In this document: positions 1 to 64,000 of the stretch, piece after piece
Numbering within the stretch: the first letter of the stretch is position 1
Layout of the letters: each line of letters starts with the position of its first letter
Assembly: GCA_001544655.2 (NCBI GenBank)
Contig: FCOD02000010.1
Span: 62,001 to 126,000 of the forward strand
Direction of reading: 5' to 3'
DNA length: 64,000 nt
DNA from: Caballeronia turbans
Lineage (GTDB): Bacteria; Pseudomonadota; Gammaproteobacteria; Burkholderiales; Burkholderiaceae
Notes under the pieces: model-generated
Databases searched by the model: none
The model's input: the letters and a program-made list of their open reading frames with translations, nothing else
Told to the model about the DNA's origin: nothing
Program-made: the position numbers and the translations under genes

Positions 1-61
1 GCAGGTCATCCACTACGAGGATGCTCACCTTCTCCTCCGGAGATGATTCGAACATGGCCAT
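1..61 (-). CDS. Response regulator, N-terminal fragment (runs off window)
   Basis: Only the first 20 codons are inside the window, reading MAMFESSPEEKVSILVVDDL. The short hydrophobic strand followed by a D-D pair is the start of a receiver (REC) domain. It begins 12 bases after the stop of the large histidine kinase on the same strand. A GGAG overlapping that stop lies 8 bases before the ATG at 61, which favours this start over the ATG at 55. The pair is therefore probably translated from one transcript, and this protein is a likely phosphotransfer partner of the kinase. Its output domain is not visible. Confidence 0.75.
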   Translation of the reverse strand, partial: MAMFESSPEEKVSILVVDDL

Positions 62-72
62 GGCCGGCGCTC

Positions 73-6105
<6,033 letters not shown>

Positions 6106-6879
6106 ACGATTCCCTTGTAGGCTGGCTTGCTCTTGTAGCGCATCAGGCTGGAGTTGTAGGAAACCGAGTTTCGGCTTCAGCAGGTCGCCCGTTTGCGTTC
6201 GCGCGCGATGCTATATCAATACACATTAAGCGATGCTGAAAGCGACGGCGCATCCAATTACTGAGACGAAACGCGCTCAGTTCGATGGCGGAACGGTATT
6301 AGTTACCACGTCGCAAGAGAGTATGCATTTACTTCGGAGCCGGCGCCATCGATGATCTCGGCCACGACAAAAGTCACCTTGAACCGCTCACGCGCTTTCC
6401 CTTCGACCATCGGAGGATCGACCGGCGATTTTCCAATCACAGGTGCGCCGGGTCGGAGTCGGTTGGAGTACCGTTCGCGCAAGGATATCTGTATCGGCGG
6501 CCGTTGAAGGCACAACTACTCGCAGCGCCCTTAACGCATGCGAAGCGACGACCGACTGACTTGACAGCCGTTTGGACAGAGGATGTAGAAGCGGTCGAAT
6601 ACTTCTGTCGTGGGCTTTAACGTTTCTAAAGCTGCACGTTGGCAAACTCGTCGGCGGCCGGTTGTCCGGGCCCGGATATGGGCGACGTGCCAAACAGGTC
6701 GGAGCGGATCAAGATATCGGCAAAAGGCGTTCACGACGCCCTTTGACGAATATAGGCCGTCCTCAGCCCCGCTCAGAAGAATCAGCGTCGTGTGCGACGC
6801 GTCGCCATCGTGCCATCGATACTTTGATTTCCTGCTCTGCGGTGATTGCGACGACACGAGACGGCATGCGCGCTCGGGC
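6106..6879. other. Intergenic region without a recognisable gene
   Basis: About 770 bases between the kinase start and the end of the PAP2 gene. Both strands carry open frames of 70-119 codons, but none has a family motif, a convincing ribosome binding site or coding-like composition. The part nearest 6105 should hold the kinase promoter; I could not fix -35 and -10 boxes. The rest may be decayed sequence. Confidence 0.5.
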
Positions 6880-7593
6880 TCAATGGAAGCCGCCCTGGTG
6901 TAACTGCTTGATGATCAACGTCGCGAGATAGCGCGGTTCATCGAACATCGTCGCGAGTTCGAAAAAGAACAGAAAGGCAAGCATGTAACCCGCGGCCGGC
7001 CGATATTCCATGAATCGCACGAAGAACGGCGCAAAGCGGGTGCGTATCGGCGCGCGCGAGAGCAGCCATGCGCAGACGGCGCCGATGGCCGCCCCTCCGA
7101 TGACGTCAGTCGGATAATGCAACCCCAGATAAACGCGAGGCAGACACACGAAGAACACGCAATGCACAATCGCGAGCACACCGATCCATCGCCAGACCAG
7201 GAAAATGCCGACGGCTATTGCCATCCAGAGCGAGGCATGGTCGCTGGGAAACGAACTCCACAGGCGCATGCCTTCACCGGTCTTGTCGGCCAACGGAAAC
7301 GACAAATGAATGGAGGGGTCGTAAAGCGGACGGAGTCGAAACGGCAGCGTCAGCGCGAACAAGCGGCCGAGCAAGAATGCCAAGAGCCCGGCGCATAGGA
7401 TCGCGACGACAGTCTCACGGCGCCATTGCTGTGCTTCTCCCGGCTGGAACCACATGGCACAGAGAATGGCTAGCGGGACGACGCCTTTGGTGAAGTTGAA
7501 ATCAGCGATCGCGTGAACCGTGTGAGTGAACACGAAGGACGATGCCGCGATATGGACAACCCAGGTTTGAACTGCCGTATCAAAAGCGGTCAT
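6880..7593 (-). CDS. PAP2-family membrane phosphatase, undecaprenyl-diphosphatase-like
   Basis: A 237-residue protein with five or six hydrophobic segments and the three PAP2 motifs. These are RLRP at 86-89 (the usual upstream Lys is not evident), PSDH at 116-119 (a variant of PSGH) and LPRVYLGLHYPTD at 151-163 with the catalytic His and Asp. Members of this size and topology, such as BcrC and YbjG, dephosphorylate undecaprenyl diphosphate on the periplasmic side of the inner membrane and recycle the cell-wall lipid carrier. Other PAP2 proteins act on phosphatidic acid or lipid A, so the substrate is inferred. It stands alone, with unrelated neighbours on either side. A pair of direct repeats lies just upstream of its start. 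Confidence 0.85.
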   Translation of the reverse strand: MTAFDTAVQTWVVHIAASSFVFTHTVHAIADFNFTKGVVPLAILCAMWFQPGEAQQWRRETVVAILCAGLLAFLLGRLFALTLPFRLRPLYDPSIHLSFPLADKTGEGMRLWSSFPSDHASLWMAIAVGIFLVWRWIGVLAIVHCVFFVCLPRVYLGLHYPTDVIGGAAIGAVCAWLLSRAPIRTRFAPFFVRFMEYRPAAGYMLAFLFFFELATMFDEPRYLATLIIKQLHQGGFH

Positions 7594-7633
7594 GCCTCGC
7601 TTCTCCGTCAGAAATATGTCGTTAGTATTAAAG

Positions 7634-7663
7634 CGTACGTTTGCGGCGGTGCAATCGTACGTT
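7634..7663. promoter_or_regulatory. Direct repeat CGTACGTT x2 upstream of the PAP2 gene
   Basis: CGTACGTT occurs at 7634-7641 and again at 7656-7663. The copies are 22 bases apart, about two helical turns, and lie 41-70 bases upstream of the PAP2 start codon. Each contains the palindrome CGTACG. The spacing suits a protein binding twice on the same face of the DNA. No regulator is encoded next to it, so this is only a candidate site. Confidence 0.35.
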
Positions 7664-7890
7664 GAATACCTCGCATAAATCAGAGGATTGTGCTGGCGAT
7701 GCGTTCAAGCGAGCGTCCGAGCGCTTCTAATGGCGCGCCAGGCAACGGCGCCTTTCGTTGGGATTACACCGGGTCGGTGTCTCGCCTTACTGGACCCATT
7801 CGATGGCTCAAACGGGCGATAACCGCCCTTGCTCATCGGATAGGTCGGCAAGTCGGTTGTCCCAGAGCCGGCGTTTCTCATCCCGGCGCA

Positions 7891-9336
7891 TCAAGGTTGG
7901 CGTTTGCTGCGGCCGCAAGCGGGCTTGCCGGCCGGCGTAGTTGAACCCGCCACTGGCTTGCTGGCAGGTTTGCTGCGTCGCTTTTGTGCGCTGAATGGAT
8001 TAGCGCTGGACAGGCTTGTGCCTGTTCCGCCGGCCACAGCGCGCTGCGCGGCAGGCTTGCGTTTGTCCTCGCCGCTTTGCGGGCGCGTTTTTTTGGTGAG
8101 CTTTTGCATGGCGCCCGGCGCAGCTTGCGGCACTTTGGGCTTCTTGGGTTTTTTGGGTTTCTTGATGATCTGGCCCGTCGCGCTGGTTTGCGGCACGCGG
8201 TGTTCGGCTTCAAAGCCCGGCTCTTCTTCGCGCGGCAGTGTTTGCCGAATCAACGCTTCAATCGCAGCCAGTTGCGGCGCTTCATCGGCACACACGAGGG
8301 ACACCGCCACGCCGCTTGCGCCCGCACGGCCAGTACGCCCAATACGATGCACATAGTCTTGGGCCACGATCGGCAGATCGACGTTGATCACCAGCGGCAG
8401 GTCGTCGATATCCAGCCCGCGCGCGGCCACGTCGGTGGCGACCAGCATATTCACTTCGCCCGTCTTGAAGCGCTCCAGGGCACGCAGGCGCGCGGGTTGC
8501 GGTTTGTCGCCGTGAATGGTGTCGACCGCATAGCCCGCTTCATCCAGCATGGCCGCCAGGTAATCCACGCCATTGCGTGTTTTGACGAACACCAGCGCGT
8601 GCTCCCACTTGTTCTCAGCCACAAGGTGCATGAAGAGTTCAGGTTTGTTCCGCTTATCGACCGGCACCACCCATTGCTCGATGTTGCCGGCCGCGGCATT
8701 GGGCGGGCTGACGCTGATATTGACGGGGCTGCGCAGAATGCTCGCCGCGATGGCGCGAACATCATCGGAAAACGTGGCGGAGAACAGCAGGGTCTGTCGC
8801 CGAGCGGGCAAGGCAGCAAAGACGGCGTCGAGTTCGCGCGCAAAGCCCAAATCTAGCATGCGGTCGGCTTCATCCAGCACCAGCGTTTGTACTTCATCAA
8901 ACTGCACGGCGTTCTGGCGATTGAGATCTAGCAAACGGCCCGGCGTGGCAACGAGCACATCCACGCCTTTGCGCAACTTCATCATCTGCGGGTTGATACT
9001 CACACCGCCGTAGGCGGACAGAAATCGTAAGTCGAGGTCTTTGCCGTACTCGATAAAGCTTTGCAGCACTTGTTCGGCCAGCTCACGCGTGGGCACCAGA
9101 ACCAGAACGCGCGCGCGGTTGCTGGACACCGCCGGGCCATGTTGCATCAGCCGTTGCAAAAGCGGCAACGCGAAACCCGCCGTCTTGCCAGTGCCGGTCT
9201 GTGCCGCCGCCATGACGTCCTTGCCACTGAGCACAAGAGGAATCGCCTTGACCTGCACCGGCGTAGGTGTCTGGTAATTGAGGCGCTGCAAATTGCGCAG
9301 CAACGGATCGATCAGGCCAAGCGAGGCAAAAGACAT
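7891..9336 (-). CDS. rhlE: DEAD-box ATP-dependent RNA helicase, RhlE type
   Basis: A 481-residue protein with the whole DEAD-box set: Q motif in YQTPTPVQ (21-28), Walker A AQTGTGKT (45-52), DEAD at 155-158, SAT at 186-188, and motif VI HRIGRTGR at 330-337. After about residue 390 comes a basic, low-complexity tail rich in Lys, Pro and Ala with runs such as KKPKKPKKPK. This tail is typical of RhlE proteins and binds RNA non-specifically. RhlE-type helicases remodel RNA in ribosome assembly and in degradosome-linked turnover. Base composition appears somewhat lower in GC than the catabolic genes around it. The gene is monocistronic. Which of the several rhlE paralogues usual in this family it is cannot be told. 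Confidence 0.92.
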   Translation of the reverse strand: MSFASLGLIDPLLRNLQRLNYQTPTPVQVKAIPLVLSGKDVMAAAQTGTGKTAGFALPLLQRLMQHGPAVSSNRARVLVLVPTRELAEQVLQSFIEYGKDLDLRFLSAYGGVSINPQMMKLRKGVDVLVATPGRLLDLNRQNAVQFDEVQTLVLDEADRMLDLGFARELDAVFAALPARRQTLLFSATFSDDVRAIAASILRSPVNISVSPPNAAAGNIEQWVVPVDKRNKPELFMHLVAENKWEHALVFVKTRNGVDYLAAMLDEAGYAVDTIHGDKPQPARLRALERFKTGEVNMLVATDVAARGLDIDDLPLVINVDLPIVAQDYVHRIGRTGRAGASGVAVSLVCADEAPQLAAIEALIRQTLPREEEPGFEAEHRVPQTSATGQIIKKPKKPKKPKVPQAAPGAMQKLTKKTRPQSGEDKRKPAAQRAVAGGTGTSLSSANPFSAQKRRSKPASKPVAGSTTPAGKPACGRSKRQP

Positions 9337-9354
9337 GCACGTATTCCGGGATAA

Positions 9355-9373
9355 AACCGCAATTTTAGCGGTT
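9355..9373 (-). promoter_or_regulatory. Small hairpin in the helicase leader
   Basis: AACCGC (9355-9360) and GCGGTT (9368-9373) form a perfect 6-bp stem around a 7-base A/T loop. It lies 18 bases before the helicase start codon, so it would fold in the 5' untranslated RNA. It could be a terminator of something upstream or a leader structure affecting translation. The stem is short, so the call is weak. Confidence 0.35.
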
Positions 9374-9566
9374 ACCGCGTTGATCGCGCCGCGCAGGCCG
9401 ATCGACGCCAGGGACGCCTCTGTTGCTTGGCCAGACTCTGTCTCGAACTGAACTTGAACCTCGTCATCGACGGAAGGAAGCCATTCTCCAGGCCCGAAAC
9501 ACGCGCGGTGAAACGATCCTTCCGTCAGGGCAATCTATACCAGCGCTAATGAAATTCCGGCACGCA

Positions 9567-10499
9567 TCAGTAGTCCCACTGCACCGGTATGAAACGAAAG
9601 CCGTCACCGTTCTTTGCGACGTGACCGATGGACGGGAACGCGATATGTGCAGCAGCCAGCAGAGCGCCCGTTTTAGCGGCTTCGTCCAGCAGCGCCACCC
9701 GTACGTCCGCGGCCACTTCGGGATCGTGCTCGAAGCCATTCTGCCAATCGGGATGGTCGAAACCGACTTCGAAGATCGCGTCGCCTACGAAAGTCAGCCT
9801 TTCTCCGCCTGATGCGACGTCCACGACGCAGTGTCCCGGTGTGTGCCCACCCGTCACGCGCGCCTTCACGCCCGCCGCGACCTCGACGGTCTGATTGAAC
9901 TGCACGATGTTTTCGCTGTATCGCTCCATGAACTTCGCGGCAGCCTTGCGAAGCGCGGGGGGCACCGTTTCCGGCATCACTGTCCTGGTGAAGTCCGGAT
10001 TCTTCCAGAATTCCACTTCCGCAGCCGACACGTGGATGCGCACTTCGGGGTTCAGCCTGGCCTTGACTCCGTCGACGTTCAGCCCACCGACGTGATCCAT
10101 GTGCATATGCGTAATCACGATATCGGTGATCGCTGCCAGGTCGATGCCGGCCGATTCCAGGCGCATGACCGATCGACCGGCACGCGTGAAGTATTCGAAA
10201 CCGTCACCCACGCCTGAGTCGATCAGGATTACGCGTTCTCCGCTGCGCACGAGCGCAATATTCAACGCCCAGTCGAACGTGTCACGTTGCAGGAAACGAC
10301 CGTCGAACCAATCATTGCGGTCAGCTTCGCTCGCGTTAGTGGACATGGTGGAGGTGGGCAGCGGCAGAATGCCGTCGCTGATCATGACGACGTCGACGTC
10401 GCCCACGCGCACGGCGTAGCGCGACGGCACGAGTTCGCCAGAACCTTCCTTGCCAAAGCTGGCGGTAACCGGCCGGACGTTGCGGGTTGTTTCTCTCAT
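9567..10499 (-). CDS. Metallo-beta-lactamase-fold hydrolase
   Basis: A 310-residue protein of the MBL-fold hydrolase superfamily. The zinc-binding motif HMHMDH is at 131-136, a third ligand His is in GGHTPGH (219), and the bridging Asp is 240 in FVGDAIF. The fold covers lactonases, glyoxalases and esterases; the 'SDG' N-terminal strand and length fit the quorum-quenching-lactonase-like or parathion-hydrolase-like branch, but the substrate cannot be read. The start is placed at the ATG at 10499, because a GGAG lies 7 bases upstream. An in-frame ATG at 10535 has no such site. It lies downstream of the LysR gene on the same strand, separated by about 350 bases. Confidence 0.82.
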   Translation of the reverse strand: MRETTRNVRPVTASFGKEGSGELVPSRYAVRVGDVDVVMISDGILPLPTSTMSTNASEADRNDWFDGRFLQRDTFDWALNIALVRSGERVILIDSGVGDGFEYFTRAGRSVMRLESAGIDLAAITDIVITHMHMDHVGGLNVDGVKARLNPEVRIHVSAAEVEFWKNPDFTRTVMPETVPPALRKAAAKFMERYSENIVQFNQTVEVAAGVKARVTGGHTPGHCVVDVASGGERLTFVGDAIFEVGFDHPDWQNGFEHDPEVAADVRVALLDEAAKTGALLAAAHIAFPSIGHVAKNGDGFRFIPVQWDY

Positions 10500-10846
10500 T
10501 TCAGTACTCCGTTTCCTTCGGTGGGTAAGCCGCACTGGGCGGCCGGCTCACGAGCACGGTCACGCATCTGACGCTTCGGTTTGCCCGTGATTCGACCGAC
10601 CGCGTGACAGATGCTACTCACGAGAGAAGATCGCCAGTAGCATCGCGATTGCGTACAGGATGTTGTCCCACCGGCAACAATCAACGAGGACCGGTACGAC
10701 GGCGCCGGCCTCGGCTTTGTCGACGGCCTCACGCGGTCATGAGTCTCGCCTCCTCACCAACGAGCATCCGGTGCGGGCCATCGTCGTGCAGCGCCCGCGC
10801 GATCGGCATGGTTCGCTCTATGGGAGAAAGGGTGCCGATCGCTTCG
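10500..10846. other. Intergenic region with one inverted repeat
   Basis: About 350 bases between two minus-strand genes, with no supported gene. GATCGGCA (10801-10808) and TGCCGATC (10833-10840) form an 8-bp inverted repeat with a 24-base spacer just after the LysR stop codon. It could slow or end transcription. There is no T-tract, so it is not a classic intrinsic terminator. The promoter of the MBL-fold gene should lie near 10500-10600. Confidence 0.35.
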
Positions 10847-11737
10847 CTACTCGCCGCGCGCAAGGCTCGCCGCGACCGCCTCATCCGCGCATTGCAACAA
10901 GCCCTGAATCAGGCGCGCTCGCGGCGATGCCCTTTGCCACACCATGCCGAAGCGGCGCGGTTCCGTCCGAACCGGCAACGCGAGCCGCGCGACGGAAAGC
11001 GCCGACGTCATCGGCGAGACGATGTCCGGCACCAGCGACACGCCGAGGCCGCGATCGACCATCATCGCAATCGCCATCAGCGCGTTCAGCTCGAAAAGCT
11101 CGTGCGGCACGATGCGTGCGGCCTGCAAGTACCGATCCGCCTGCTTGCCGCCGCCGAGCGTGCGGTCATAGCGGATGAACGGCTCGCGCCGCAGCAGTTC
11201 GTGCGGGTCTTCGTGCGCAAGCCGCGCCGGCGCGAGCACGACGAGCGGCTCCTCGCGCAGCAGATGCCAGTCGTATGCCTTGGGCAGCGCGAACGCGGGA
11301 TGCAGGCAGATGGCGACATCGAGATCGCCGCGTTGCAGCGTGTCGTAAAGCTCCATCGAGGTGCCCGCGCGAATCAGCAACTTCGCGCGCGGGAATTCGC
11401 GCGCGAAATTGGCCAGCACATCGGGCAGCAGGCTCAGAAGCGCCGTCGTGATCGTGCCGATGCGCAGTTCACCCGTCGCCTCGCCTTCGAGCGCATGCGC
11501 CTTCAGATCCGCGAAATCCGCGACGAGACCCCGCGCCCGCTCGATCACGCGATGCCCCGCCTCGGTCGGCATCACGGTGCGGCCGGAGCGCACGAAGAGC
11601 GCGATGCCCAGTTCGCGCTCGAGCGCCGACATCTGCTGCGCGATCGCCGCCGGCGTCACGCCGACGCGGCGCGCGGCCTCCGCCATCGATCCCGTATCGA
11701 CGACGAGCAGCAGATTGGAGAGAAATGCCGTGTCCAT
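10847..11737 (-). CDS. LysR-family regulator, divergent from the CitE-like operon
   Basis: A 296-residue protein with the LysR N-terminal winged helix (residues 1-60, SMAEAARRVGVTPAAIAQQM as recognition region) and a periplasmic-binding-protein-like effector domain. It is transcribed away from the lyase/CoA-transferase operon starting at 11837. The 99-base gap holds two inverted repeats. By the usual LysR arrangement it autoregulates and activates the divergent operon when a pathway acid binds. The effector is unknown, but is probably the substrate or a CoA-pathway intermediate of that operon. Confidence 0.88.
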   Translation of the reverse strand: MDTAFLSNLLLVVDTGSMAEAARRVGVTPAAIAQQMSALERELGIALFVRSGRTVMPTEAGHRVIERARGLVADFADLKAHALEGEATGELRIGTITTALLSLLPDVLANFAREFPRAKLLIRAGTSMELYDTLQRGDLDVAICLHPAFALPKAYDWHLLREEPLVVLAPARLAHEDPHELLRREPFIRYDRTLGGGKQADRYLQAARIVPHELFELNALMAIAMMVDRGLGVSLVPDIVSPMTSALSVARLALPVRTEPRRFGMVWQRASPRARLIQGLLQCADEAVAASLARGE

Positions 11738-11751
11738 CGGATAGATTTACT

Positions 11752-11783
11752 TATCTTTAAAGATAGCTGTAGATAGTTTATCT
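11752..11783. promoter_or_regulatory. Candidate LysR operator region (two palindromes)
   Basis: In the divergent promoter gap there is a perfect 14-bp palindrome TATCTTTAAAGATA (11752-11765), followed by AGATA-GTT-TATCT (11771-11783). Both have the T-N11-A shape and A/T-rich core of LysR boxes, and the half-sites share the element ATCT/AGAT. Such tandem recognition and activation sites, about two turns apart, are typical for this regulator family. Their position beside the LysR start supports autoregulation. Confidence 0.6.
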
Positions 11784-11836
11784 AAAACGTGAGCATCCGT
11801 AGACTGGGCGGCATATCGAAAAATGAAGGGAGACAC

Positions 11837-12730
11837 ATGAGAAGCAAGCTCTTCGTGCCGGCCTCGCGCCCGGAACTCTTCGCCAAGGCGCTCGCGAGCG
11901 CCGCCGACGCCCTCTCGTTCGATCTGGAAGACGCTGTTTCGCACGAGCGCAAACCGCAGGCGCGCGCCGATTTGCGCGCGCTGCTCGCCACCGACGACGC
12001 CCTCGCGAGCGACAAGACGCTCATCGTGCGCGTCAATGCGCTATCGACGCCGCACTTCGCCGCCGATATCGACGCCGTCGCGCGCAACGGCGTGTCCCTG
12101 ATCAATCTGCCGAAGCCCGAGCATCCCGACGACGTGCTGGCGGCCGCCGCGGCCCTCGAAGCCGCCGAGCGCGCGAACGGCGTCACCACGCCGATCGGCC
12201 TGCTGCTCAACGTCGAGTCGCCGCGCGCATTGCACATTGCCGCGGAACTGGCGCTCGCGCATCCGCGCGTCGCGGGCTTGCAACTCGGCCTGGGCGACCT
12301 GTTCGAGCCGCTTTCGATCGCGCGTCGCGAAACGGCCGCGATCCAGCAGGCGATGTTCGCGCTGCGCATCGCGGCAGGCGAAGCCGACGTCTTCGCCTAC
12401 GACACCGCGTTCGCCGACATCAAGGACAGCGACGGCTTTCGCGCCGAGGCGCGGATGGCGCGCGCATTCGGTTTCATCGGCAAGAGCTGTATTCATCCGA
12501 GCCAGATCGCGATGGCGAACGACGTGTTCCGTCCATCCGATGACGACATCGCGCATGCGGTGCGCGTGGTCGAAGCCGCACGCGAGGCGGATGCGAAAGG
12601 CATCGGCGCGTATCTCGTCGACGGAAAGATGATCGACCCGCCCTTTGTCGAGCGGGCACGCGTGCTCGTCGCGGATGCCGTGCGGCTGGGTCTGCTCTCT
12701 GAAGCTCAGCGCGCCTCGGCAAGAATCTGA
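11837..12730 (+). CDS. CitE-like CoA-ester lyase (HpcH/HpaI aldolase superfamily)
   Basis: A 297-residue TIM-barrel enzyme of the CitE/malyl-CoA-lyase group. Visible hallmarks are KLFVPASRPE at the start, the acidic Mg site in FDLEDAV, the Arg of IVRVNA, the Glu of LNVESP, the Asp of GLGDLFE, and GKSCIHPSQI. Family members cleave citryl-, citramalyl-, malyl- or methylmalyl-CoA to acetyl-CoA or propionyl-CoA plus an oxo acid. There are no citrate lyase alpha or gamma subunits here, so a free CoA-ester lyase is likely. The CoA-transferase immediately downstream would make its substrate. The start was chosen because GAAGGGAG sits just upstream of the ATG at 11837. Citramalyl-CoA lyase is my preferred guess. 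Confidence 0.83.
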   Translation: MRSKLFVPASRPELFAKALASAADALSFDLEDAVSHERKPQARADLRALLATDDALASDKTLIVRVNALSTPHFAADIDAVARNGVSLINLPKPEHPDDVLAAAAALEAAERANGVTTPIGLLLNVESPRALHIAAELALAHPRVAGLQLGLGDLFEPLSIARRETAAIQQAMFALRIAAGEADVFAYDTAFADIKDSDGFRAEARMARAFGFIGKSCIHPSQIAMANDVFRPSDDDIAHAVRVVEAAREADAKGIGAYLVDGKMIDPPFVERARVLVADAVRLGLLSEAQRASARI

Positions 12731-12744
12731 AAGGAGAAGGTTTC

Positions 12745-13935
12745 ATGGAACAGAACGTCGAACGCGGCGGGCCGCTGGCGGGCGTGCGCGTGCTCGATCT
12801 GAGCGCCTATATCGCCGGTCCTTACGGCTGCACGCTGCTCGCGGATCAGGGCGCGGAAGTCATCAAGATCGAACCGCCCGCGGGCGATAACCTGCGCAAG
12901 TATCCCTCGACGCTCGAAGGCGAAAGCCGCGCGTTTCTCGGCGTGAATCGCAGCAAGCGCGGGCTCGTGCTCGACCTCAAGCAGGCGGACGCGCTCGACG
13001 TGCTGATCGCACTCGTGAAAGAGGCCGACGTGCTCGTCCACAACTTTCGACCGAGCGTGCCCGCGCGGCTCGGCATCGCGTACGAGCAGCTGCGCGCGAT
13101 CAATCCGCGCCTCGTCTATTGCGCGGTGACGGGCTATGGCGAAACCGGTCCGAACAAGGACAAGGCGGGCTACGACCAGGTGCTGCAAACGATGACCGGC
13201 ATGTGCACGCTGCAAGGTGCGGCCGGCGGTCCTCCCGAAGTGCTTTACGGCTCGGTCGTCGATTACTACGCGGCGGCGCTCGTCGCATCGGGGGTGTCGT
13301 CGGCGCTGTTCGCGCGCGAAAAGACGGGCGAAGGGCAATACGTCGGCGTGTCGCTGCTGCGCAGCGCGCTCACGATGCAATCGGCGCGCATGATCTGGGC
13401 GGACGGCGAGCCGAAGGACGTCGGCCGCGACATGCGCTCGGGCGGGATCACCGGCATTCATCCGACGCGCGAAGGGTATCTCTATCTCTCCGCGAACACG
13501 CCGCATTTCTGGAAGTCGCTGTGCGCGCTGACCGGTCTCGATGCGCTCGCGGCCGACGAACGTTACGACACGGTGCGCAAGCGCGCGGTGCATCGCGATG
13601 AGATCGTGCCGAAGCTGCACGCCGCGCTCGCGCAACGCACGGCGCTCGAATGGGAAGCGCTTTTCGGCGATGCCGTTCCGTGCGCGGCCGCGCGCAGCGT
13701 CGAAGACATGTTCGACGATCAGCAAGTGCTCGCCGAGGACATGGTCGCGCGCTTCGACTATCCGGGCGTGGGCGCGTATCGCGGATTCAAGCATCCGGTG
13801 CGCTTCACTTCGACGCCCCTGCCCGAGCCGTTCGCCGCGCCCGCTTTCGGCCAGCACAGCGATGCGCTGCTGCGCGAAGCCGGCTTGAGCGATGCAGCAA
13901 TCGAAGCGCTGCGTACGAAGCGCGCAGTGCTTTGA
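12745..13935 (+). CDS. Class III (CaiB/BaiF) CoA-transferase
   Basis: A 396-residue family III CoA-transferase. The N-terminal strand GVRVLDLSAYIAGPYGCTLL and GAEVIKIEPP form the CoA-binding Rossmann part. The catalytic Asp is expected in the motif KAGYDQVLQ, where it is present. These enzymes move CoA from a donor such as succinyl-CoA to a carboxylic acid through an aspartyl-CoA intermediate. It lies 14 bases after the CitE-like gene with its own GGAG, so the two are co-translated and probably act in sequence: acid to CoA ester, then C-C cleavage. Confidence 0.88.
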   Translation: MEQNVERGGPLAGVRVLDLSAYIAGPYGCTLLADQGAEVIKIEPPAGDNLRKYPSTLEGESRAFLGVNRSKRGLVLDLKQADALDVLIALVKEADVLVHNFRPSVPARLGIAYEQLRAINPRLVYCAVTGYGETGPNKDKAGYDQVLQTMTGMCTLQGAAGGPPEVLYGSVVDYYAAALVASGVSSALFAREKTGEGQYVGVSLLRSALTMQSARMIWADGEPKDVGRDMRSGGITGIHPTREGYLYLSANTPHFWKSLCALTGLDALAADERYDTVRKRAVHRDEIVPKLHAALAQRTALEWEALFGDAVPCAAARSVEDMFDDQQVLAEDMVARFDYPGVGAYRGFKHPVRFTSTPLPEPFAAPAFGQHSDALLREAGLSDAAIEALRTKRAVL

Positions 13936-13951
13936 GCGGAGACTCTTCGTA

Positions 13952-14761
13952 ATGAAATGCGATTCCCAAATTCATATCTATGACCGCGCGTTCCTGAAGC
14001 CGGGCGATTCCCAGGTCTTCGTCGAGCATGCCGATGTCGCCGCGTACCGCCAGGTGCAGTCGAAGCTCGGCACGCAGCGCGTCGTGATCGTCACGCCGCG
14101 TGTGTACGGCACGGACAATGCCGTCACCGTCGACGCGATCCGTCAGCTCGGCATCGACAATGCGCGCGGCGTCGCGGTGCTCGATCCCGACGTCACCGAC
14201 GACGAACTGGATGCGCTGAACAAGGGCGGCATTCGCGGCATCCGCTTCACGCTCTATACGGCGCAGAACGCGGCAGTCGGCTTCGACATGGTCGAGCCGC
14301 TCGCACGGCGCGTCGCGGAACTCGGCTGGCATGTGCAGCTGCACTGGACCGCGGAGCAGATCGTCGAGCACGAAGCGCTGCTGCATCGCCTGCCCGCGAA
14401 GATGGTCTTCGATCATCGCGCGCGCCTGCCGTCGAAAGACGGCGTGCGGCACGCGGCATTCGGCATCGTGCGCCGTCTCGCCGATGCGGGCCGCGCCTGG
14501 ATCAAGCTCTCCGGTCCTTATCTCGACTCGGCGGCAGGCCTCGGCAACCGCTACGACGACATTACGCCGATGGCCCGCGCATGGGTGCAAGCCGTGCCCG
14601 AGCGCCTCGTGTGGGGAAGCGACTGGCCGCACGTGACGGAGACCCACAAGCCCGACGATGCGTTCCTGCTCGACCTGCTCGCCGAATGGGCCGAAGACGA
14701 TGCGGCACGCGAACGCATCCTCGTCACGAATCCCGCCGTGCTCTACGGCTTCGCAATCTAA
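13952..14761 (+). CDS. Amidohydrolase of the PDC-lactonase type
   Basis: A 269-residue TIM-barrel amidohydrolase of the group containing 2-pyrone-4,6-dicarboxylate lactonase (LigI), galactarolactone isomerase and fuconolactonase. Supporting motifs are CDSQIHIYD at the N-terminus, HVQLHW, VFDHRARLP, WIKLSGPY, and the C-terminal VWGSDWPH with its conserved Asp. The usual HxH pair after strand 1 reads Q-x-H here. It follows the CoA-transferase after 16 bases with a GGAGA, so it belongs to the same operon. It probably opens a lactone of a di- or tricarboxylic acid to feed the transferase and lyase. A second, canonical paralogue lies at 48086. Confidence 0.8.
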   Translation: MKCDSQIHIYDRAFLKPGDSQVFVEHADVAAYRQVQSKLGTQRVVIVTPRVYGTDNAVTVDAIRQLGIDNARGVAVLDPDVTDDELDALNKGGIRGIRFTLYTAQNAAVGFDMVEPLARRVAELGWHVQLHWTAEQIVEHEALLHRLPAKMVFDHRARLPSKDGVRHAAFGIVRRLADAGRAWIKLSGPYLDSAAGLGNRYDDITPMARAWVQAVPERLVWGSDWPHVTETHKPDDAFLLDLLAEWAEDDAARERILVTNPAVLYGFAI

Positions 14762-14788
14762 AAGAACAAAGACTTCAGGAGACACCGC

Positions 14789-16153
14789 ATGAAATCCGCC
14801 GCCGCACCGACGCCCGTGCGCAAGACACGCTTCACCGAAGCGACCATCCGGCTCTTCGAGCGCGTCATCCCCGATCCTTTCGTGCTCGCGATACTGATCA
14901 CCGCGATCGTCGCGGTGCTGTCGCTGATCTTCGCGCCACATGCTTCCGTGCCCAAAATGATCGGCGGCTGGTACAAGGGCTTCTTCGACATTTTCACGTT
15001 CGCGTTCCAGATCACGCTCGTGCTCGTCACGGGCCATGCGTTCGCGCACGCGCCGCCCGTGCAGCGCGTGTTCAAGGCGCTCGTGTCGATCGCGCGCACG
15101 CCCGCGCAGGCGGGCGCGCTTACCTTCGTGCTCGTCGCGGTGACATCGTTCTTCAACTGGGGCATGGGCCTCGTCGTCGCCGCCTTGCTGGCGCGCGAAG
15201 TGGCCAAGCGCATGCGCGTCGACTTCGCGTGGATCGTCGCGGCGGGCTTCTCCGGCTGGGTCGTGTGGGCGAGCGGCATTTCGAGTTCCATCGCGCTCGC
15301 GCAATCGACGCCGGGCAGTTCGATGAATGTCGTGCAAAAGCTGACGGGCGCCGTGCTGCCCTTCGGCGAGACGGTGTTCACGCGCTTCAATCTCGTGCCG
15401 ACGCTCGTGATGCTCTTCGCCATGCCTTTCGTGCTCGCCTGGCTCAAGCCGCGCGATGAAGACGCCGTCGTGCTCGACACCGCCCGGCATCCCGACGAGC
15501 CGATCCGCAAGCGTCCCGACGGCAAGCTGAGCTTCGCGCGCTGGATCGAGCATTCGTGGATCGGCAGCGCGTTCATCGGCGCTGCGGGCATTGCGTTGAT
15601 CGTCCTCACGCAGTTCCAGCACATCGCGTTTTCCGGCGTGAATGCAGTGATCTTCGTGATGTTCATCGCCGGTGTGATCCTTCACGGCTATCCGCTCGCC
15701 TATGCGGACGCGATCAGGAACGCGGCGAAGCAGACCGGCTCGATGATGCTTCAGTACCCGCTCTACGGCGGCATCATGGGCATGATGGATGCGACCGGCC
15801 TGCCCGACGTGATCTCGCACTTCTTCATCGCCATTTCCAACGCGCACACGCTGCCGTTCTGGAGCTACGTGTGCTCGCTCATCGTCACTTTCTTCATTCC
15901 GAGCGGCGGCGGACACTGGGCCGTGCAAGGTCCGTTCGTCGTGCCTGCCGCGGTCGCGCTGCACGCCTCGGTGCCCGCGACGACGATGGCCGTCGCGATG
16001 GGCGAGCAGGTCTCGAACATGATGCAGCCGTTCTGGGCCGCGCCCGTCGTCGCGATGGCGGGCGTCGGCGTGCAGCGTGTACTCGGCTTCACGGTGATGA
16101 CGTTCGCCGTCGGCCTGATCGTCTACGGCGCGGCCTTGCTGATCTTCGTCTGA
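14789..16153 (+). CDS. AtoE-family short-chain organic acid transporter
   Basis: A 454-residue polytopic membrane protein of the TIGR00366/AtoE family, known for short-chain fatty acid uptake. Family signs are the N-terminal FERVIPDPFVLAILIT, WGMGLVVAALLAREVA, and IPSGGGHWAVQGPF. It is the last gene of the CitE-like operon, 27 bases after the amidohydrolase, and presumably imports that operon's substrate. The branched or short acid carried is not determined by sequence. It ends 72 bases from the convergent lyase gene. Confidence 0.87.
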   Translation: MKSAAAPTPVRKTRFTEATIRLFERVIPDPFVLAILITAIVAVLSLIFAPHASVPKMIGGWYKGFFDIFTFAFQITLVLVTGHAFAHAPPVQRVFKALVSIARTPAQAGALTFVLVAVTSFFNWGMGLVVAALLAREVAKRMRVDFAWIVAAGFSGWVVWASGISSSIALAQSTPGSSMNVVQKLTGAVLPFGETVFTRFNLVPTLVMLFAMPFVLAWLKPRDEDAVVLDTARHPDEPIRKRPDGKLSFARWIEHSWIGSAFIGAAGIALIVLTQFQHIAFSGVNAVIFVMFIAGVILHGYPLAYADAIRNAAKQTGSMMLQYPLYGGIMGMMDATGLPDVISHFFIAISNAHTLPFWSYVCSLIVTFFIPSGGGHWAVQGPFVVPAAVALHASVPATTMAVAMGEQVSNMMQPFWAAPVVAMAGVGVQRVLGFTVMTFAVGLIVYGAALLIFV

Positions 16154-16225
16154 AGCGCGATGAACGGTGCGCATCGGCGGCGCGTGGCTGCGCTGACTCG
16201 CGCTGACGCCGGCGCAACGCTTCGA

Positions 16226-17077
16226 CTACGCGTAGCGCCGCGCTTCGTCCATCAGTTCCGGCGTGCCGATGATCGCGTTGATCTCGTCGAAGTCGGCCAT
16301 GCGCTCTTTCCACGGCGCACTCGTGCGATGCTCGCGCAGGCTGCCGTAGAAGCCTTGCAGCGCATGCGCGACCGCGCGCGCCGCGCCGCCCGGAAAGATC
16401 ACGATGCGAAAGCCGCGTGCCGCCAGCGCATCGGCGCTCTGCACCGGCGTCTTGCCCCCTTCGACCATATTGGCGAGCAGCGGCACGCGTGAGGCGAAGC
16501 GCGCACAAGCCGCATCCATCTGCTCGGCCGAGCGCAGCGCTTCGATGAATAGCGCATCGACGCCCGTTTCCAGATAACGTTCGGCGCGTTCGAGCGCGGT
16601 ATCGAGACCCTCCACCGCGAGCGCGTCCGTGCGAGCCAGAATGAGCGTGTCGCTGCGTTCACGCGCATCGAGCGCGGCGCGCAGTTTGCCGCACATCTCC
16701 GCGACGGGAATCACGCTCTTGCCGTCCAGATGACCGCAGCGCTTCGGGAAGGTCTGATCTTCAAGCTGAATCATCGCGGCGCCCGCGCGTTCGAAGCCAC
16801 GAACCGTGCGCTTGACGTTCAGCGCATTCCCAAAGCCCGTGTCGGCATCCACGATGACCGGCAGCGACACCCGCTCGGTGATGCGCGCGAGCGTATCCGC
16901 GACTTCGGTGAAGGTCGTAAGACCCACGTCGGAGCGTCCCAGCTTCGTATAGGCGATCGACGCGCCCGACAGATACAGCGCATCGAAACCGGCCTGCTCG
17001 GCGATCAGCGCGGAAAGCGCGTCGTAGACGCCGGGCGCGAGGACGGTTCCGTGCGCGAGTTGTTCAGCGAGAGTCAT
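16226..17077 (-). CDS. Isocitrate lyase/PEP mutase-family C-C lyase (methylisocitrate or dimethylmalate lyase-like)
   Basis: A 283-residue member of the ICL/PEPM superfamily. It has the substrate-binding SGASIAY, the Mg-binding DADTGFGN, and the catalytic loop PKRCGHLDGK, whose K-R-C-G-H marks true lyases rather than PEP mutases. Relatives cleave 2-methylisocitrate, 2,3-dimethylmalate or oxaloacetate. It is the last gene of an operon whose preceding two genes encode an aconitase-family hydratase, so a hydrated diacid is the likely substrate, split to pyruvate or glyoxylate plus a carboxylate. The same hydratase-then-lyase order of chemistry is known for dimethylmaleate in nicotinate fermentation. 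No prpC or other methylcitrate gene is near, which argues against PrpB. Confidence 0.82.
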   Translation of the reverse strand: MTLAEQLAHGTVLAPGVYDALSALIAEQAGFDALYLSGASIAYTKLGRSDVGLTTFTEVADTLARITERVSLPVIVDADTGFGNALNVKRTVRGFERAGAAMIQLEDQTFPKRCGHLDGKSVIPVAEMCGKLRAALDARERSDTLILARTDALAVEGLDTALERAERYLETGVDALFIEALRSAEQMDAACARFASRVPLLANMVEGGKTPVQSADALAARGFRIVIFPGGAARAVAHALQGFYGSLREHRTSAPWKERMADFDEINAIIGTPELMDEARRYA

Positions 17078-17081
17078 GCGT

Positions 17082-17585
17082 TCATCGCTCCTTGACGCTG
17101 TAGCGCTGCTTCAGCAAATTGAAAAGCCCGCCTGCCTCGGCCATGTCGAGCAGGAACGAAGGCAAAGGCTCGCAGACGAGCGTTGCGCCGCCGGCGCGCG
17201 TAATGCGCCCGTGCAGCGGATCGATGGCTATGCGCTCACCCTCTTCCATCGCTTCAGCCTCTGCGCACGTGAGCAGCACGAGTCCCACGTTGAACGCGTT
17301 GCGAAAGAACAAGCCGCTGAACGCGGGCGCGATCACCGCGCGCACGCCGAGCCGCACGAGCGCGGCCGGCGCCTGCTCGCGCGACGAACCGATGCCGAAG
17401 TTCGGCCCCGCCACGATGACGTCGCCGGGTAGCACGTTCGCCGCGAACTCCGGGCGCTGCCGTTGCAGGCAATGCCGCGCGATCTCGTCGATGCCGAATT
17501 TCATGTACGCGCCGGGCGCGAGCGCATCGGTATCGATGTCCGCGCCGACGCGCCAAACGCGATGCGTCTCGATGCCTTCGCTCAT
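17082..17585 (-). CDS. Aconitase-family hydratase, small (swivel) subunit
   Basis: A 167-residue LeuD-like swivel domain with GADIDTDALAPG at the start and the substrate-binding loop NFGIGSSREQAP. Biosynthetic bacterial LeuD proteins are nearer 200 residues; this short form matches the archaeal isopropylmalate isomerase, dimethylmaleate hydratase and citraconate hydratase type. Its start overlaps the stop of the large subunit by four bases (ATGA), so the two are made together and should form a heterodimer. The Arg of SSRE contacts the gamma-carboxylate in this family. Five bases separate it from the lyase gene. Confidence 0.87.
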   Translation of the reverse strand: MSEGIETHRVWRVGADIDTDALAPGAYMKFGIDEIARHCLQRQRPEFAANVLPGDVIVAGPNFGIGSSREQAPAALVRLGVRAVIAPAFSGLFFRNAFNVGLVLLTCAEAEAMEEGERIAIDPLHGRITRAGGATLVCEPLPSFLLDMAEAGGLFNLLKQRYSVKER

Positions 17586-18850
17586 GCCATCACCTCGCGC
17601 GGGTCCGTGATGCGCCCGCGCAATGCGGACGCCGCGACCGTGAAGGGCGAGCCGAGATAGACCTGCGCCGTTTCAGCGCCCATGCGGCCTTTGAAGTTGC
17701 GCGCGGTGCTGGAAATCACGGTGCTGCCTTCGGGAATCTGTCCGCCGTAGCCGGAACATGCGCCGCACGATGTGCCGAGCACCTGCGCGCCGGCGTCTTC
17801 GAGAATCGACATCACGCCTTCGCGGCGCGCGGCTTCGCGATCGTGCACGCTCGCGGGCGCGACCATTAGTTGCACGCCTCGCGCGACGCGCCGATGCTCC
17901 AGCACGCTGGCCGCCGCGCGCAGATCGTCGAGCTTCGCGCCCGTGCATGCGCCGATGTAGGCAACCTGCACGGCTACGTCGCCGAAAGCGTCAACGTCAC
18001 GCGTATTCGCGGGACTGTGCGGCGCGGCCACCTGCGGCGCGAGCGCGCCGGCATCGAAGTCGTGAGTTTCGGCTTGTGCATCGGGATCGCTTTGCCAGTG
18101 CGCGATGTCCGTCTCGTCGGTCACGCCCGCTGCGCGCAGATAGTCGAGCGTCACCGCATCCGGCGCGATCAGGCCCGTCTGCGCGCCCATCTCCGCGCTC
18201 ATGTTCGAGAGCGTCATGCGCTCCTGCATCGACAATGCGGTAACGGCTGCGCCGCAGAACTCGACCGCCTGATAGCGCCCGCCGTTCATGCCGAAGCGGC
18301 CGATCATGTGCAGCATCATGTCCTTCGCCGTGACGCCGCGCGCAAGTCTTCCGCGCCAGTGCATGCGCAGCGTCTCGGGCACGCTCGCCCAGATCTGCCC
18401 CGATACCGCGACGCCCAGCATCTCCGTGCTGCCGATGCCGAACATGTATGCGCCGAACGCGCCGCCCGTCGGCGAGTGCGAATCGCCGCCGACGCAGAAC
18501 ATGCCAGGTCGCACGTGCCCATGCTCCGGCAGCACGACATGACAGATGCCGACGCTGTCGTACACGTTGGGCAGGCGCTGCTCCGTGGCCCACTCGCGCG
18601 CGATGCGCACGATGCGGCGCGATTCGTCGTCTGCTTCGGGCACGTAGTGATCGATCACGAGCACGATCTTCGACGTGTCCCAGAGCGGCCCGCCGAGCGC
18701 CTCGAGCATCGGCTTCAGACGGCGCGGACCGCTCGAATCGTGGAACATCGCAAGATCGACATCGCAGGTGACGATCTCGCCCACCGCGACTTCGGCGCGC
18801 CCGCACGCCTTCGCGATGAGCTTTTGCGCGAGCGTCTGAGGCGCGGCCAT
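17582..18850 (-). CDS. Aconitase-family hydratase, large Fe-S subunit
   Basis: A 422-residue protein with the aconitase/LeuC signature VGGDSHSPTGGAFGAYMFGI. The [4Fe-4S] ligands are in YIGACTGAK and GTSCGACSGYGG. The length fits the compact DmdA/LeuC2 class, not the roughly 470-residue biosynthetic LeuC. The enzyme should add or remove water on a diacid such as citraconate, dimethylmaleate or a methylaconitate. The start at 18850 was chosen because the frame upstream is Arg/Ala-rich and overlaps the dioxygenase gene, whose stop is only 8 bases away. With the small subunit and the lyase it forms a hydrate-then-cleave module. Confidence 0.87.
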   Translation of the reverse strand: MAAPQTLAQKLIAKACGRAEVAVGEIVTCDVDLAMFHDSSGPRRLKPMLEALGGPLWDTSKIVLVIDHYVPEADDESRRIVRIAREWATEQRLPNVYDSVGICHVVLPEHGHVRPGMFCVGGDSHSPTGGAFGAYMFGIGSTEMLGVAVSGQIWASVPETLRMHWRGRLARGVTAKDMMLHMIGRFGMNGGRYQAVEFCGAAVTALSMQERMTLSNMSAEMGAQTGLIAPDAVTLDYLRAAGVTDETDIAHWQSDPDAQAETHDFDAGALAPQVAAPHSPANTRDVDAFGDVAVQVAYIGACTGAKLDDLRAAASVLEHRRVARGVQLMVAPASVHDREAARREGVMSILEDAGAQVLGTSCGACSGYGGQIPEGSTVISSTARNFKGRMGAETAQVYLGSPFTVAASALRGRITDPREVMA

Positions 18851-18858
18851 GGTCGCGC

Positions 18859-19944
18859 TCAATCGACCATCTGCGCGACCTGCCCTGCTTCGAGCAGCAG
18901 GCGATCGTGCGTGGAAGGCAGCTCCGCGAACGGGCGGCGATATTGCGCCCACATGCGCAGGTCCTCGGGCTTGTGGAACACTTGAGCGTCGGGCATCGCG
19001 GGCCACTCGGACACCGTGAGCCACAGGCGCAGCAGATGACGCCGCTCGTGGAGCGCCTGTGCATCGACATAATCGGTGCGGCCGTGCACGAGCACGCGAT
19101 TGTTCAGGAACTGGATGTCGCCGTCGCGAAAGCCCATGTCGAGATAGAACTCCGGCGACGCCGCGATCTTGCGCACCATGTAGAGCGCCTCGGACTCCAC
19201 CTCGCTGAACGGAACCTGGCCGCTCTTCTCCGCCAGACGCGCATAGCCGGTCGGCAGATAACAGATCACCTCGCCTGCACTGTCCGTGAAGAACGGCACC
19301 TTGTGCTCGCTGAACGTGCGGGTCGCGCGGCGGCCGTCTTCATCGGTGCGCTTGCACCACAGACCTTCGCGCAGCGCTTCGAGCAGATCCGGGCGCGTGC
19401 GCAAGAGTTCGTTGTGCACGGCGAGCGCGCTGGAGATGCGGCTTTCGCCGCCGGAGATCGCCGTGCGCAGACACATGAGCCCGATGATGTCGCACGAATC
19501 CGTGTGCATGAGCTGCCCTCCGCCCTTGCGATAGCCGCGCGATTTCGGCTCGTAGTCGCTCACGTTCACCACGTGGCCGAGCACGTCGCCGAGATACGAC
19601 TGGGTCACAGGCTTACTGACGTACGAACCGAGGCCGAAGTAGATCCGCGTCATGTCGTCGTCGGAGTAACGCTCGCGCGGCAGGCCGCGCAGCATCATGA
19701 AACCCCGCCCGTTGCGCAGGAAACCGGGCAGCTCGCGCATGAAGCGGCCCATCGTGTCGAGCGGGAAGGTCTCCGGGCTGATGTCGGGAAAGTCGATGTC
19801 GCCGAGCGAATGCAGATGCGCGAGCGCGGCGTCGATTTCAGCGATCTCCGCATCCGTGAGGACGTGCAGGCCTTCGCGCGTCCAGTCGAGTTCGGGGCCT
19901 TTCCAGACAGCGGGGGAATCGATCGGTTGTCCTACTCGGTTCAT
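18859..19944 (-). CDS. TauD/TfdA-like Fe(II)/2-oxoglutarate dioxygenase
   Basis: A 361-residue protein with the TauD facial triad: His147 and Asp149 in LMHTDSCD, the distal His287 in RVLVHGRTDY, and the 2-oxoglutarate-binding Arg around 304-306 in RRHLLRLW. Enzymes of this fold hydroxylate a C-H bond next to a leaving group or acid, giving taurine, herbicide or gamma-butyrobetaine oxidation. It sits between the CoA-transferase and the aconitase-family genes, so it probably hydroxylates the pathway acid before the hydratase step. The substrate is not predictable. It begins 24 bases after the upstream gene ends. Confidence 0.82.
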   Translation of the reverse strand: MNRVGQPIDSPAVWKGPELDWTREGLHVLTDAEIAEIDAALAHLHSLGDIDFPDISPETFPLDTMGRFMRELPGFLRNGRGFMMLRGLPRERYSDDDMTRIYFGLGSYVSKPVTQSYLGDVLGHVVNVSDYEPKSRGYRKGGGQLMHTDSCDIIGLMCLRTAISGGESRISSALAVHNELLRTRPDLLEALREGLWCKRTDEDGRRATRTFSEHKVPFFTDSAGEVICYLPTGYARLAEKSGQVPFSEVESEALYMVRKIAASPEFYLDMGFRDGDIQFLNNRVLVHGRTDYVDAQALHERRHLLRLWLTVSEWPAMPDAQVFHKPEDLRMWAQYRRPFAELPSTHDRLLLEAGQVAQMVD

Positions 19945-19968
19945 CTCATGCTCCTCGATGGAAATGGT

Positions 19969-21204
19969 TCAGGCGCGCACGGCGTCGTGACATGCGTCGA
20001 TTACGGCGCCGCAGCCGATGAGTTCGTCGAACGCACACTCGCCGATAAGCGGCGCGAGAATCTCGCGCGAATGCTCGCCCTTTTTCGGCGCGGGACGCGT
20101 GAAGCCGCCCGGCGTCGCCGAAAGACGCGCGACCACGTTATGCACGGCGACGTGACCGAGCTCGTCGTCTTCGATCTCGACCAGCGCTTCGCGTCCGGTG
20201 ACATAGGCATCGGATGCAAGATCGCTCGCGTCGAGCACGGGACCGGCCGTGACTTCCGCGCGCGCGAAGAACGCGAGGTTGTCCGCGAGCGTGCGCGCCC
20301 GGATGAAGGAACCGACCACCTGGTCGACTTCATCCACATGCTGGAGGCGCGCGCTGTTGGTCGCGTAGCGCGAATCGGTGTTCATGTCCTCGCGGCCGAT
20401 CGCGGCGAACAGGCGCTGCGCCATGCTCTGCGTCGACGTCGAAATGCAGAGCCACTTGTGGTCGGCGGTTGCGTAGGTATTGCGCGGACAGGTGGTGCTC
20501 GAGCGGCTGCCGGTACGCGCCTTCACCTCTCCGGTGAGCCGATAGTTCGCGACCTGCGGACCGAGAATCGAAAGCATCGGATCGAACAGCGACAGGTCGA
20601 TCACCTGCCCGTTGCCGCCGTTCACGCGCGCTTCCCACAGCGCGACCATCGCGGCGTGCGCGCCGTAGAGGCCCGCGGTCATGTCGCCGAGAAACATCGG
20701 CGGCAGGACGGGCTCGCGATCGCCGAAGCCGTTCATCGCGGCGAAGCCCGAATAGCCCTCGACCAGCGTGCCGAAGCCCGGACGCTCGCGGTACGGTCCC
20801 GTCTGCCCCCAGCCCGACACTCGCACGATGACGAGCTTCGGATTGGCCGCGTGCAGCGACTGCGGCGAAAGACCCATCTTTTCCAGCGTGCCGGGCCTGA
20901 AGCTTTCGACCAGCACATCGGCATCCCGCGCGAGGCTCGCGATCAGCTTCGCCCCGGCCTCGTGATGGAAGTCGATGCACACGCTGCGCTTGTTGCGCGC
21001 ATACGCCTTCCAGAACACCTCCGCGCCCTGCGTGCGGAAGGCGCGCAGCGTGTCGCCCTTCAAGGGCTCGACCTTGATGACATCCGCGCCGAAATCCGCG
21101 AGCTGCAATGTCAACATGTTGCCCGCGACGAGACGCGACAGGTCCACCACCTTGACGCCGCGTAGCGGCCCGATGTGCGATGCGTCGAAGGCTTTGCGCT
21201 GCAT
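19969..21204 (-). CDS. Class III CoA-transferase with altered active-site motif
   Basis: A 411-residue CaiB/BaiF-fold protein with GVKVVDLSRLVAGNMLTLQL and GADVIKVEPLKGD. The segment normally reading PGYDxxxQ, which holds the catalytic Asp, reads PGFGTLVEG, so the Asp is Gly. This variant is seen in a large subfamily, and activity may use another acid or differ. The start at 21204 has a GGAG 9 bases upstream; the open frame continuing to 21522 runs through the regulatory region and is not used. It is the first gene of the minus-strand operon running to 16226, divergent from the IclR gene. Confidence 0.85.
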   Translation of the reverse strand: MQRKAFDASHIGPLRGVKVVDLSRLVAGNMLTLQLADFGADVIKVEPLKGDTLRAFRTQGAEVFWKAYARNKRSVCIDFHHEAGAKLIASLARDADVLVESFRPGTLEKMGLSPQSLHAANPKLVIVRVSGWGQTGPYRERPGFGTLVEGYSGFAAMNGFGDREPVLPPMFLGDMTAGLYGAHAAMVALWEARVNGGNGQVIDLSLFDPMLSILGPQVANYRLTGEVKARTGSRSSTTCPRNTYATADHKWLCISTSTQSMAQRLFAAIGREDMNTDSRYATNSARLQHVDEVDQVVGSFIRARTLADNLAFFARAEVTAGPVLDASDLASDAYVTGREALVEIEDDELGHVAVHNVVARLSATPGGFTRPAPKKGEHSREILAPLIGECAFDELIGCGAVIDACHDAVRA

Positions 21205-21266
21205 GGTTCGGATCTCCGGATTACGCTCGTGGCGCGCCGAAAATCCCGGCGCGATGTCATTATCTT

Positions 21267-21293
21267 CGAAAACAGACATCATGTCTATTTTCG
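21267..21293. promoter_or_regulatory. IclR operator candidate 1 (27-bp palindrome)
   Basis: Arms CGAAAACAGACAT (21267-21279) and ATGTCTATTTTCG (21281-21293) around a central C pair at 12 of 13 positions. It lies in the gap between the divergent CoA-transferase and IclR genes, 63 bases before the former. A 16-base block TCATGTCTATTTTCGC is repeated exactly at 23460-23475 in front of the MFS gene. The sharing links both promoters to one regulator, most simply the IclR protein encoded between them. Confidence 0.75.
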
Positions 21294-21418
21294 CTTCCGA
21301 CTTGCGGCGATGAGTTTCGCCGCGAAGCCGGCATCCATCGCCCTTGCGGCCCCCCTGCCTTACACGGCAAGATACGCGGCAACACACAGACAACGGCGCA
21401 ACCGACCGGAACACAGCA

Positions 21419-22153
21419 ATGGCAACCGAAGAACCCGGCGTCGCGGCGGTCAACCGCGCGCTCTCGATCCTCAAGGCCTTCGAAGACAGCATCGACGGCA
21501 TGACGCTCACCGATCTCACCAACGCGACAGGCCTCTACCACAGCACCATCTTGCGTCTGTGCGAATCGCTCGAGCACTTCGGCTATCTGAAGCGTCTGGA
21601 AGACGGCCGCTACATGCTCGGGCCAATGCTGTTCCATCTCGGCATGATTTATCAGAGCTCGTTCCGTCTGCGCGATTACGCGTTACCGGTGCTGCGCACG
21701 CTCGTCAAGGAAACCGGTGAAACCGCCGCGGTCTACGTACGAGAGGGCGACGAGCGTCTGTGTCTCTATCGCGTGGAATGGCAGCGCTCGGTGCGCATGC
21801 ATGTGCGCGAAGGCGAACGTCTCACGCTCGAGGCCGGCGCGGCGGGTCACGTTCTGCGCGCGTTTTCCGAGGGCACGGTGAAGGGCAATCTGAAGAAGGT
21901 GCGCGACCACGGCTATTGCGTGTCCCTCGGCGAGCGCGAGCCGGAAAGCGCCGCGATCGCCGTGCCGGTGTTCCGCACGGGGCAGGAGCTCGTCTGCGCG
22001 ATTTCTCTCGGCGTGCCGCGCTACCGCTTCGATCGCAAATCCTTCGACGCTTACCTGCCGAAGGTGATGGAAGCGGGCGCGGCGCTCACGAAGGCGCTGG
22101 GCGGCGATGTGTCGATGTTCCAGCCGCCCTACGCGCATTTCAGCGGGGTATGA
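21419..22153 (+). CDS. IclR-family transcriptional regulator
   Basis: A 244-residue IclR protein: N-terminal winged helix (VNRALSILKAFEDS, then HSTILRLCESLEHFGYLKR) followed by the effector-binding GAF-like domain with YVREGDERLCLYRVE and EPESAAIAVPVF. The start is taken at MATEEPG (21419), where the family alignment begins. It is transcribed divergently from the CoA-transferase/dioxygenase/hydratase/lyase operon and convergently with the MFS gene. The identical palindromic element in front of both targets suggests it controls import and breakdown together. Confidence 0.9.
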   Translation: MATEEPGVAAVNRALSILKAFEDSIDGMTLTDLTNATGLYHSTILRLCESLEHFGYLKRLEDGRYMLGPMLFHLGMIYQSSFRLRDYALPVLRTLVKETGETAAVYVREGDERLCLYRVEWQRSVRMHVREGERLTLEAGAAGHVLRAFSEGTVKGNLKKVRDHGYCVSLGEREPESAAIAVPVFRTGQELVCAISLGVPRYRFDRKSFDAYLPKVMEAGAALTKALGGDVSMFQPPYAHFSGV

Positions 22154-22174
22154 GCGCGTGTTTCTGAGCGCGCG

Positions 22175-23410
22175 TCAGATGTTCTGCTGAATCGCGGGGC
22201 TCGTGCCGTCGGCTTCCGGCTCGCGGCCGTTTATGCGCGATTGCAGCGCCGCGAAGCAGCCCGCGCCGATGACGAGCGCCGAGATCATGAACAGGAAGCC
22301 ATTGTTGTACGAGCCGCTCGCCTTGACGAGATAACCCACGCCGAGCGGCGCGAGCAGCCCGCCTATCTGCCCGCCCGTATTGATGACGCCTGCGAACACG
22401 CCGCGCGCGCCTTGCGGCGCCAGTTGCGCGACCAGGCCCGCATACGGCGAGAGGCAGCCGTACAGCAGAAACGCCGCTGCCGAAAGGCCGATCACGCATG
22501 CGACGATATCATCCGCGCTGTACGCGAGATACAGTGCGAGCCCCGTGCAGACATAGCCCACGGCCACGAGCGTCGGCCGCCTGCGATGCAGCAGTCCGCT
22601 GCCGAGCCAGCCGAATACCACGATGCCGAGGAAGCCGAAAAGATAAGGCACCGACGCCGCGACGCCCAGCGATTTCAAATCGATATGCCGCTGGTTGGCG
22701 AGATACGAAGGGATCCAGCCGAGAAAGCCCCAGTAGCCGACGCTGAAGGTCATATAGCCGAAGAACAGCAGCCAGGTGCTCTTGCGCCCGGCGAACAGAC
22801 GCCATTGCTCGGCGCGGTTCGCCTTGTCGTGCGTCGTGCGTTCCTTCGCTTCGATTGCCTTACCCGGAATGATGAAGAGGATCAGCAGCGCGACGATCAC
22901 ACCCGGAACCGCGAACACGTAGAACACGTTGCGCCAGTCGCCGTTCATCAGCAGGCTTGTGACGACGGGCGCGACGACCGCCGGTCCGATCGCGAGCGCC
23001 GAGAGCCAGACGGCGTGCGCCTTGGCCGCGTCCTTGTGACTGAAGTTGTCCGCGACGGCCTTATAGACGGCCGCGTTGCACGATCCTTCGGCCAGGCCGA
23101 AACAGAAGCGCGCCGCGATCAGCACGGCCATCGACGTCGCGAGTCCCGTCATGCCGGTGAAAATCGAGAACAGGACCGGCGCCACGACCAAGAGCGCCTT
23201 GGTGCCGAACCGGTCCGCGAGGAAGCCGCCGGGCAACTGCATCAGCGCATAGCCGAGCGCGAAAGCGGCGAGCAGGACGCCGAACTGCGCGGCATCGAGA
23301 CGCAACGCTTTCATCATCGTCGGGCCGGCGACGGAAATGCTCACCCGATCCAGATAGTTCACGAACTGCAGCAGCCAGGTCAGCGCCAGCAACCGGTATC
23401 TCAGACTCAT
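22175..23410 (-). CDS. MFS organic-anion permease
   Basis: A 411-residue, 12-segment major facilitator protein. It has the ACS-like opening WLLQFVNYLDRVSISVAGP, the motif LADRFGTK after helix 2, and a central hydrophilic loop with EAKERTTHDK. The family carries sugar acids, dicarboxylates and aromatic acids by proton symport. It ends 21 bases from the convergent IclR gene, and its promoter carries the same operator block as the IclR/CoA-transferase gap. It is therefore the likely importer for the pathway encoded at 16226-21204. Confidence 0.88.
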   Translation of the reverse strand: MSLRYRLLALTWLLQFVNYLDRVSISVAGPTMMKALRLDAAQFGVLLAAFALGYALMQLPGGFLADRFGTKALLVVAPVLFSIFTGMTGLATSMAVLIAARFCFGLAEGSCNAAVYKAVADNFSHKDAAKAHAVWLSALAIGPAVVAPVVTSLLMNGDWRNVFYVFAVPGVIVALLILFIIPGKAIEAKERTTHDKANRAEQWRLFAGRKSTWLLFFGYMTFSVGYWGFLGWIPSYLANQRHIDLKSLGVAASVPYLFGFLGIVVFGWLGSGLLHRRRPTLVAVGYVCTGLALYLAYSADDIVACVIGLSAAAFLLYGCLSPYAGLVAQLAPQGARGVFAGVINTGGQIGGLLAPLGVGYLVKASGSYNNGFLFMISALVIGAGCFAALQSRINGREPEADGTSPAIQQNI

Positions 23411-23447
23411 CCTTGTCTCCTCGCTTCGTGCGAATGTCCCTGCGGCC

Positions 23448-23475
23448 GAAAAATAGAAATCATGTCTATTTTCGC
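23448..23475. promoter_or_regulatory. IclR operator candidate 2, in front of the MFS gene
   Basis: TCATGTCTATTTTCGC at 23460-23475 is identical to the block at 21279-21294. Its left arm, AAAATAGAAAT at 23450-23460, is a weaker match to the opposite half (one internal mismatch, two outer). The site lies about 38-64 bases upstream of the MFS start codon, a position suited to repression or activation of that promoter. Confidence 0.7.
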
Positions 23476-23783
23476 AACGGTAACGGACCGGCAGGGACTA
23501 CACAAGAAAAGGAAGGTCGGGGATTTCCCCTAGCGCGCCAAAACGCGGCGCGAAAATCGGCGTACGCCGATCCCACGCCGTCACCGCAGCGGAAGGTTTT
23601 GAAGGCACAGCGGCCGGAGTTCCGTTAGACGGCACCGGTGCAAAGCTAGACCGCGTCGAGCAATGCGCGCTTGAATCGTGATAAGAACGTCATGCAGGAC
23701 TATTGGCGCTACGACCACACTTCGGGTGAACCAGGCGCAATCGGAGACATCACGCATCTGCAACGCAATGCGCAACCAGAAAA
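23476..23783. other. Intergenic region, no gene seen
   Basis: About 310 bases between the MFS promoter and the SDR gene. Short open frames occur on both strands, without motifs or binding sites. It should contain the promoter of the SDR gene, which I cannot place with confidence. Confidence 0.45.
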
Positions 23784-24557
23784 ATGAACGAGACAATGAA
23801 ACTATTCAGCCTGCATGGCAGGCGGGCCCTGATCACCGGCTCCGGGCGCGGCATCGGCCTGGCGCTCGCACGGGGACTCGCGGGCGCCGGTGCTTCGATC
23901 GTGATAAACGATCGCAATGAGCAAAAAGCCGCCGATCTCGCCGCAGACCTGCGAGGCGAAGGCTTCGACGCCGGTTTCGCCGTGTTCGATGTGACCGACC
24001 GCGAGCAGGTCGTCGCGGCGATCGAACGTGTCGAGAAGACCATCGGCGCGATCGACATTCTGATCAACAATGCGGGCATCCAGCGCCGCGCGCCGCTCGA
24101 AAACTTCGACGAAGGCGACTGGAACGACCTGCTGCGCGTGAATCTCGACGGCGTATTCCAGGTCTCGCAGGCCGTCGCGCGGCACATGCTGGCGCGCGGG
24201 CGCGGCAAGATCATCAACATCGGGTCGGTGCAAAGCGAGCTGGCGCGACCGGGCATCGCGCCCTATGCAGCCACCAAAGGCGCCATTCGCATGCTGACCA
24301 AAGGCATGTGCGCGGAATGGGCGCGGCACGGCATTCAGGCCAATGCGATCGCGCCCGGCTATTTCGAGACCGATCTCAACCGCGCGCTCGTCGACGATCC
24401 GGCTTTCTCGGAGTGGCTCTGCAAGCGCACGCCCGCGGGCCGCTGGGGCCGCGTCGAGGAACTGTGCGGTGCGGCGGTGTTCCTCGCGTCGGCGGCGTCG
24501 GACTTCGTGAATGGGCAGACGCTTTTCGTCGATGGCGGATTGACCAGCGTGGTCTGA
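23784..24557 (+). CDS. SDR dehydrogenase, gluconate 5-dehydrogenase-like
   Basis: A 257-residue classical short-chain dehydrogenase. It has the cofactor motif TGSGRGIG (18-25), NNAG (with IQRRAP after it, frequent in gluconate 5-dehydrogenases), the catalytic Ser in NIGSVQSE, and YAATK. IdnO/GNO proteins interconvert 5-ketogluconate and gluconate with NADPH, but this group also oxidises other polyols and hydroxy acids. The first Met has no clear binding site; MKLFSLHG at 23796 is an alternative. It stands alone between the MFS promoter and a LysR gene, so its pathway is not clear from context. Confidence 0.8.
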   Translation: MNETMKLFSLHGRRALITGSGRGIGLALARGLAGAGASIVINDRNEQKAADLAADLRGEGFDAGFAVFDVTDREQVVAAIERVEKTIGAIDILINNAGIQRRAPLENFDEGDWNDLLRVNLDGVFQVSQAVARHMLARGRGKIINIGSVQSELARPGIAPYAATKGAIRMLTKGMCAEWARHGIQANAIAPGYFETDLNRALVDDPAFSEWLCKRTPAGRWGRVEELCGAAVFLASAASDFVNGQTLFVDGGLTSVV

Positions 24558-24751
24558 GCCGGTCGAGCCATGACCGTGTCCGACGACGTAGGAAATCGCG
24601 ATGCTCTCGATAGTCCCGAAGATATCGGCGATGTGTTCCAAGCTTGCGTTGATGCCGCTCGATCGGCGCCGGTTGACTTGCCACGGACTCCGTGACTATT
24701 CTCGTTTCACATGAAAGCGTCGCGGCAAAAGACCGCGCTCAGGAGACTCAG

Positions 24752-25663
24752 TTGCGTTTCGACCTACAATCGCTGAAGCTGTTCATCGCCGTCTGTGAGC
24801 ACGGCAGCATCGCGCGGGCAGCAGAATTCGAGAATATCGCCCCTTCGGCGCTCAGCAAGCGCATGTCCCAGCTTGAGGACATACTCAAGACCGCTCTGTT
24901 CGTGCGCAGCAACAAGGGCCTGGAACTGACAGTCGCGGCGGCAGCACTGCTGCAACACGCCCGGACGCTTCTGCGCGACATTCAACAGATGGAAAGCGAG
25001 CTGCTTGACCACGCCGAAGGCGTGCGTGGTCAGATCCGGCTGCACGCGAGCCTCTCGACCATCGTGCAGTACATTGCCAAAGATATCCGCGTTTTTCTGG
25101 ACCTGCATCCAGGTCTGCGGATCGACCTACAGGAAAGCCTGAGCCCTGCAGTGGTGCGCGCCGTGGCCGAAAACACTGCCGATATCGGCGTGTTCGGCGG
25201 CACCACCGTGACCGCTGGACTGCAGGTCTTTCCCTACCGCAGCGACCGGCTGGTCGTCATCATGCCGCCCGATCATCCACTCAGCCGTGCGGGCCGAGTG
25301 AGCTTCCGCGAGGTGGCCGAATACCCGCTCGTAGGACCTCAGGAAGGAAGCTATCTTAATTCGCTGGTGTTGCGCGCAGCGGCAGACCTCGACCACCCGC
25401 TTAAGCTCTCTATCCGGGTGAACGGCTTCGAGCCGGTGCGCAGCATGGTCGAGGCGCGGCTTGGCGTCGGGCTTGTACCCGAGCATCATGCTGAACGCTA
25501 CGTCAGCTCGGCGCCCTTGGTCGCCGTGCTGTTGGACGAGCCTTGGGCTGAGCGGCATTGGAAAATCTGTGTGCGCGAGGCGGAGTCGCTCCCCGCGCCC
25601 GTCCTGCTCTTTCTCAAGCATCTGCTAGCAAGTGCGCAGCAGCAAGCCGGAAATCACGAATAG
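24752..25663 (+). CDS. LysR-family regulator beside the leuCDB-like operon
   Basis: A LysR protein of 303 residues if started at the TTG at 24752, which has AGGAG six bases upstream. A GTG at 24692 would add 20 residues but lacks a site. The N-terminal helix-turn-helix spans FIAVCEHGSIARAAEF to SALSKRMSQLE, and the effector domain follows. Its last 10 bases overlap, tail to tail, the end of the SMP-30 gene that closes the long minus-strand operon. It is therefore a plausible but unproven regulator of that operon, whose promoter lies nearly 10 kb away. Confidence 0.87.
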   Translation: MRFDLQSLKLFIAVCEHGSIARAAEFENIAPSALSKRMSQLEDILKTALFVRSNKGLELTVAAAALLQHARTLLRDIQQMESELLDHAEGVRGQIRLHASLSTIVQYIAKDIRVFLDLHPGLRIDLQESLSPAVVRAVAENTADIGVFGGTTVTAGLQVFPYRSDRLVVIMPPDHPLSRAGRVSFREVAEYPLVGPQEGSYLNSLVLRAAADLDHPLKLSIRVNGFEPVRSMVEARLGVGLVPEHHAERYVSSAPLVAVLLDEPWAERHWKICVREAESLPAPVLLFLKHLLASAQQQAGNHE

Positions 25664-26577
25664 GCGAGCTTCAACCCCGCTTGCGGCCACGACAACGCAC
25701 CCAGACGTCCGGTGCCGGACATCGTGACATATGCTGTCTTCATGTCGGCGCCACCGAAGCATATGTTCGTCACCATGCCGTCCGGCACCGTGACTTGCCG
25801 CATCACCTCGCCAGACGGCGCGACCACGGTGATGCAGCCGGTGACCAACGTGGCCACGCAGATGTTCCCTTCCACATCCACTGCCAAACTATCGAATCGC
25901 TGGTAGCCGGCAAGCCCGCACACGAGACGCCCGCCGTGCGGGGATGGATACGGATGCTTGCGTGCCCTGCCCGGTGCCTCCAGGTCAAAAGCCCATAAGC
26001 GCGCCGTCTCGGTTTCCGCCACATAGACGGTACGGTCGTCCGGCGACAAGCCGACGCCGTTCGCCGTGGTAAGCGGATAAGCGACTTCGACAATCATCGA
26101 CCCATCGGCTCGCCCGTAATACAGGCCGGCGTGATCGCGATCACGCAGCCGGTTCTTGCCAAAATCGGTGAAATAAAAACCGCCTTCGTGGTCGAACACG
26201 ATGTCGTTGGGGCCGCACAGCGGATGATCGCCGCAGCGGTCGTAGAGCGTCGTGAGCGCACCCGTACGCGGGTCGAACCGTTCGATTCGACCGCTCGTAT
26301 AGCCTGGATGGATACCCGGCCGAGTGCGATTGAGCCCGGCGACGGTACGGAAAAGGAACCCCCCGTTATTGCAGATGTAAAAAGCACCATCCGGACCCAA
26401 GGCCAAACCGTTCGGCCCTCCGCCGATTTTCGCAAGGACGCTCACCGTACCGTCAACAGCTACGCGACTGATGGTCTCACGCTCGATTTCGACCAGCACG
26501 ACCGAGCCATCAGACATCGCCACGGGTCCCTCGGGAAACATCAAGCCTTCCGCGAGGATGCGGACGTCGCTCTCCAT
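25654..26577 (-). CDS. SMP-30/gluconolactonase-family lactonase
   Basis: A 307-residue six-bladed beta-propeller. The metal-binding Glu is in the N-terminal FPEGP; Asn and Asp ligands are in GPNDIVFD and FDSLAVD; repeats such as NGLALGPDGAFY and NGVGLSPDDRTVY mark the blades. Family enzymes hydrolyse sugar lactones (gluconolactone, xylonolactone) and other lactones with a divalent metal. The start at 26577 is chosen because AGGAG is 7 bases upstream; the ATG at 26583 would be too close. It is the last gene of the leuCDB-like/ABC operon, so it likely opens a lactone form of the imported compound. Confidence 0.84.
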   Translation of the reverse strand: MESDVRILAEGLMFPEGPVAMSDGSVVLVEIERETISRVAVDGTVSVLAKIGGGPNGLALGPDGAFYICNNGGFLFRTVAGLNRTRPGIHPGYTSGRIERFDPRTGALTTLYDRCGDHPLCGPNDIVFDHEGGFYFTDFGKNRLRDRDHAGLYYGRADGSMIVEVAYPLTTANGVGLSPDDRTVYVAETETARLWAFDLEAPGRARKHPYPSPHGGRLVCGLAGYQRFDSLAVDVEGNICVATLVTGCITVVAPSGEVMRQVTVPDGMVTNICFGGADMKTAYVTMSGTGRLGALSWPQAGLKLAYS

Positions 26578-26593
26578 GTTCATTCTCCTCAGT

Positions 26594-27619
26594 TCAGCGC
26601 TTGCCCGCATTCTCGACGAAATGGTTGTCGTACGTAGCCTTCAGGTCGATCGAAGCTTTGCCGATGTCGGGATCGAATGCGGTCAACACATCATGTACGG
26701 TATGCGCGGCAGCGTCGGTCATCAGGCCGTCGCGCGAAATGCAGCTTTGCATGTTGGCGTAGGCACGAGCGAAGACATCCTTCTCGGCGAGAGCATATTG
26801 CGGCGGTACGGCGGCGGCGACCTGCTCAGGCGTTGCATGCACCATCCAGCGCTCAGCCTCGAGGATGGCATTCGTTACCGCTTGCACGGTGTTCGGATAT
26901 TTGACGAGGAAGTCTTTGGTCGTGTAGATGGCAGCTTCCGGATAGTCGCCGCCCAGTGTCGCGCGCGTTCCGGCCGGGTCTCGCATCACAGCCAACGGAA
27001 ACAGATCGCCGCTGCCCTGCAGAACGGTAGCGACCGGGTCGTTGCTCATCAGTGCGTCGATCTGACCACTGCGCGCTGCAGCGATCGCCCCGGCAGAGGA
27101 GCCGACGCCAATGATCGATACGTCGCCGGGCTTTACGCCGGACTTGCTCAGCAGATAGTTCACGCCCATGTGAAAGCTCGATCCGGGCGAGCTCACGCCA
27201 ATGCGCATGCCCTTCAGATCCGCATAAGTCTTGATCCTGGCGTGGCTTGCGCGAGTCGCACCGAATACCCATCCGGGGCACGAGGCCAAGGTCACGAACG
27301 AGACCAGCTTCTGCCCTTTGGCGGCCATCGTTATCGTATTGGAGTAGGCCCCAGCCACTATGTCGGCACTACCGCCCATCATTGCCTGCAGCGCCTTGGC
27401 GCCTCCACTGAACACGCCGATTTCAACGTCTAGCCCGGCCTGTTTGAAGTATCCCCGACTGTCCGCGATGACGAACGGCAGGTAAGGAAAACCGACACCC
27501 GCCGCCGCCAGGTGGAGCCTGGGCTTTTCCGGCACAGGCGCGCCACTGGCGGCCGACGCATTCGAGACGGCGGCGAAGGTTGCCAATGCGATAGAAACTC
27601 GACGCCAAAGCGCTGTCAC
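26594..27619 (-). CDS. ABC importer substrate-binding protein 2 (SsuA/TauA/NMT1-like)
   Basis: A 341-residue secreted binding protein: basic N-terminus, hydrophobic stretch and an AxA-type cleavage region near residue 24, then the NMT1/SsuA two-lobe fold with YLPFVIADSRGYFKQAGLDV. It shares long blocks with the binding protein at 30967 (VAGAYSNTITMA, DLKGMRIGVS, DVSIIGVG), so they are paralogues within one operon. It has no permease of its own and probably shares the one at 29329. The family binds sulfonates, nitrate, pyrimidine precursors and carboxylates. Confidence 0.87.
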   Translation of the reverse strand: MTALWRRVSIALATFAAVSNASAASGAPVPEKPRLHLAAAGVGFPYLPFVIADSRGYFKQAGLDVEIGVFSGGAKALQAMMGGSADIVAGAYSNTITMAAKGQKLVSFVTLASCPGWVFGATRASHARIKTYADLKGMRIGVSSPGSSFHMGVNYLLSKSGVKPGDVSIIGVGSSAGAIAAARSGQIDALMSNDPVATVLQGSGDLFPLAVMRDPAGTRATLGGDYPEAAIYTTKDFLVKYPNTVQAVTNAILEAERWMVHATPEQVAAAVPPQYALAEKDVFARAYANMQSCISRDGLMTDAAAHTVHDVLTAFDPDIGKASIDLKATYDNHFVENAGKR

Positions 27620-27671
27620 GATGATATGTCTCCGTTGGAAATGTGTCTTGCGCGGCCGTGTCGTGAAGCGT

Positions 27672-28514
27672 TCAGCCTTGCACGACGTTCTGGCGCTGCT
27701 GCCCGAGGCCCTCGATGCCCAGCGTCACAACATCGCCCGGTTTCAGATAGACCGGAGGTTTTTGCCCCAGGCCGACTCCGGGAGGTGTGCCCGTGGAGAT
27801 AATGTCGCCCGGCTGCAATGACATGAACTGCGACAGGTACGACACCAGGTAGCGCACGCCATACACCATGGTGACCGTACTGCCGTTCTGATAGCGATGT
27901 CCGTTGACTTCCAGCCACATCGGCAGCGTCTGCGGGTCGCGCACCTCGTCCGCGGTTACGAGCCAGGGCCCCGTCGGACCGAACGTATCCGCCGACTTGC
28001 CCTTGGTCCATTGGCCCTGACGCTCCGCCTGAAACGCGCGCTCGGACACATCGTTGATGACGCAATAGCCCGCGACATGGTTCATGGCATCGGCTTCGCT
28101 GACGTACTTGGCTGTCTTCCCGATGACCACGCCCAATTCCACTTCCCAGTCGGTCTTGATCGAGTCGCGCGGAATCTCGATCGTGTCGTTCGGACCAACG
28201 ATCGCGCTCGTAGCCTTCATGAAAATGATAGGCTCCGGCGGGACCGTGGCACCGGTTTCTGCCGCGTGGTCAGAGTAGTTCAAGCCGATGCAGATAAACT
28301 TGCCCGTGCCACCCACGCAGGGCCCGAGGCGCGGACTGCCTTCTACGCGCGGTAACGACGCGGCATCGAGCGCCTTCAGGCGTGCAAGGCTATCGGGTAG
28401 CAGAGCTTCGCCGGCAATATCGGCAACATGGTTCGACAAGTCCCGAATATTTCCCTCGGCATCGAGAAGGCCCGGCTTCTCCTGGCCCGGTGAACCGTAG
28501 CGCAACAGCTTCAT
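27672..28514 (-). CDS. Fumarylacetoacetate hydrolase-family enzyme
   Basis: A 280-residue FAH-fold enzyme. The metal site is visible as a Glu in EPIIFMKATSAI, a Glu in DWEVELGVVIGK, and an Asp in GYCVINDVSERAFQ; the C-terminal TGTPPGVGLGQKPP is the usual substrate loop. The closest functional types are ureidoglycolate lyase-like and 2,4-dioxo-3-deoxy-L-fuconate hydrolase; others decarboxylate oxaloacetate or cleave acylpyruvates. It follows the SDR after 15 bases. In sugar-acid pathways such an SDR makes a 2,4-dioxo acid that the FAH enzyme then cleaves to pyruvate, and that is my inference here. Confidence 0.85.
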   Translation of the reverse strand: MKLLRYGSPGQEKPGLLDAEGNIRDLSNHVADIAGEALLPDSLARLKALDAASLPRVEGSPRLGPCVGGTGKFICIGLNYSDHAAETGATVPPEPIIFMKATSAIVGPNDTIEIPRDSIKTDWEVELGVVIGKTAKYVSEADAMNHVAGYCVINDVSERAFQAERQGQWTKGKSADTFGPTGPWLVTADEVRDPQTLPMWLEVNGHRYQNGSTVTMVYGVRYLVSYLSQFMSLQPGDIISTGTPPGVGLGQKPPVYLKPGDVVTLGIEGLGQQRQNVVQG

Positions 28515-28529
28515 ATGTGTATGCTCGCT

Positions 28530-29285
28530 TCAATAGGTGGCGCGTCCGCCAGACAGATCAAAAACCGCGCCAGTGGTAAAGGAGTTCTCTTCGCTCGCGA
28601 GCCAGGCGATCATGGCGGCGGCCTCATTGAGTTCGAGGAAACGGCCGCGCGGGATCTTGCCCAACATGTATTCGATATGCTCGGGCGCCTGCTCCATCGC
28701 GCCAGGTGTGCGCGCAACGGCAGGAGTGACGCAATTGACTGCTATGTCGTGACGCGCCAGCTCCTTTCCCAGCGACTTGGTCATTGCGATGACCGCGGCC
28801 TTGGCCGAGCTGTAGGCCGACGCATTCGGGTTACCTTCCTTGCCGGCGACCGAGGCGAGATTGACGATGCGGCCATAGTTCTGGCGGACCATCTCCGGGA
28901 CCACCGCACGGCAGCAGTGAAAGGTACCGTTGACGTCGATCTCCATCACCTGCTTCCAGATATCGATCGGATACTCGATCAGAGGCGCATTCGGGCCAAC
29001 AATCGCCGCGTTGTTGATCAGGATATCGATACGTCCCGCGGATTTCATCGTTCCCGCGACAGCCGCTTGCACGCTCGCGAAGTCGGCAATGTCGACGCAC
29101 TCGAAGTGAACGTCGTGCTGACTCAGCTGGGTACGGGCCTGCTCGATGCCGGCAGGATTGACGTCCCAGATCACGAGCCGGGCACCCGATTCGAGCAGCC
29201 GGCGGCCGACTTCCAGACCGATGCCTTGCGCGCCGCCGGTCACGACGGCGACGCGGCCCGTCAGATTGATTTTGTTGGTCTGCAA
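28530..29285 (-). CDS. SDR dehydrogenase in the leuCDB-like operon
   Basis: A 251-residue classical SDR with the cofactor motif GGAQGIG, NNAAIVGPNAP, the catalytic Ser in NLASVAGKEGNP, and YSSAK. The start is an unusual TTG at 29285, supported by GAGGA seven bases upstream; no ATG gives the N-terminal beta strand. It resembles 2-keto-3-deoxy-L-fuconate and other sugar-acid dehydrogenases. It lies between the permease and the FAH gene. Together the pair could oxidise a hydroxy-oxo acid and cleave the product. Confidence 0.85.
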   Translation of the reverse strand: MQTNKINLTGRVAVVTGGAQGIGLEVGRRLLESGARLVIWDVNPAGIEQARTQLSQHDVHFECVDIADFASVQAAVAGTMKSAGRIDILINNAAIVGPNAPLIEYPIDIWKQVMEIDVNGTFHCCRAVVPEMVRQNYGRIVNLASVAGKEGNPNASAYSSAKAAVIAMTKSLGKELARHDIAVNCVTPAVARTPGAMEQAPEHIEYMLGKIPRGRFLELNEAAAMIAWLASEENSFTTGAVFDLSGGRATY

Positions 29286-29328
29286 TTTAGTTCCTCAAGG
29301 TTGAATCACGCATCCCATGCACTCGCGC

Positions 29329-30135
29329 TCAGGCGCTAGCGGCCACCGTCTGCCCGGCCACGGGGCGCCAGCGCAGCAGATAGTCTTCGATCATCGATAC
29401 CGCTGTATCGAGCACGAGAGCGAACACGGTGAGCACGAGGATCCCCGCGATGACCGAATTGATATCGAACACGCCTTCGGCCAGCAGAATCAGGTAGCCA
29501 ACGCCTTTCTCCGAGCCCAGATACTCGCCCACCACGCTGCCGACGAAGGCGATGCCGATCGCGTTATGCAGGCTCGAAAACACCCAGCTCGTCGCCGATG
29601 GCAAATACACGTGCCTCATCAGTTGACGCGAGTTGGCGCCTAGCATCCGGGTGTTCGACAACACTGTCGGGCTCACCTCGCGGACACCCTGAAACACGTT
29701 GAAGAAGACCACGAAGAAGACAAGCGTTACGCCCAACGCTACTTTCGACCAGATGCCCAGTCCGAACCAAAGCGCGAAAATGGGCGCAAAGATCAATCGC
29801 GGCATCGAGTTCATTGCTTTGATGAACGGATCGAACACGACGGCCAGAAACGGGCTAAGGGCAAGCCAAAGGCCGCATCCCAATCCCAGGACCGTGCCGA
29901 TTGCGAACGCAAGCATGGTCTCGAGCAGGGTCGTGTACAAATGGCGGAAGACCGAGCCCGTCACGAACCACTCGACGATGCGACGAGCCACACCTACAGG
30001 GTCTCCGAAGAAGAACGGGGACAGCCACTTCTGATAGGTGCCAAGCCACCAGAGGAACAGGACACCGATCAAAATTGCCAGCCGCGTCACCAGAACGGTG
30101 AAACGATTGTTTGGACTAAACTCGATTGCGCGCAT
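29329..30135 (-). CDS. ABC importer permease (SsuC/TauC type)
   Basis: A 268-residue inner-membrane protein with about six hydrophobic helices and the cytoplasmic EAA-type loop NTRMLGANSRQLMRHVYLP that docks the ATPase. Its first 20 bases overlap the end of the ATPase gene, showing translational coupling. It should form a homodimer. As the only permease in the operon it must serve both binding proteins. Confidence 0.9.
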   Translation of the reverse strand: MRAIEFSPNNRFTVLVTRLAILIGVLFLWWLGTYQKWLSPFFFGDPVGVARRIVEWFVTGSVFRHLYTTLLETMLAFAIGTVLGLGCGLWLALSPFLAVVFDPFIKAMNSMPRLIFAPIFALWFGLGIWSKVALGVTLVFFVVFFNVFQGVREVSPTVLSNTRMLGANSRQLMRHVYLPSATSWVFSSLHNAIGIAFVGSVVGEYLGSEKGVGYLILLAEGVFDINSVIAGILVLTVFALVLDTAVSMIEDYLLRWRPVAGQTVAASA

Positions 30136-30970
30136 AGCTTTTCAGAACCTCGCCTCGAAGCACGTCCCAAATCTGGGTGTGCAGTTGAAGGAAACGCTGC
30201 GTCATCCGGATCTCCGACATTTCGCGCGGCCGCTCCAGATCGATCTCGAACTCGGCGATGGGTCGCGTACCGGGTCCCGCCGACAGCACGATGACCCGGT
30301 CGGAAAGCGAGATAGCCTCTTCCAAATCGTGAGTCACGAACATCACGGACTTGCGATCGCGTGACCACAGTTGCAACAGCTCGTTTTCCATCAGGTGGCG
30401 GGTCTGGATATCGAGCGCGCTGAATGGTTCGTCCATCAGAATGATGCGCGGATTGAGCGCCAGGGCTTGCGCCAAACCGGCCCGCTTGCGCATGCCGCCG
30501 GACAGCTGATGGGGGTATTTCTTCCCATGACCTTGCAGCCCCACTCGCTCGAGCCAGCCACGGGCGACACCCAAGGCTTCTTCGCGCGGCATTCCGCGAA
30601 ATATCAAGCCGATCGCAATGTTCTCTTCGGCCGTCTTCCACGGCATGAGCGCATCCACCTGAAACAGGTAGGCGGCCTGTGTATTGAGACCCTGGGTCAG
30701 CTTCTTGCCGAACACGCTCAGGCTGCCCGACGAAGGCCGGGTGAGCCCGGCCGCCACGTTCAGCAGTGTCGACTTGCCGCAACCCGTGGGGCCGACAATC
30801 GAGACGAACTCTCCGTCCCTTATCGTCAAACTGCCGCCAGAAACTGCGGTGTAGGTCTGGGCATGCTTGCCATTGCCGGCAAAGGTGCAGGTCACGTTGT
30901 CGAAGCGTAACGCTTCACGCACTTCTGCCTGTCCGCTGTCGAGCGGGATGCTACATGCTGCGGTGCTCAT
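30116..30970 (-). CDS. ABC importer ATPase (SsuB/TauB type)
   Basis: A 284-residue ABC ATPase with Walker A GPTGCGKST, Q-loop YLFQVDALMPWKT, signature LSGGMRKRAGLAQ and Walker B IILMDEPFSALD, followed by the switch His in FVTHDLEEA. The QVDALMPWK loop and the overall size fit the nitrate/sulfonate/taurine group. The signature has M-R-K-R where Q-Q-R is common. Its start codon overlaps the stop of the upstream binding-protein gene by four bases. Confidence 0.92.
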   Translation of the reverse strand: MSTAACSIPLDSGQAEVREALRFDNVTCTFAGNGKHAQTYTAVSGGSLTIRDGEFVSIVGPTGCGKSTLLNVAAGLTRPSSGSLSVFGKKLTQGLNTQAAYLFQVDALMPWKTAEENIAIGLIFRGMPREEALGVARGWLERVGLQGHGKKYPHQLSGGMRKRAGLAQALALNPRIILMDEPFSALDIQTRHLMENELLQLWSRDRKSVMFVTHDLEEAISLSDRVIVLSAGPGTRPIAEFEIDLERPREMSEIRMTQRFLQLHTQIWDVLRGEVLKSYARNRV

Positions 30971-31992
30971 GGCTGGACCTCCGCCGCCTTTCTGACGAAC
31001 CGATTGTCATAGGTCGTGGCGAGGTCGATTTTGGCCGACGCTACCGCAGGGTCGAAGGCTGCAAGCACCTCATGCACCGTCTGCGCGCCTTTGGGGGTGA
31101 TCTCCCCGTTCTGCGCGATGCAGCGGCGGCTATTCGTGAAGGCCTCGGCATAGAGCGCCTTGTTCTCGCCCAAAAACTGCGGCGGCACGTTGTCTGCGAC
31201 TTGCTGCGGCGTGGCCTTGGCTATCCACTTTTCCGCGCGCACGATTGCATTGGCGACTGCCTGGACCGTCTTGGGATTCTTGTCGATGAAGTCCTGCGTC
31301 GCGAATACGCTCGACTCGGGATAGTCGGAGCCGAACACCTTCACGTTGCCGTCCGCCGTACGCATGTTCTCGAGCGGTCTCAGGCTGCCATCCTTCGTCA
31401 GAATCGTGGCACTCGGGTCATTGACGATGAGCGCATCGATCTGACCCGCACGCACCGCTGCAACGGCACCGGCCGCCTGCCCCACGCCGATGATCGACAC
31501 GTCCGAAGGCTGCAGCCCCGCCTTGTGCAAGATGTAGTTGACCGCCATGTGCGTGCTGGAGCCTGGCGCGCTCACGCCGATTCGCATGCCCTTCAAATCC
31601 TTGGGCGACTTGACGTCTGTCTCGTGTTTCTGAGACACGCCAAAGATCCAGCCCGGGCAAATCACTTGTGCGGCCACCACGACGAGGTGCTGACCCTTCG
31701 TCGCCATGGTGATCGTGTTCGAATAGGCGCCCGCCACCATATCGGAGCTGCCGCCCAACAAGGCCTCCAGCGTCTTTGAACCTCCGGAAAATGCCGCGAT
31801 GGTTACGTCGAGCCCTTCGTCCTTGAAGTAGCCGCGCTGCTTGGCAACGAGCATGGGCAGGTATGTGATGCCAGTCGACGCCGCTGCAATGTGCAACTCG
31901 GGCTTCTCCGGCGTGTCCTTCGCCACTGCCGTGGCTGATGCGCAAGCGAGTTCCACGGCTGCGCACAATGCAACAGCGAATTTCAGCTTCAT
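30967..31992 (-). CDS. ABC importer substrate-binding protein 1 (SsuA/TauA/NMT1-like)
   Basis: A 341-residue secreted binding protein. The start at 31992 is set by GGAGGAG six bases upstream and gives a good signal peptide (MKLKFAVALCAAVELACASA, cleavage near ATAVAKD). The mature part begins KPELHIAAAS and contains YLPMLVAKQRGYFKDEGLDV and the blocks shared with its paralogue at 26594. It is coupled to the ATPase gene by a 4-base overlap, so it is the core binding protein of the importer. Confidence 0.89.
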   Translation of the reverse strand: MKLKFAVALCAAVELACASATAVAKDTPEKPELHIAAASTGITYLPMLVAKQRGYFKDEGLDVTIAAFSGGSKTLEALLGGSSDMVAGAYSNTITMATKGQHLVVVAAQVICPGWIFGVSQKHETDVKSPKDLKGMRIGVSAPGSSTHMAVNYILHKAGLQPSDVSIIGVGQAAGAVAAVRAGQIDALIVNDPSATILTKDGSLRPLENMRTADGNVKVFGSDYPESSVFATQDFIDKNPKTVQAVANAIVRAEKWIAKATPQQVADNVPPQFLGENKALYAEAFTNSRRCIAQNGEITPKGAQTVHEVLAAFDPAVASAKIDLATTYDNRFVRKAAEVQP

Positions 31993-32101
31993 GGTTGTCT
32001 CCTCCCTTTCTAGGGATGTTGGTGCGAACAACTGCCCTGGACGGACTGGCACTTCGTGACCGTGACGCCGAGATGGCAGCCAGCCCAAGGCGCGATCCGC
32101 C

Positions 32102-33172
32102 CTAAACGACTTCTTTTCGCAAGGCTTCGACCACTGCGTCACCCATGTCACGGGTGCCGACGCTTCGGGTGCCCTCTTGGTAGATGTCGGCGGTGCGGTA
32201 GCCGGCGGACAGCACTGTTCGCACGGCCTGTTCGACGCGGCCCGCAGCATCCTCCATCTCGAAGCTCTCGCGCAGCATCATCGCAAGCGACAAGATGGCG
32301 GCAAGCGGATTAGCGATGTCCTTGCCGGCAATATCCGGCGCCGAGCCGTGCACCGGCTCGTACAGCCCTTTGCGGTCGTACCCTAGCGAAGCCGAGGGCA
32401 GCATGCCGATCGATCCGGTCAACATGGCCGCAGCGTCCGACAGAATGTCGCCGAACAGATTGCCCGTAACGATCACATCGAACTGCTTGGGCCGGCGCAT
32501 CAGCATCATGGCAGCGGCGTCCACGAAGAGATGGCTCAGTTCGACGTCCGGGTAGTCTCGCCCGACGCGCGTGACAGTTTCGCGCCACAACTGACTCGCC
32601 TCCAGCACGTTGGCCTTGTCCACCGAGCACAGCTTGTGGTGACGGCGACGCGCGGCTCGAAAAGCCGCGTGCGCGACGCGTTCAACCTCCGACTCGGAAT
32701 AACGCATCGTGTTGAAACCCACGCGCTCGCCTGCTTCGTTGGTTTCGAAGCCGCGCGGCTGACCGAAATAAGCGTCGCCATTCAGCTCACGAACGATCAC
32801 GATGTCCAGTCCGTCGACGACTTCCGGCCGCAGAGTGGAAGCGCCAATCAGTTCCGGGAACATATAGGCCGGACGGAAGTTCGCGTACAGTGTGAGCGCT
32901 TCGCGCAGTTGCAACAGACCGGTTCCGGGACGACGCGCGCGAGGAATGTCCGCCTCATCGGCTACGCCCACCGCACCAAAAAGGATGGCGTCAGCCTTGC
33001 GCGCCACGTCGAGCGTGGGCTCCGGAAGCGGCACGCCGTGCGCCTGGATTCCGGCCTCGCCGATGTGCGCCTCTTGAGTCTCGGCATGAGGTGCCACGAC
33101 TTGCAGCACCTTGAGAGCCTGCGCCACTACTTCGGGACCGATACCATCACCGGGCATGACTGCAATCTTCAT
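32102..33172 (-). CDS. Isopropylmalate-dehydrogenase-like beta-decarboxylating dehydrogenase (LeuB paralogue)
   Basis: A 356-residue protein of the IPMDH/isocitrate/tartrate dehydrogenase family: [10 protein letters not shown] at the start, [14 protein letters not shown], the catalytic Lys in [12 protein letters not shown], the Asp-rich metal site [12 protein letters not shown], and the NAD-binding [12 protein letters not shown]. The substrate-recognition region departs from leucine-pathway LeuB: where GGPKWD is usual there is [13 protein letters not shown]. The family oxidises a 3-substituted malate and loses CO2. With the LeuC/LeuD-like genes upstream it would process an isomerised 2-hydroxy diacid. 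It lies 37 bases after leuD-like. Confidence 0.87.
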
Positions 33173-33209
33173 CTGAACTCCTCCAGGGTCGTTTTAGAAA
33201 GCGCGCGCC

Positions 33210-33806
33210 TCAATATGCGTCGGCGCGATTGCGCTCGAATGCATCAATGCGATCTCGATGCGAAAGCGTGTAATCGATCTCGTCCATGCCACGCAGCAGG
33301 CATTGCTTGGCGAAGGGCTCCATCTCGAAAGCATGCGAGGCGCCGTCGGGTAACGTCACACTCTGTGCGGGCACGTCAATGGAGATTCGGCTACCCGCCT
33401 TCGTGGTCAGGTATTCCAGAAGCGGAAGAACCACGGTCTCCGGCAGCACGATGGGAAGCAGCCCGTTCTTCAGGCAGTTGATGAAGAAGATATCGCCGAA
33501 GCTCGGGGCAATCACCGCCCGGATGCCGTAGTCGTACAGCGCCCAGACAGCGTGCTCACGCGAAGATCCGCAACCGAAGTTGTGGTTCGCCACCACGATG
33601 CGCGACTCGCGAAACGACGCCTGGTTGAGCACGAACTCAGGCTTTTCGGTGCCGTCCGGGCCAAAGCGCAGCGCACGAAAGAGAAACTGGCCGAAATCGT
33701 CGGAGCGAGGTTTTTGCAGGAAGCGCGCCGGCAGAATCTGGTCCGTATCGCAATTGATGACGACGATCGGGGCTGCGACTGCGTCGAGGTGAGTCAGGCT
33801 TTCCAT
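33210..33806 (-). CDS. LeuD-like aconitase-family small subunit
   Basis: A 198-residue swivel domain of the bacterial LeuD length: NCDTDQILPARFL near the start, NFGCGSSREHAVWAL (substrate loop), and a C-terminal GMDEIDYTLSH, the usual end of LeuD proteins. The start at 33806 has GGGAG six bases upstream; an in-frame ATG at 33833 would lie inside the large-subunit gene. The start overlaps the large subunit's end region, so the two are coupled. It differs in class from the short small subunit at 17082. Confidence 0.9.
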   Translation of the reverse strand: MESLTHLDAVAAPIVVINCDTDQILPARFLQKPRSDDFGQFLFRALRFGPDGTEKPEFVLNQASFRESRIVVANHNFGCGSSREHAVWALYDYGIRAVIAPSFGDIFFINCLKNGLLPIVLPETVVLPLLEYLTTKAGSRISIDVPAQSVTLPDGASHAFEMEPFAKQCLLRGMDEIDYTLSHRDRIDAFERNRADAY

Positions 33807-33807
33807 C

Positions 33808-35238
33808 TCATGCTCCCAAGAGGCGGCGCACATCAGTCAGACGTCCCGTTACGGCAGCGGCAGCCGCCATAGCTGGACTCATCAGATGCGTGCGCACGCC
33901 CGGCCCTTGACGGCCCACGAAATTGCGATTCGAAGTGGAGGCGCAACGCTGCCCAGGCGCGGCAATATCGCCGTTGGTTGCAAGGCACATCGAACAGCCC
34001 GGGAAACGCCACTGGAAGCCGGCTTCCTTGAACACGCGGTCCAGTCCTTCGGCCTCGGCTTGCGCTCGTACCTCATGCGAGCCCGGCACCACCCATGCCT
34101 CGACGCCAGATGCGACATGGCGGCCCCGCGCGACCTCGGCCGCGCTGCGCATATCCTCGATGCGCCCGTTCGTGCACGAACCGATGAAGACCCGGTCGAT
34201 CGCAACGCCTTCCAGCGCCTCGTTCGGGGCTAATCCCATGTAGTCGAGCGCCGTCGACATGGCAGCGCGCAGATCGGGGTCCGCCTGCAGCGCGGGATCG
34301 GGAACACGCCGGTCGATGGCGCAGGCATATTCGGGTGTTGTGCCCCAGGTCACCATCGGGGCGATCCCGGCGACGTCGATATGCACCTCCCGGTCGAACG
34401 TTGCATCGGGGTCGGTGAACAAGGTGCGCCAGTGCGCCATCGCGCGGTCCCACTCTTCGCCCTTCGGCGCGAAGGGACGACCGGCCAGATACGCGAAGGT
34501 GGTGTCGTCTGGCGCGATCATGCCGGCGCGACCGCCGGCCTCGATGCTCATGTTGCAGAGCGTCAGCCGAGCTTCCACCGAGAGACCGGCGATCGCGGAG
34601 CCCCTGTACTCGATGACATGCCCCACGGCGCCAGCCACGCCGATGCGCGCGATGACGGCGAGGATCAGGTCCTTGGCGGTGACACCCGGGCCCGGCGTGC
34701 CGTCGAAGGTGACGCGCATGTTGCTCGACTTGCGTTGCCACAGGCATTGCGTGGCGAGCACATGAGCCACCTCGGTTGCGCCGATACCGAACGCGAGCGC
34801 GCCCATCGCCCCGTGTGTCGACGTGTGACTGTCGGCGCAGACGACGGTCATGCCAGGCAAACTCAACCCCTGCTCGGGCCCGACCACGTGAACGATGCCG
34901 CGACGCGAATCGTCCATGTCGAACAAGGTGATGTTCGACGCGGCTGCGTCACGCTGCAGGGCCACGATCATGGCGCGCCGCTCGGGGTCGGTCACCGCCG
35001 ACATGTCGTTTGCCGCGCTGGAAACGTAGTGGTCCGCCGTACCGAAGATTCGCTCAGGCGACCGTGGCTTGAGCCCGCGCTCGCGCAACAGATCGAAGGA
35101 TTGCGCGGTGACGTCATGAATAAAATGCCGATCGATGAACAGCAGGTCCTGCCCGTCGTCGCGCGACATCACCCGGTGACTATTCCAGATCTTGTCGTAA
35201 AGAGTCTGTGGACCGCCCACCCCTTGTTCGAGTTGCAT
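33808..35238 (-). CDS. LeuC-like aconitase-family large Fe-S subunit
   Basis: A 476-residue protein of the bacterial LeuC class: [25 protein letters not shown], the signature [20 protein letters not shown], and Fe-S ligands in FIGSCTNGR and FPGCSMCLA, with [11 protein letters not shown]. It is first in the ten-gene operon. The N-terminal third (for example [13 protein letters not shown]) departs from the leucine enzyme, where a TMDHN motif is normal. I infer a paralogue isomerising another 2-hydroxy diacid; biosynthetic LeuC remains possible but the ABC/FAH/lactonase company argues for catabolism. Confidence 0.88.
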
Positions 35239-35270
35239 CGCTTCGTCTCACTCCGTCAATGCGCCGATCG

Positions 35271-35286
35271 CGAAGGCACGCCTTCG
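35271..35286. promoter_or_regulatory. Inverted repeat upstream of the leuC-like operon
   Basis: CGAAGG (35271-35276) and CCTTCG (35281-35286) with a 4-base spacer lie 33-48 bases before the leuC-like start codon. It could be a leader hairpin or part of an operator. The promoter of the ten-gene operon should be in 35239-35514, where I see no convincing -35/-10 pair. Confidence 0.3.
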
Positions 35287-35514
35287 TTCGGCGAGTCAAT
35301 GTTGTGAGAGCATGATGCGCCTGACAAGCCGCTTTGTACGTGCTTTTTGGGAAAGGCACCATCGTCAAACGCGATGACGAAGCGGCGTCGCCGTCGACCG
35401 GAAGGCGGATTCGAGAAACCCGCTCTGCGACTTCGCGCGGAATCAGACCGTGAAGCGCCGCGCAAAGGGAGGTGGGAACTGTTTTATCGATATGCGCTGA
35501 GCCTTTCGGTGTCT

Positions 35515-36732
35515 TCACCGAAGCGCATCTTCCACCAGCTCGATCCAGTGCCGCACGCCGGTACGCCCCGCGCCCGCGAGATGCGTCTGGCACCCGATAT
35601 TCGCCGTGACGATCATTTCAGGCGCTTCGCTTTCGAGCGCGTCCATCTTGCGCTCGCGCAGTTGCGTCGATAGCGCCGGCTGCGTGATCGAATACGTTCC
35701 GGCCGAGCCGCAGCACAGATGCGCATCGGGCACGGCGGTCAGGTCGTAGCCGAGGCGTGTCAGGATCGACTCCACTGCGCCGCCGAGTTTCTGCGCGTGC
35801 TGGAGCGTGCAAGGACAATGAAACGCGATGCGCTTACGGTCGGTGGGTCTGAGCGCGTCGAGCGGCTCCTTGCGCATCACTTCGACGAGATCGAGCGCGA
35901 GTTCACTGACGCGCGCGGCTTTCGCCGCATACGTCGGATCGCCCCGCAACAAATGGCCGTATTCCTTCACGAACGCCCCGCAACCGCTCGCGGTCTGCAC
36001 GATCGCTTCCGCACCCGCTTCGATGGCGGGCCACCATGCGTCGATGTTGCGCCGCGCGCGCATCAGACCTGCCTCCTGTGCGTTCAGGTGATAGTCGGTC
36101 GCGCCACAGCAGCCGGCCTGCGGCGCACCGATCACGCTGATCCCGAGCCGATCCAGCACGCGCGCGGCCGCTGCGTTCGTATTCGGCGACAGCGACGGCT
36201 GCACGCATCCCTCCAGCATGAGCACACGACGCGCATGCCGCGCGCCCGGCCGCACCTTGGCCGCGGTCGCGCGTGCAGGAATCTTTTGTCGCAAAGCGCT
36301 CGGCAGGACGGGACGCGCGAGACGGCCAGCCTTCAGCAAGGTATCGAACACGGCAGGACGCGTAATCGCGTGACGCAATCCGTTGCGCAGCAAGCGTTCG
36401 CCGGCGGGCCGCTGAACGCGACGCTCCAGTTCCCCGCGGCCGATGTCGAGCAGCGCGTGATAGGTGACGCCCGAAGGACACGTGGTTTCGCAATTGCGGC
36501 ACGTCAGGCAGCGGTCGAGATGCAGCTGCGTCTTCTGCGTGACCGGCTCGCCTTCCAGCATCTGCTTGATGAGATAGATGCGCCCGCGCGGACCATCGAG
36601 TTCATTACCCAACAACTGATAGGTCGGGCAGGTGGCATTGCAGAACCCGCAATGGACGCACGAACGCAGAATGTCTTCCGCTTCCTTCGCGCGCGCGAGC
36701 GTCTTCGCTTCGTCGCTGAGATTCGTTTGCAT
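35515..36732 (-). CDS. glcF: Glycolate oxidase iron-sulfur subunit
   Basis: A 405-residue protein with two [4Fe-4S] ferredoxin motifs: Cys25, 28, 31 and 35 in CVHCGFCNATCP and Cys76, 79, 82 and 86 in CLTCRNCETTCP. Two CCG-type cysteine-rich domains follow (GCCGATDYH and CCGSAGTYSI). GlcF carries electrons from the flavin subunits GlcD and GlcE to the respiratory chain during oxidation of glycolate to glyoxylate. It is the last gene of glcDEF, 21 bases after glcE. Confidence 0.95.
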   Translation of the reverse strand: MQTNLSDEAKTLARAKEAEDILRSCVHCGFCNATCPTYQLLGNELDGPRGRIYLIKQMLEGEPVTQKTQLHLDRCLTCRNCETTCPSGVTYHALLDIGRGELERRVQRPAGERLLRNGLRHAITRPAVFDTLLKAGRLARPVLPSALRQKIPARATAAKVRPGARHARRVLMLEGCVQPSLSPNTNAAAARVLDRLGISVIGAPQAGCCGATDYHLNAQEAGLMRARRNIDAWWPAIEAGAEAIVQTASGCGAFVKEYGHLLRGDPTYAAKAARVSELALDLVEVMRKEPLDALRPTDRKRIAFHCPCTLQHAQKLGGAVESILTRLGYDLTAVPDAHLCCGSAGTYSITQPALSTQLRERKMDALESEAPEMIVTANIGCQTHLAGAGRTGVRHWIELVEDALR

Positions 36733-36753
36733 GGCTTGTGCGTGTCGATGGCG

Positions 36754-37821
36754 TCAGTAGTCGGCGTACATCCGGCCCGGATTGAACACACGGTGCGGAT
36801 CGAGGCGTTGCTTCAGTTGCGTATGAAAGCGCATCAGCGCTGCGGGGATCGGCTGGAACGGCTCGGGCGTCACGCCCGGAACGAAACACGTCGCATGGCC
36901 GGCCGCCGCACTCGCAATACCTCGAATGACGTCCGCGCTCGCTTCGCTCTTGAGCCAGCGTTGCGCGCCCCCCCAGTCGATGATGGCGTCGCCGGGCAGC
37001 GCGGCGAGCGGCGTTGCATTCGGCAAGGACAGGCGCCAGAGCGGACGATCATCCTCGAAGAAGGCGAGACGATGTTCGCGAAGGGATGTCCAGAAATCGT
37101 CATCCAGATGCTCTCCACCGATGCGATCCGCCGCGGCGCGCACCGAACCCGCGCCGCCTTCGAGGCGAACGTGCAGCCGGCCATCGACATGACAGGCGCC
37201 GCTCACGGGCAATGCCGCCTTTCGCCAGGAAGAAAGCTCACGCATTGCTTCGGAGGCTTCCAGTGCGAGCGAGAGACAGCGCGTTTCACGCGGCTTGGGC
37301 AGAACCTTCATCGATACTTCGGTGATCAGCCCGAGACAGCCGAAGCTGCCGCTCATCAAACGCGACACGTCGTAACCCGCGACGTTCTTCATCACCTGCC
37401 CGCCGAAGCGCAGATGCCTGCCTTCGCCGGTAACGATGCGGCATCCCAGAACGAAATCGCGCACCGAACCCGCCCACGGACGGCGCGGACCCGACAGACC
37501 CGCTGCGACCACGCCGCCTATCGTCGCCGCTTCGCCGAACGTCGGCGGCTCGCACGGAAGCATCTGGCCGGCTTCGTCGAGGATCGCGTTCATTTCGGCG
37601 AGCGGTGTGCCTGCGCGCGCGGTGATCACGAGTTCGCTCGGGTCGTAGCTGACGATGCCGCGATGCGAGCGCGTGTCGATCTCTTCGCCTTGCACCTGCG
37701 TGCCGAGGAATGCCTTGCTGTCGCCGCCGCGAATGCGCAACGGCTGGCGGCGTGCGATCGCGCACTGCACCTGATCGACGAGACGCGCGCTGTCGTCGAT
37801 GGAAATGAGGTCGCGTCGCAT
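36754..37821 (-). CDS. glcE: Glycolate oxidase FAD-binding subunit
   Basis: A 355-residue FAD_binding_4 protein, related to GlcD but shorter: PLRIRGGDSKAFLG, TARAGTPLAEMNAILDE, GGVVAAGLSGPRRPWAGSVR and GGQVMKNVAGYDVSRLM all belong to the flavin-binding half. The start at 37821 overlaps the glcD stop by one base (TGATG), showing coupling. An open frame continuing to 38064 lies inside glcD and is not used. It is needed with GlcD and GlcF for glycolate dehydrogenase activity. Confidence 0.93.
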   Translation of the reverse strand: MRRDLISIDDSARLVDQVQCAIARRQPLRIRGGDSKAFLGTQVQGEEIDTRSHRGIVSYDPSELVITARAGTPLAEMNAILDEAGQMLPCEPPTFGEAATIGGVVAAGLSGPRRPWAGSVRDFVLGCRIVTGEGRHLRFGGQVMKNVAGYDVSRLMSGSFGCLGLITEVSMKVLPKPRETRCLSLALEASEAMRELSSWRKAALPVSGACHVDGRLHVRLEGGAGSVRAAADRIGGEHLDDDFWTSLREHRLAFFEDDRPLWRLSLPNATPLAALPGDAIIDWGGAQRWLKSEASADVIRGIASAAAGHATCFVPGVTPEPFQPIPAALMRFHTQLKQRLDPHRVFNPGRMYADY

Positions 37822-39320
37822 CAGAAGCGCTCCAGTTCGGGATGCGGCAATGCGCCGTGATGCACGTGCATCGAGCCGAACTCGGCGCAGCGATGCAGCG
37901 TCGGCACGTTCTTGCCCGGGTTCAAAAGCCCCGATGGATCGAATGCGGCTTTGACGGCATGGAAGAACGTCAGTTCGTCGCTGTTGAACTGCGCGCACAT
38001 CTGGTTGATCTTCTCGCGTCCGACACCGTGTTCGCCCGTGATGCTGCCGCCTGCTTCGACGCACAGTTCGAGAATGCGTGCCCCGATCGCTTCTGCGCGG
38101 TCCATCTCGCCCGCAGCGTTGGCATCGAAGAGAATGAGCGGATGCATGTTGCCATCGCCGGCGTGGAATACGTTCGCGACGCGCAGCCCGTATTGCGCCG
38201 AGAGGTCCGCGATCCCGCGCAGCACGCGCGACAGTTCACGGCGCGGAATCGTGCCGTCCATGCAGTAGTAATCGGGCGAGATGCGGCCGACTGCGGGAAA
38301 CGCGTTCTTGCGGCCCGCCCAGAAGCGTTGCCGCTCGGCTTCGTTGGCGGCGAGGCGGATGTCGGTCGCGCCCGCAGTGCGCAGCAGGGCTTCGACGCGT
38401 GCGCAGTCTTCCTCGACGTCGGACTCTGCGCCATCGACTTCGCAGAGCAGCAGCGCTTCGGCATCGACGGGATAGCCCGCGTGAATGAAATCTTCGGCCG
38501 CGCGGATCGCAAGGTTGTCCATCATTTCCAGGCCGCCGGGAATCACGCCCGCGGCGATGATCTGCGCGACGGCGTTGCCCGCCTTCTCGATATCGTCGAA
38601 GCTGGCGAGCAGGACTTTCGCGCTCTGCGGCTTCGTCAGGAGCTTGACCGTGACCTCGACCACGACGCCCAGCATGCCTTCCGAACCGGTGATGAGCGCG
38701 AGCAGATCGAAGCCGGGCGCGTCGAGCGCTTCGGAGCCGAGTGTGAGGCGCTCGCCGTCGATCGTCACGATCTCCACGCGCAGGATGTTGTGCACCGTGA
38801 GTCCGTACTTGAGGCAATGCACGCCGCCCGCGTTTTCCGCGACATTGCCGCCGATCGAGCACGCGATCTGCGACGAAGGATCGGGCGCGTAGTAGAGCCC
38901 GTGCGGCGCGGCGGCCTGCGAAATGGCGAGATTGCGCACGCCCGGCTGCACGCGGGCGATGCCCGCTTCGGCATCGACTTCGAGAATGCGGCTGAAGCGC
39001 GCCATCACCAGCAGGATGCCTTTCTCAAGCGGCAGCGCCCCGCCGGACAGTCCGGTGCCTGCGCCGCGCGCGACAACGGGAATGTCGTGCGCGTTCGCGT
39101 ACTTCAACAAGGCCTGGACTTCGTCGATGGTATCGGGCAGCGCAACCAGCATCGGCGTGATGCGGTACGCGGAAAGGCCATCGCACTCGAAAGGCCGCAG
39201 ATCTTCTTGCGCGTGCAGGAGTTGCAGATCGGGAAGCAGTGCCCGCAGATCGCGCACGATCCGGGCCTTGTCGTGGTCGCGCAGCGGGCCGTCGAGCTTC
39301 TCGTCGTAAGCGTAGGACAT
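37821..39320 (-). CDS. glcD: Glycolate oxidase catalytic flavoprotein subunit
   Basis: A 499-residue FAD-linked oxidase (FAD_binding_4 plus FAD-oxidase C domain). The flavin loop is ARGAGTGLSGGALPLEKG, followed by CSIGGNVAENAGG; the C-terminal part contains VFHAGDGNMHPLI and GGSITGEHGVGREK, the conserved His-containing active-site segments. It oxidises glycolate (often also D-lactate) to the oxo acid. It heads glcDEF, which is divergent from its FadR-type regulator, with two operator-like palindromes in the gap. Confidence 0.95.
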   Translation of the reverse strand: MSYAYDEKLDGPLRDHDKARIVRDLRALLPDLQLLHAQEDLRPFECDGLSAYRITPMLVALPDTIDEVQALLKYANAHDIPVVARGAGTGLSGGALPLEKGILLVMARFSRILEVDAEAGIARVQPGVRNLAISQAAAPHGLYYAPDPSSQIACSIGGNVAENAGGVHCLKYGLTVHNILRVEIVTIDGERLTLGSEALDAPGFDLLALITGSEGMLGVVVEVTVKLLTKPQSAKVLLASFDDIEKAGNAVAQIIAAGVIPGGLEMMDNLAIRAAEDFIHAGYPVDAEALLLCEVDGAESDVEEDCARVEALLRTAGATDIRLAANEAERQRFWAGRKNAFPAVGRISPDYYCMDGTIPRRELSRVLRGIADLSAQYGLRVANVFHAGDGNMHPLILFDANAAGEMDRAEAIGARILELCVEAGGSITGEHGVGREKINQMCAQFNSDELTFFHAVKAAFDPSGLLNPGKNVPTLHRCAEFGSMHVHHGALPHPELERF

Positions 39321-39411
39321 GCGGTGTCTCCGGTGGGGCGAGGGCCCGTTCCAATGTGTGCTTTTTTCTGCGATTTTTCCGGTTCGAGCCAGTCATGTCG
39401 ATGGTTTTTGC

Positions 39412-39426
39412 ACTGGTAATACCAGT
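39412..39426. promoter_or_regulatory. GlcC-type operator, copy 1
   Basis: ACTGGT-AAT-ACCAGT (39412-39426) is a perfect inverted repeat with 6-base arms. It matches the TNGTNNNACNA core recognised by FadR-subfamily GntR regulators. It lies 92 bases upstream of glcD. A second copy with the same core is at 39523. Confidence 0.75.
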
Positions 39427-39522
39427 TTTTAAAGCGACTTGACCGGTCCGAAAAGTTCCAGATGCAATGCCGAAGCGCGCCACGGTTCCATCCAATGCTT
39501 GAGGGCGTGCTACGATCGAAAG

Positions 39523-39535
39523 CTGGTAATACCAG
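39523..39535. promoter_or_regulatory. GlcC-type operator, copy 2
   Basis: CTGGT-AAT-ACCAG (39523-39535) repeats the core of the site at 39412, 111 bases away. It lies only 10 bases before the regulator's start codon, so binding would block its translation start or promoter. This fits autorepression, and the two-site arrangement could allow looping. Confidence 0.75.
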
Positions 39536-39545
39536 TGATCGAGCC

Positions 39546-40310
39546 ATGAAAGACACGGAACCGAGCAAAAGGAAATTGGCGGATGTCGTCGTCGAGCGCA
39601 TCGAGGCGCTGATCGTCGATGGCGTGCTGAAGGTCGGGCAGGCGCTGCCTTCCGAGCGCCGCTTGACGGAAAAGCTCGGCGTGTCGCGAACCGCGCTGCG
39701 CGAAGGGCTGAAGGTTCTGCGCGCCAGGGGACTGATCGAAACCGCGCAAGGCAAGGGATCGGTCGTCGCAAGGTTGACGGCGGAGCCTGCGCAGACGCCG
39801 ATGATGCATCTGCTCGGATCGCAACCGCGCACGCTTTATGACCTGCTGGAAGTGCGCGAGATGCTCGAAGCGGAGGCTGCGCGCCTCGCGGCGCTGCGCG
39901 CAACGGCCGCCGATCTCATCATGATCCGCCGGCGCTATGAAGAACTGGTGGCCGCCGATCCGCGCGACACCGATGCATCGACGCACGCACGGCTGGATCA
40001 TGCCTTTCACCTTGCGATTTGCGAAGCGTCGCACAACCCCGTGCTCGTGCATACGCTCGGTATGCTGAACGATCTGATGCTGAGTTCGGTGTTCGCGTCG
40101 GTGAACAATCTCTATCACCGTGAGCCGCAGAAGCGCGTGATCGACAGGCAGCACGCCCGGCTATACAACGCGGTCACGGGCAAGCTGCCGGAGCAGGCGC
40201 GCAGGGCGGCAAGCTCGCATATCAAGAGCGTGCGCGAGAGTCTCGCGGAGATCGAGCAGGAGGAGGAGCGGCTCGTGCGGTCTACGCTGCGTCTGGAAGG
40301 CTGGGCCTGA
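39546..40310 (+). CDS. glcC: FadR-subfamily GntR regulator of glycolate oxidation
   Basis: A 254-residue GntR/FadR protein: winged helix from GQALPSERRLTEKLGVSRTA to GLIETAQGKGSVV, then the all-helical FCD ligand domain with the metal-site residues in ARLDHAFHLAICEASHN and the late His around SHIKSV. The position divergent from glcDEF and the two shared palindromes support the GlcC role, sensing glycolate or a related 2-hydroxy acid. The related LldR and PdhR share this architecture, so the symbol rests mainly on context. Confidence 0.87.
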   Translation: MKDTEPSKRKLADVVVERIEALIVDGVLKVGQALPSERRLTEKLGVSRTALREGLKVLRARGLIETAQGKGSVVARLTAEPAQTPMMHLLGSQPRTLYDLLEVREMLEAEAARLAALRATAADLIMIRRRYEELVAADPRDTDASTHARLDHAFHLAICEASHNPVLVHTLGMLNDLMLSSVFASVNNLYHREPQKRVIDRQHARLYNAVTGKLPEQARRAASSHIKSVRESLAEIEQEEERLVRSTLRLEGWA

Positions 40311-40792
40311 GCCAAGCGGGCGCTCATGGCGTTATTCACCCGCGCCTCGCTCGTCAACGCGACCGGCGAAGGGAGCGCGATAGCATGCAATTGGCCGACA
40401 GCGAATCCGACCCACGCGCGGTGTTGACAGTATCCGGCCGGCTCGGCGGGTCAGGGTAGCAGCCTCGGCGGTCCGCACGTGTCTTTCGGAACCGGACCAC
40501 CGTCGGCGAGCGCCACGCCCGCCTTACGTGTCGCGCTCCAAACGACATTGCGCCGCAAGTTGTCGGGCGTGAGCCACCATCTAGCGTCCTGTATCCCTCC
40601 CCCGCCAAAACTCCGCACATCGGCTCGCGCCCTGCTGACCGCCCTTTCCCTGTTTTGCTTCCCGTACACGCCAGCGATTGGCGCGCAATGTGCAGTGCTT
40701 TCGGCAACGCCCGGCAGCCGGCATATGGAGCAGTCGGGGCAAGCCTCAAGCGAGTCGGCACGTTCCGTACTCGCCCGAATCGTGGGGATCGT
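40311..40792. other. Intergenic region, no gene seen
   Basis: About 480 bases between the regulator and the protease gene. Open frames of 90-150 codons exist on both strands, but they are Ser/Arg/Pro-rich, without motifs or binding sites, as expected for chance frames at high GC. It should hold the promoter of the protease gene. A TTGACA-like hexamer occurs near 40425, with no matching -10 element. Confidence 0.4.
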
Positions 40793-42037
40793 ATGGCCGG
40801 GCGATTGCATCATCGATTATTGTGTAGCCTCGTTGCTTTCGCGGCGATCGTCAGCGTTTGTGCTTCGCGCAGCGAGCCGCCTTTGCCGACGATCCAGAGC
40901 GGCGCGATCGTTCGACCCGTCGTAGCAGTCGTCGATTCCTTGCCTCCCGCGGAAGCGGTTCTCCCGGCTGTCGCGCCACCCGAACCCGGCCCCGAAAATG
41001 GTTCCGAAGCGGCGCAAGAGGCATTCGATCTCGGCATCGAACGGCTGCGCAGCGCGACGTGGTGGGAAGCGAACCGCAAGCTGCGGCCTCAGCTTGCGCA
41101 GGTCGGCGACCTGATGTTCATCGCAAAGTTGCCCGAAGGCGAAATGGGACAGTCCGCCGAAGGCGCATCGCGCGTGCAGCGTCTGCGCCACGCGATGCGC
41201 GCGCATCAACAACGCAAGCCCGCAGGCTGGAACCGGCTGGTGACGCAGGTGCGCGACGCGCGCGCGAACGCGGGTGACTACCCTGCGCTGATGTTAGCCA
41301 ACGCCTTGATCAATGAAATCCGCTATCGCGACGGCACCGACGGCAGCTACTACCCGCCCGCGCGCTTCTTCGCCGAGAGCGGCGTCTGCAAGGACTTTGC
41401 GGTCGCCAAGTACCTGCTGCTGCGTGAAGCGGGCTTCGACGCGTCGCAGTTGCGCCTCGTCTCTCTCGCGCCGCGCTACAACAATACGCCCGACGACTGG
41501 CACGTGATGCTCGTCGTACAGGCCGATGGCATGGCTGCACCGGTCGCACTGGACTCGCCGGCGCCTTTCGTGCGCAAGGGCAACGGCGATCCGTCCGACG
41601 CAGCGCCCGCCGATACGGTCGCCGCCGCTGAAAACGCCAGCAAGTCTGATCCGCAGGCCGGCCCGTCTGCGCGGTTAGCGGCGATCCTCGCCGGCCGCAA
41701 GACCGCCGACGCAGTGCTGCGCGCGCCCGTGGGGCCCGTGGTGGCGACACTCGACGCGTCCGGGCAGGCGGAGCGCCCGCTTGCCGTCGTCTTCAACGAG
41801 CGAGGGAGCCTGTCATTCGAGCGCGAAGCGCCTGTGCGCATGCACCGGTCGACCGCCTCCAGGCGGCGCGGCGCCCGGTCGATCGTCGCGGACGACGCAG
41901 GCCGATCGTGGAGCGTAGATTCTTCGGGCATATTTCCGAAGTGGCAATTGACGCATGCGGCCGGCGCTGCGCCTTTGGCGGACGCGCTTGAACCGGATCT
42001 GGGCCGGATCGACGTGCGCATCAGCACGGCCGGTTAG
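40793..42037 (+). CDS. Bacterial transglutaminase-like cysteine protease (BTLCP)
   Basis: A 414-residue protein with an N-terminal hydrophobic export signal (residues 9-24) and a Pro/Ala-rich linker, then a transglutaminase-like domain. The triad is Cys199 in AESGVCKDFAV, His237 in DDWHVML, and Asp254 in VALDSPAP. This matches the BTLCP family (DUF920), whose best-known member, LapG, cuts a giant adhesin in the periplasm. No lapD, lapA or secretion genes are near, and the C-terminal 150 residues are unlike LapG, so the target is unknown. The start at 40793 gives the signal peptide; a longer frame upstream does not. Confidence 0.82.
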   Translation: MAGRLHHRLLCSLVAFAAIVSVCASRSEPPLPTIQSGAIVRPVVAVVDSLPPAEAVLPAVAPPEPGPENGSEAAQEAFDLGIERLRSATWWEANRKLRPQLAQVGDLMFIAKLPEGEMGQSAEGASRVQRLRHAMRAHQQRKPAGWNRLVTQVRDARANAGDYPALMLANALINEIRYRDGTDGSYYPPARFFAESGVCKDFAVAKYLLLREAGFDASQLRLVSLAPRYNNTPDDWHVMLVVQADGMAAPVALDSPAPFVRKGNGDPSDAAPADTVAAAENASKSDPQAGPSARLAAILAGRKTADAVLRAPVGPVVATLDASGQAERPLAVVFNERGSLSFEREAPVRMHRSTASRRRGARSIVADDAGRSWSVDSSGIFPKWQLTHAAGAAPLADALEPDLGRIDVRISTAG

Positions 42038-42217
42038 CGAGCTCACATCATTCCGGTTACACGTCTACCCCGCGCGGTGATGCGCGCTTCACGCGCGCCC
42101 GCTCCTGGCGAGTAGCGAGGCCTTCGATCCGACAGAAAACGGCAGACTGACGACTGCGTGAAAAGTATCATTACGCAGCGCAGGGACGCTTTTCGCCAAC
42201 ACTGCCGAGGAGATCGC

Positions 42218-42481
42218 ATGACAATTCATCACTTCTCCGAGTTCTCATGGGACGAGCAGGAAGACGTCAAAGCCGTGCTTGCCAGCAAAGGCCTCGACCC
42301 GCGCGATTTCGAGATCACAGACAACGACGACGTTTCTGCGGGCGCCCGGAACGGAATGACCCGGCAAGTCTCAGTAGTGCGGCTCACTAACGGCAAGCGG
42401 GCGATCTACGACACGGATCACTTCGCCACCTGGCTCACCGATTTCGCCGAGGCTCTGGAGGCGGGCGAGTTCGACGACTGA
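42218..42481 (+). CDS. Small acidic protein of unknown function
   Basis: An 87-residue acidic protein beginning MTIHHFSEFSWDEQ and ending LEAGEFDD. The start at 42218 has GAGGAGAT just upstream, which is a strong site; the extra 20 residues upstream are not needed. No signal peptide, cysteine or membrane segment. The composition (many Asp/Glu, regular alpha/beta pattern in QVSVVRLTNGKRAIYD) suggests a small folded cytoplasmic protein. I do not recognise the family. It follows the protease after 180 bases and probably has its own promoter. Confidence 0.7.
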   Translation: MTIHHFSEFSWDEQEDVKAVLASKGLDPRDFEITDNDDVSAGARNGMTRQVSVVRLTNGKRAIYDTDHFATWLTDFAEALEAGEFDD

Positions 42482-43036
42482 GCGGCCCTTGCACGGCGCA
42501 GTCTCCCGCTACCGTTGCGAGGTAGCCGTGCATATCGCATCGTCGATGGTCCGCGGCATCCGCCAGTCGAGGCTCGAGTTGCCCGGCCACAGCGACGAGC
42601 CCTGATGCTGGTCGCGACCGCGCCGCCTCAGCGTGCGTGACTCTCGACAGCACAACCCCGAAGTCGAGCGGACGCTGCATGATCTGCGCGTGGTGTCGTG
42701 AATCTTCCGGCTAACGCGTCGGCGAAAAAACATTCGCTGCGCATTGCGGCCGTTCCCGATCAAGTGTGGAGCGGGAACGCTACGAAATCGAAACATACCG
42801 TGGCGGGCTGCATGTCGGAATCGGGGAACCGACTGCGCTTCTCATTGCAACGCTGTAGGCGGGAACGGCCTGCGCTCAAATCCACCAACCGACCTGAACG
42901 CGGGTATACGCCCATATGATCCCGTCACTCCACCATTTACTGTATCGATACACTAAATCGATACAGTCGCGTCACTCCCGTCGTGTCGCGCTGAACATTT
43001 CGCCCGCGCCCAAAGCGGCACCCAGGAGACAACACC
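42482..43036. other. Intergenic region upstream of the TRAP operon
   Basis: About 555 bases without a supported gene. CGTTCCCG (42751-42758) and CGGGAACG (42772-42779) form an 8-bp inverted repeat with a 13-base loop. Near the downstream end lies the LacI-type operator at 42939. A 73-codon frame at 42698-42919 has no binding site or motif and I do not call it. Confidence 0.45.
42939..42967. promoter_or_regulatory. LacI-type operator of the TRAP operon
   Basis: ACTGTATCGAT (42939-42949) and ATCGATACAGT (42957-42967) are a perfect 11-bp inverted repeat spaced by 7 bases. Nested in the left part is the perfect 12-bp palindrome TGTATCGATACA (42941-42952) with the central CG usual for LacI-family sites. 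It lies about 70-98 bases upstream of the first TRAP gene, and a LacI regulator is encoded as third gene of this operon, so feedback control is likely. Confidence 0.78.
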
Positions 43037-44077
43037 ATGCAATCCGATTCCCGCATTTCCCGGCGACGTTTCCTCCAGACGGCGTCCGCGACGACGCTCG
43101 CGGCAGCAAGCGTGGGCTTTCCCGCGATCGTGCGCGCCCAGCCCGCCGCCACGCTGCGGTTGTCGTCCTCGATGCCGCCGAACGAAAACGCCGCGCACTA
43201 CGTCTGGTATCAGAACCTCGCGGCGAACCTGAAGGCGAGTGTCGGCGATCAGATTCGCATCGACTATTTCCCGAACAATCAGCTCGGCAAGGAAAGCGAC
43301 GTCGTCCAGCAGGTGAAGGTCGGCGCGGTCGACATGATGGTTACCGGCTCCTCGATCTGGGCGACCGTGCTGCCGGAACTCGGCATGCTCGATCTCGGCT
43401 ACGTGTTCGATAACTTCGATCACGTCGGCCGCGCAATGGACGGCACCGTCGGCAAGTCGTTCGACACGCTGCTGCAACAGCGCGCGGGCTGCTCGGTCGT
43501 GACGTGGGGCTATTCCTTCGGCGCGCGCAACGTGTTCACCAAGAAGCCCACGCAATCGCTCGCCGATATCAAGGGCGTCAAGCTGCGCGTGCTGCCCACG
43601 CCCGCCTTCATGGAAACCTTCAAGCTGATGGGCGCGGTGCCGACGCCGATTCCCATCGGCGAGCTGTATATGGCGGCCCAGACGGGCGTTGTCGATGGTT
43701 TCGAACACGATTGCGCGACCGTGCTCGCGAGCAAGTACGACGAAGTCGTCAAGTCGTGCTGGCAGACGCAGCACGTTTTCAGCCCGCTCGTCGTCGTGAT
43801 GGGCCGCCGCGCGCTCGCCAAGATTCCCGAGAATCTGCGGCCCGCCTTCCAGAAAGCGGCGCAGGACGCGACCGCGAAGCAGCGCGTCGCCGCCATTCAG
43901 ACCGCCGCCAGCGCCGAGCAGGAACTGAAAAAGAAGGGCATGACCTTCTATCCGATGTCGAAGGCCGATCGCGATACCACACGCGCCGAGATGCAGTCGC
44001 ACTTGTACGCGAGCTTCTCGAAGCAATACCCGGCGACCGCGCCGCTTTTCACCGCCATCGCCGCCGCGCGCGGTTGA
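43037..44077 (+). CDS. TRAP transporter solute-binding protein (DctP type), Tat-exported
   Basis: A 346-residue binding protein with a twin-arginine signal: SRRRFLQ at 8-14, a hydrophobic Ala-rich stretch, and AQPA at the cleavage region near 35. The mature part is a DctP/TAXI-type TRAP binding protein; the conserved Arg in GVKLRVLPTPAFMETFKLMG is the one that salt-bridges the carboxylate of the ligand. The following gene encodes the membrane parts. The ligand is an organic acid, probably the sugar-acid or hydroxy-acid substrate of the enzymes downstream. Confidence 0.9.
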   Translation: MQSDSRISRRRFLQTASATTLAAASVGFPAIVRAQPAATLRLSSSMPPNENAAHYVWYQNLAANLKASVGDQIRIDYFPNNQLGKESDVVQQVKVGAVDMMVTGSSIWATVLPELGMLDLGYVFDNFDHVGRAMDGTVGKSFDTLLQQRAGCSVVTWGYSFGARNVFTKKPTQSLADIKGVKLRVLPTPAFMETFKLMGAVPTPIPIGELYMAAQTGVVDGFEHDCATVLASKYDEVVKSCWQTQHVFSPLVVVMGRRALAKIPENLRPAFQKAAQDATAKQRVAAIQTAASAEQELKKKGMTFYPMSKADRDTTRAEMQSHLYASFSKQYPATAPLFTAIAAARG

Positions 44078-44108
44078 TCGAGCCAACGACGCTGACGAGG
44101 CCGACACC

Positions 44109-46004
44109 ATGACCACTTTCTCCGCGACGCCCGGACCGGAGGCGCAACTCGCCGCGCCCGGTTTCGGCCATGAGACCGTGCTCGCGCGCGGCCTCGTGCG
44201 CCTCATGCACTGGATCGAATGCTTCTGCGCAGCCGTGCTCGCGGCGGATGTGATCGTGGTGTTCCTCTCCGTGATCTATCGCTACTTTCTGCACGATCCG
44301 TTCGACTGGGCGGAGGAAGTCGCCGGCGCGCTGATGATCGTGCTGGTGTTCTTCGGCGCGGCCACCGTGCTCGGACGCAGCCAGCATGTCGGCGTCGATC
44401 TGTTTCGCGGCATGTTGCCCCGGCGCTGGCAAAGCGCGCTCGTGCATGTCGGGCATTGGGTGATCGCGGGTGTCGCGGGCAATCTGTGCATGTCGTCCTG
44501 CCTGCTGCTGGTCGATTCTTACGGCCAGATGACGCCGAGCGGCCTGCCCGCCTGGATCAACGTGTATCCACTCGTGATCGGCAGCGTGTTCATGACGGTG
44601 TTCGCGCTCGCCAACGCGCTGAACGGCGCGCGCAAGACCGTGCTCGGCACGCTGCTCGGCTGCATGCTGGTCGCGGCCGCCGTGTTCGCGTGGAACGCTT
44701 TCGTGCCGGGTCACGCGCTCAAGCCGGGCTTTCTGCTGATGGCCGGTTTCATCGGCGGACTCGTGCTCGGCGTGCCGATCGGCTTCGTGCTCGCGTTCTC
44801 CGCGCTCCTGTACTTCCTCGCCGAACCGTCCCTGCCGATGCTCGTCTACTCGCAGCAAGTGATGGCCGGCACCGACCACTTCGTGCTGCTCGCCATTCCC
44901 TTCTTCGTGCTGGCCGGCTTGCTGATGGAAACCAACGGCATGTCGTCGCGCCTGATCGAGCTCTTGCTGCGCATATTCGGGCGCGTGCGCGGCGGACTCG
45001 GCCTCATCACGATCATGGCGACTGCATTCTTCTCCGGCGTGTCGGGCTCGAAGCTCGCGGATATCGCGGCGGTCGGCGGCGTCGTGATGCCCGCCGTGCG
45101 TCAGAGCAAGGAAGATCCGAACGAAGCGGCGGCCCTGCTCGCCTGCAGCGCCGTGATGGCGGAAACCATTCCGCCATGCGTGAACATGATCATCATGGGC
45201 TTCGTCGCGAATATTTCGATCGCGGGGCTGTTTCTCGCGGGCGTCGTGCCTGCGGCGGTGCTGGCGGTGGCGCTCGCTATCGTCGCGGTGATCTTCGGGC
45301 GCCGCATCAATCTCGCCGATGCGCTCACCAACCCGCGCGCATGGCTGCCGCTTGCCGGCGGCGCGCTCGTCGCGCTCGTGATGATCACGATGATCGGCAA
45401 GGGCGTGACCTCGGGTATCGCGACTTCGACGGAAGTGTCCGCGTTCGCCGTCGTGTATGCACTCATCGTCGGCTGGCTGGCGTTTCGCGAGCTCACGCCG
45501 AAGTCGGTCGCACGCGTGTTCGTGCGCTCGGCGTCGATGGCGAGCAGCATTCTGTTCATCGTGGCGGCGGCGTCGAGCGTGTCGTTCGCGCTGACCATCG
45601 AGCAGATTCCCGCGCTCGTATCCGATTCGATGATCGCGTTCGCGCATCAATACGGCCCGACCACGTTCCTGCTGCTGTCCGTGCTGATCATGATCGTGTT
45701 CGGCGCGGTGCTGGAAGGCGCGCCCGCGCTCATCATCTTCGGGCCGCTGCTCACACCGATCGCGACGCAGCTCGGCATCAACCCGCTGCATTTCGGCACG
45801 GTGATCGTCGTCGCGATGGGCCTCGGTCTCTTCGCGCCGCCGGTCGGGCTCGGGCTCTTCGCGACCTGCGCCATCACCGGCACGGAAATGAAAGCCGTGG
45901 CGCGTCCTATGCTCAAATACCTGCTGGTGCTTTTCGTCGCACTGGTGGTGCTGATTCTGGTGCCGTCGTTCTCGTTGTGGTTGCCGACCCGGCTCGGCCT
46001 GTAG
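44109..46004 (+). CDS. Fused TRAP transporter membrane protein (DctQ-DctM)
   Basis: A 631-residue membrane protein joining the small DctQ module (about residues 30-170, four helices, including FDWAEEVAGALMIVLVFFGA) to the large DctM module (from about 200, about twelve helices). The DctM segments include PFFVLAGLLMETNGMSSRLI and FFSGVSGSKLADIAAVGG. Fusions of Q and M are common. It imports the ligand of the preceding binding protein with sodium, and is separated from it by 31 bases. Confidence 0.92.
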   Translation: MTTFSATPGPEAQLAAPGFGHETVLARGLVRLMHWIECFCAAVLAADVIVVFLSVIYRYFLHDPFDWAEEVAGALMIVLVFFGAATVLGRSQHVGVDLFRGMLPRRWQSALVHVGHWVIAGVAGNLCMSSCLLLVDSYGQMTPSGLPAWINVYPLVIGSVFMTVFALANALNGARKTVLGTLLGCMLVAAAVFAWNAFVPGHALKPGFLLMAGFIGGLVLGVPIGFVLAFSALLYFLAEPSLPMLVYSQQVMAGTDHFVLLAIPFFVLAGLLMETNGMSSRLIELLLRIFGRVRGGLGLITIMATAFFSGVSGSKLADIAAVGGVVMPAVRQSKEDPNEAAALLACSAVMAETIPPCVNMIIMGFVANISIAGLFLAGVVPAAVLAVALAIVAVIFGRRINLADALTNPRAWLPLAGGALVALVMITMIGKGVTSGIATSTEVSAFAVVYALIVGWLAFRELTPKSVARVFVRSASMASSILFIVAAASSVSFALTIEQIPALVSDSMIAFAHQYGPTTFLLLSVLIMIVFGAVLEGAPALIIFGPLLTPIATQLGINPLHFGTVIVVAMGLGLFAPPVGLGLFATCAITGTEMKAVARPMLKYLLVLFVALVVLILVPSFSLWLPTRLGL

Positions 46005-46023
46005 CCGGCAGATGTAAAAGCTT

Positions 46024-47067
46024 ATGAGCACCATTCAGGATGTCGCCCGCGAGGCCCGCGTTTCCGTGAGCACGGTATCGAACGTGCTGAACGGCCGCAC
46101 CGACCAGATGCGCCAGGAAACGCTCGCACGCGTGCAGGCCGCGATGAACGCGCTGCAATATCGTCCGAGCACGCTCGCGCGGCAGCTCAAGACGGGGCAG
46201 ACGCCGCTGATCGGATTGCTGGTGCCGTCGATCGCCAATCCCATGTACGGCTATATCGCGCGCGAGGTCGAAACCTACGCACAGGAGCGATACGGCTATC
46301 GGGTGATGATCGGCAATACGTATCGCGATCCGGCGAAGGAAGCATCGTTCTTCGAGGATCTGCTCTCGCAGGGCGTGCGGCGCGTGATCGTGATTTCGTC
46401 GCTGGCGAACGAGCGGCATCTGGAAACCGCCGTCGAGCGCGGCATGGTCGTCGTGAGCTACGACCGTCGCGCGACCGAAGGCGAGACGACGCGCGTCGAG
46501 CACGTCACGCCGGACAACTTCGAAGCCGCGCGAATCGCGACGCGGCATCTGATCGCGCACGGCCACACGCGGCTCGCCTTCGCCACGCTGACCGGCGTGA
46601 CGATGAGCCGCCGTGACAAGATCGACGGCTTTTTATCGGCGGCGACCGATGCGGGTCTCGCGAAGACGGCGCATGTCCTCGACAGCGGCCCGGTGAACGA
46701 ATACGGCGATTCGATGATCGCCGAAAACGGCCGCGCGCTCGCGCGTCTGCTCGCGCAGGACGGCGCGCGTCCGACCGGCATCGTCGCCGTCAACGATCTG
46801 ATGGCGCTCGGTCTCATGGCGGGCTTGCGCGAATGCGGTCTGCGCGTGCCGGAAGACGTGTCGATTGTCGGCATGGACGGACATTTTCTCGCGGCGATTT
46901 CCAACCCCGCGCTCACGACCGTGCAGCTTCCGGTGCCGGCGATGGCCGCCGCGATGGTCGAGCGCGCGATGCGTCCGCACGACGAACCCATGCCCGCATC
47001 GGAGCAGGCGCTTTTCACGGACATTACGCTCGTGGAGCGCGAATCCGTCGCCCGGCCCGCGAAATAA
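46024..47067 (+). CDS. LacI-family transcriptional regulator
   Basis: A 347-residue LacI protein: helix-turn-helix TIQDVAREARVSVSTVSNVL, hinge helix around PSTLARQLKTGQ, and a sugar-binding-type core with IGLLVPSIANPMYG and VAVNDLMALGLMAGLRE. It lies inside the TRAP operon, 19 bases after the membrane gene, and a matching palindromic operator lies in front of the operon at 42939. It most likely represses the operon and is released by the imported acid or a metabolite of it. Confidence 0.92.
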   Translation: MSTIQDVAREARVSVSTVSNVLNGRTDQMRQETLARVQAAMNALQYRPSTLARQLKTGQTPLIGLLVPSIANPMYGYIAREVETYAQERYGYRVMIGNTYRDPAKEASFFEDLLSQGVRRVIVISSLANERHLETAVERGMVVVSYDRRATEGETTRVEHVTPDNFEAARIATRHLIAHGHTRLAFATLTGVTMSRRDKIDGFLSAATDAGLAKTAHVLDSGPVNEYGDSMIAENGRALARLLAQDGARPTGIVAVNDLMALGLMAGLRECGLRVPEDVSIVGMDGHFLAAISNPALTTVQLPVPAMAAAMVERAMRPHDEPMPASEQALFTDITLVERESVARPAK

Positions 47068-47081
47068 ATCAGGACGTAGAC

Positions 47082-48089
47082 ATGAACAAGGTATTCGTGA
47101 GTCATCCCCGGCACATGCTGGAACATTACTTCGGCGCGCGCGCATCGGCTGCGCTCGCGACCTTCGCCGACGTTGCGTATAACGAGGAAGACCGCGAACT
47201 GACGACAGCCGAACTCGCGGCTGCCGCGCGCGATGCCGATGTCATCATCGCGTACCGCCAGACGCCCGCGCCGCGCGCATTGTTCGAGGCACTCCCGAAG
47301 CTCGCCGCCTTCGTGCGCTGCGCGGTGGATATCCGCACGGTGGATGTCGATGCCGCGAGCGAACTCGGCGTGCTCGTCACGCAGGCAAGCGCGGGCTTCG
47401 TGCCCTCGGTATCGGAATGGGTGATCGGCGCGATGCTCGATCTCGCGCGCGGCACGACCGCGTATGCGCAGGCCTATCACCGCCATGAAGCGCCCGCGCC
47501 GAAGATGGGCCGCGAGCTTCGCGGCAGCACCGTCGGGGTGATCGGCTACGGACAGATTTCGCGCTATCTCTGCGACCTCGCGCTGGCGTTCGGCATGCGC
47601 GTCATCGTGTCCGATCCTTACGCCACGATCGACGATGCGCGCCTCCATCAAGTCGGCTTCGATGAATTGCTCGCGCAGTCGGACTTCGTCGTGTGTCTCG
47701 CGCCCGCCAATGCGCAGACCGCGAACCTCATGAACGCGCAAGCCTTCGCCGCGATGAAGCGCGGCGCGTACTTCATCAACGCCGCGCGCGGCGAACTCGT
47801 CGACGATGCCGCGTTGCTCGCCGCGCTGGCGTGCGATCATCTCGCCGGATGCGCGCTCGATGTCGGCCGCGCTGCGGACCAGATGCCCGCGGCGGCGCTC
47901 GCGGCGCATCCGCGTGTGATCGCGGCGCCGCATGTCGGCGGGCTGACGCCGGGCGCCATCGAGCATCAGTCGATGGAAACGGTCGCGCAGACGCAGGCGC
48001 TGTTCGAGGGCCGCATGCCCGTGGGCGCGGTGAATGCGGCGCATGCGTTCCGCCTCGCAGGCTTCGACATGCAGGCGGTCGCGCGATGA
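47082..48089 (+). CDS. D-2-hydroxyacid dehydrogenase family protein lacking the usual catalytic Glu
   Basis: A 335-residue member of the D-isomer-specific 2-hydroxyacid dehydrogenases. NAD binding is shown by GVIGYGQIS (152-160) and the Asp of IVSDPYA; the catalytic Arg236 is in NAARGEL and His284 in APHVGGLT. The site normally reading DVFxxEP reads DVGRAADQMP, so the general-base-supporting Glu is Ala or shifted to Asp266. The start at 47082 follows the LacI stop by 14 bases. Its stop overlaps the next start (ATGA). It probably reduces or oxidises an oxo/hydroxy acid made from the TRAP substrate. Confidence 0.84.
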   Translation: MNKVFVSHPRHMLEHYFGARASAALATFADVAYNEEDRELTTAELAAAARDADVIIAYRQTPAPRALFEALPKLAAFVRCAVDIRTVDVDAASELGVLVTQASAGFVPSVSEWVIGAMLDLARGTTAYAQAYHRHEAPAPKMGRELRGSTVGVIGYGQISRYLCDLALAFGMRVIVSDPYATIDDARLHQVGFDELLAQSDFVVCLAPANAQTANLMNAQAFAAMKRGAYFINAARGELVDDAALLAALACDHLAGCALDVGRAADQMPAAALAAHPRVIAAPHVGGLTPGAIEHQSMETVAQTQALFEGRMPVGAVNAAHAFRLAGFDMQAVAR

Positions 48090-48904
48090 ACATCGAAGGC
48101 GCTTGCGACTGCCACATTCACGTCTACGAGGAAGGTTATCCGCTCGCCGCGAGCGCGACGTTCACGCCGCCGCCCGCGCCCGCGTCGGCGTATCGCGACG
48201 TGCAGCGCGGGCTGGGCTTTTCGCGCGCGATCGTCGTGCAGCCGACGGGCTATGGCTTCGACAACCGCTGCACGCTCGCGGCCATCGGGCAGCTCGGTGC
48301 CGGCGCGCGCGGCATCGCGGTCGTCGCACCCGATATCGGCGATGACGAACTGCAGCGCCTGCACGATGCGGGCATTCGCGGCGTGCGGTTCATGATGCTG
48401 CCCGGCGGCGTGCTGCCATGGGACGCGCTTGCGGACATGTCGGCGCGTATCGAACCGCTTGGATGGAACATCGATCTTCAACTCGACGGGCACGCCCTGC
48501 CGCAACACGAAGCGATGCTGGCGCGCCTGCCCTCGAAGCTCGTCATCGATCATCTCGGCAAGTTTCTCGCGCCGGTGACGCCGCAAAGCGAAGGGTTCGC
48601 GTCGCTGTGCCGTCTGCTCGACGGCCCGCGATGCTGGATCAAACTGTCCGCGCCGTATGAGAGTTCGCGCACCGGCGCGCCTGGCTTCGATGACGTTTCG
48701 TGGCTCGTGCGCACGCTGTCGGCGCGTTTTCCCGAGCGCGGCGTGTGGGCGTCGAACTGGCCGCATCCCAATGTGAAGCCCCTGCCAAACGACGCGCGCA
48801 TGCTCGACTGGACGATGCGGCTCGTGCAAAGCGACGAGATTCGCCGCAAGATACTGGTCGATAATCCGGCCGAGTTGTACGGGTTCCAGGCAGGCTTATT
48901 CTGA
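48086..48904 (+). CDS. Amidohydrolase/lactonase of the PDC-lactonase group
   Basis: A 272-residue paralogue of the enzyme at 13952, here with the complete HxH pair in CDCHIHVYEEGY. Other segments of the group are WNIDLQLDGHAL, LVIDHLGKF, CWIKLSAPYE and VWASNWPH (with Asn where Asp is usual in GSDWPH). Known members are 2-pyrone-4,6-dicarboxylate lactonase and D-galactarolactone isomerase. It is coupled to the dehydrogenase by a 4-base overlap and ends the TRAP operon. A sugar-acid lactone route is my best guess. Confidence 0.82.
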   Translation: MNIEGACDCHIHVYEEGYPLAASATFTPPPAPASAYRDVQRGLGFSRAIVVQPTGYGFDNRCTLAAIGQLGAGARGIAVVAPDIGDDELQRLHDAGIRGVRFMMLPGGVLPWDALADMSARIEPLGWNIDLQLDGHALPQHEAMLARLPSKLVIDHLGKFLAPVTPQSEGFASLCRLLDGPRCWIKLSAPYESSRTGAPGFDDVSWLVRTLSARFPERGVWASNWPHPNVKPLPNDARMLDWTMRLVQSDEIRRKILVDNPAELYGFQAGLF

Positions 48905-48930
48905 TGCGTGTCCCGCAAACAGCAGGTCGC

Positions 48931-49722
48931 TCACAGATACTCCACGTTCCCGTCGACGCTGATCGCCTGTCCAGTGATGTTGCGTGCAGCGGGCGAAGCA
49001 AGAAAAAGAGCCGTCGCGGATATGTCCTGCATCGTTACCATGCGACGTAACGAGATCTTCCTCAGGTAGTCATCCCGCATCGCGTCGACCGTTACGCCCA
49101 GTGACTCCGCCCGCGCAGCGATCACGCGATCCATCCGTTCTCCCTGCACAACGCCAGGCAGAATGGCGTTGACTCGAATGTTCGCAGGCCCCAATTCGAT
49201 AGCCAGCGATTTGGTGAGTCCGACGAGCGCCCACTTCGTCGCCGCATAGGGCGTGCGAAACGCGTAGCCGAGCCGCCCCGCGACAGACGACATCGTGATG
49301 ATGCTCGCACTCCGCGAGGTGTCCTTCATGAGCGGCACCGCCTTGCGCAGGAAGTTGAACTGTCCGTTCAAATTGGTCGTGACGGTCCGCTCCCACTGCT
49401 CTTCGTCGATATCTTCTATAGCCCCTGTCGGACCGGCAATCCCGGCGTTGTTGATCAGCAGATCGAGTCCGCCCAGGGCGCGCCCGGTTTCTGCGACGAC
49501 CTGATCGACCTGGTCCGAGTCGCTGACGTCCGCCACGCAGCCACGTAACGACGAATTCGTTGCCGCAAATGCATCGACGGCCACAGCATCGACATCGCAG
49601 ATGACGACCTTCGCGCCGGCCTCGACAAACGCCTGAGCCATTGCAGCACCGATGCCAGAGGCCGCGCCGGTGATCAAGACCCGCAAACCAGGCTGGGGCT
49701 TCAACAATTCGAAAGTATTCAT
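48931..49722 (-). CDS. SDR dehydrogenase A of the DUF849 cluster
   Basis: A 263-residue SDR starting at MNTFELL (49722); a TTG at 49758 would add 12 residues and overlap the upstream stop. It has TGAASGIG, NNAGIAGPTGAI, the Ser in TMSSVAGRLGYA and YAATKWALVGLTKSLA. The N-x-E-Y-L C-terminus (VDGNVEYL) is usual for oxidoreductases acting on hydroxy acids or sugar derivatives. It is the last gene of a minus-strand operon with a second SDR, an MFS carrier and the DUF849 enzyme. Confidence 0.8.
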   Translation of the reverse strand: MNTFELLKPQPGLRVLITGAASGIGAAMAQAFVEAGAKVVICDVDAVAVDAFAATNSSLRGCVADVSDSDQVDQVVAETGRALGGLDLLINNAGIAGPTGAIEDIDEEQWERTVTTNLNGQFNFLRKAVPLMKDTSRSASIITMSSVAGRLGYAFRTPYAATKWALVGLTKSLAIELGPANIRVNAILPGVVQGERMDRVIAARAESLGVTVDAMRDDYLRKISLRRMVTMQDISATALFLASPAARNITGQAISVDGNVEYL

Positions 49723-49754
49723 GTCAACAAGATTCGATTTCGATACCACGGCGG

Positions 49755-50495
49755 TCAAAGCGTCATGCCGCCAGACACTTCGATCACTGCGCCATTGATA
49801 TAGCTCGCCTCGTCGCTCGCCAGAAACGCGTAGACGTTCGCGACCTCCTCTGGCGCACCTAGGCGGCCCAGCGGCACCTGTTCACGCATCTTGTGCAGAA
49901 CGTCTTCGGGGATCGTCGAAAGAATCGACGTATCGATGAATCCGGGGGCCACGGCGTTGACGCGAATGCCCTTCGGGCCGAGCTCCCGGCTCCATGTCTT
50001 CGTGAAGCCGATCACACCGAATTTGGACGCGGCGTAGTTGGTTTGCCCAAAGTTGCCATAGATGCCAACGACCGAACTCGCATTCAGAATGACACCCGAG
50101 CCTCGCGCGATCATCCCCTCTGCGACGGCCTGGCTTGCATGAAAGACGGCCCGCAGATTTACGTCGATCACCGCATCGAACTGATCGAGGGTCATCTTCT
50201 GCAGACGAGCGTCGCGCGTAATGCCTGCATTATTCACAAGCACGTCGATTCGACCGAAGCGCCTGATCACGCTCGCGACCACCTCGTCGACGGCGAGCCG
50301 ATCCGTCATGTCGATGCAGTATTCCGCCGTCTCCGCACCCGCTTTCCGGCAAGCCTGCGTCACTTGCCTGAGCGCTGACTCATTGACATCGCACACGACA
50401 ACCGCCGCACCTTCCTGCGCGAACTTGCGAGCGGTCGCTGCGCCGATTCCCTGCCCCGCGCCCGTAATGAGCGCGACTTTCCCTTGTAGTCTCAT
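49755..50495 (-). CDS. SDR dehydrogenase B, FabG-like
   Basis: A 246-residue FabG-sized [25 protein letters not shown], Ser in [12 protein letters not shown], and [13 protein letters not shown]. The start at 50495 has AAGGA just upstream; the longer frame lacks one. FabG-like enzymes interconvert 3-hydroxy and 3-oxo acyl groups. Next to a DUF849 beta-keto acid cleavage enzyme this suggests it makes the 3-oxo acid which that enzyme cleaves. The sequence shown does not prove that. Confidence 0.85.
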
Positions 50496-50518
50496 TTTTT
50501 TCCTTGCGGGTCGATCGT

Positions 50519-51862
50519 TCAAGAATGCATTTCGGCAGCACTGCCCTTTCCAAGCGGGTGCGACGTTTCGGTCTCGCGGCGAATCGCCTTTGCGAACACC
50601 GGCACGAGCAGCAGACCGAGCAACGACGCCACGAGAATGATGTAGAAGCCGGAATCGCTACGTCCCGTCACGGTTTCAGCCAATCCGAACAGGTAGGGTC
50701 CAACGAACCCGCCGATAAGCCCGATCGTGTTGATGAACGCAAGCCCTGCCGCTGCCTGAATGCCGTGAAGGCGCTTCATCGCGATGGCCCAGTACGATGG
50801 CAACACGCCTCCGGCAAAGAAAGCCGTGACCGCAAGGAGCACCATGCGTGCCGCAGGATTCGATGTGGCGATGAACGCGCACGCACCGGCAATGAGCCCC
50901 ACCGTGAGCATGCCCAGGTAAGCGCAGTCATTGCCGTAACGCCGATGAATCCGCGGAAGAATGAGCACGCCCAACAGGAAACCGAGGCCGACGCTCGCGG
51001 CAAGCACGCCCACGAGAAACGGCGACTTGACGTGCATCTGCTGAATCATCGAGGGCGCAAAAAAGTAGAGCCCGACGAACGCCACCTGGTTCAGAAAGTA
51101 GATCAGGCCCATCAGGACAGTCGTGGGACGCTTCAACGCCGCCATCCAGTCGGAAGACGTGAGCTCCGGATGCCCTTGCGCGTCAGCGGCCGCGCGTGAT
51201 TCCAGCGCCTGCGCTTCCTCGGCGGACAGCCAGCGGGCGTCGCGCGGACGCTCCGGCATCTTGAAGAAAAGCAGAATGCCGACCAGAACGCTGGGAATGC
51301 CCTCGATCATGAACATCCACTGCCAGCCATGAAGGCCGCCGAGCCCATTCATTTGCATCAGGGCTCCGCCGAGCGGACTGCCGAGCATCAACGCAAGCGC
51401 CGGCGCGATATAGATCCAGCCCACTACGACAGGCTTGTCGTTCGGTGCGAACCACAGCGTGACCATGTACATGAGCGCAGGGAAAAGCCCCGCTTCAGCG
51501 ATGCCCAGCAACACACGCAGTACGTAGAACGACCACTCGCCTTGCACGAACATCATCGCGGTGGAGAGAATGCCCCACGTCACCGCGATTCTCGCGATCC
51601 ATCGCCGCGGCCCGATTCTGTGCGCAGCAAGATTGCTGGGCACTTCGAGCAAGGCATAGCCGATGAAGAAGATGCCCGAACCCAATCCATACGTGGCGGC
51701 ACTGATGCCGACATCGACTGCCAGTTGCGCTTTCGCCAACGCGACGTTCGTGCGATCCAGAAACGACATGAAGTAGATCGCACACATGAGTGGAATGAGT
51801 CGCCGCATCGCTTTCCGGGTCGCGGTGTGATGCAGCTTATCGAGGTTGTCGATGATGTTCAT
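50519..51862 (-). CDS. MFS permease of the DUF849 cluster
   Basis: A 447-residue MFS protein of the anion:cation symporter type: [20 protein letters not shown] in helix 1, [20 protein letters not shown] between helices 2 and 3, and [19 protein letters not shown] before helix 6. ACS members import tartrate, glucarate, phthalate and other organic acids. It lies between the SDR-B gene and the DUF849 gene with short gaps, so it should import this pathway's substrate. Confidence 0.9.
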
Positions 51863-51909
51863 TGTGTCTCCGGGATGGGTCTGCGCCCTGTCTACGAATA
51901 TCGAAAGTC

Positions 51910-52848
51910 TTACGGTGTAACCTTGTCGCGCCCCTTCAATCCCAGCATGGCGCGCGCATCGTCCGGCGTCGCTATTTCAAACGACAGTTCTTCGAGGATT
52001 CGACGGATCTTGCGCACTTGCTGCGCGTTCGACTCGGCCTTCACGCCCTTCGCGATGTACACGCTGTCTTCCAGCCCGACGCGGACGTTGCCGCCGAGAA
52101 TCGCGCTCATCGTGACCAGCGGCATCTGATGACGGCCTGCGCCCAGCACGGAGAAGTGATAGTTCTCGCGTCCGAACAGGCGGTCGGCCGTTGCGCGCAT
52201 CACGGTCATGTTCTCCGGATCCGCGCCCATGCCGCCCAGGATGCCGAACACCGACTGAATGAAAAACGGCGGCTTGATCAGGCCTTGATCGACGAAATGC
52301 GCGAGATTGTAGAGATGCCCGAGGTCGTAGCATTCGAACTCGAAGCGCGTGCCTCGACCTCCGAGCTCGAGAAGGATGCGCTTGATGTCTTTGAAGGTGT
52401 TGCGGAAGATCATGTCTTCCATGCCCTCGACATAGCCCTTTTCCCACTCATAGCGCCAGGACGATACCTTGCTTGCAAGCGGATGGATCGAGAAGTTCAT
52501 CGACCCCATGTTGAGCGAACACATCTCGGGCGCCGCTTGCAGCGGATAAGCGAGCCGCTCCTCCAGGGTCATGCGCGTGCTGCCGCCTGTCGTGATGTTG
52601 ATGACCGCGTCCGTTGCCTCTGCGATGGCGGGGACGAATTCGCGAAAGACGTCGGGGCTGGGCGTGGGACGCCCGTCTTTGGGGTCGCGCGCGTGGAGAT
52701 GAATGATCGCCGCTCCGGCTCGAGCGGCGTCGATCGCCTGGTCGCGGATTTGCGCGGGCGTGATCGGCAGATGCTCCGACATTGTCGGGACGTGAGTGGC
52801 GCCGGTGACTGCGCACGAAATGATGACCTTGCGGCCTGTATCGCTCAT
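51910..52848 (-). CDS. DUF849 beta-keto acid cleavage enzyme (BKACE)
   Basis: A 312-residue TIM-barrel of the BKACE family. The zinc ligands His50 and His52 are in IIHLHARDPKDGRPTP, and the third ligand Glu is in VRVGLEDSVYI. The family condenses a beta-keto acid with acetyl-CoA to give acetoacetate and a new acyl-CoA, as in lysine fermentation (Kce) and dehydrocarnitine breakdown. The start at 52848 has GAGGA eight bases upstream. It heads an operon with an MFS carrier and two SDRs, divergent from an AraC regulator. The keto acid used is unknown. Confidence 0.9.
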   Translation of the reverse strand: MSDTGRKVIISCAVTGATHVPTMSEHLPITPAQIRDQAIDAARAGAAIIHLHARDPKDGRPTPSPDVFREFVPAIAEATDAVINITTGGSTRMTLEERLAYPLQAAPEMCSLNMGSMNFSIHPLASKVSSWRYEWEKGYVEGMEDMIFRNTFKDIKRILLELGGRGTRFEFECYDLGHLYNLAHFVDQGLIKPPFFIQSVFGILGGMGADPENMTVMRATADRLFGRENYHFSVLGAGRHQMPLVTMSAILGGNVRVGLEDSVYIAKGVKAESNAQQVRKIRRILEELSFEIATPDDARAMLGLKGRDKVTP

Positions 52849-52966
52849 CGGGAAAGTCCTCGTCTCCGTTTGCATTCAGCGCCTTCTCGCACGTCAGTGG
52901 CGCCTTGTGACTCAAATCTTATTGAGGTAGCATCTTCGAGAAAAGGTCTTTTTCGGACACTCGCGA

Positions 52967-52979
52967 GTCCTCAGAGGAC
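52967..52979. promoter_or_regulatory. Short palindromes in the DUF849/AraC gap
   Basis: ACTCGCGAGT (52959-52968) overlaps GTCCTC-A-GAGGAC (52967-52979). Both are perfect short inverted repeats immediately before the AraC start codon and within the divergent promoter region. They could be regulator sites, but their length is not beyond chance. Confidence 0.3.
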
Positions 52980-52988
52980 AAGAGAAAC

Positions 52989-54014
52989 ATGGCCACTATC
53001 CGCCCGCCGCTCAACGAACGCATGTTCGCGCCCTACAAGATTGCCGCGCTGGTCGAGGTGCTCGCGGAGCAGGGCATCGCACCCGAAGAGAGCCTGAGCG
53101 GCTCGGGTGTCACGGTTGGCGAATTGCAGGACGCGTCCGTCCTCACGTCCGTCGGGCAGTATGCGACCGTCTGCAGGAACGCCGTGTCGCTGGGCTGCGA
53201 TCCAGCTACGCCTTTCAAGGTCGGACGCAAATTGCACCTGTCCGCCTACGGCATGTATGGCTACGCGCTCATGTCGTGTTTGTCGTTGCGCGACTACTTC
53301 AAACTGGGCGTGAAGTATCACCGGCTGGCGACGCCGACCGTCGCGATCGAATGGACGGAGTATCCGGACCGCATGGTCTGGACGTTCCCCGATGCGTTCA
53401 CGTCGAGCCCGTCCCGTGAACTGCGCGAATTCATCATCGAGCAGCAATACACTCAGCACGTGACGCATCTTCAGGACGTCGCCGGCGGTATATGTCCGCC
53501 TGTGAAAGCGTGTTTCTCGTATCCCGCGCCCGCGCACGCGGACATCTACCCGGACTATCTTGGATGCGAATGTCTCTTCGGGCAGGCGCAATGCGAGTTG
53601 ATCTACGACAGCGCGATACTCGAGCGCAAACCGCAACTCGCTCACCCTCTCACGACGGCAATGTTGCAAGAGACTTGCGATCGATTGATTGGACAGGCGA
53701 AGACATCGAGCGGCGTCTCGGGCGAGGTGTATCAAAGTCTGATGGCCACGCCCGGCTCCTTTCCCGACATGGAGAGCGTCGCGAAGTCGATGCATCTCAC
53801 GTCGCGAACCTTGAGGCGGCGACTTGACGAAGAAGGTTCGTCGTTCCAGGCCATCGTCGATGATGTCAAACGCTCGCTCGCGCTCGAATACCTGAAGACG
53901 ACGAAGATGAGCACCGAGGACGTTGCGATGCTGCTCGGCTTCAGCGATGCCGCGAATTTCCGTCGCGCGCTCAAACGCTGGACGGGGAAAGGCACCGAGG
54001 CGCTACGTCACTGA
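52989..54014 (+). CDS. AraC-family regulator with arabinose-binding-type domain
   Basis: A 341-residue protein: an N-terminal ligand domain of the PF12625 type (residues 15-200, YKIAALVEVLAEQGI to about QAQCELIYD), and a C-terminal double helix-turn-helix with SVAKSMHLTSRTLRRRL and STEDVAMLLGFSDAANFRRA. Regulators of this layout (OruR, ArgR-like) respond to amino acids and small acids. It is divergent from the DUF849 operon and in convergent orientation with the 2-hydroxyacid dehydrogenase gene, so it probably activates the BKACE operon. Confidence 0.88.
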   Translation: MATIRPPLNERMFAPYKIAALVEVLAEQGIAPEESLSGSGVTVGELQDASVLTSVGQYATVCRNAVSLGCDPATPFKVGRKLHLSAYGMYGYALMSCLSLRDYFKLGVKYHRLATPTVAIEWTEYPDRMVWTFPDAFTSSPSRELREFIIEQQYTQHVTHLQDVAGGICPPVKACFSYPAPAHADIYPDYLGCECLFGQAQCELIYDSAILERKPQLAHPLTTAMLQETCDRLIGQAKTSSGVSGEVYQSLMATPGSFPDMESVAKSMHLTSRTLRRRLDEEGSSFQAIVDDVKRSLALEYLKTTKMSTEDVAMLLGFSDAANFRRALKRWTGKGTEALRH

Positions 54015-54107
54015 AAGCATGACGATGCCTGATGCGCGAACGCCTTCGCTCGTCCGGATGCGGCGACTTCGGATACGTCGCCGCCGTCGGCATGGGTACG
54101 AAAGTCG

Positions 54108-55097
54108 CTACGCGCCTTGCGTGATGTAACTGATTTCGCGTTGCGCAGGCGTCAGTACACGGACAGGCGTACCTGCGATCCAGGCTCGAATGTTTTCAAC
54201 CGACTCGCCGTAATAGATTCGATAAGACTCATCGGTGACGTAGCCAATGTGGGATGTCGCGATGACATTGTCCATCGATCGGAACGGATGCTGCGGCGGC
54301 AACGGCTCCTGATCGAAAACATCGAGCGCGGCGGCCGCGATCTGTTTCTCGCTCAGCGCATCGATCAGCGCCTTTTCGTTCACGATCGGTCCGCGCGCGG
54401 TGTTCACCAGCAGCGCGTGCGGCTGCATCATCGCCAATTCTTTCGCGCCGATCAGATTGCGCGTCCGGTCCGAAAGGCGGACGTGAATCGAAAGGATGTC
54501 GCTCGCGGCGAGCAGTTCCTCCTTGGAGACATATGAAGCGCCGAACTTCGCGGCCGACTCTTGCGTCATGTTCTGGCTCCATGCGATCGTGCGCATCCCG
54601 AAAGCCTGGGCGACTCGCGCGGTCGCGCCACCGGTATAACCCAGACCCAGAAGACCGATGGTTTTGCCATGCAGGTCGCCGCCGACCGATACCTGCCAGC
54701 CTCCCTTCCTGAACGATGCGACTTCACGCGGAATGTGCCGCGTCGCGGCAAGAATAAGCGCCCATGCAAGTTCGGCCGCGGCCGTCGGCGAGGATGCGGT
54801 CCCGCACACCGTTATGCCCAGTTCATGGGCCGCTTCGATATCGATGGCTGCGTTCCACGGCCCCGTGCTTGCCAGCAACTTAAGATTCGGCAGCTTCGAC
54901 AGGACGCTACGCGTGAACCAGGTGCGCTCGCGCATCACGCAGAGGATGTCGTAGGGACGCAGACGCTCGACCAGTTCGCTCTCTTCACTGATCGTGTTCG
55001 TGATGACCGTGATGTCAGCGTGTTCGCGCAAGCTGTTCCAGTTTCCGAATCGAAGCGCGGTGTTCTGGAAATCATCGAGAATGGCAATGTTATGCAT
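54108..55097 (-). CDS. D-2-hydroxyacid dehydrogenase
   Basis: A 329-residue NAD-dependent D-2-hydroxyacid dehydrogenase, with canonical residues unlike its relative at 47082. The cofactor motif is GLLGLGYTGG, the Arg is in NTARGPIV, the Glu in ALDVFDQEPLPP, and the His in TSHIGYVT (TSH in place of TPH). Substrates in this group include glycerate, lactate, phosphoglycerate and aromatic 2-hydroxy acids. It follows the MFS gene at 55129 on the same strand after 31 bases, so they form a two-gene operon, perhaps an accessory to the DUF849 pathway. Confidence 0.88.
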   Translation of the reverse strand: MHNIAILDDFQNTALRFGNWNSLREHADITVITNTISEESELVERLRPYDILCVMRERTWFTRSVLSKLPNLKLLASTGPWNAAIDIEAAHELGITVCGTASSPTAAAELAWALILAATRHIPREVASFRKGGWQVSVGGDLHGKTIGLLGLGYTGGATARVAQAFGMRTIAWSQNMTQESAAKFGASYVSKEELLAASDILSIHVRLSDRTRNLIGAKELAMMQPHALLVNTARGPIVNEKALIDALSEKQIAAAALDVFDQEPLPPQHPFRSMDNVIATSHIGYVTDESYRIYYGESVENIRAWIAGTPVRVLTPAQREISYITQGA

Positions 55098-55128
55098 AGG
55101 TCCTGGCCGGTTCCTTTCGAGGTGCGGA

Positions 55129-56490
55129 TCAAAGCCGCGCTTGCGTATGACGTCTGAAGCCGAGCAGCATGACGAGAATGCCCGACACGAGTATTGCCGT
55201 CATCACGTAGAGGCCGCTGACGAGCGTTCCTGTCGCGGTCTTGAGCCATCCGATGACGAACGGACTGCAAAAGCCACTGAGCAAGCCGATGCAGTTGACG
55301 AAAGCGATGCTCGTCGCTGCCGCCGGCGATCCGTTCAGGTAATCCGCCGCGAGCGACCAGATAAGGACGTTGGTCGCGAAGATGCCCACGCAGGCAATCG
55401 TCAGCAGCCCAACGGTCAAGGCGGGGGAGTTCGTCGGATGCGAGACGAGCAACAAGGCGACAGCGCCCACGAAACCCGCGATGGCCGCATGCCAACGCCG
55501 CTCGAGCATTCGATCCGAGCTTCGGCTGATCGCGACCATGCCGATCGCCCCCATGCCGTACGGTATGACGGAAAGCCATCCGAGCAGAGAGAGATTCGAA
55601 ATGCCCGAGTCCTTCATGACGGTCGGAAGCCAGAAGGTCACCGAATAGGTTCCGCAGACAAACGCGAAATCGATGAACGCGAGCATATAGACCTTGGGGT
55701 CCGAAAGCGCCTCCGCGAGCTTCGCATGACCGTTGTTTCCGGCCTTGCGCTTGCGCTCCATCTCGACTTGGAAGGCCTGGCGAAGCACACTCTTCTCCGC
55801 TTCAGTGAGCCATTTCGCCTTGTCGATGTTATCGTCCAGCAGGAATAACGTGACGAGACCGAGCACGACCGCCGGCAGCGCCTCGACGATATAAAGCCAC
55901 TGCCATCCGGCGAGATTGGCGACATGAGCAAGACTCGTCATCGCCCATCCGGACACAGGGCCGCCCACGAGACCCGCGACCGGAAACCCCACCATGAAGC
56001 ACGCGATTATCACGCCGCGCCTTCTTTCCGGAAACCACGAACTCAAGTAGAAGATCACGCCGGGAAAGAAGCCCGCCTCGAACACACCGAGCAGCAATCG
56101 CACGATATAGAACTGGGTGACGTTCGTCACGAACGCGGAGCACGCCCCGACGATTCCCCAGCAAATCATGATGCGCGCAATGGTTCGCTTCGCGCCCATG
56201 CGCCTGAGCAGCATGGCGCTCGGCACTTCCAGCAAGCAGTATGAGAGAAAGAAAATGCCGGCGCCCAGGCCATACACGCTGTCGCTGAAGCCGAGCGCGT
56301 CCTGCATCTGCAGCTTTGCAAAGCCGACGTTGATGCGATCCAGGAACGCGACGACGTAACACACGAAAAGCAAGGGCACGATGCGCAGCGTGACGCGCAA
56401 GTAGAGCGATCGATCATGCGCGTTTGCAGTCGATCCGGACTGAAGCGCATCGGCTGACGCCGGCTCGGAATTTAGAACGGACTCGTTCAC
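55129..56490 (-). CDS. MFS organic-anion permease
   Basis: A 453-residue ACS-type MFS protein: LRIVPLLFVCYVVAFLDRIN in helix 1, LLEVPSAMLLRRMGAKRTI, and NLAGWQWLYIVEALPAVVLG. The start is put at a GTG (56490) because GGAG lies seven bases before it; the ATG further upstream at 56556 gives an atypical Arg-rich extension. It precedes the D-2-hydroxyacid dehydrogenase gene and probably imports that enzyme's hydroxy acid. Confidence 0.88.
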   Translation of the reverse strand: MNESVLNSEPASADALQSGSTANAHDRSLYLRVTLRIVPLLFVCYVVAFLDRINVGFAKLQMQDALGFSDSVYGLGAGIFFLSYCLLEVPSAMLLRRMGAKRTIARIMICWGIVGACSAFVTNVTQFYIVRLLLGVFEAGFFPGVIFYLSSWFPERRRGVIIACFMVGFPVAGLVGGPVSGWAMTSLAHVANLAGWQWLYIVEALPAVVLGLVTLFLLDDNIDKAKWLTEAEKSVLRQAFQVEMERKRKAGNNGHAKLAEALSDPKVYMLAFIDFAFVCGTYSVTFWLPTVMKDSGISNLSLLGWLSVIPYGMGAIGMVAISRSSDRMLERRWHAAIAGFVGAVALLLVSHPTNSPALTVGLLTIACVGIFATNVLIWSLAADYLNGSPAAATSIAFVNCIGLLSGFCSPFVIGWLKTATGTLVSGLYVMTAILVSGILVMLLGFRRHTQARL

Positions 56491-56623
56491 TCGCTGTCTC
56501 CATGTTTTACGGCGTGGGCTAACGTGACCGACGCACTCCTCTTCCATCCCCAACATGCTTCGCCAGTCTAAAAAGAATCGATGCGCAAAGATAATGAAAA
56601 GTACAGATCAGGTGAGACGCGCG

Positions 56624-56642
56624 GGTTATATCGGTGATAACC
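56624..56642. promoter_or_regulatory. Inverted repeat in the MFS/hydrolase gap
   Basis: GGTTAT (56624-56629) and ATAACC (56637-56642) with a 7-base spacer lie between the divergent MFS gene and the hydrolase. A related GTTATCGGTT lies some 30 bases further on. It could be an operator for either promoter. No regulator gene is adjacent, the AraC gene being the closest. Confidence 0.35.
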
Positions 56643-56759
56643 AGTAATCAGCGGCGCTTGGAGCTTTTGTTATCGGTTGCGTAGCGGCTTTATCTCTGCG
56701 ACGATTGACCGGGCATGTGTCATTCATTCTCTCGCGCACGAATTCATCAGGAGACCGAC

Positions 56760-57503
56760 TTGAAAGGCAGCATACAGAACAACAACTTCGTCCTCGTTCA
56801 CGGCGCCTGGCACGGCGGCTGGGTCTGGCGACCCGTCGTCGATGAACTGATCGGGCGCGGCCATCGCGTCATCGCCCCGACCATGACCGGCCTCGGCGAA
56901 CGCCATCATTTGCTTGCGTCGGTCACGTCGCTCGATGTGAATATCGCCGATATCGTCAATGTCATCGAAGCGGAGGAACTGAACGACGTCGTGCTGGTGG
57001 GCCACAGCTATGGCGGCCTTGTTGCATCGGGCGTCGCCGATCGCATTCCCCACGCGCTGCGCACGCTCGTATTCCTCGACAGCCTGCTCGTGCAAAGCGG
57101 CCAATGCGCGTTCGATATCCTGCCTGCAAGTGTAGTAGACGAGCGCATGGCGTCGGTACGGGCAAGCGGCCAGTCGCTCGCGATGCCCGTCAACGGGTTG
57201 AAGGGCACCGGCATACCGGACGATCATCCGCGTGCCGGCTGGGTGCATCGGCGGCTCACGCCGCATCCGCTTGCGACCTACACCACGCCGCTCATGCTCG
57301 AACATCCGCTCGGCAATGGGCTGCCTTGCACCTACGTGCATTGCGCGAATCCGTCGTACGACACGCTCGCGCCCGTGCGCGAGCATATCCGGTCGCAACA
57401 TCCGGGCTGGGGCTGGGAGAGCATCGACACCGGCCACGACGCGATGGTCCTCGCGCCCGCCCTGCTTGCCGATCTGCTCGAACGGCTCGCGGCAGCGTCC
57501 TAG
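56760..57503 (+). CDS. Alpha/beta-fold hydrolase (SABP2/hydroxynitrile-lyase type)
   Basis: A 247-residue serine hydrolase. The oxyanion part is HGAWHGGW (14-21), the nucleophile Ser83 is in VGHSYGG, and the catalytic His226 in DTGHDAM; a candidate acid is Asp107 or another late Asp. Plant members are methyl salicylate and methyl jasmonate esterases; bacterial ones act on small esters. The start is a TTG at 56760 with AGGAG six bases before it; the in-frame ATG at 56715 has no such site. It stands alone, convergent with the operon to its right. Confidence 0.8.
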   Translation: MKGSIQNNNFVLVHGAWHGGWVWRPVVDELIGRGHRVIAPTMTGLGERHHLLASVTSLDVNIADIVNVIEAEELNDVVLVGHSYGGLVASGVADRIPHALRTLVFLDSLLVQSGQCAFDILPASVVDERMASVRASGQSLAMPVNGLKGTGIPDDHPRAGWVHRRLTPHPLATYTTPLMLEHPLGNGLPCTYVHCANPSYDTLAPVREHIRSQHPGWGWESIDTGHDAMVLAPALLADLLERLAAAS

Positions 57504-57516
57504 CCCGGTAAGCGGC

Positions 57517-58452
57517 TCATGCAGCGATCGCCTCCCGATGCACGAAGGTCTTCGGCAAACCCGCGCGGGCGATCGCGCCCGTGAACGGCTCGCCGGGCAG
57601 CCATCCCGCGATGGTCTCGCGAATCGCCAGCAGCCGGTCAATATCGATGCCCGTGCGCAGGCCTTGCGCTTCGAGCATGAACACCGTGTCCTCGGTATTG
57701 ATGTTGCCCGTCGCGTTCGGTGCGAACGGACAGCCGCCGAGCCCGCCGAGCGATGCATCGAACGCACGCACGCCTGCATCGAGCGCGGCCATGACGTTCG
57801 CGAGACCCAGACCGCGGGTGTCGTGGAAATGGCAGGCAACGGGCAGTTGCCCCGCAAGCGCCAGAACCCGCTTCATGAGCGCACGCACCTGCGCGGGATT
57901 CGCATAGCCAACCGTGTCGGCGATGGTGATCTCTTGCGCGCCGGCTTCCATCAGCGATTCGACGAGCCCGAGCACGATGCGTTCATCGACCTCGCCCGCG
58001 ATGGTGCAGCCGAACGCGGTCGCCACGCCCGCGCCGAGCACGGCATCGCCGCCCAGCTCGTGGCGCGCCGCCGCGATTCGCACGAAGTCCTCGACCGACT
58101 CCGCCGTGCTGCGCCGCACGTTCTTCAGGTTGTGCTCGTTGCTCGCGGACAGCACGTAATGCACCTTGCGCAATCCCACGTCGAATGCGCGTTGCGCGCC
58201 CTTCAGGTTGGGCACCAGCGCTGCGGCGTGAAGCCCCTCGATGGCGAGCGCGCCCGTCGCGACCTCGACCGCGTCCGCGAATTGCGGCACGACTTTGGGC
58301 GGCACGAACGACGTCACTTCGATATCGGTCACGCCGGCATCGACCATTCGCGCGCACCATTCGAGCTTCTGCTCGCTCGTGAGTATCGTGCGCACCATTT
58401 GCAGCCCGTCGCGCAAGCCGACTTCGCGAATCTGCACATCTTTTTCGATCAT
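57517..58452 (-). CDS. HMG-CoA lyase-like enzyme (DRE-TIM metallolyase)
   Basis: A 311-residue DRE-TIM enzyme: the Arg-Asp pair in REVGLRDGLQ, the metal-binding HFHDTRGLG, and the Cys-containing loop GLGGCPFAPNATGN, which marks HMG-CoA lyases rather than isopropylmalate synthases. Such lyases split 3-hydroxy-3-methylglutaryl-CoA (or 3-hydroxy-3-carboxyl analogues) into acetyl-CoA or pyruvate and a keto compound. It is the last gene of the operon with an enoyl-CoA hydratase and CoA-transferase, a sensible order for hydration followed by cleavage. An open frame reaching further upstream runs through the MFS gene and is not used. Confidence 0.88.
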   Translation of the reverse strand: MIEKDVQIREVGLRDGLQMVRTILTSEQKLEWCARMVDAGVTDIEVTSFVPPKVVPQFADAVEVATGALAIEGLHAAALVPNLKGAQRAFDVGLRKVHYVLSASNEHNLKNVRRSTAESVEDFVRIAAARHELGGDAVLGAGVATAFGCTIAGEVDERIVLGLVESLMEAGAQEITIADTVGYANPAQVRALMKRVLALAGQLPVACHFHDTRGLGLANVMAALDAGVRAFDASLGGLGGCPFAPNATGNINTEDTVFMLEAQGLRTGIDIDRLLAIRETIAGWLPGEPFTGAIARAGLPKTFVHREAIAA

Positions 58453-58463
58453 GTCTGCTCCAT

Positions 58464-59825
58464 TCAGATCGTCGCGTCCGCGACTGCATCGTTGCTTTCG
58501 TCCGTATGGCCGACGCCAGCCGCTGCGGCCGATGTCGCCGGCGCGAGCACCACTGCCGCAATTGCGCCGAGCACCATCAGCAGCGCGATCGCGCCGAGAC
58601 CGCCGACCATGCTGTTGGTCATCGTCTTGATCGAGCCGATGATCATCGGGCTGACGAAACCGCCGAGCAGACCCACGCAATTGATCACCGCGACACCGCC
58701 CGCCGCGCCGCTGCCGCGGATGTAATCCGTCGAGATCGCCCAGATCAGCGGGTTGGGCGCGAGGATGCCCGCCGTCGCGACCGAGAGCGCCACCAGCGAC
58801 AGCGCCAGATTGCCCGTCGTGAATGCCGCGACGACGAGGCCGGCCGCGCCGAACACCATCGCAACGGCGCAATGCCAGCGCCGTTCCATCGTGCGATCCG
58901 AATGACGGTTGAGCATGATGAGCGCGACCCAGCTCACGAAATACGGGATCGCGGAATAGCAGCCGATCTGCAACGCGCCCGACACCCCCGCGCTCTTGAT
59001 GAGCGTCGGCAGCCAGAAGCCGATCGCGAACACGCCCGCGATCTGCGTGAACCACACGAAGCCCATCACGTAGACGCGGAAATCCCTCAGCGCGCGGGCG
59101 AAAGTGTGCTCCGCATGCTTCGTCGACACGCTCGAGCTCTTGCGAATGTCGGCGAGCACGACGGCCTTCTCGTTCTCGGTGAGCCATTTGGCCTGCTGCG
59201 GGCCGTCATCGAGAAAGAAGAACGCGACCACCCCGAGCACGCTCGCGGGCAGGCCTTGCACGATGAACATCCACTGCCAGCCGTGCAGCCCGAAGTAGCC
59301 GTTGAAGTACGTCATGAGCGCGCCCGACAAGGGCCCGCCGAACAGGCCCGCGATGCCGGTCGCGCAGGTGAAGATGGCGATCACCTTGGCGCGACGCTCG
59401 ACCGGATACCAGCGCGTGAGATAGAAAATCACGCCGGGATACAGCCCCGCCTCCGCAAGCCCGAGAAAGAAGCGCACGGTGTAGAGATGCGAAGGCAGCG
59501 TGACGAACGCCGTGCCCGCCGCGATCAAGCCCCACAGGATCATGATGCGCGAAAAGGTGCGCTTCACGCCGATGCGCGCGAGCAGCAGATTGCTCGGCAC
59601 TTCCATCAGCACGTAGCCGAGAAAGAAGATGCCCGCGCCGATGCTGTAGGTGAGATCGCTGAAGCCTACGTCATGCTTCATGTCGAGCTGCGCGATACCG
59701 ATGTTGATGCGATCGAGGAACGCGAACACATAGCACAGGAACAGAAAAGGTATGAGCCTGCGCGTGATCTTGCCGTACGTCGCTTCGGCCGTTGGCCTGT
59801 CGAAGCTGCCGATGTCGGGTGTCAT
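58464..59825 (-). CDS. MFS organic-anion permease of the HyuAB operon
   Basis: A 453-residue ACS-type MFS protein: LIPFLFLCYVFAFLDRINIG, LMEVPSNLLLARIGVKRTFS, and [29 protein letters not shown] upstream of the ATG supports the start at 59825. It lies 11 bases before the HMG-CoA-lyase-like gene and 51 after the hydratase, so it is inside the operon and should import the starting acid or amide. Confidence 0.9.
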   Translation of the reverse strand: MTPDIGSFDRPTAEATYGKITRRLIPFLFLCYVFAFLDRINIGIAQLDMKHDVGFSDLTYSIGAGIFFLGYVLMEVPSNLLLARIGVKRTFSRIMILWGLIAAGTAFVTLPSHLYTVRFFLGLAEAGLYPGVIFYLTRWYPVERRAKVIAIFTCATGIAGLFGGPLSGALMTYFNGYFGLHGWQWMFIVQGLPASVLGVVAFFFLDDGPQQAKWLTENEKAVVLADIRKSSSVSTKHAEHTFARALRDFRVYVMGFVWFTQIAGVFAIGFWLPTLIKSAGVSGALQIGCYSAIPYFVSWVALIMLNRHSDRTMERRWHCAVAMVFGAAGLVVAAFTTGNLALSLVALSVATAGILAPNPLIWAISTDYIRGSGAAGGVAVINCVGLLGGFVSPMIIGSIKTMTNSMVGGLGAIALLMVLGAIAAVVLAPATSAAAAGVGHTDESNDAVADATI

Positions 59826-59876
59826 GTCTGTCTCCTCCGGTGAGTCCGGGTTTTTGGGTCGGCCGTGCAGTCGAGG

Positions 59877-60689
59877 TTAGCGGCCCTGGAATCGGGGCGA
59901 GCGTTTCTCGTTGTAGGCGCTGATGCCTTCGAGACGATCCTCGGTCGGAATCAGCCGGTTGTACGCTTCGATTTCCAGATACAGCCCGGTGCGCAGGTCG
60001 CCCTGCATGCCGAGGTCGATTGCCTTTTTCGCCTGCGCGACCGACAGCGGCGCGCTCGTGCAGATGTCGCGCGCCGCGTCGATGGCATCGGCGAGCACGC
60101 GCCCCGGCTCGCACAGCCGGTTGACGACGCCCCACGCGAGCGCTTCGTGCGCCGTGAATTTCGCGCCGCGCAGAATCAGTTCCTTCGCGCGCCGCATGCC
60201 GATGGTGCGCGGCAGTTGTTGCGTGCCGCCGCCGCCCGGCATGATGCCGCGTTTGACCTCCGTGAAGCCGAATACCGCGCTTGCGCTTGCATACGCGAAG
60301 TCGCAGGCGAGCAGCAGTTCCAGTCCGCCCGCGACCGCCGAGCCGTTCGCCGCGCAGATGATCGGCACCGGGCAATAGGTGATCGCGCGGTTCATGCGCT
60401 CGAACAGGTAGTGCTGCACGCCGAACTGCTCGTCGGTCATGCCTTCGCGTTGCTTGAGGTCCGCGCCGCCGCAGAACGCACGCTCGCCCGCGCCCGTGAG
60501 GATCACGCAGCGATACAGCGCCGGGTTCGCTTCCAGCGCGCCGAATACCCGGATGATTTCCTCGCCCATCGTGGTGCTGATCGCGTTCGAGACTTCCGGG
60601 CGATCGAGCTTGACGACGAGGATCTGTTCGTCGATTTCTTCGAGCGTCAGCGTGTCGAGCGCGCCGACCAGTTGCGATGCAAGTTTCAA
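59877..60689 (-). CDS. Enoyl-CoA hydratase/isomerase family protein
   Basis: A 270-residue crotonase-fold enzyme. The oxyanion-hole segments are FCGGADL (72-78) and AGGLELLLACD (120-130), the latter with Glu124 as one catalytic acid, and the second Glu is in FGFTEVKRG near 144. It therefore keeps both catalytic Glu residues of the hydratases, which isomerases and decarboxylases often lose. Between a CoA-transferase and an HMG-CoA-lyase-like gene it resembles the methylglutaconyl-CoA hydratase step. The start overlaps the CoA-transferase stop by four bases. Confidence 0.88.
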   Translation of the reverse strand: MKLASQLVGALDTLTLEEIDEQILVVKLDRPEVSNAISTTMGEEIIRVFGALEANPALYRCVILTGAGERAFCGGADLKQREGMTDEQFGVQHYLFERMNRAITYCPVPIICAANGSAVAGGLELLLACDFAYASASAVFGFTEVKRGIMPGGGGTQQLPRTIGMRRAKELILRGAKFTAHEALAWGVVNRLCEPGRVLADAIDAARDICTSAPLSVAQAKKAIDLGMQGDLRTGLYLEIEAYNRLIPTEDRLEGISAYNEKRSPRFQGR

Positions 60690-61855
60690 GATGTCTCCAG
60701 TGGCGTTTTCGCCAGCAGATGATTATGTTCGCCGAGCTTGGGCGTCACGCCCGTGTGCGCGGGCCGCGCGCCGCCGAACGAGATCGGCACGCCGACGACC
60801 GTCGCCGCGCCATCGTCGGTGGTGCGCAGCAGGTCGAGCGCCCTGGTCTGCTCGTGCTCCACGACCTGATCGATGGTCTGGATCGGGCCGCACGGAATGC
60901 CGGCCCGGTCGAGCGCATCGAGCCAGTGCGCGATGCCCTGCTTGCGGAACTGCGCATGCAGCAAGTCGATCAGCTCGACCCGGTTGCTCACGCGCGCGCC
61001 GTTGGTGACGAAGCGCGGGTCTTCGGCGAGCGCGGGGATGGCAAGCACGCCGCACAGGCGATGAAACAGGCGGTCGTTGCCCGCGGCGACCATGATGGTG
61101 CCGTCCGCGCATTCGAAGGCCTGATGCGGCACGATCGCGGCCGTCCCCGATCCCCAGCGCCCCGGCAGCACGCCCGAGGCGAGATAGTCGGCGATCTGGA
61201 TGCCCGCCCAGCTGATCGCCGTCTCGTACAGCGACACCGACACGACTTCGCCCGCGCCCGTCGCCTGACGTCTGAAGAGCGCGGCGAGCACGCCTATCGC
61301 GGCCCATAGCCCCGTGCCCATGTCGTTCACCGACACCGGAATGCGCGACAGCGGCTCGCCCGGCTGGCCGAGGAAGCTCATCAGACCGGACAGCGCCTGC
61401 ACGAGCGGATCGTAGCCGGGCTTGTCGCGCAGCGGTCCCGCCGTGCCGAACGCGCCGAGATTGCAGTACACCAGCGACGGCTTCATGCGCAGCATCTGTT
61501 CGCCACCGAGACCGTATTTCTCCGTGCCGCCCGCCTTCAGGTTCTGCAGCACGACATCGGCGCGGCGCGCGATCAGCTCGCGTAACGCCTGGGCTTCATC
61601 GGGATTCGACAGCGACATCGCGATGCTCTGCTTGCCGTGATTCACCGCATGAAACAGCGCGGCCGCGCCATCGACGAAGGGCGGGCCCCAGTCGCGCGCG
61701 TAATCGCCGTGTTCCGCGCTTTCGATCTTGATGACCTCGGCGCCCAGCGAACCGAGGATCATGCCGGCGTATGGCGCGGCGAGACTGTGGCCGATCTCGA
61801 TCACGCACACGCCCGCGAGCGGCAGGGGCTGGCTCATCGTTTCATGCGTGCTCAT
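60686..61855 (-). CDS. Class III (CaiB/BaiF) CoA-transferase of the HyuAB operon
   Basis: A 389-residue CoA-transferase: GVCVIEIGHSLAAPYAGMIL, GAEVIKIESAEHGDY, and the catalytic Asp present in KPGYDPLVQALSG. It should activate the acid produced by HyuAB as a CoA ester for the hydratase. The start at 61855 overlaps the hyuB stop (ATGA); a longer frame upstream lies within hyuB and is not used. Gene order and overlaps indicate tight co-translation. Confidence 0.9.
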   Translation of the reverse strand: MSTHETMSQPLPLAGVCVIEIGHSLAAPYAGMILGSLGAEVIKIESAEHGDYARDWGPPFVDGAAALFHAVNHGKQSIAMSLSNPDEAQALRELIARRADVVLQNLKAGGTEKYGLGGEQMLRMKPSLVYCNLGAFGTAGPLRDKPGYDPLVQALSGLMSFLGQPGEPLSRIPVSVNDMGTGLWAAIGVLAALFRRQATGAGEVVSVSLYETAISWAGIQIADYLASGVLPGRWGSGTAAIVPHQAFECADGTIMVAAGNDRLFHRLCGVLAIPALAEDPRFVTNGARVSNRVELIDLLHAQFRKQGIAHWLDALDRAGIPCGPIQTIDQVVEHEQTRALDLLRTTDDGAATVVGVPISFGGARPAHTGVTPKLGEHNHLLAKTPLETS

Positions 61856-63597
61856 TGCGCCGCCACTTCGAACGGCGCGTCGGCCGCTTGCTCCGGCGCC
61901 GCATCGCGTTGCCCGTATAGTCGCGCCGCCGCATCCGCGCTGATGTAGCCATCGGCGACATCGGCATCGATGCGCGCCTGCTCGCGTTCGCGCGGATCGC
62001 CATAACCGCCGCTGCCCGCGGGCTGCACCGTCACGCGATCGCCGCGATACACGACCGTCTGCCCGCCCTTCGCCGCAACCTTGTGTTCGCTGCCGTCGGC
62101 GCGCTCGACGACGCACTGGAAGCGCGTGCCCGGCTGGCCGCCGAAGTGGCCTTCGGGCGCCGAACGTCCGCGTTCGCCGGAGACGGTGAAGGTGGCTTCG
62201 TCATATTCGACGCGATACACGCGCCGCGATGTCAGCCCGCCGCGCCGGCGGCCCGCGCCGCCGCTGTCGGTGACGAGCGACCACTCCTCGACCATCAGCG
62301 GCGACGTCGCTTCGATCATCTCGACCGACTGGCTGCCCGCGTTGCCCACGTAGACGCGCACGCCGCTCACGCCGTCCTTGCCCGCGCGCGCGCCCATGCC
62401 GCCCGCGTGGACATCGTGCATGGTGACGAATTCCTGGCCGGTGCGGGCAACGCGCGCCGCATCGGTATCGCGTCCGCTGAAAATGCCCGCGCACGACGCG
62501 CAGTTGCTTTGTCCGGTGATGCGCTCCGGCACCGCGGGCGCGAGCGCCTTGAGCAGCAGGTCGATCACGCGCGGCGAGGTCTCCGTGTTGCCCGACACCA
62601 CCGACGCCGGATAGCGGCAGTTCAGCACGCTGCCTTCGGGCGCGATGATCGTCACCGGCCGATAGCAGCCCTGGTTGATCGGGATGCCCGGATCGGTCAG
62701 CGCCTTCACGGTGAACCAGGTGCTGTTGCACGTCACCGATAGCGGACAGTTGATGCCGCCGCGTGCCTGCGGTCCGGTGCCGGTGTAGTCGAAAGTGATC
62801 TGGTCGCCCGTCTTGGTGATTTTCACCTTGAGCAGCGGACGCTCCTGCTTCCAGCCCGGCGCTTCGATCGGATCGAGATACTCTTCCGCTTCGTAGACGC
62901 CATCGGGAATGCGCGCGATCTCGGCGCGAATCAGCTTCTCCGAGTGATCGAGGCTCTGGCTCATCACGTCGCGCAACGCATCGGCGCCGTACTTCGCCAC
63001 CAGTTCGCCGATGCGCCGGTCGCCCACGAAGGTGCCCGCGTATTGCGCCTGGATGTCGAGCAGCAGTTCGTGCGCGTTACGGCTGTTTCTCGTGAGCAGG
63101 TTGAGCATGTCCTGCACCGGCTCGTCGTTGCGATAGAGAAACACCGGCGGAATGCGGATGCCTTCGGCGAACACGTCCCACGTCGTGACCGTATAGCTGC
63201 CCGGCGACTGTCCGCCGATGTCCGTCCAGTGGCCGCGCGTCATCACGAAGGCGACGATCCTGCCGTCCGCGAACACGGGCCGCGTGAATTGCACGTCGGG
63301 CTGATGATTGCCGCCGCCCACGTAGGCGTCGTTGCTGACGATGACGTCGCCGGGGCGCAGATTGTCGCGCCCGACCGCTTCCACCGACACGCGCGTCGAG
63401 ATGACGGCCGAGCCGAGCATCGTCGGAATGTCGTTGCCTTGCGCGACGAGTTGCATGTCCGCGTCGAAAATGGCGGCCGACGAATCGCCGCTCGCGTGCA
63501 TGAGCGGGCTGCCGGCGGTGCGCATCATCGCGATCTTCATTTCACGCGCGACCGCGAAGAGACTGCTGCGAATGATTTCGTAAGTAACGATGTCCAT
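61852..63597 (-). CDS. Hydantoinase B/oxoprolinase-family subunit (HyuB)
   Basis: A 581-residue HyuB-type protein: MDIVTYEIIRSSLFAVAREM at the start, the metal-region motifs GDVIVSNDAYVGGGNHQPD and RGHWTDIGGQSPG, and the late GGAGRRRGG and GSGGYGDPRERE typical of the family. With HyuA it forms ATP-dependent hydantoin/oxoproline hydrolases or acetone/acetophenone carboxylases; sequence alone does not tell which. The start at 63597 gives this canonical N-terminus, 4 bases after the HyuA stop. Confidence 0.88.
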   Translation of the reverse strand: MDIVTYEIIRSSLFAVAREMKIAMMRTAGSPLMHASGDSSAAIFDADMQLVAQGNDIPTMLGSAVISTRVSVEAVGRDNLRPGDVIVSNDAYVGGGNHQPDVQFTRPVFADGRIVAFVMTRGHWTDIGGQSPGSYTVTTWDVFAEGIRIPPVFLYRNDEPVQDMLNLLTRNSRNAHELLLDIQAQYAGTFVGDRRIGELVAKYGADALRDVMSQSLDHSEKLIRAEIARIPDGVYEAEEYLDPIEAPGWKQERPLLKVKITKTGDQITFDYTGTGPQARGGINCPLSVTCNSTWFTVKALTDPGIPINQGCYRPVTIIAPEGSVLNCRYPASVVSGNTETSPRVIDLLLKALAPAVPERITGQSNCASCAGIFSGRDTDAARVARTGQEFVTMHDVHAGGMGARAGKDGVSGVRVYVGNAGSQSVEMIEATSPLMVEEWSLVTDSGGAGRRRGGLTSRRVYRVEYDEATFTVSGERGRSAPEGHFGGQPGTRFQCVVERADGSEHKVAAKGGQTVVYRGDRVTVQPAGSGGYGDPREREQARIDADVADGYISADAAARLYGQRDAAPEQAADAPFEVAAQ

Positions 63598-63601
63598 GAA
63601 T

Positions 63602-64000
63602 TCAGGCTGCCAGTTCGATGACGAGGTTGAGATCGGGATCGACGCGCGCGACATGCGACGCCTTCAGCACGGCGCAACTGCTGTGCTCTTCGATGACCGC
63701 CGGCCCCTGGATGGTCGCGCCGACCGGGATCTGCGTGCGCGCGAATACCGGCAGGGTGCGCGCGCGGTCGTCGAAATAAACCTCCCGGGTGCGCACCGGC
63801 TTCGGCAGTTCGCCGCCATCCGCGCTCGCGACGCAGCCGCGCCAGCCGGTCGTCGCCACGAGTTGCAGGCGCACATTGGCGATCACCACCGGCTTGTCCT
63901 TGCTGACAAAGTTCCATTGCCGCAGATGCGCGTCCTCGAAGGCCTGCGCGAGCGCTGCGCGGATGCCCTGCGCCTCGCCCTGCACTTCGACGGTGATGAC
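63602..64000 (-). CDS. Hydantoinase A-family subunit (HyuA), C-terminal part, cut by the window
   Basis: The last 132 or so residues of a HyuA-type protein; the rest lies beyond 64000. Typical end features are the segment TREVYFDDRARTLPVFART, GATIQGPAVIEEHSSCAV, and the final DLNLVIELAA. HyuA carries the ATP-binding part of the HyuAB complex, where activation of the amide or ketone takes place. It is upstream of hyuB and so may be the first or an internal gene of this operon. Confidence 0.85.
   Translation of the reverse strand, partial: VITVEVQGEAQGIRAALAQAFEDAHLRQWNFVSKDKPVVIANVRLQLVATTGWRGCVASADGGELPKPVRTREVYFDDRARTLPVFARTQIPVGATIQGPAVIEEHSSCAVLKASHVARVDPDLNLVIELAA

Follow-up and report, generated by a model that had tools for sequence, protein, structure and literature searches.

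A ten-gene operon contains a leucine-type trio

We analysed a 64,000-nucleotide window of the genome of the soil bacterium Caballeronia turbans, in which ten genes at 25654–35238 on the minus strand run in one direction with short or overlapping intergenic gaps (Table 1). Pfam and NCBIfam searches identify the products as LeuC, LeuD, LeuB, a first substrate-binding protein (SBP1), an ABC ATPase, a permease, an SDR, an FAH-family protein, a second substrate-binding protein (SBP2) and an SMP-30 protein, exactly the families listed in an earlier note on this DNA. The divergent LysR-family gene was absent from that list. A scan for promoters and terminators returned signals at chance level.

Table 1. 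Features of the operon and the adjoining regulator gene (window coordinates).
Feature	Position	Strand	Remarks
LeuC-like isomerase large subunit, 476 aa	33808..35238	-	CxxC and SCTNG motifs retained; CLAMN changed to CLATN
LeuD-like isomerase small subunit, 198 aa once trimmed	33210..33806	-	Start in ORF list 33833, probably to be trimmed to about 33806; PKQF changed to PARF
LeuB-like beta-decarboxylating dehydrogenase, 356 aa	32102..33172	-	Catalytic residues retained; Glu88 (1A05 numbering) is Gly83
SBP1, SsuA/NMT1-type substrate-binding protein, 341 aa	30967..31992	-	Start in ORF list (32250) too early, probably to be trimmed to 31992; AAGGGAGGAGA upstream of ATG
ABC transporter ATPase, 284 aa	30116..30970	-	ABC_tran
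ABC transporter permease, 268 aa	29329..30135	-	BPD_transp_1
SDR dehydrogenase, 251 aa	28530..29285	-	TTG start; adh_short
FAH-family hydrolase, 280 aa	27672..28514	-	FAA_hydrolase; His83 and Glu86
SBP2, SsuA/NMT1-type substrate-binding protein, 341 aa	26594..27619	-	56% identity to SBP1
SMP-30 family, probable lactonase	25654..26577	-	Start in ORF list 26610, probably to be trimmed to about 26577; likely start Met12
LysR-family regulator gene, divergent	24692..25663	+	Conserved next to the ten-gene unit

LeuC (Pfam Aconitase) scores 660.6 bits against TIGR00170 (cut-off 560.25), LeuD (Aconitase_C) 198.6 bits against TIGR00171 (cut-off 116.25) and LeuB (Iso_dh) 466 bits against TIGR00169, passing the curated cut-off of 353.2. 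Both binding proteins fall below the SsuA cut-off of TIGR01728 (115.7 and 91.6 bits versus 163.5). The SMP-30 protein carries an SGL domain at 168.3 bits, against a Pfam gathering threshold of 26.3.

The gene set recurs amid different flanks

Conservation was assessed across 19 distinct loci, the window included, picked for holding the leuCDB-like trio; plasmid records H3–H5 (LeuC 87.8%) and one further locus (L020) lie outside this set and its comparisons. The whole unit is present at 13 loci, one of them without FAH, and parts only at the remaining six. A LysR gene adjoins the unit at all 13 whole-unit loci. Among the 19, the SDR occurs at 16 (none at three), the ATPase and permease at 15, an FAH protein at 60% or more at 14 (five without a close FAH) and SMP-30 at 14 (five with none nearby). 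Flanking genes vary among the loci holding the set, and purifying selection acts on each of the ten genes, with dN/dS of 0.016–0.186 in 30 gene comparisons with three relatives. Recurrence amid different flanks, together with these ratios, indicates that the gene set is more than a chance grouping.

Reduced versions exist. Locus G095 has the trio with an MFS gene and the SDR; no SMP-30 was found there at E 1e-60, and no FAH gene is adjacent. A Caulobacteraceae MAG has the trio and SDR, with FAH and a 70% identical MFS gene within 8 kb. Locus L075 keeps the trio and lacks FAH. At locus G047 the trio has no other unit gene beside it, and in Variovorax VAI-C it lies behind a tctC-type binding protein, the other unit genes not being beside it.

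Two sets of neighbours in the window were considered as unit members and rejected. For glcDEF/glcC, nothing in the relatives' compared loci matched GlcD, GlcE or GlcF at a threshold of E 1e-15, and GlcC matches reached 28–32% only. For the SDR and MFS genes at 22175–24557, no close match was found beyond LysR in the flanking sequence available, which is short, ranging in length from zero to about 7 kb.

LeuC, LeuD and LeuB are altered at fixed positions

The earlier note held that the trio is not the leucine pathway, a claim that turned in part on the genome having a separate biosynthetic leuCDB. Such a set exists: contig 99 carries a leuC, a leuD and a leuB of its own, grouped together. A plain leucine pathway is therefore rejected, and the claim is supported. 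The two sets share 55–56% identity in LeuC and 63–64% in LeuB.

The 19 trio LeuB rows form one clade with support of 100/97, on a tree that carries a long-branch warning, including for the G017 row. Trio and biosynthetic labels were assigned from identity and context. Glu88, which lines the isopropyl pocket, is the sole one of 17 published IPMDH active-site positions to be changed in every trio row: it is Gly in 18 and Arg in one, and Glu in 37/37 biosynthetic rows, of which 21 were added as the best-scoring in a family search rather than drawn at random, with five of the 40 rows of the LeuB alignment set apart (three tartrate-type with Trp, two alphaproteobacterial with Glu). Arg95, Arg105, Arg133, Tyr140, Lys190, Asp222, Asp246 and Asp250 are identical in all 19 trio rows. 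LeuC Met421 is replaced by Thr in 19/19 trio rows and is Met in 41/41 biosynthetic rows, and LeuD Lys36 is replaced by Ala in 19/19 and is Lys in 36/36, these counts leaving out the 18 of 78 LeuC and 13 of 68 LeuD rows that belong to neither group. The single supported LeuB clade and the fixed changes in all three proteins are what is new here. Judged from its sequences, the trio is apparently a copy of the leucine enzymes that has been re-specialised, with alterations at substrate pockets.

The operon is probably catabolic. We consider it very unlikely that the trio is instead a spare set for leucine synthesis or chain elongation, even though all three proteins exceed the leucine family cut-offs and 2-oxo acid chain elongation is described as having the same chemistry (PMC8468904). 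Leucine genes are already present elsewhere in the genome, no isopropylmalate-synthase-type family is found among the ten genes, and the genes that accompany the trio encode an importer, a member of a lactonase family and a C–C hydrolase.

The pocket also bears on the substrate. LeuB retains Leu91, Leu92 and Val193, and position 91 is Leu in 19/19 trio rows, none having Asn. A tartrate/D-malate type of LeuB is rejected since position 88 is Gly or Arg and not Trp; Trp88 is present in three LeuB paralogues of the same genome (L011–L013). Hydroxycitric acid lactone (hibiscus or garcinia acid), which would yield oxalate and pyruvate, has the matching carbon layout, with a carboxyl on its side chain. 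We nevertheless regard it as hardly probable at all, given that isocitrate enzymes, which handle a charged gamma-substituent, are described as preferring Asn at the Leu91 position (PMC2796266). An isocitrate-type LeuB or side chain is rejected on the same ground. Hence alkyl, hydroxyalkyl or arylalkyl side chains are favoured over isocitrate lactone, one of the compounds named in the earlier note, and over other charged side chains.

The SDR and FAH proteins resemble the end of a sugar-acid pathway

The nearest solved relative of the FAH protein is L-2,4-diketo-3-deoxyrhamnonate hydrolase (334.7 bits; the next scores 202). Against NF053535 (2,4-didehydro-3-deoxy-L-rhamnonate hydrolase) it reaches 429.8 bits, under the cut-off of 500. 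One FAH relative at 80% is located in an L-fucose cluster, another at 87.5% has an aldolase and a sugar kinase as neighbours, and none of 15 further FAH loci examined (69–81% identity) had leuB, leuC or leuD matches. FAH relatives are thus common without the trio, and FAH similarity leaves the substrate unfixed. The six SMP-30 relatives examined (54–63%) occupy varied contexts, all without the trio.

The nearest solved relatives of the SDR are named merely as SDR proteins. Its Ser145, Tyr158 and Lys162 correspond to the SDR motif. SDR and FAH genes adjoin each other in the operon and in a paralogous pair on another contig (C30), in whose flanks no sugar pathway is evident. His83 and Glu86 of FAH correspond to the pair described as catalytic for C–C hydrolases (PMC6336799), and in Route III, as described in the same paper, an SDR 4-dehydrogenase acts just ahead of the 2,4-diketo-3-deoxy acid hydrolase. 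This order, together with the adjacency to FAH, is the basis on which the SDR is assigned its place below. Characterised 4-dehydrogenases and hydrolases are described as acting on polyhydroxy acids, and L-2-keto-3-deoxyfuconate dehydrogenase as requiring a C5 hydroxyl. Retention of Leu91, Leu92 and Val193 points to a fairly apolar side chain, which is at odds with such substrates.

A possible route for branched hydroxy-acid lactones

Our tentative reading, which we regard as close to evenly poised, is of a catabolic operon with a re-specialised trio, whose enzymes act in the order SMP-30, LeuCD, LeuB, SDR and FAH. We infer every reaction, the reaction order, the substrate class and the regulation as follows. 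Both binding proteins, sharing the single ATPase and permease, would take up an organic acid, either open or as its lactone. SMP-30 would open a gamma-lactone to a 2-(1-hydroxyalkyl)malate, that is, a malate substituted at position 2 by a side chain bearing a 1-hydroxyl. LeuCD would shift the tertiary hydroxyl to give a 3-substituted malate, which LeuB, with NAD, would oxidise and decarboxylate to a 4-hydroxy-2-oxo acid; the SDR would oxidise the 4-hydroxyl, and FAH would split the resulting 2,4-dioxo acid into pyruvate and a carboxylic acid. The LysR protein would regulate the unit, and candidate side chains are H, methyl, hydroxyalkyl and aryl. No sugar-acid dehydratase occurs among the ten genes, so that a 2-oxo acid has no evident origin other than LeuB, and the SDR stays by the trio in the reduced versions (G095 and the Caulobacteraceae MAG), in favour of this pathway. 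Counting against it are the fairly apolar pocket, the loci short of SMP-30, SDR or a close FAH (G047 and L075 among them), the FAH score under its cut-off, and the FAH and SMP-30 relatives that occur away from the trio. The sequence of import, lactone opening, isomerisation, oxidative decarboxylation and cleavage set out in the earlier note thus survives as the best reading of the genes, with a place for the SDR added and the substrates narrowed.

The chemistry permits the reverse order as well. A longer lactone acid would then be the starting compound for the lactonase, SDR and FAH, with FAH yielding pyruvate and a simpler 2-alkylmalate to be finished by LeuCD and LeuB; the trios of G047 and Variovorax VAI-C, standing apart from other unit genes, suggest that the trio can be a separate alkylmalate module. 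We think this order unlikely. G095, with its SDR kept, no SMP-30 at the threshold used and no adjacent FAH, and L075, without FAH, fit FAH as a last, replaceable step; moreover, a small alkyl side chain gives no obvious need for the loss of Glu88.

The substrate could also be 2-hydroxyparaconate or itatartarate, derivatives of fungal itaconate, with formate and pyruvate as end products. This is decidedly improbable in our view, although lactone and open form have the needed layout. The SDR would have to make an aldehyde from the primary-alcohol side chain, whereas secondary alcohols are the substrates of the characterised relatives. The known 2-hydroxyparaconate-opening lactonase, encoded by PA0880 in Pseudomonas, is described as a 127-aa protein, far smaller than SMP-30 (PMC9875883). 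That paper speculates on an aconitase-like dehydration of itatartarate, and reports that neither compound served the tested strains as a carbon source.

Somewhat more tentatively than the order of steps from SMP-30 to FAH, we suggest that the operon may encode an undescribed bacterial pathway in which branched hydroxy-acid lactones reach the SDR/FAH end of a deoxy-sugar-acid pathway by way of a jointly re-specialised LeuC, LeuD and LeuB. A branched carbon skeleton would thereby be turned into pyruvate and a short acid without coenzyme A. No coenzyme A-free bacterial route for 2-substituted malates or their lactones was found in the open-licence PubMed Central material consulted. If the pathway is correct, bacteria have such a route for both, some genes annotated leuC, leuD and leuB are not leucine genes, and LeuB Gly88, LeuC CLATN or CLGTN and LeuD PARF or PARY are short marks that help to distinguish the clade. 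It would also provide new enzymes to make or break hydroxy-acid lactones.

Comparison with known systems

The trio shares its families, its catalytic LeuB residues and its passing of the family cut-offs with the leucine leuCDB; it differs in being a second set, in the changes at LeuB Glu88, LeuC Met421 and LeuD Lys36, and in lying amid an importer, SDR, FAH and SMP-30. The non-phosphorylative Route III for L-rhamnose, L-fucose and pentoses, as described in PMC6336799 and PMC11199699, likewise places an SDR beside a same-family FAH hydrolase that bears the His/Glu pair, and has a lactonase-family gene. Route III as such is rejected for want of a sugar-acid dehydratase among the ten genes, the 2-oxo acid coming from LeuB in our proposal.

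The Pseudomonas 2-hydroxyparaconate/itaconate genes also deal with the lactone of a 2-(hydroxyalkyl)malate, and an aconitase-like step has been speculated for Pseudomonas, but they include their own 127-aa lactonase, and the accessible text of PMC9875883 names no leuCDB-type genes. Clusters of LeuCD with a PrpB-like lyase, on Azospirillum plasmids and in window genes 16226–19024, resemble the operon in having LeuCD-type genes outside a leucine operon; there the PrpB-like lyase replaces LeuB beside LeuCD, and the motifs differ. Finally, SsuA/TauA-type ABC importers likewise combine NMT1-type binding proteins with a single permease and a single ATPase, whereas the operon has two paralogous binding proteins per permease, both below the SsuA cut-off.

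The unit is a maintained, predicted operon distinct from the leucine pathway

The earlier note had read ten genes of these families in one direction, and all ten are present (table), on contig 51 of the 7.35-Mb genome, with a divergent LysR gene following the SMP-30 end. Several neighbouring genes overlap or almost touch, so the run fits one predicted transcript; a promoter and terminator scan of the unit gave nothing over chance level. dN/dS is 0.016–0.186 for every unit gene against three relatives, and dS varies within about twofold inside each of the three comparisons. The unit genes are, judging from these rates, maintained.

Coordinates of the unit and of related or neighbouring features
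Sequence	Position	Strand	Content
Window	35238 to 25654	minus	LeuC, LeuD, LeuB, SsuA/NMT1-type binding protein SBP1, ATPase, permease, SDR, FAH, binding protein SBP2, SMP-30
Window	35515–40310		glcF, glcE, glcD and divergent glcC (glycolate oxidase)
Window	16226–21522	minus	PrpB-like lyase, LeuD/DmdB-type small subunit, LeuC/HacA-type large subunit, unassigned 361-aa ORF, class III CoA-transferase
Window	9567–10535	minus	AidB-type N-acyl homoserine lactonase-like protein
L075, Paraburkholderia sp. UYCP14C	15981–17900		unit complete but for FAH; SDR followed directly by SBP2
L059, family genome G017	13294–17513		two amidohydrolase-family genes near the trio

A separate biosynthetic leuCDB, which the earlier note had asked to see confirmed, exists in the same genome: leuC, leuD and leuB lie together on contig 99, and the window proteins are 55–56% (LeuC) and 63–64% (LeuB) identical to that set. 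The sequences indicate that the window trio is not the leucine pathway. In a LeuB tree all 19 trio rows form one clade (support 100/97) adjoining the genome's own biosynthetic LeuB, with the G017 row a long branch that the tree tool flagged as unsure.

In excerpts of PMC2796266, 17 residues are listed for the active site of isopropylmalate dehydrogenase 1A05. The models given there tell isopropylmalate enzymes from isocitrate enzymes by Leu91 and Val193, and from tartrate enzymes by Glu88 and Val193. Glu88 is kept in 37 of 37 biosynthetic LeuB rows (16 + 21), whereas all 13 close trio rows carry Gly as their sole change among the 17 positions; five middle rows combine Glu88 to Gly with Val73 to Ala, and G017 has Arg88. 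Elsewhere in the genome, on other contigs, three LeuB relatives of weaker similarity have Trp88, the tartrate type. By the rule in those excerpts, loss of Glu88 would widen the side-chain pocket, and the retained Leu91, Leu92 and Val193 would speak against a charged side chain.

The partner subunits also differ at constant positions. LeuC Met421, just past the CxxC motif, is Thr in 19/19 trio rows and Met in 41/41 biosynthetic rows; LeuD Lys36 is Ala in 19/19 against Lys in 36/36, and Gln37 is Arg in 18/19 against Gln in 35/36. An alignment scan at ≥85% found 14 separating positions in LeuC and 7 in LeuD.

Reduced versions of the unit

Among the matches listed from 150 family genomes, LeuC of at least 87% identity occurs in at least six genomes, the source genome included, and of 63–67% in at least four more; the rest reach at most 59%. 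We compared 19 distinct loci carrying the trio clade, the window included and all selected for the trio. The whole unit is found in 13, counting L075, which lacks FAH; SDR occurs in 16, ATPase and permease in 15, and FAH (at least 60%) and SMP-30 in 14 each. Flanking genes vary between loci, and plasmids carry at least two of the whole units; it therefore seems that the unit is transferred or inserted en bloc.

Trinickia soli keeps the rest of the unit with an MFS transporter in place of SBP1. G095 (matching the Paraburkholderia PREW-6R record) has the trio, MFS and SDR, and G047 the trio only, the other unit genes being absent within about 8 kb. A Caulobacteraceae MAG combines the trio with SDR, and LysR, MFS, FAH and a further SDR lie 3–8 kb away; its MFS is 70% identical to that of G095, and the transporter's tie to trio and SDR therefore spans classes. 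Variovorax VAI-C has a tctC-type binding protein ahead of the trio, an FAH (39%) 7 kb upstream and, at a distance of about 27 kb, an SMP-30 (60.7%). In G017 the trio has a different gene order and is accompanied by ABC genes, by two binding proteins, one of 44% and one of 51%, and by a pair of amidohydrolase genes. One of the pair matches L-fuconolactonase at 77 bits against a cut-off of 400 and might replace SMP-30.

Of nine genomes searched for SMP-30 at E 1e-60, the five that carry it at the trio locus all gave a match, and the other four (G047, G095, G017 and the MAG) gave none. All four contain an FAH relative (61–74%), that of the MAG being the one near its trio. SDR relatives lie elsewhere in G047 (51–52%) and G095 (51%); none was found in G017 at E 1e-60.

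The accessory enzymes

The best solved relative of FAH is L-2,4-diketo-3-deoxyrhamnonate hydrolase 8gsr (334.7 bits; the second scores 202), and His83 and Glu86 of the window FAH match residue numbers called catalytic in excerpts of PMC6336799. The nearest solved relatives of the SDR (9jve, 9kq1 and 6d9y) are annotated simply as SDR proteins. Since the SDR adjoins FAH, and since in Route III, the non-phosphorylative L-rhamnose/L-fucose/pentose pathway, an SDR 4-dehydrogenase acts ahead of an FAH-type hydrolase (PMC6336799, in part), it is a putative 4-dehydrogenase. FAH relatives are also common away from the trio: none of 15 loci surrounding FAH genes with 69–81% identity matched leuB, leuC or leuD, and of further relatives one lies in an L-fucose cluster and one adjoins aldolase and sugar kinase genes.

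SMP-30 has its nearest relatives in 8djf (346 bits) and 7ris (345 bits), the latter presumably the Rhodopseudomonas palustris lactonase studied with gamma-valerolactone. Six plasmid relatives (54–63%), none with the trio in its flanks, neighbour CoA-transferases, a muconolactone-isomerase-like gene, hydrolases and tctC or branched-chain-type importers, with a glucokinase gene near one. These contexts suggest, but do not show, that the branch serves organic acids. The AidB-like protein in the window scores 132.8 bits, below its family cut-off of 360.

A candidate pathway

Chemical reasoning suggests an order in which each enzyme would have a single job. Provided that LeuB generates a 2-oxo acid and that the SDR requires a 4-hydroxyl, the LeuCD substrate would have to be a 2-(1-hydroxyalkyl)malate. 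Such a compound lactonizes through its 1-hydroxyl, which gives the lactonase its place: SMP-30 would open the five-membered lactone. SDR and FAH would act in the manner of the final Route III steps, and the whole sequence would yield carbon dioxide, NADH, pyruvate and a short acid. Its chief weak point is that characterized SDR and FAH enzymes act on polyhydroxy acids, whereas the LeuB pocket looks apolar. The order could also be the opposite one, with FAH first and the trio last.

Neighbouring and related clusters

The glycolate oxidase genes begin 276 bases upstream of leuC, and the trio loci compared from relatives gave no match to glcDEF; glycolate is a possible product of Route III type cleavage (PMC6336799, in part). 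The window also contains a second aconitase-type cluster (table). Azospirillum plasmid clusters pair a PrpB-like protein (60–61% identical) with a LeuC 62–63% identical to that of the operon. Another LeuCD type, with the motif CVGAN (LeuC 53–55%, LeuD 40–43%), occurs with ABC genes in C. concitans, G017 and G095 (L060–L062), two of the three loci also having PrpB-like lyases.

Relation to known systems

In listings of open-licence PubMed Central papers, no combination of a leuCDB-type trio with SDR and FAH appeared. Excerpts of PMC9875883 report that the Pseudomonas strains tested did not use 2-hydroxyparaconate or itatartarate as a carbon source. The unit is a candidate pathway built from enzyme families already known, and its SDR and FAH would match the terminal steps of Route III.
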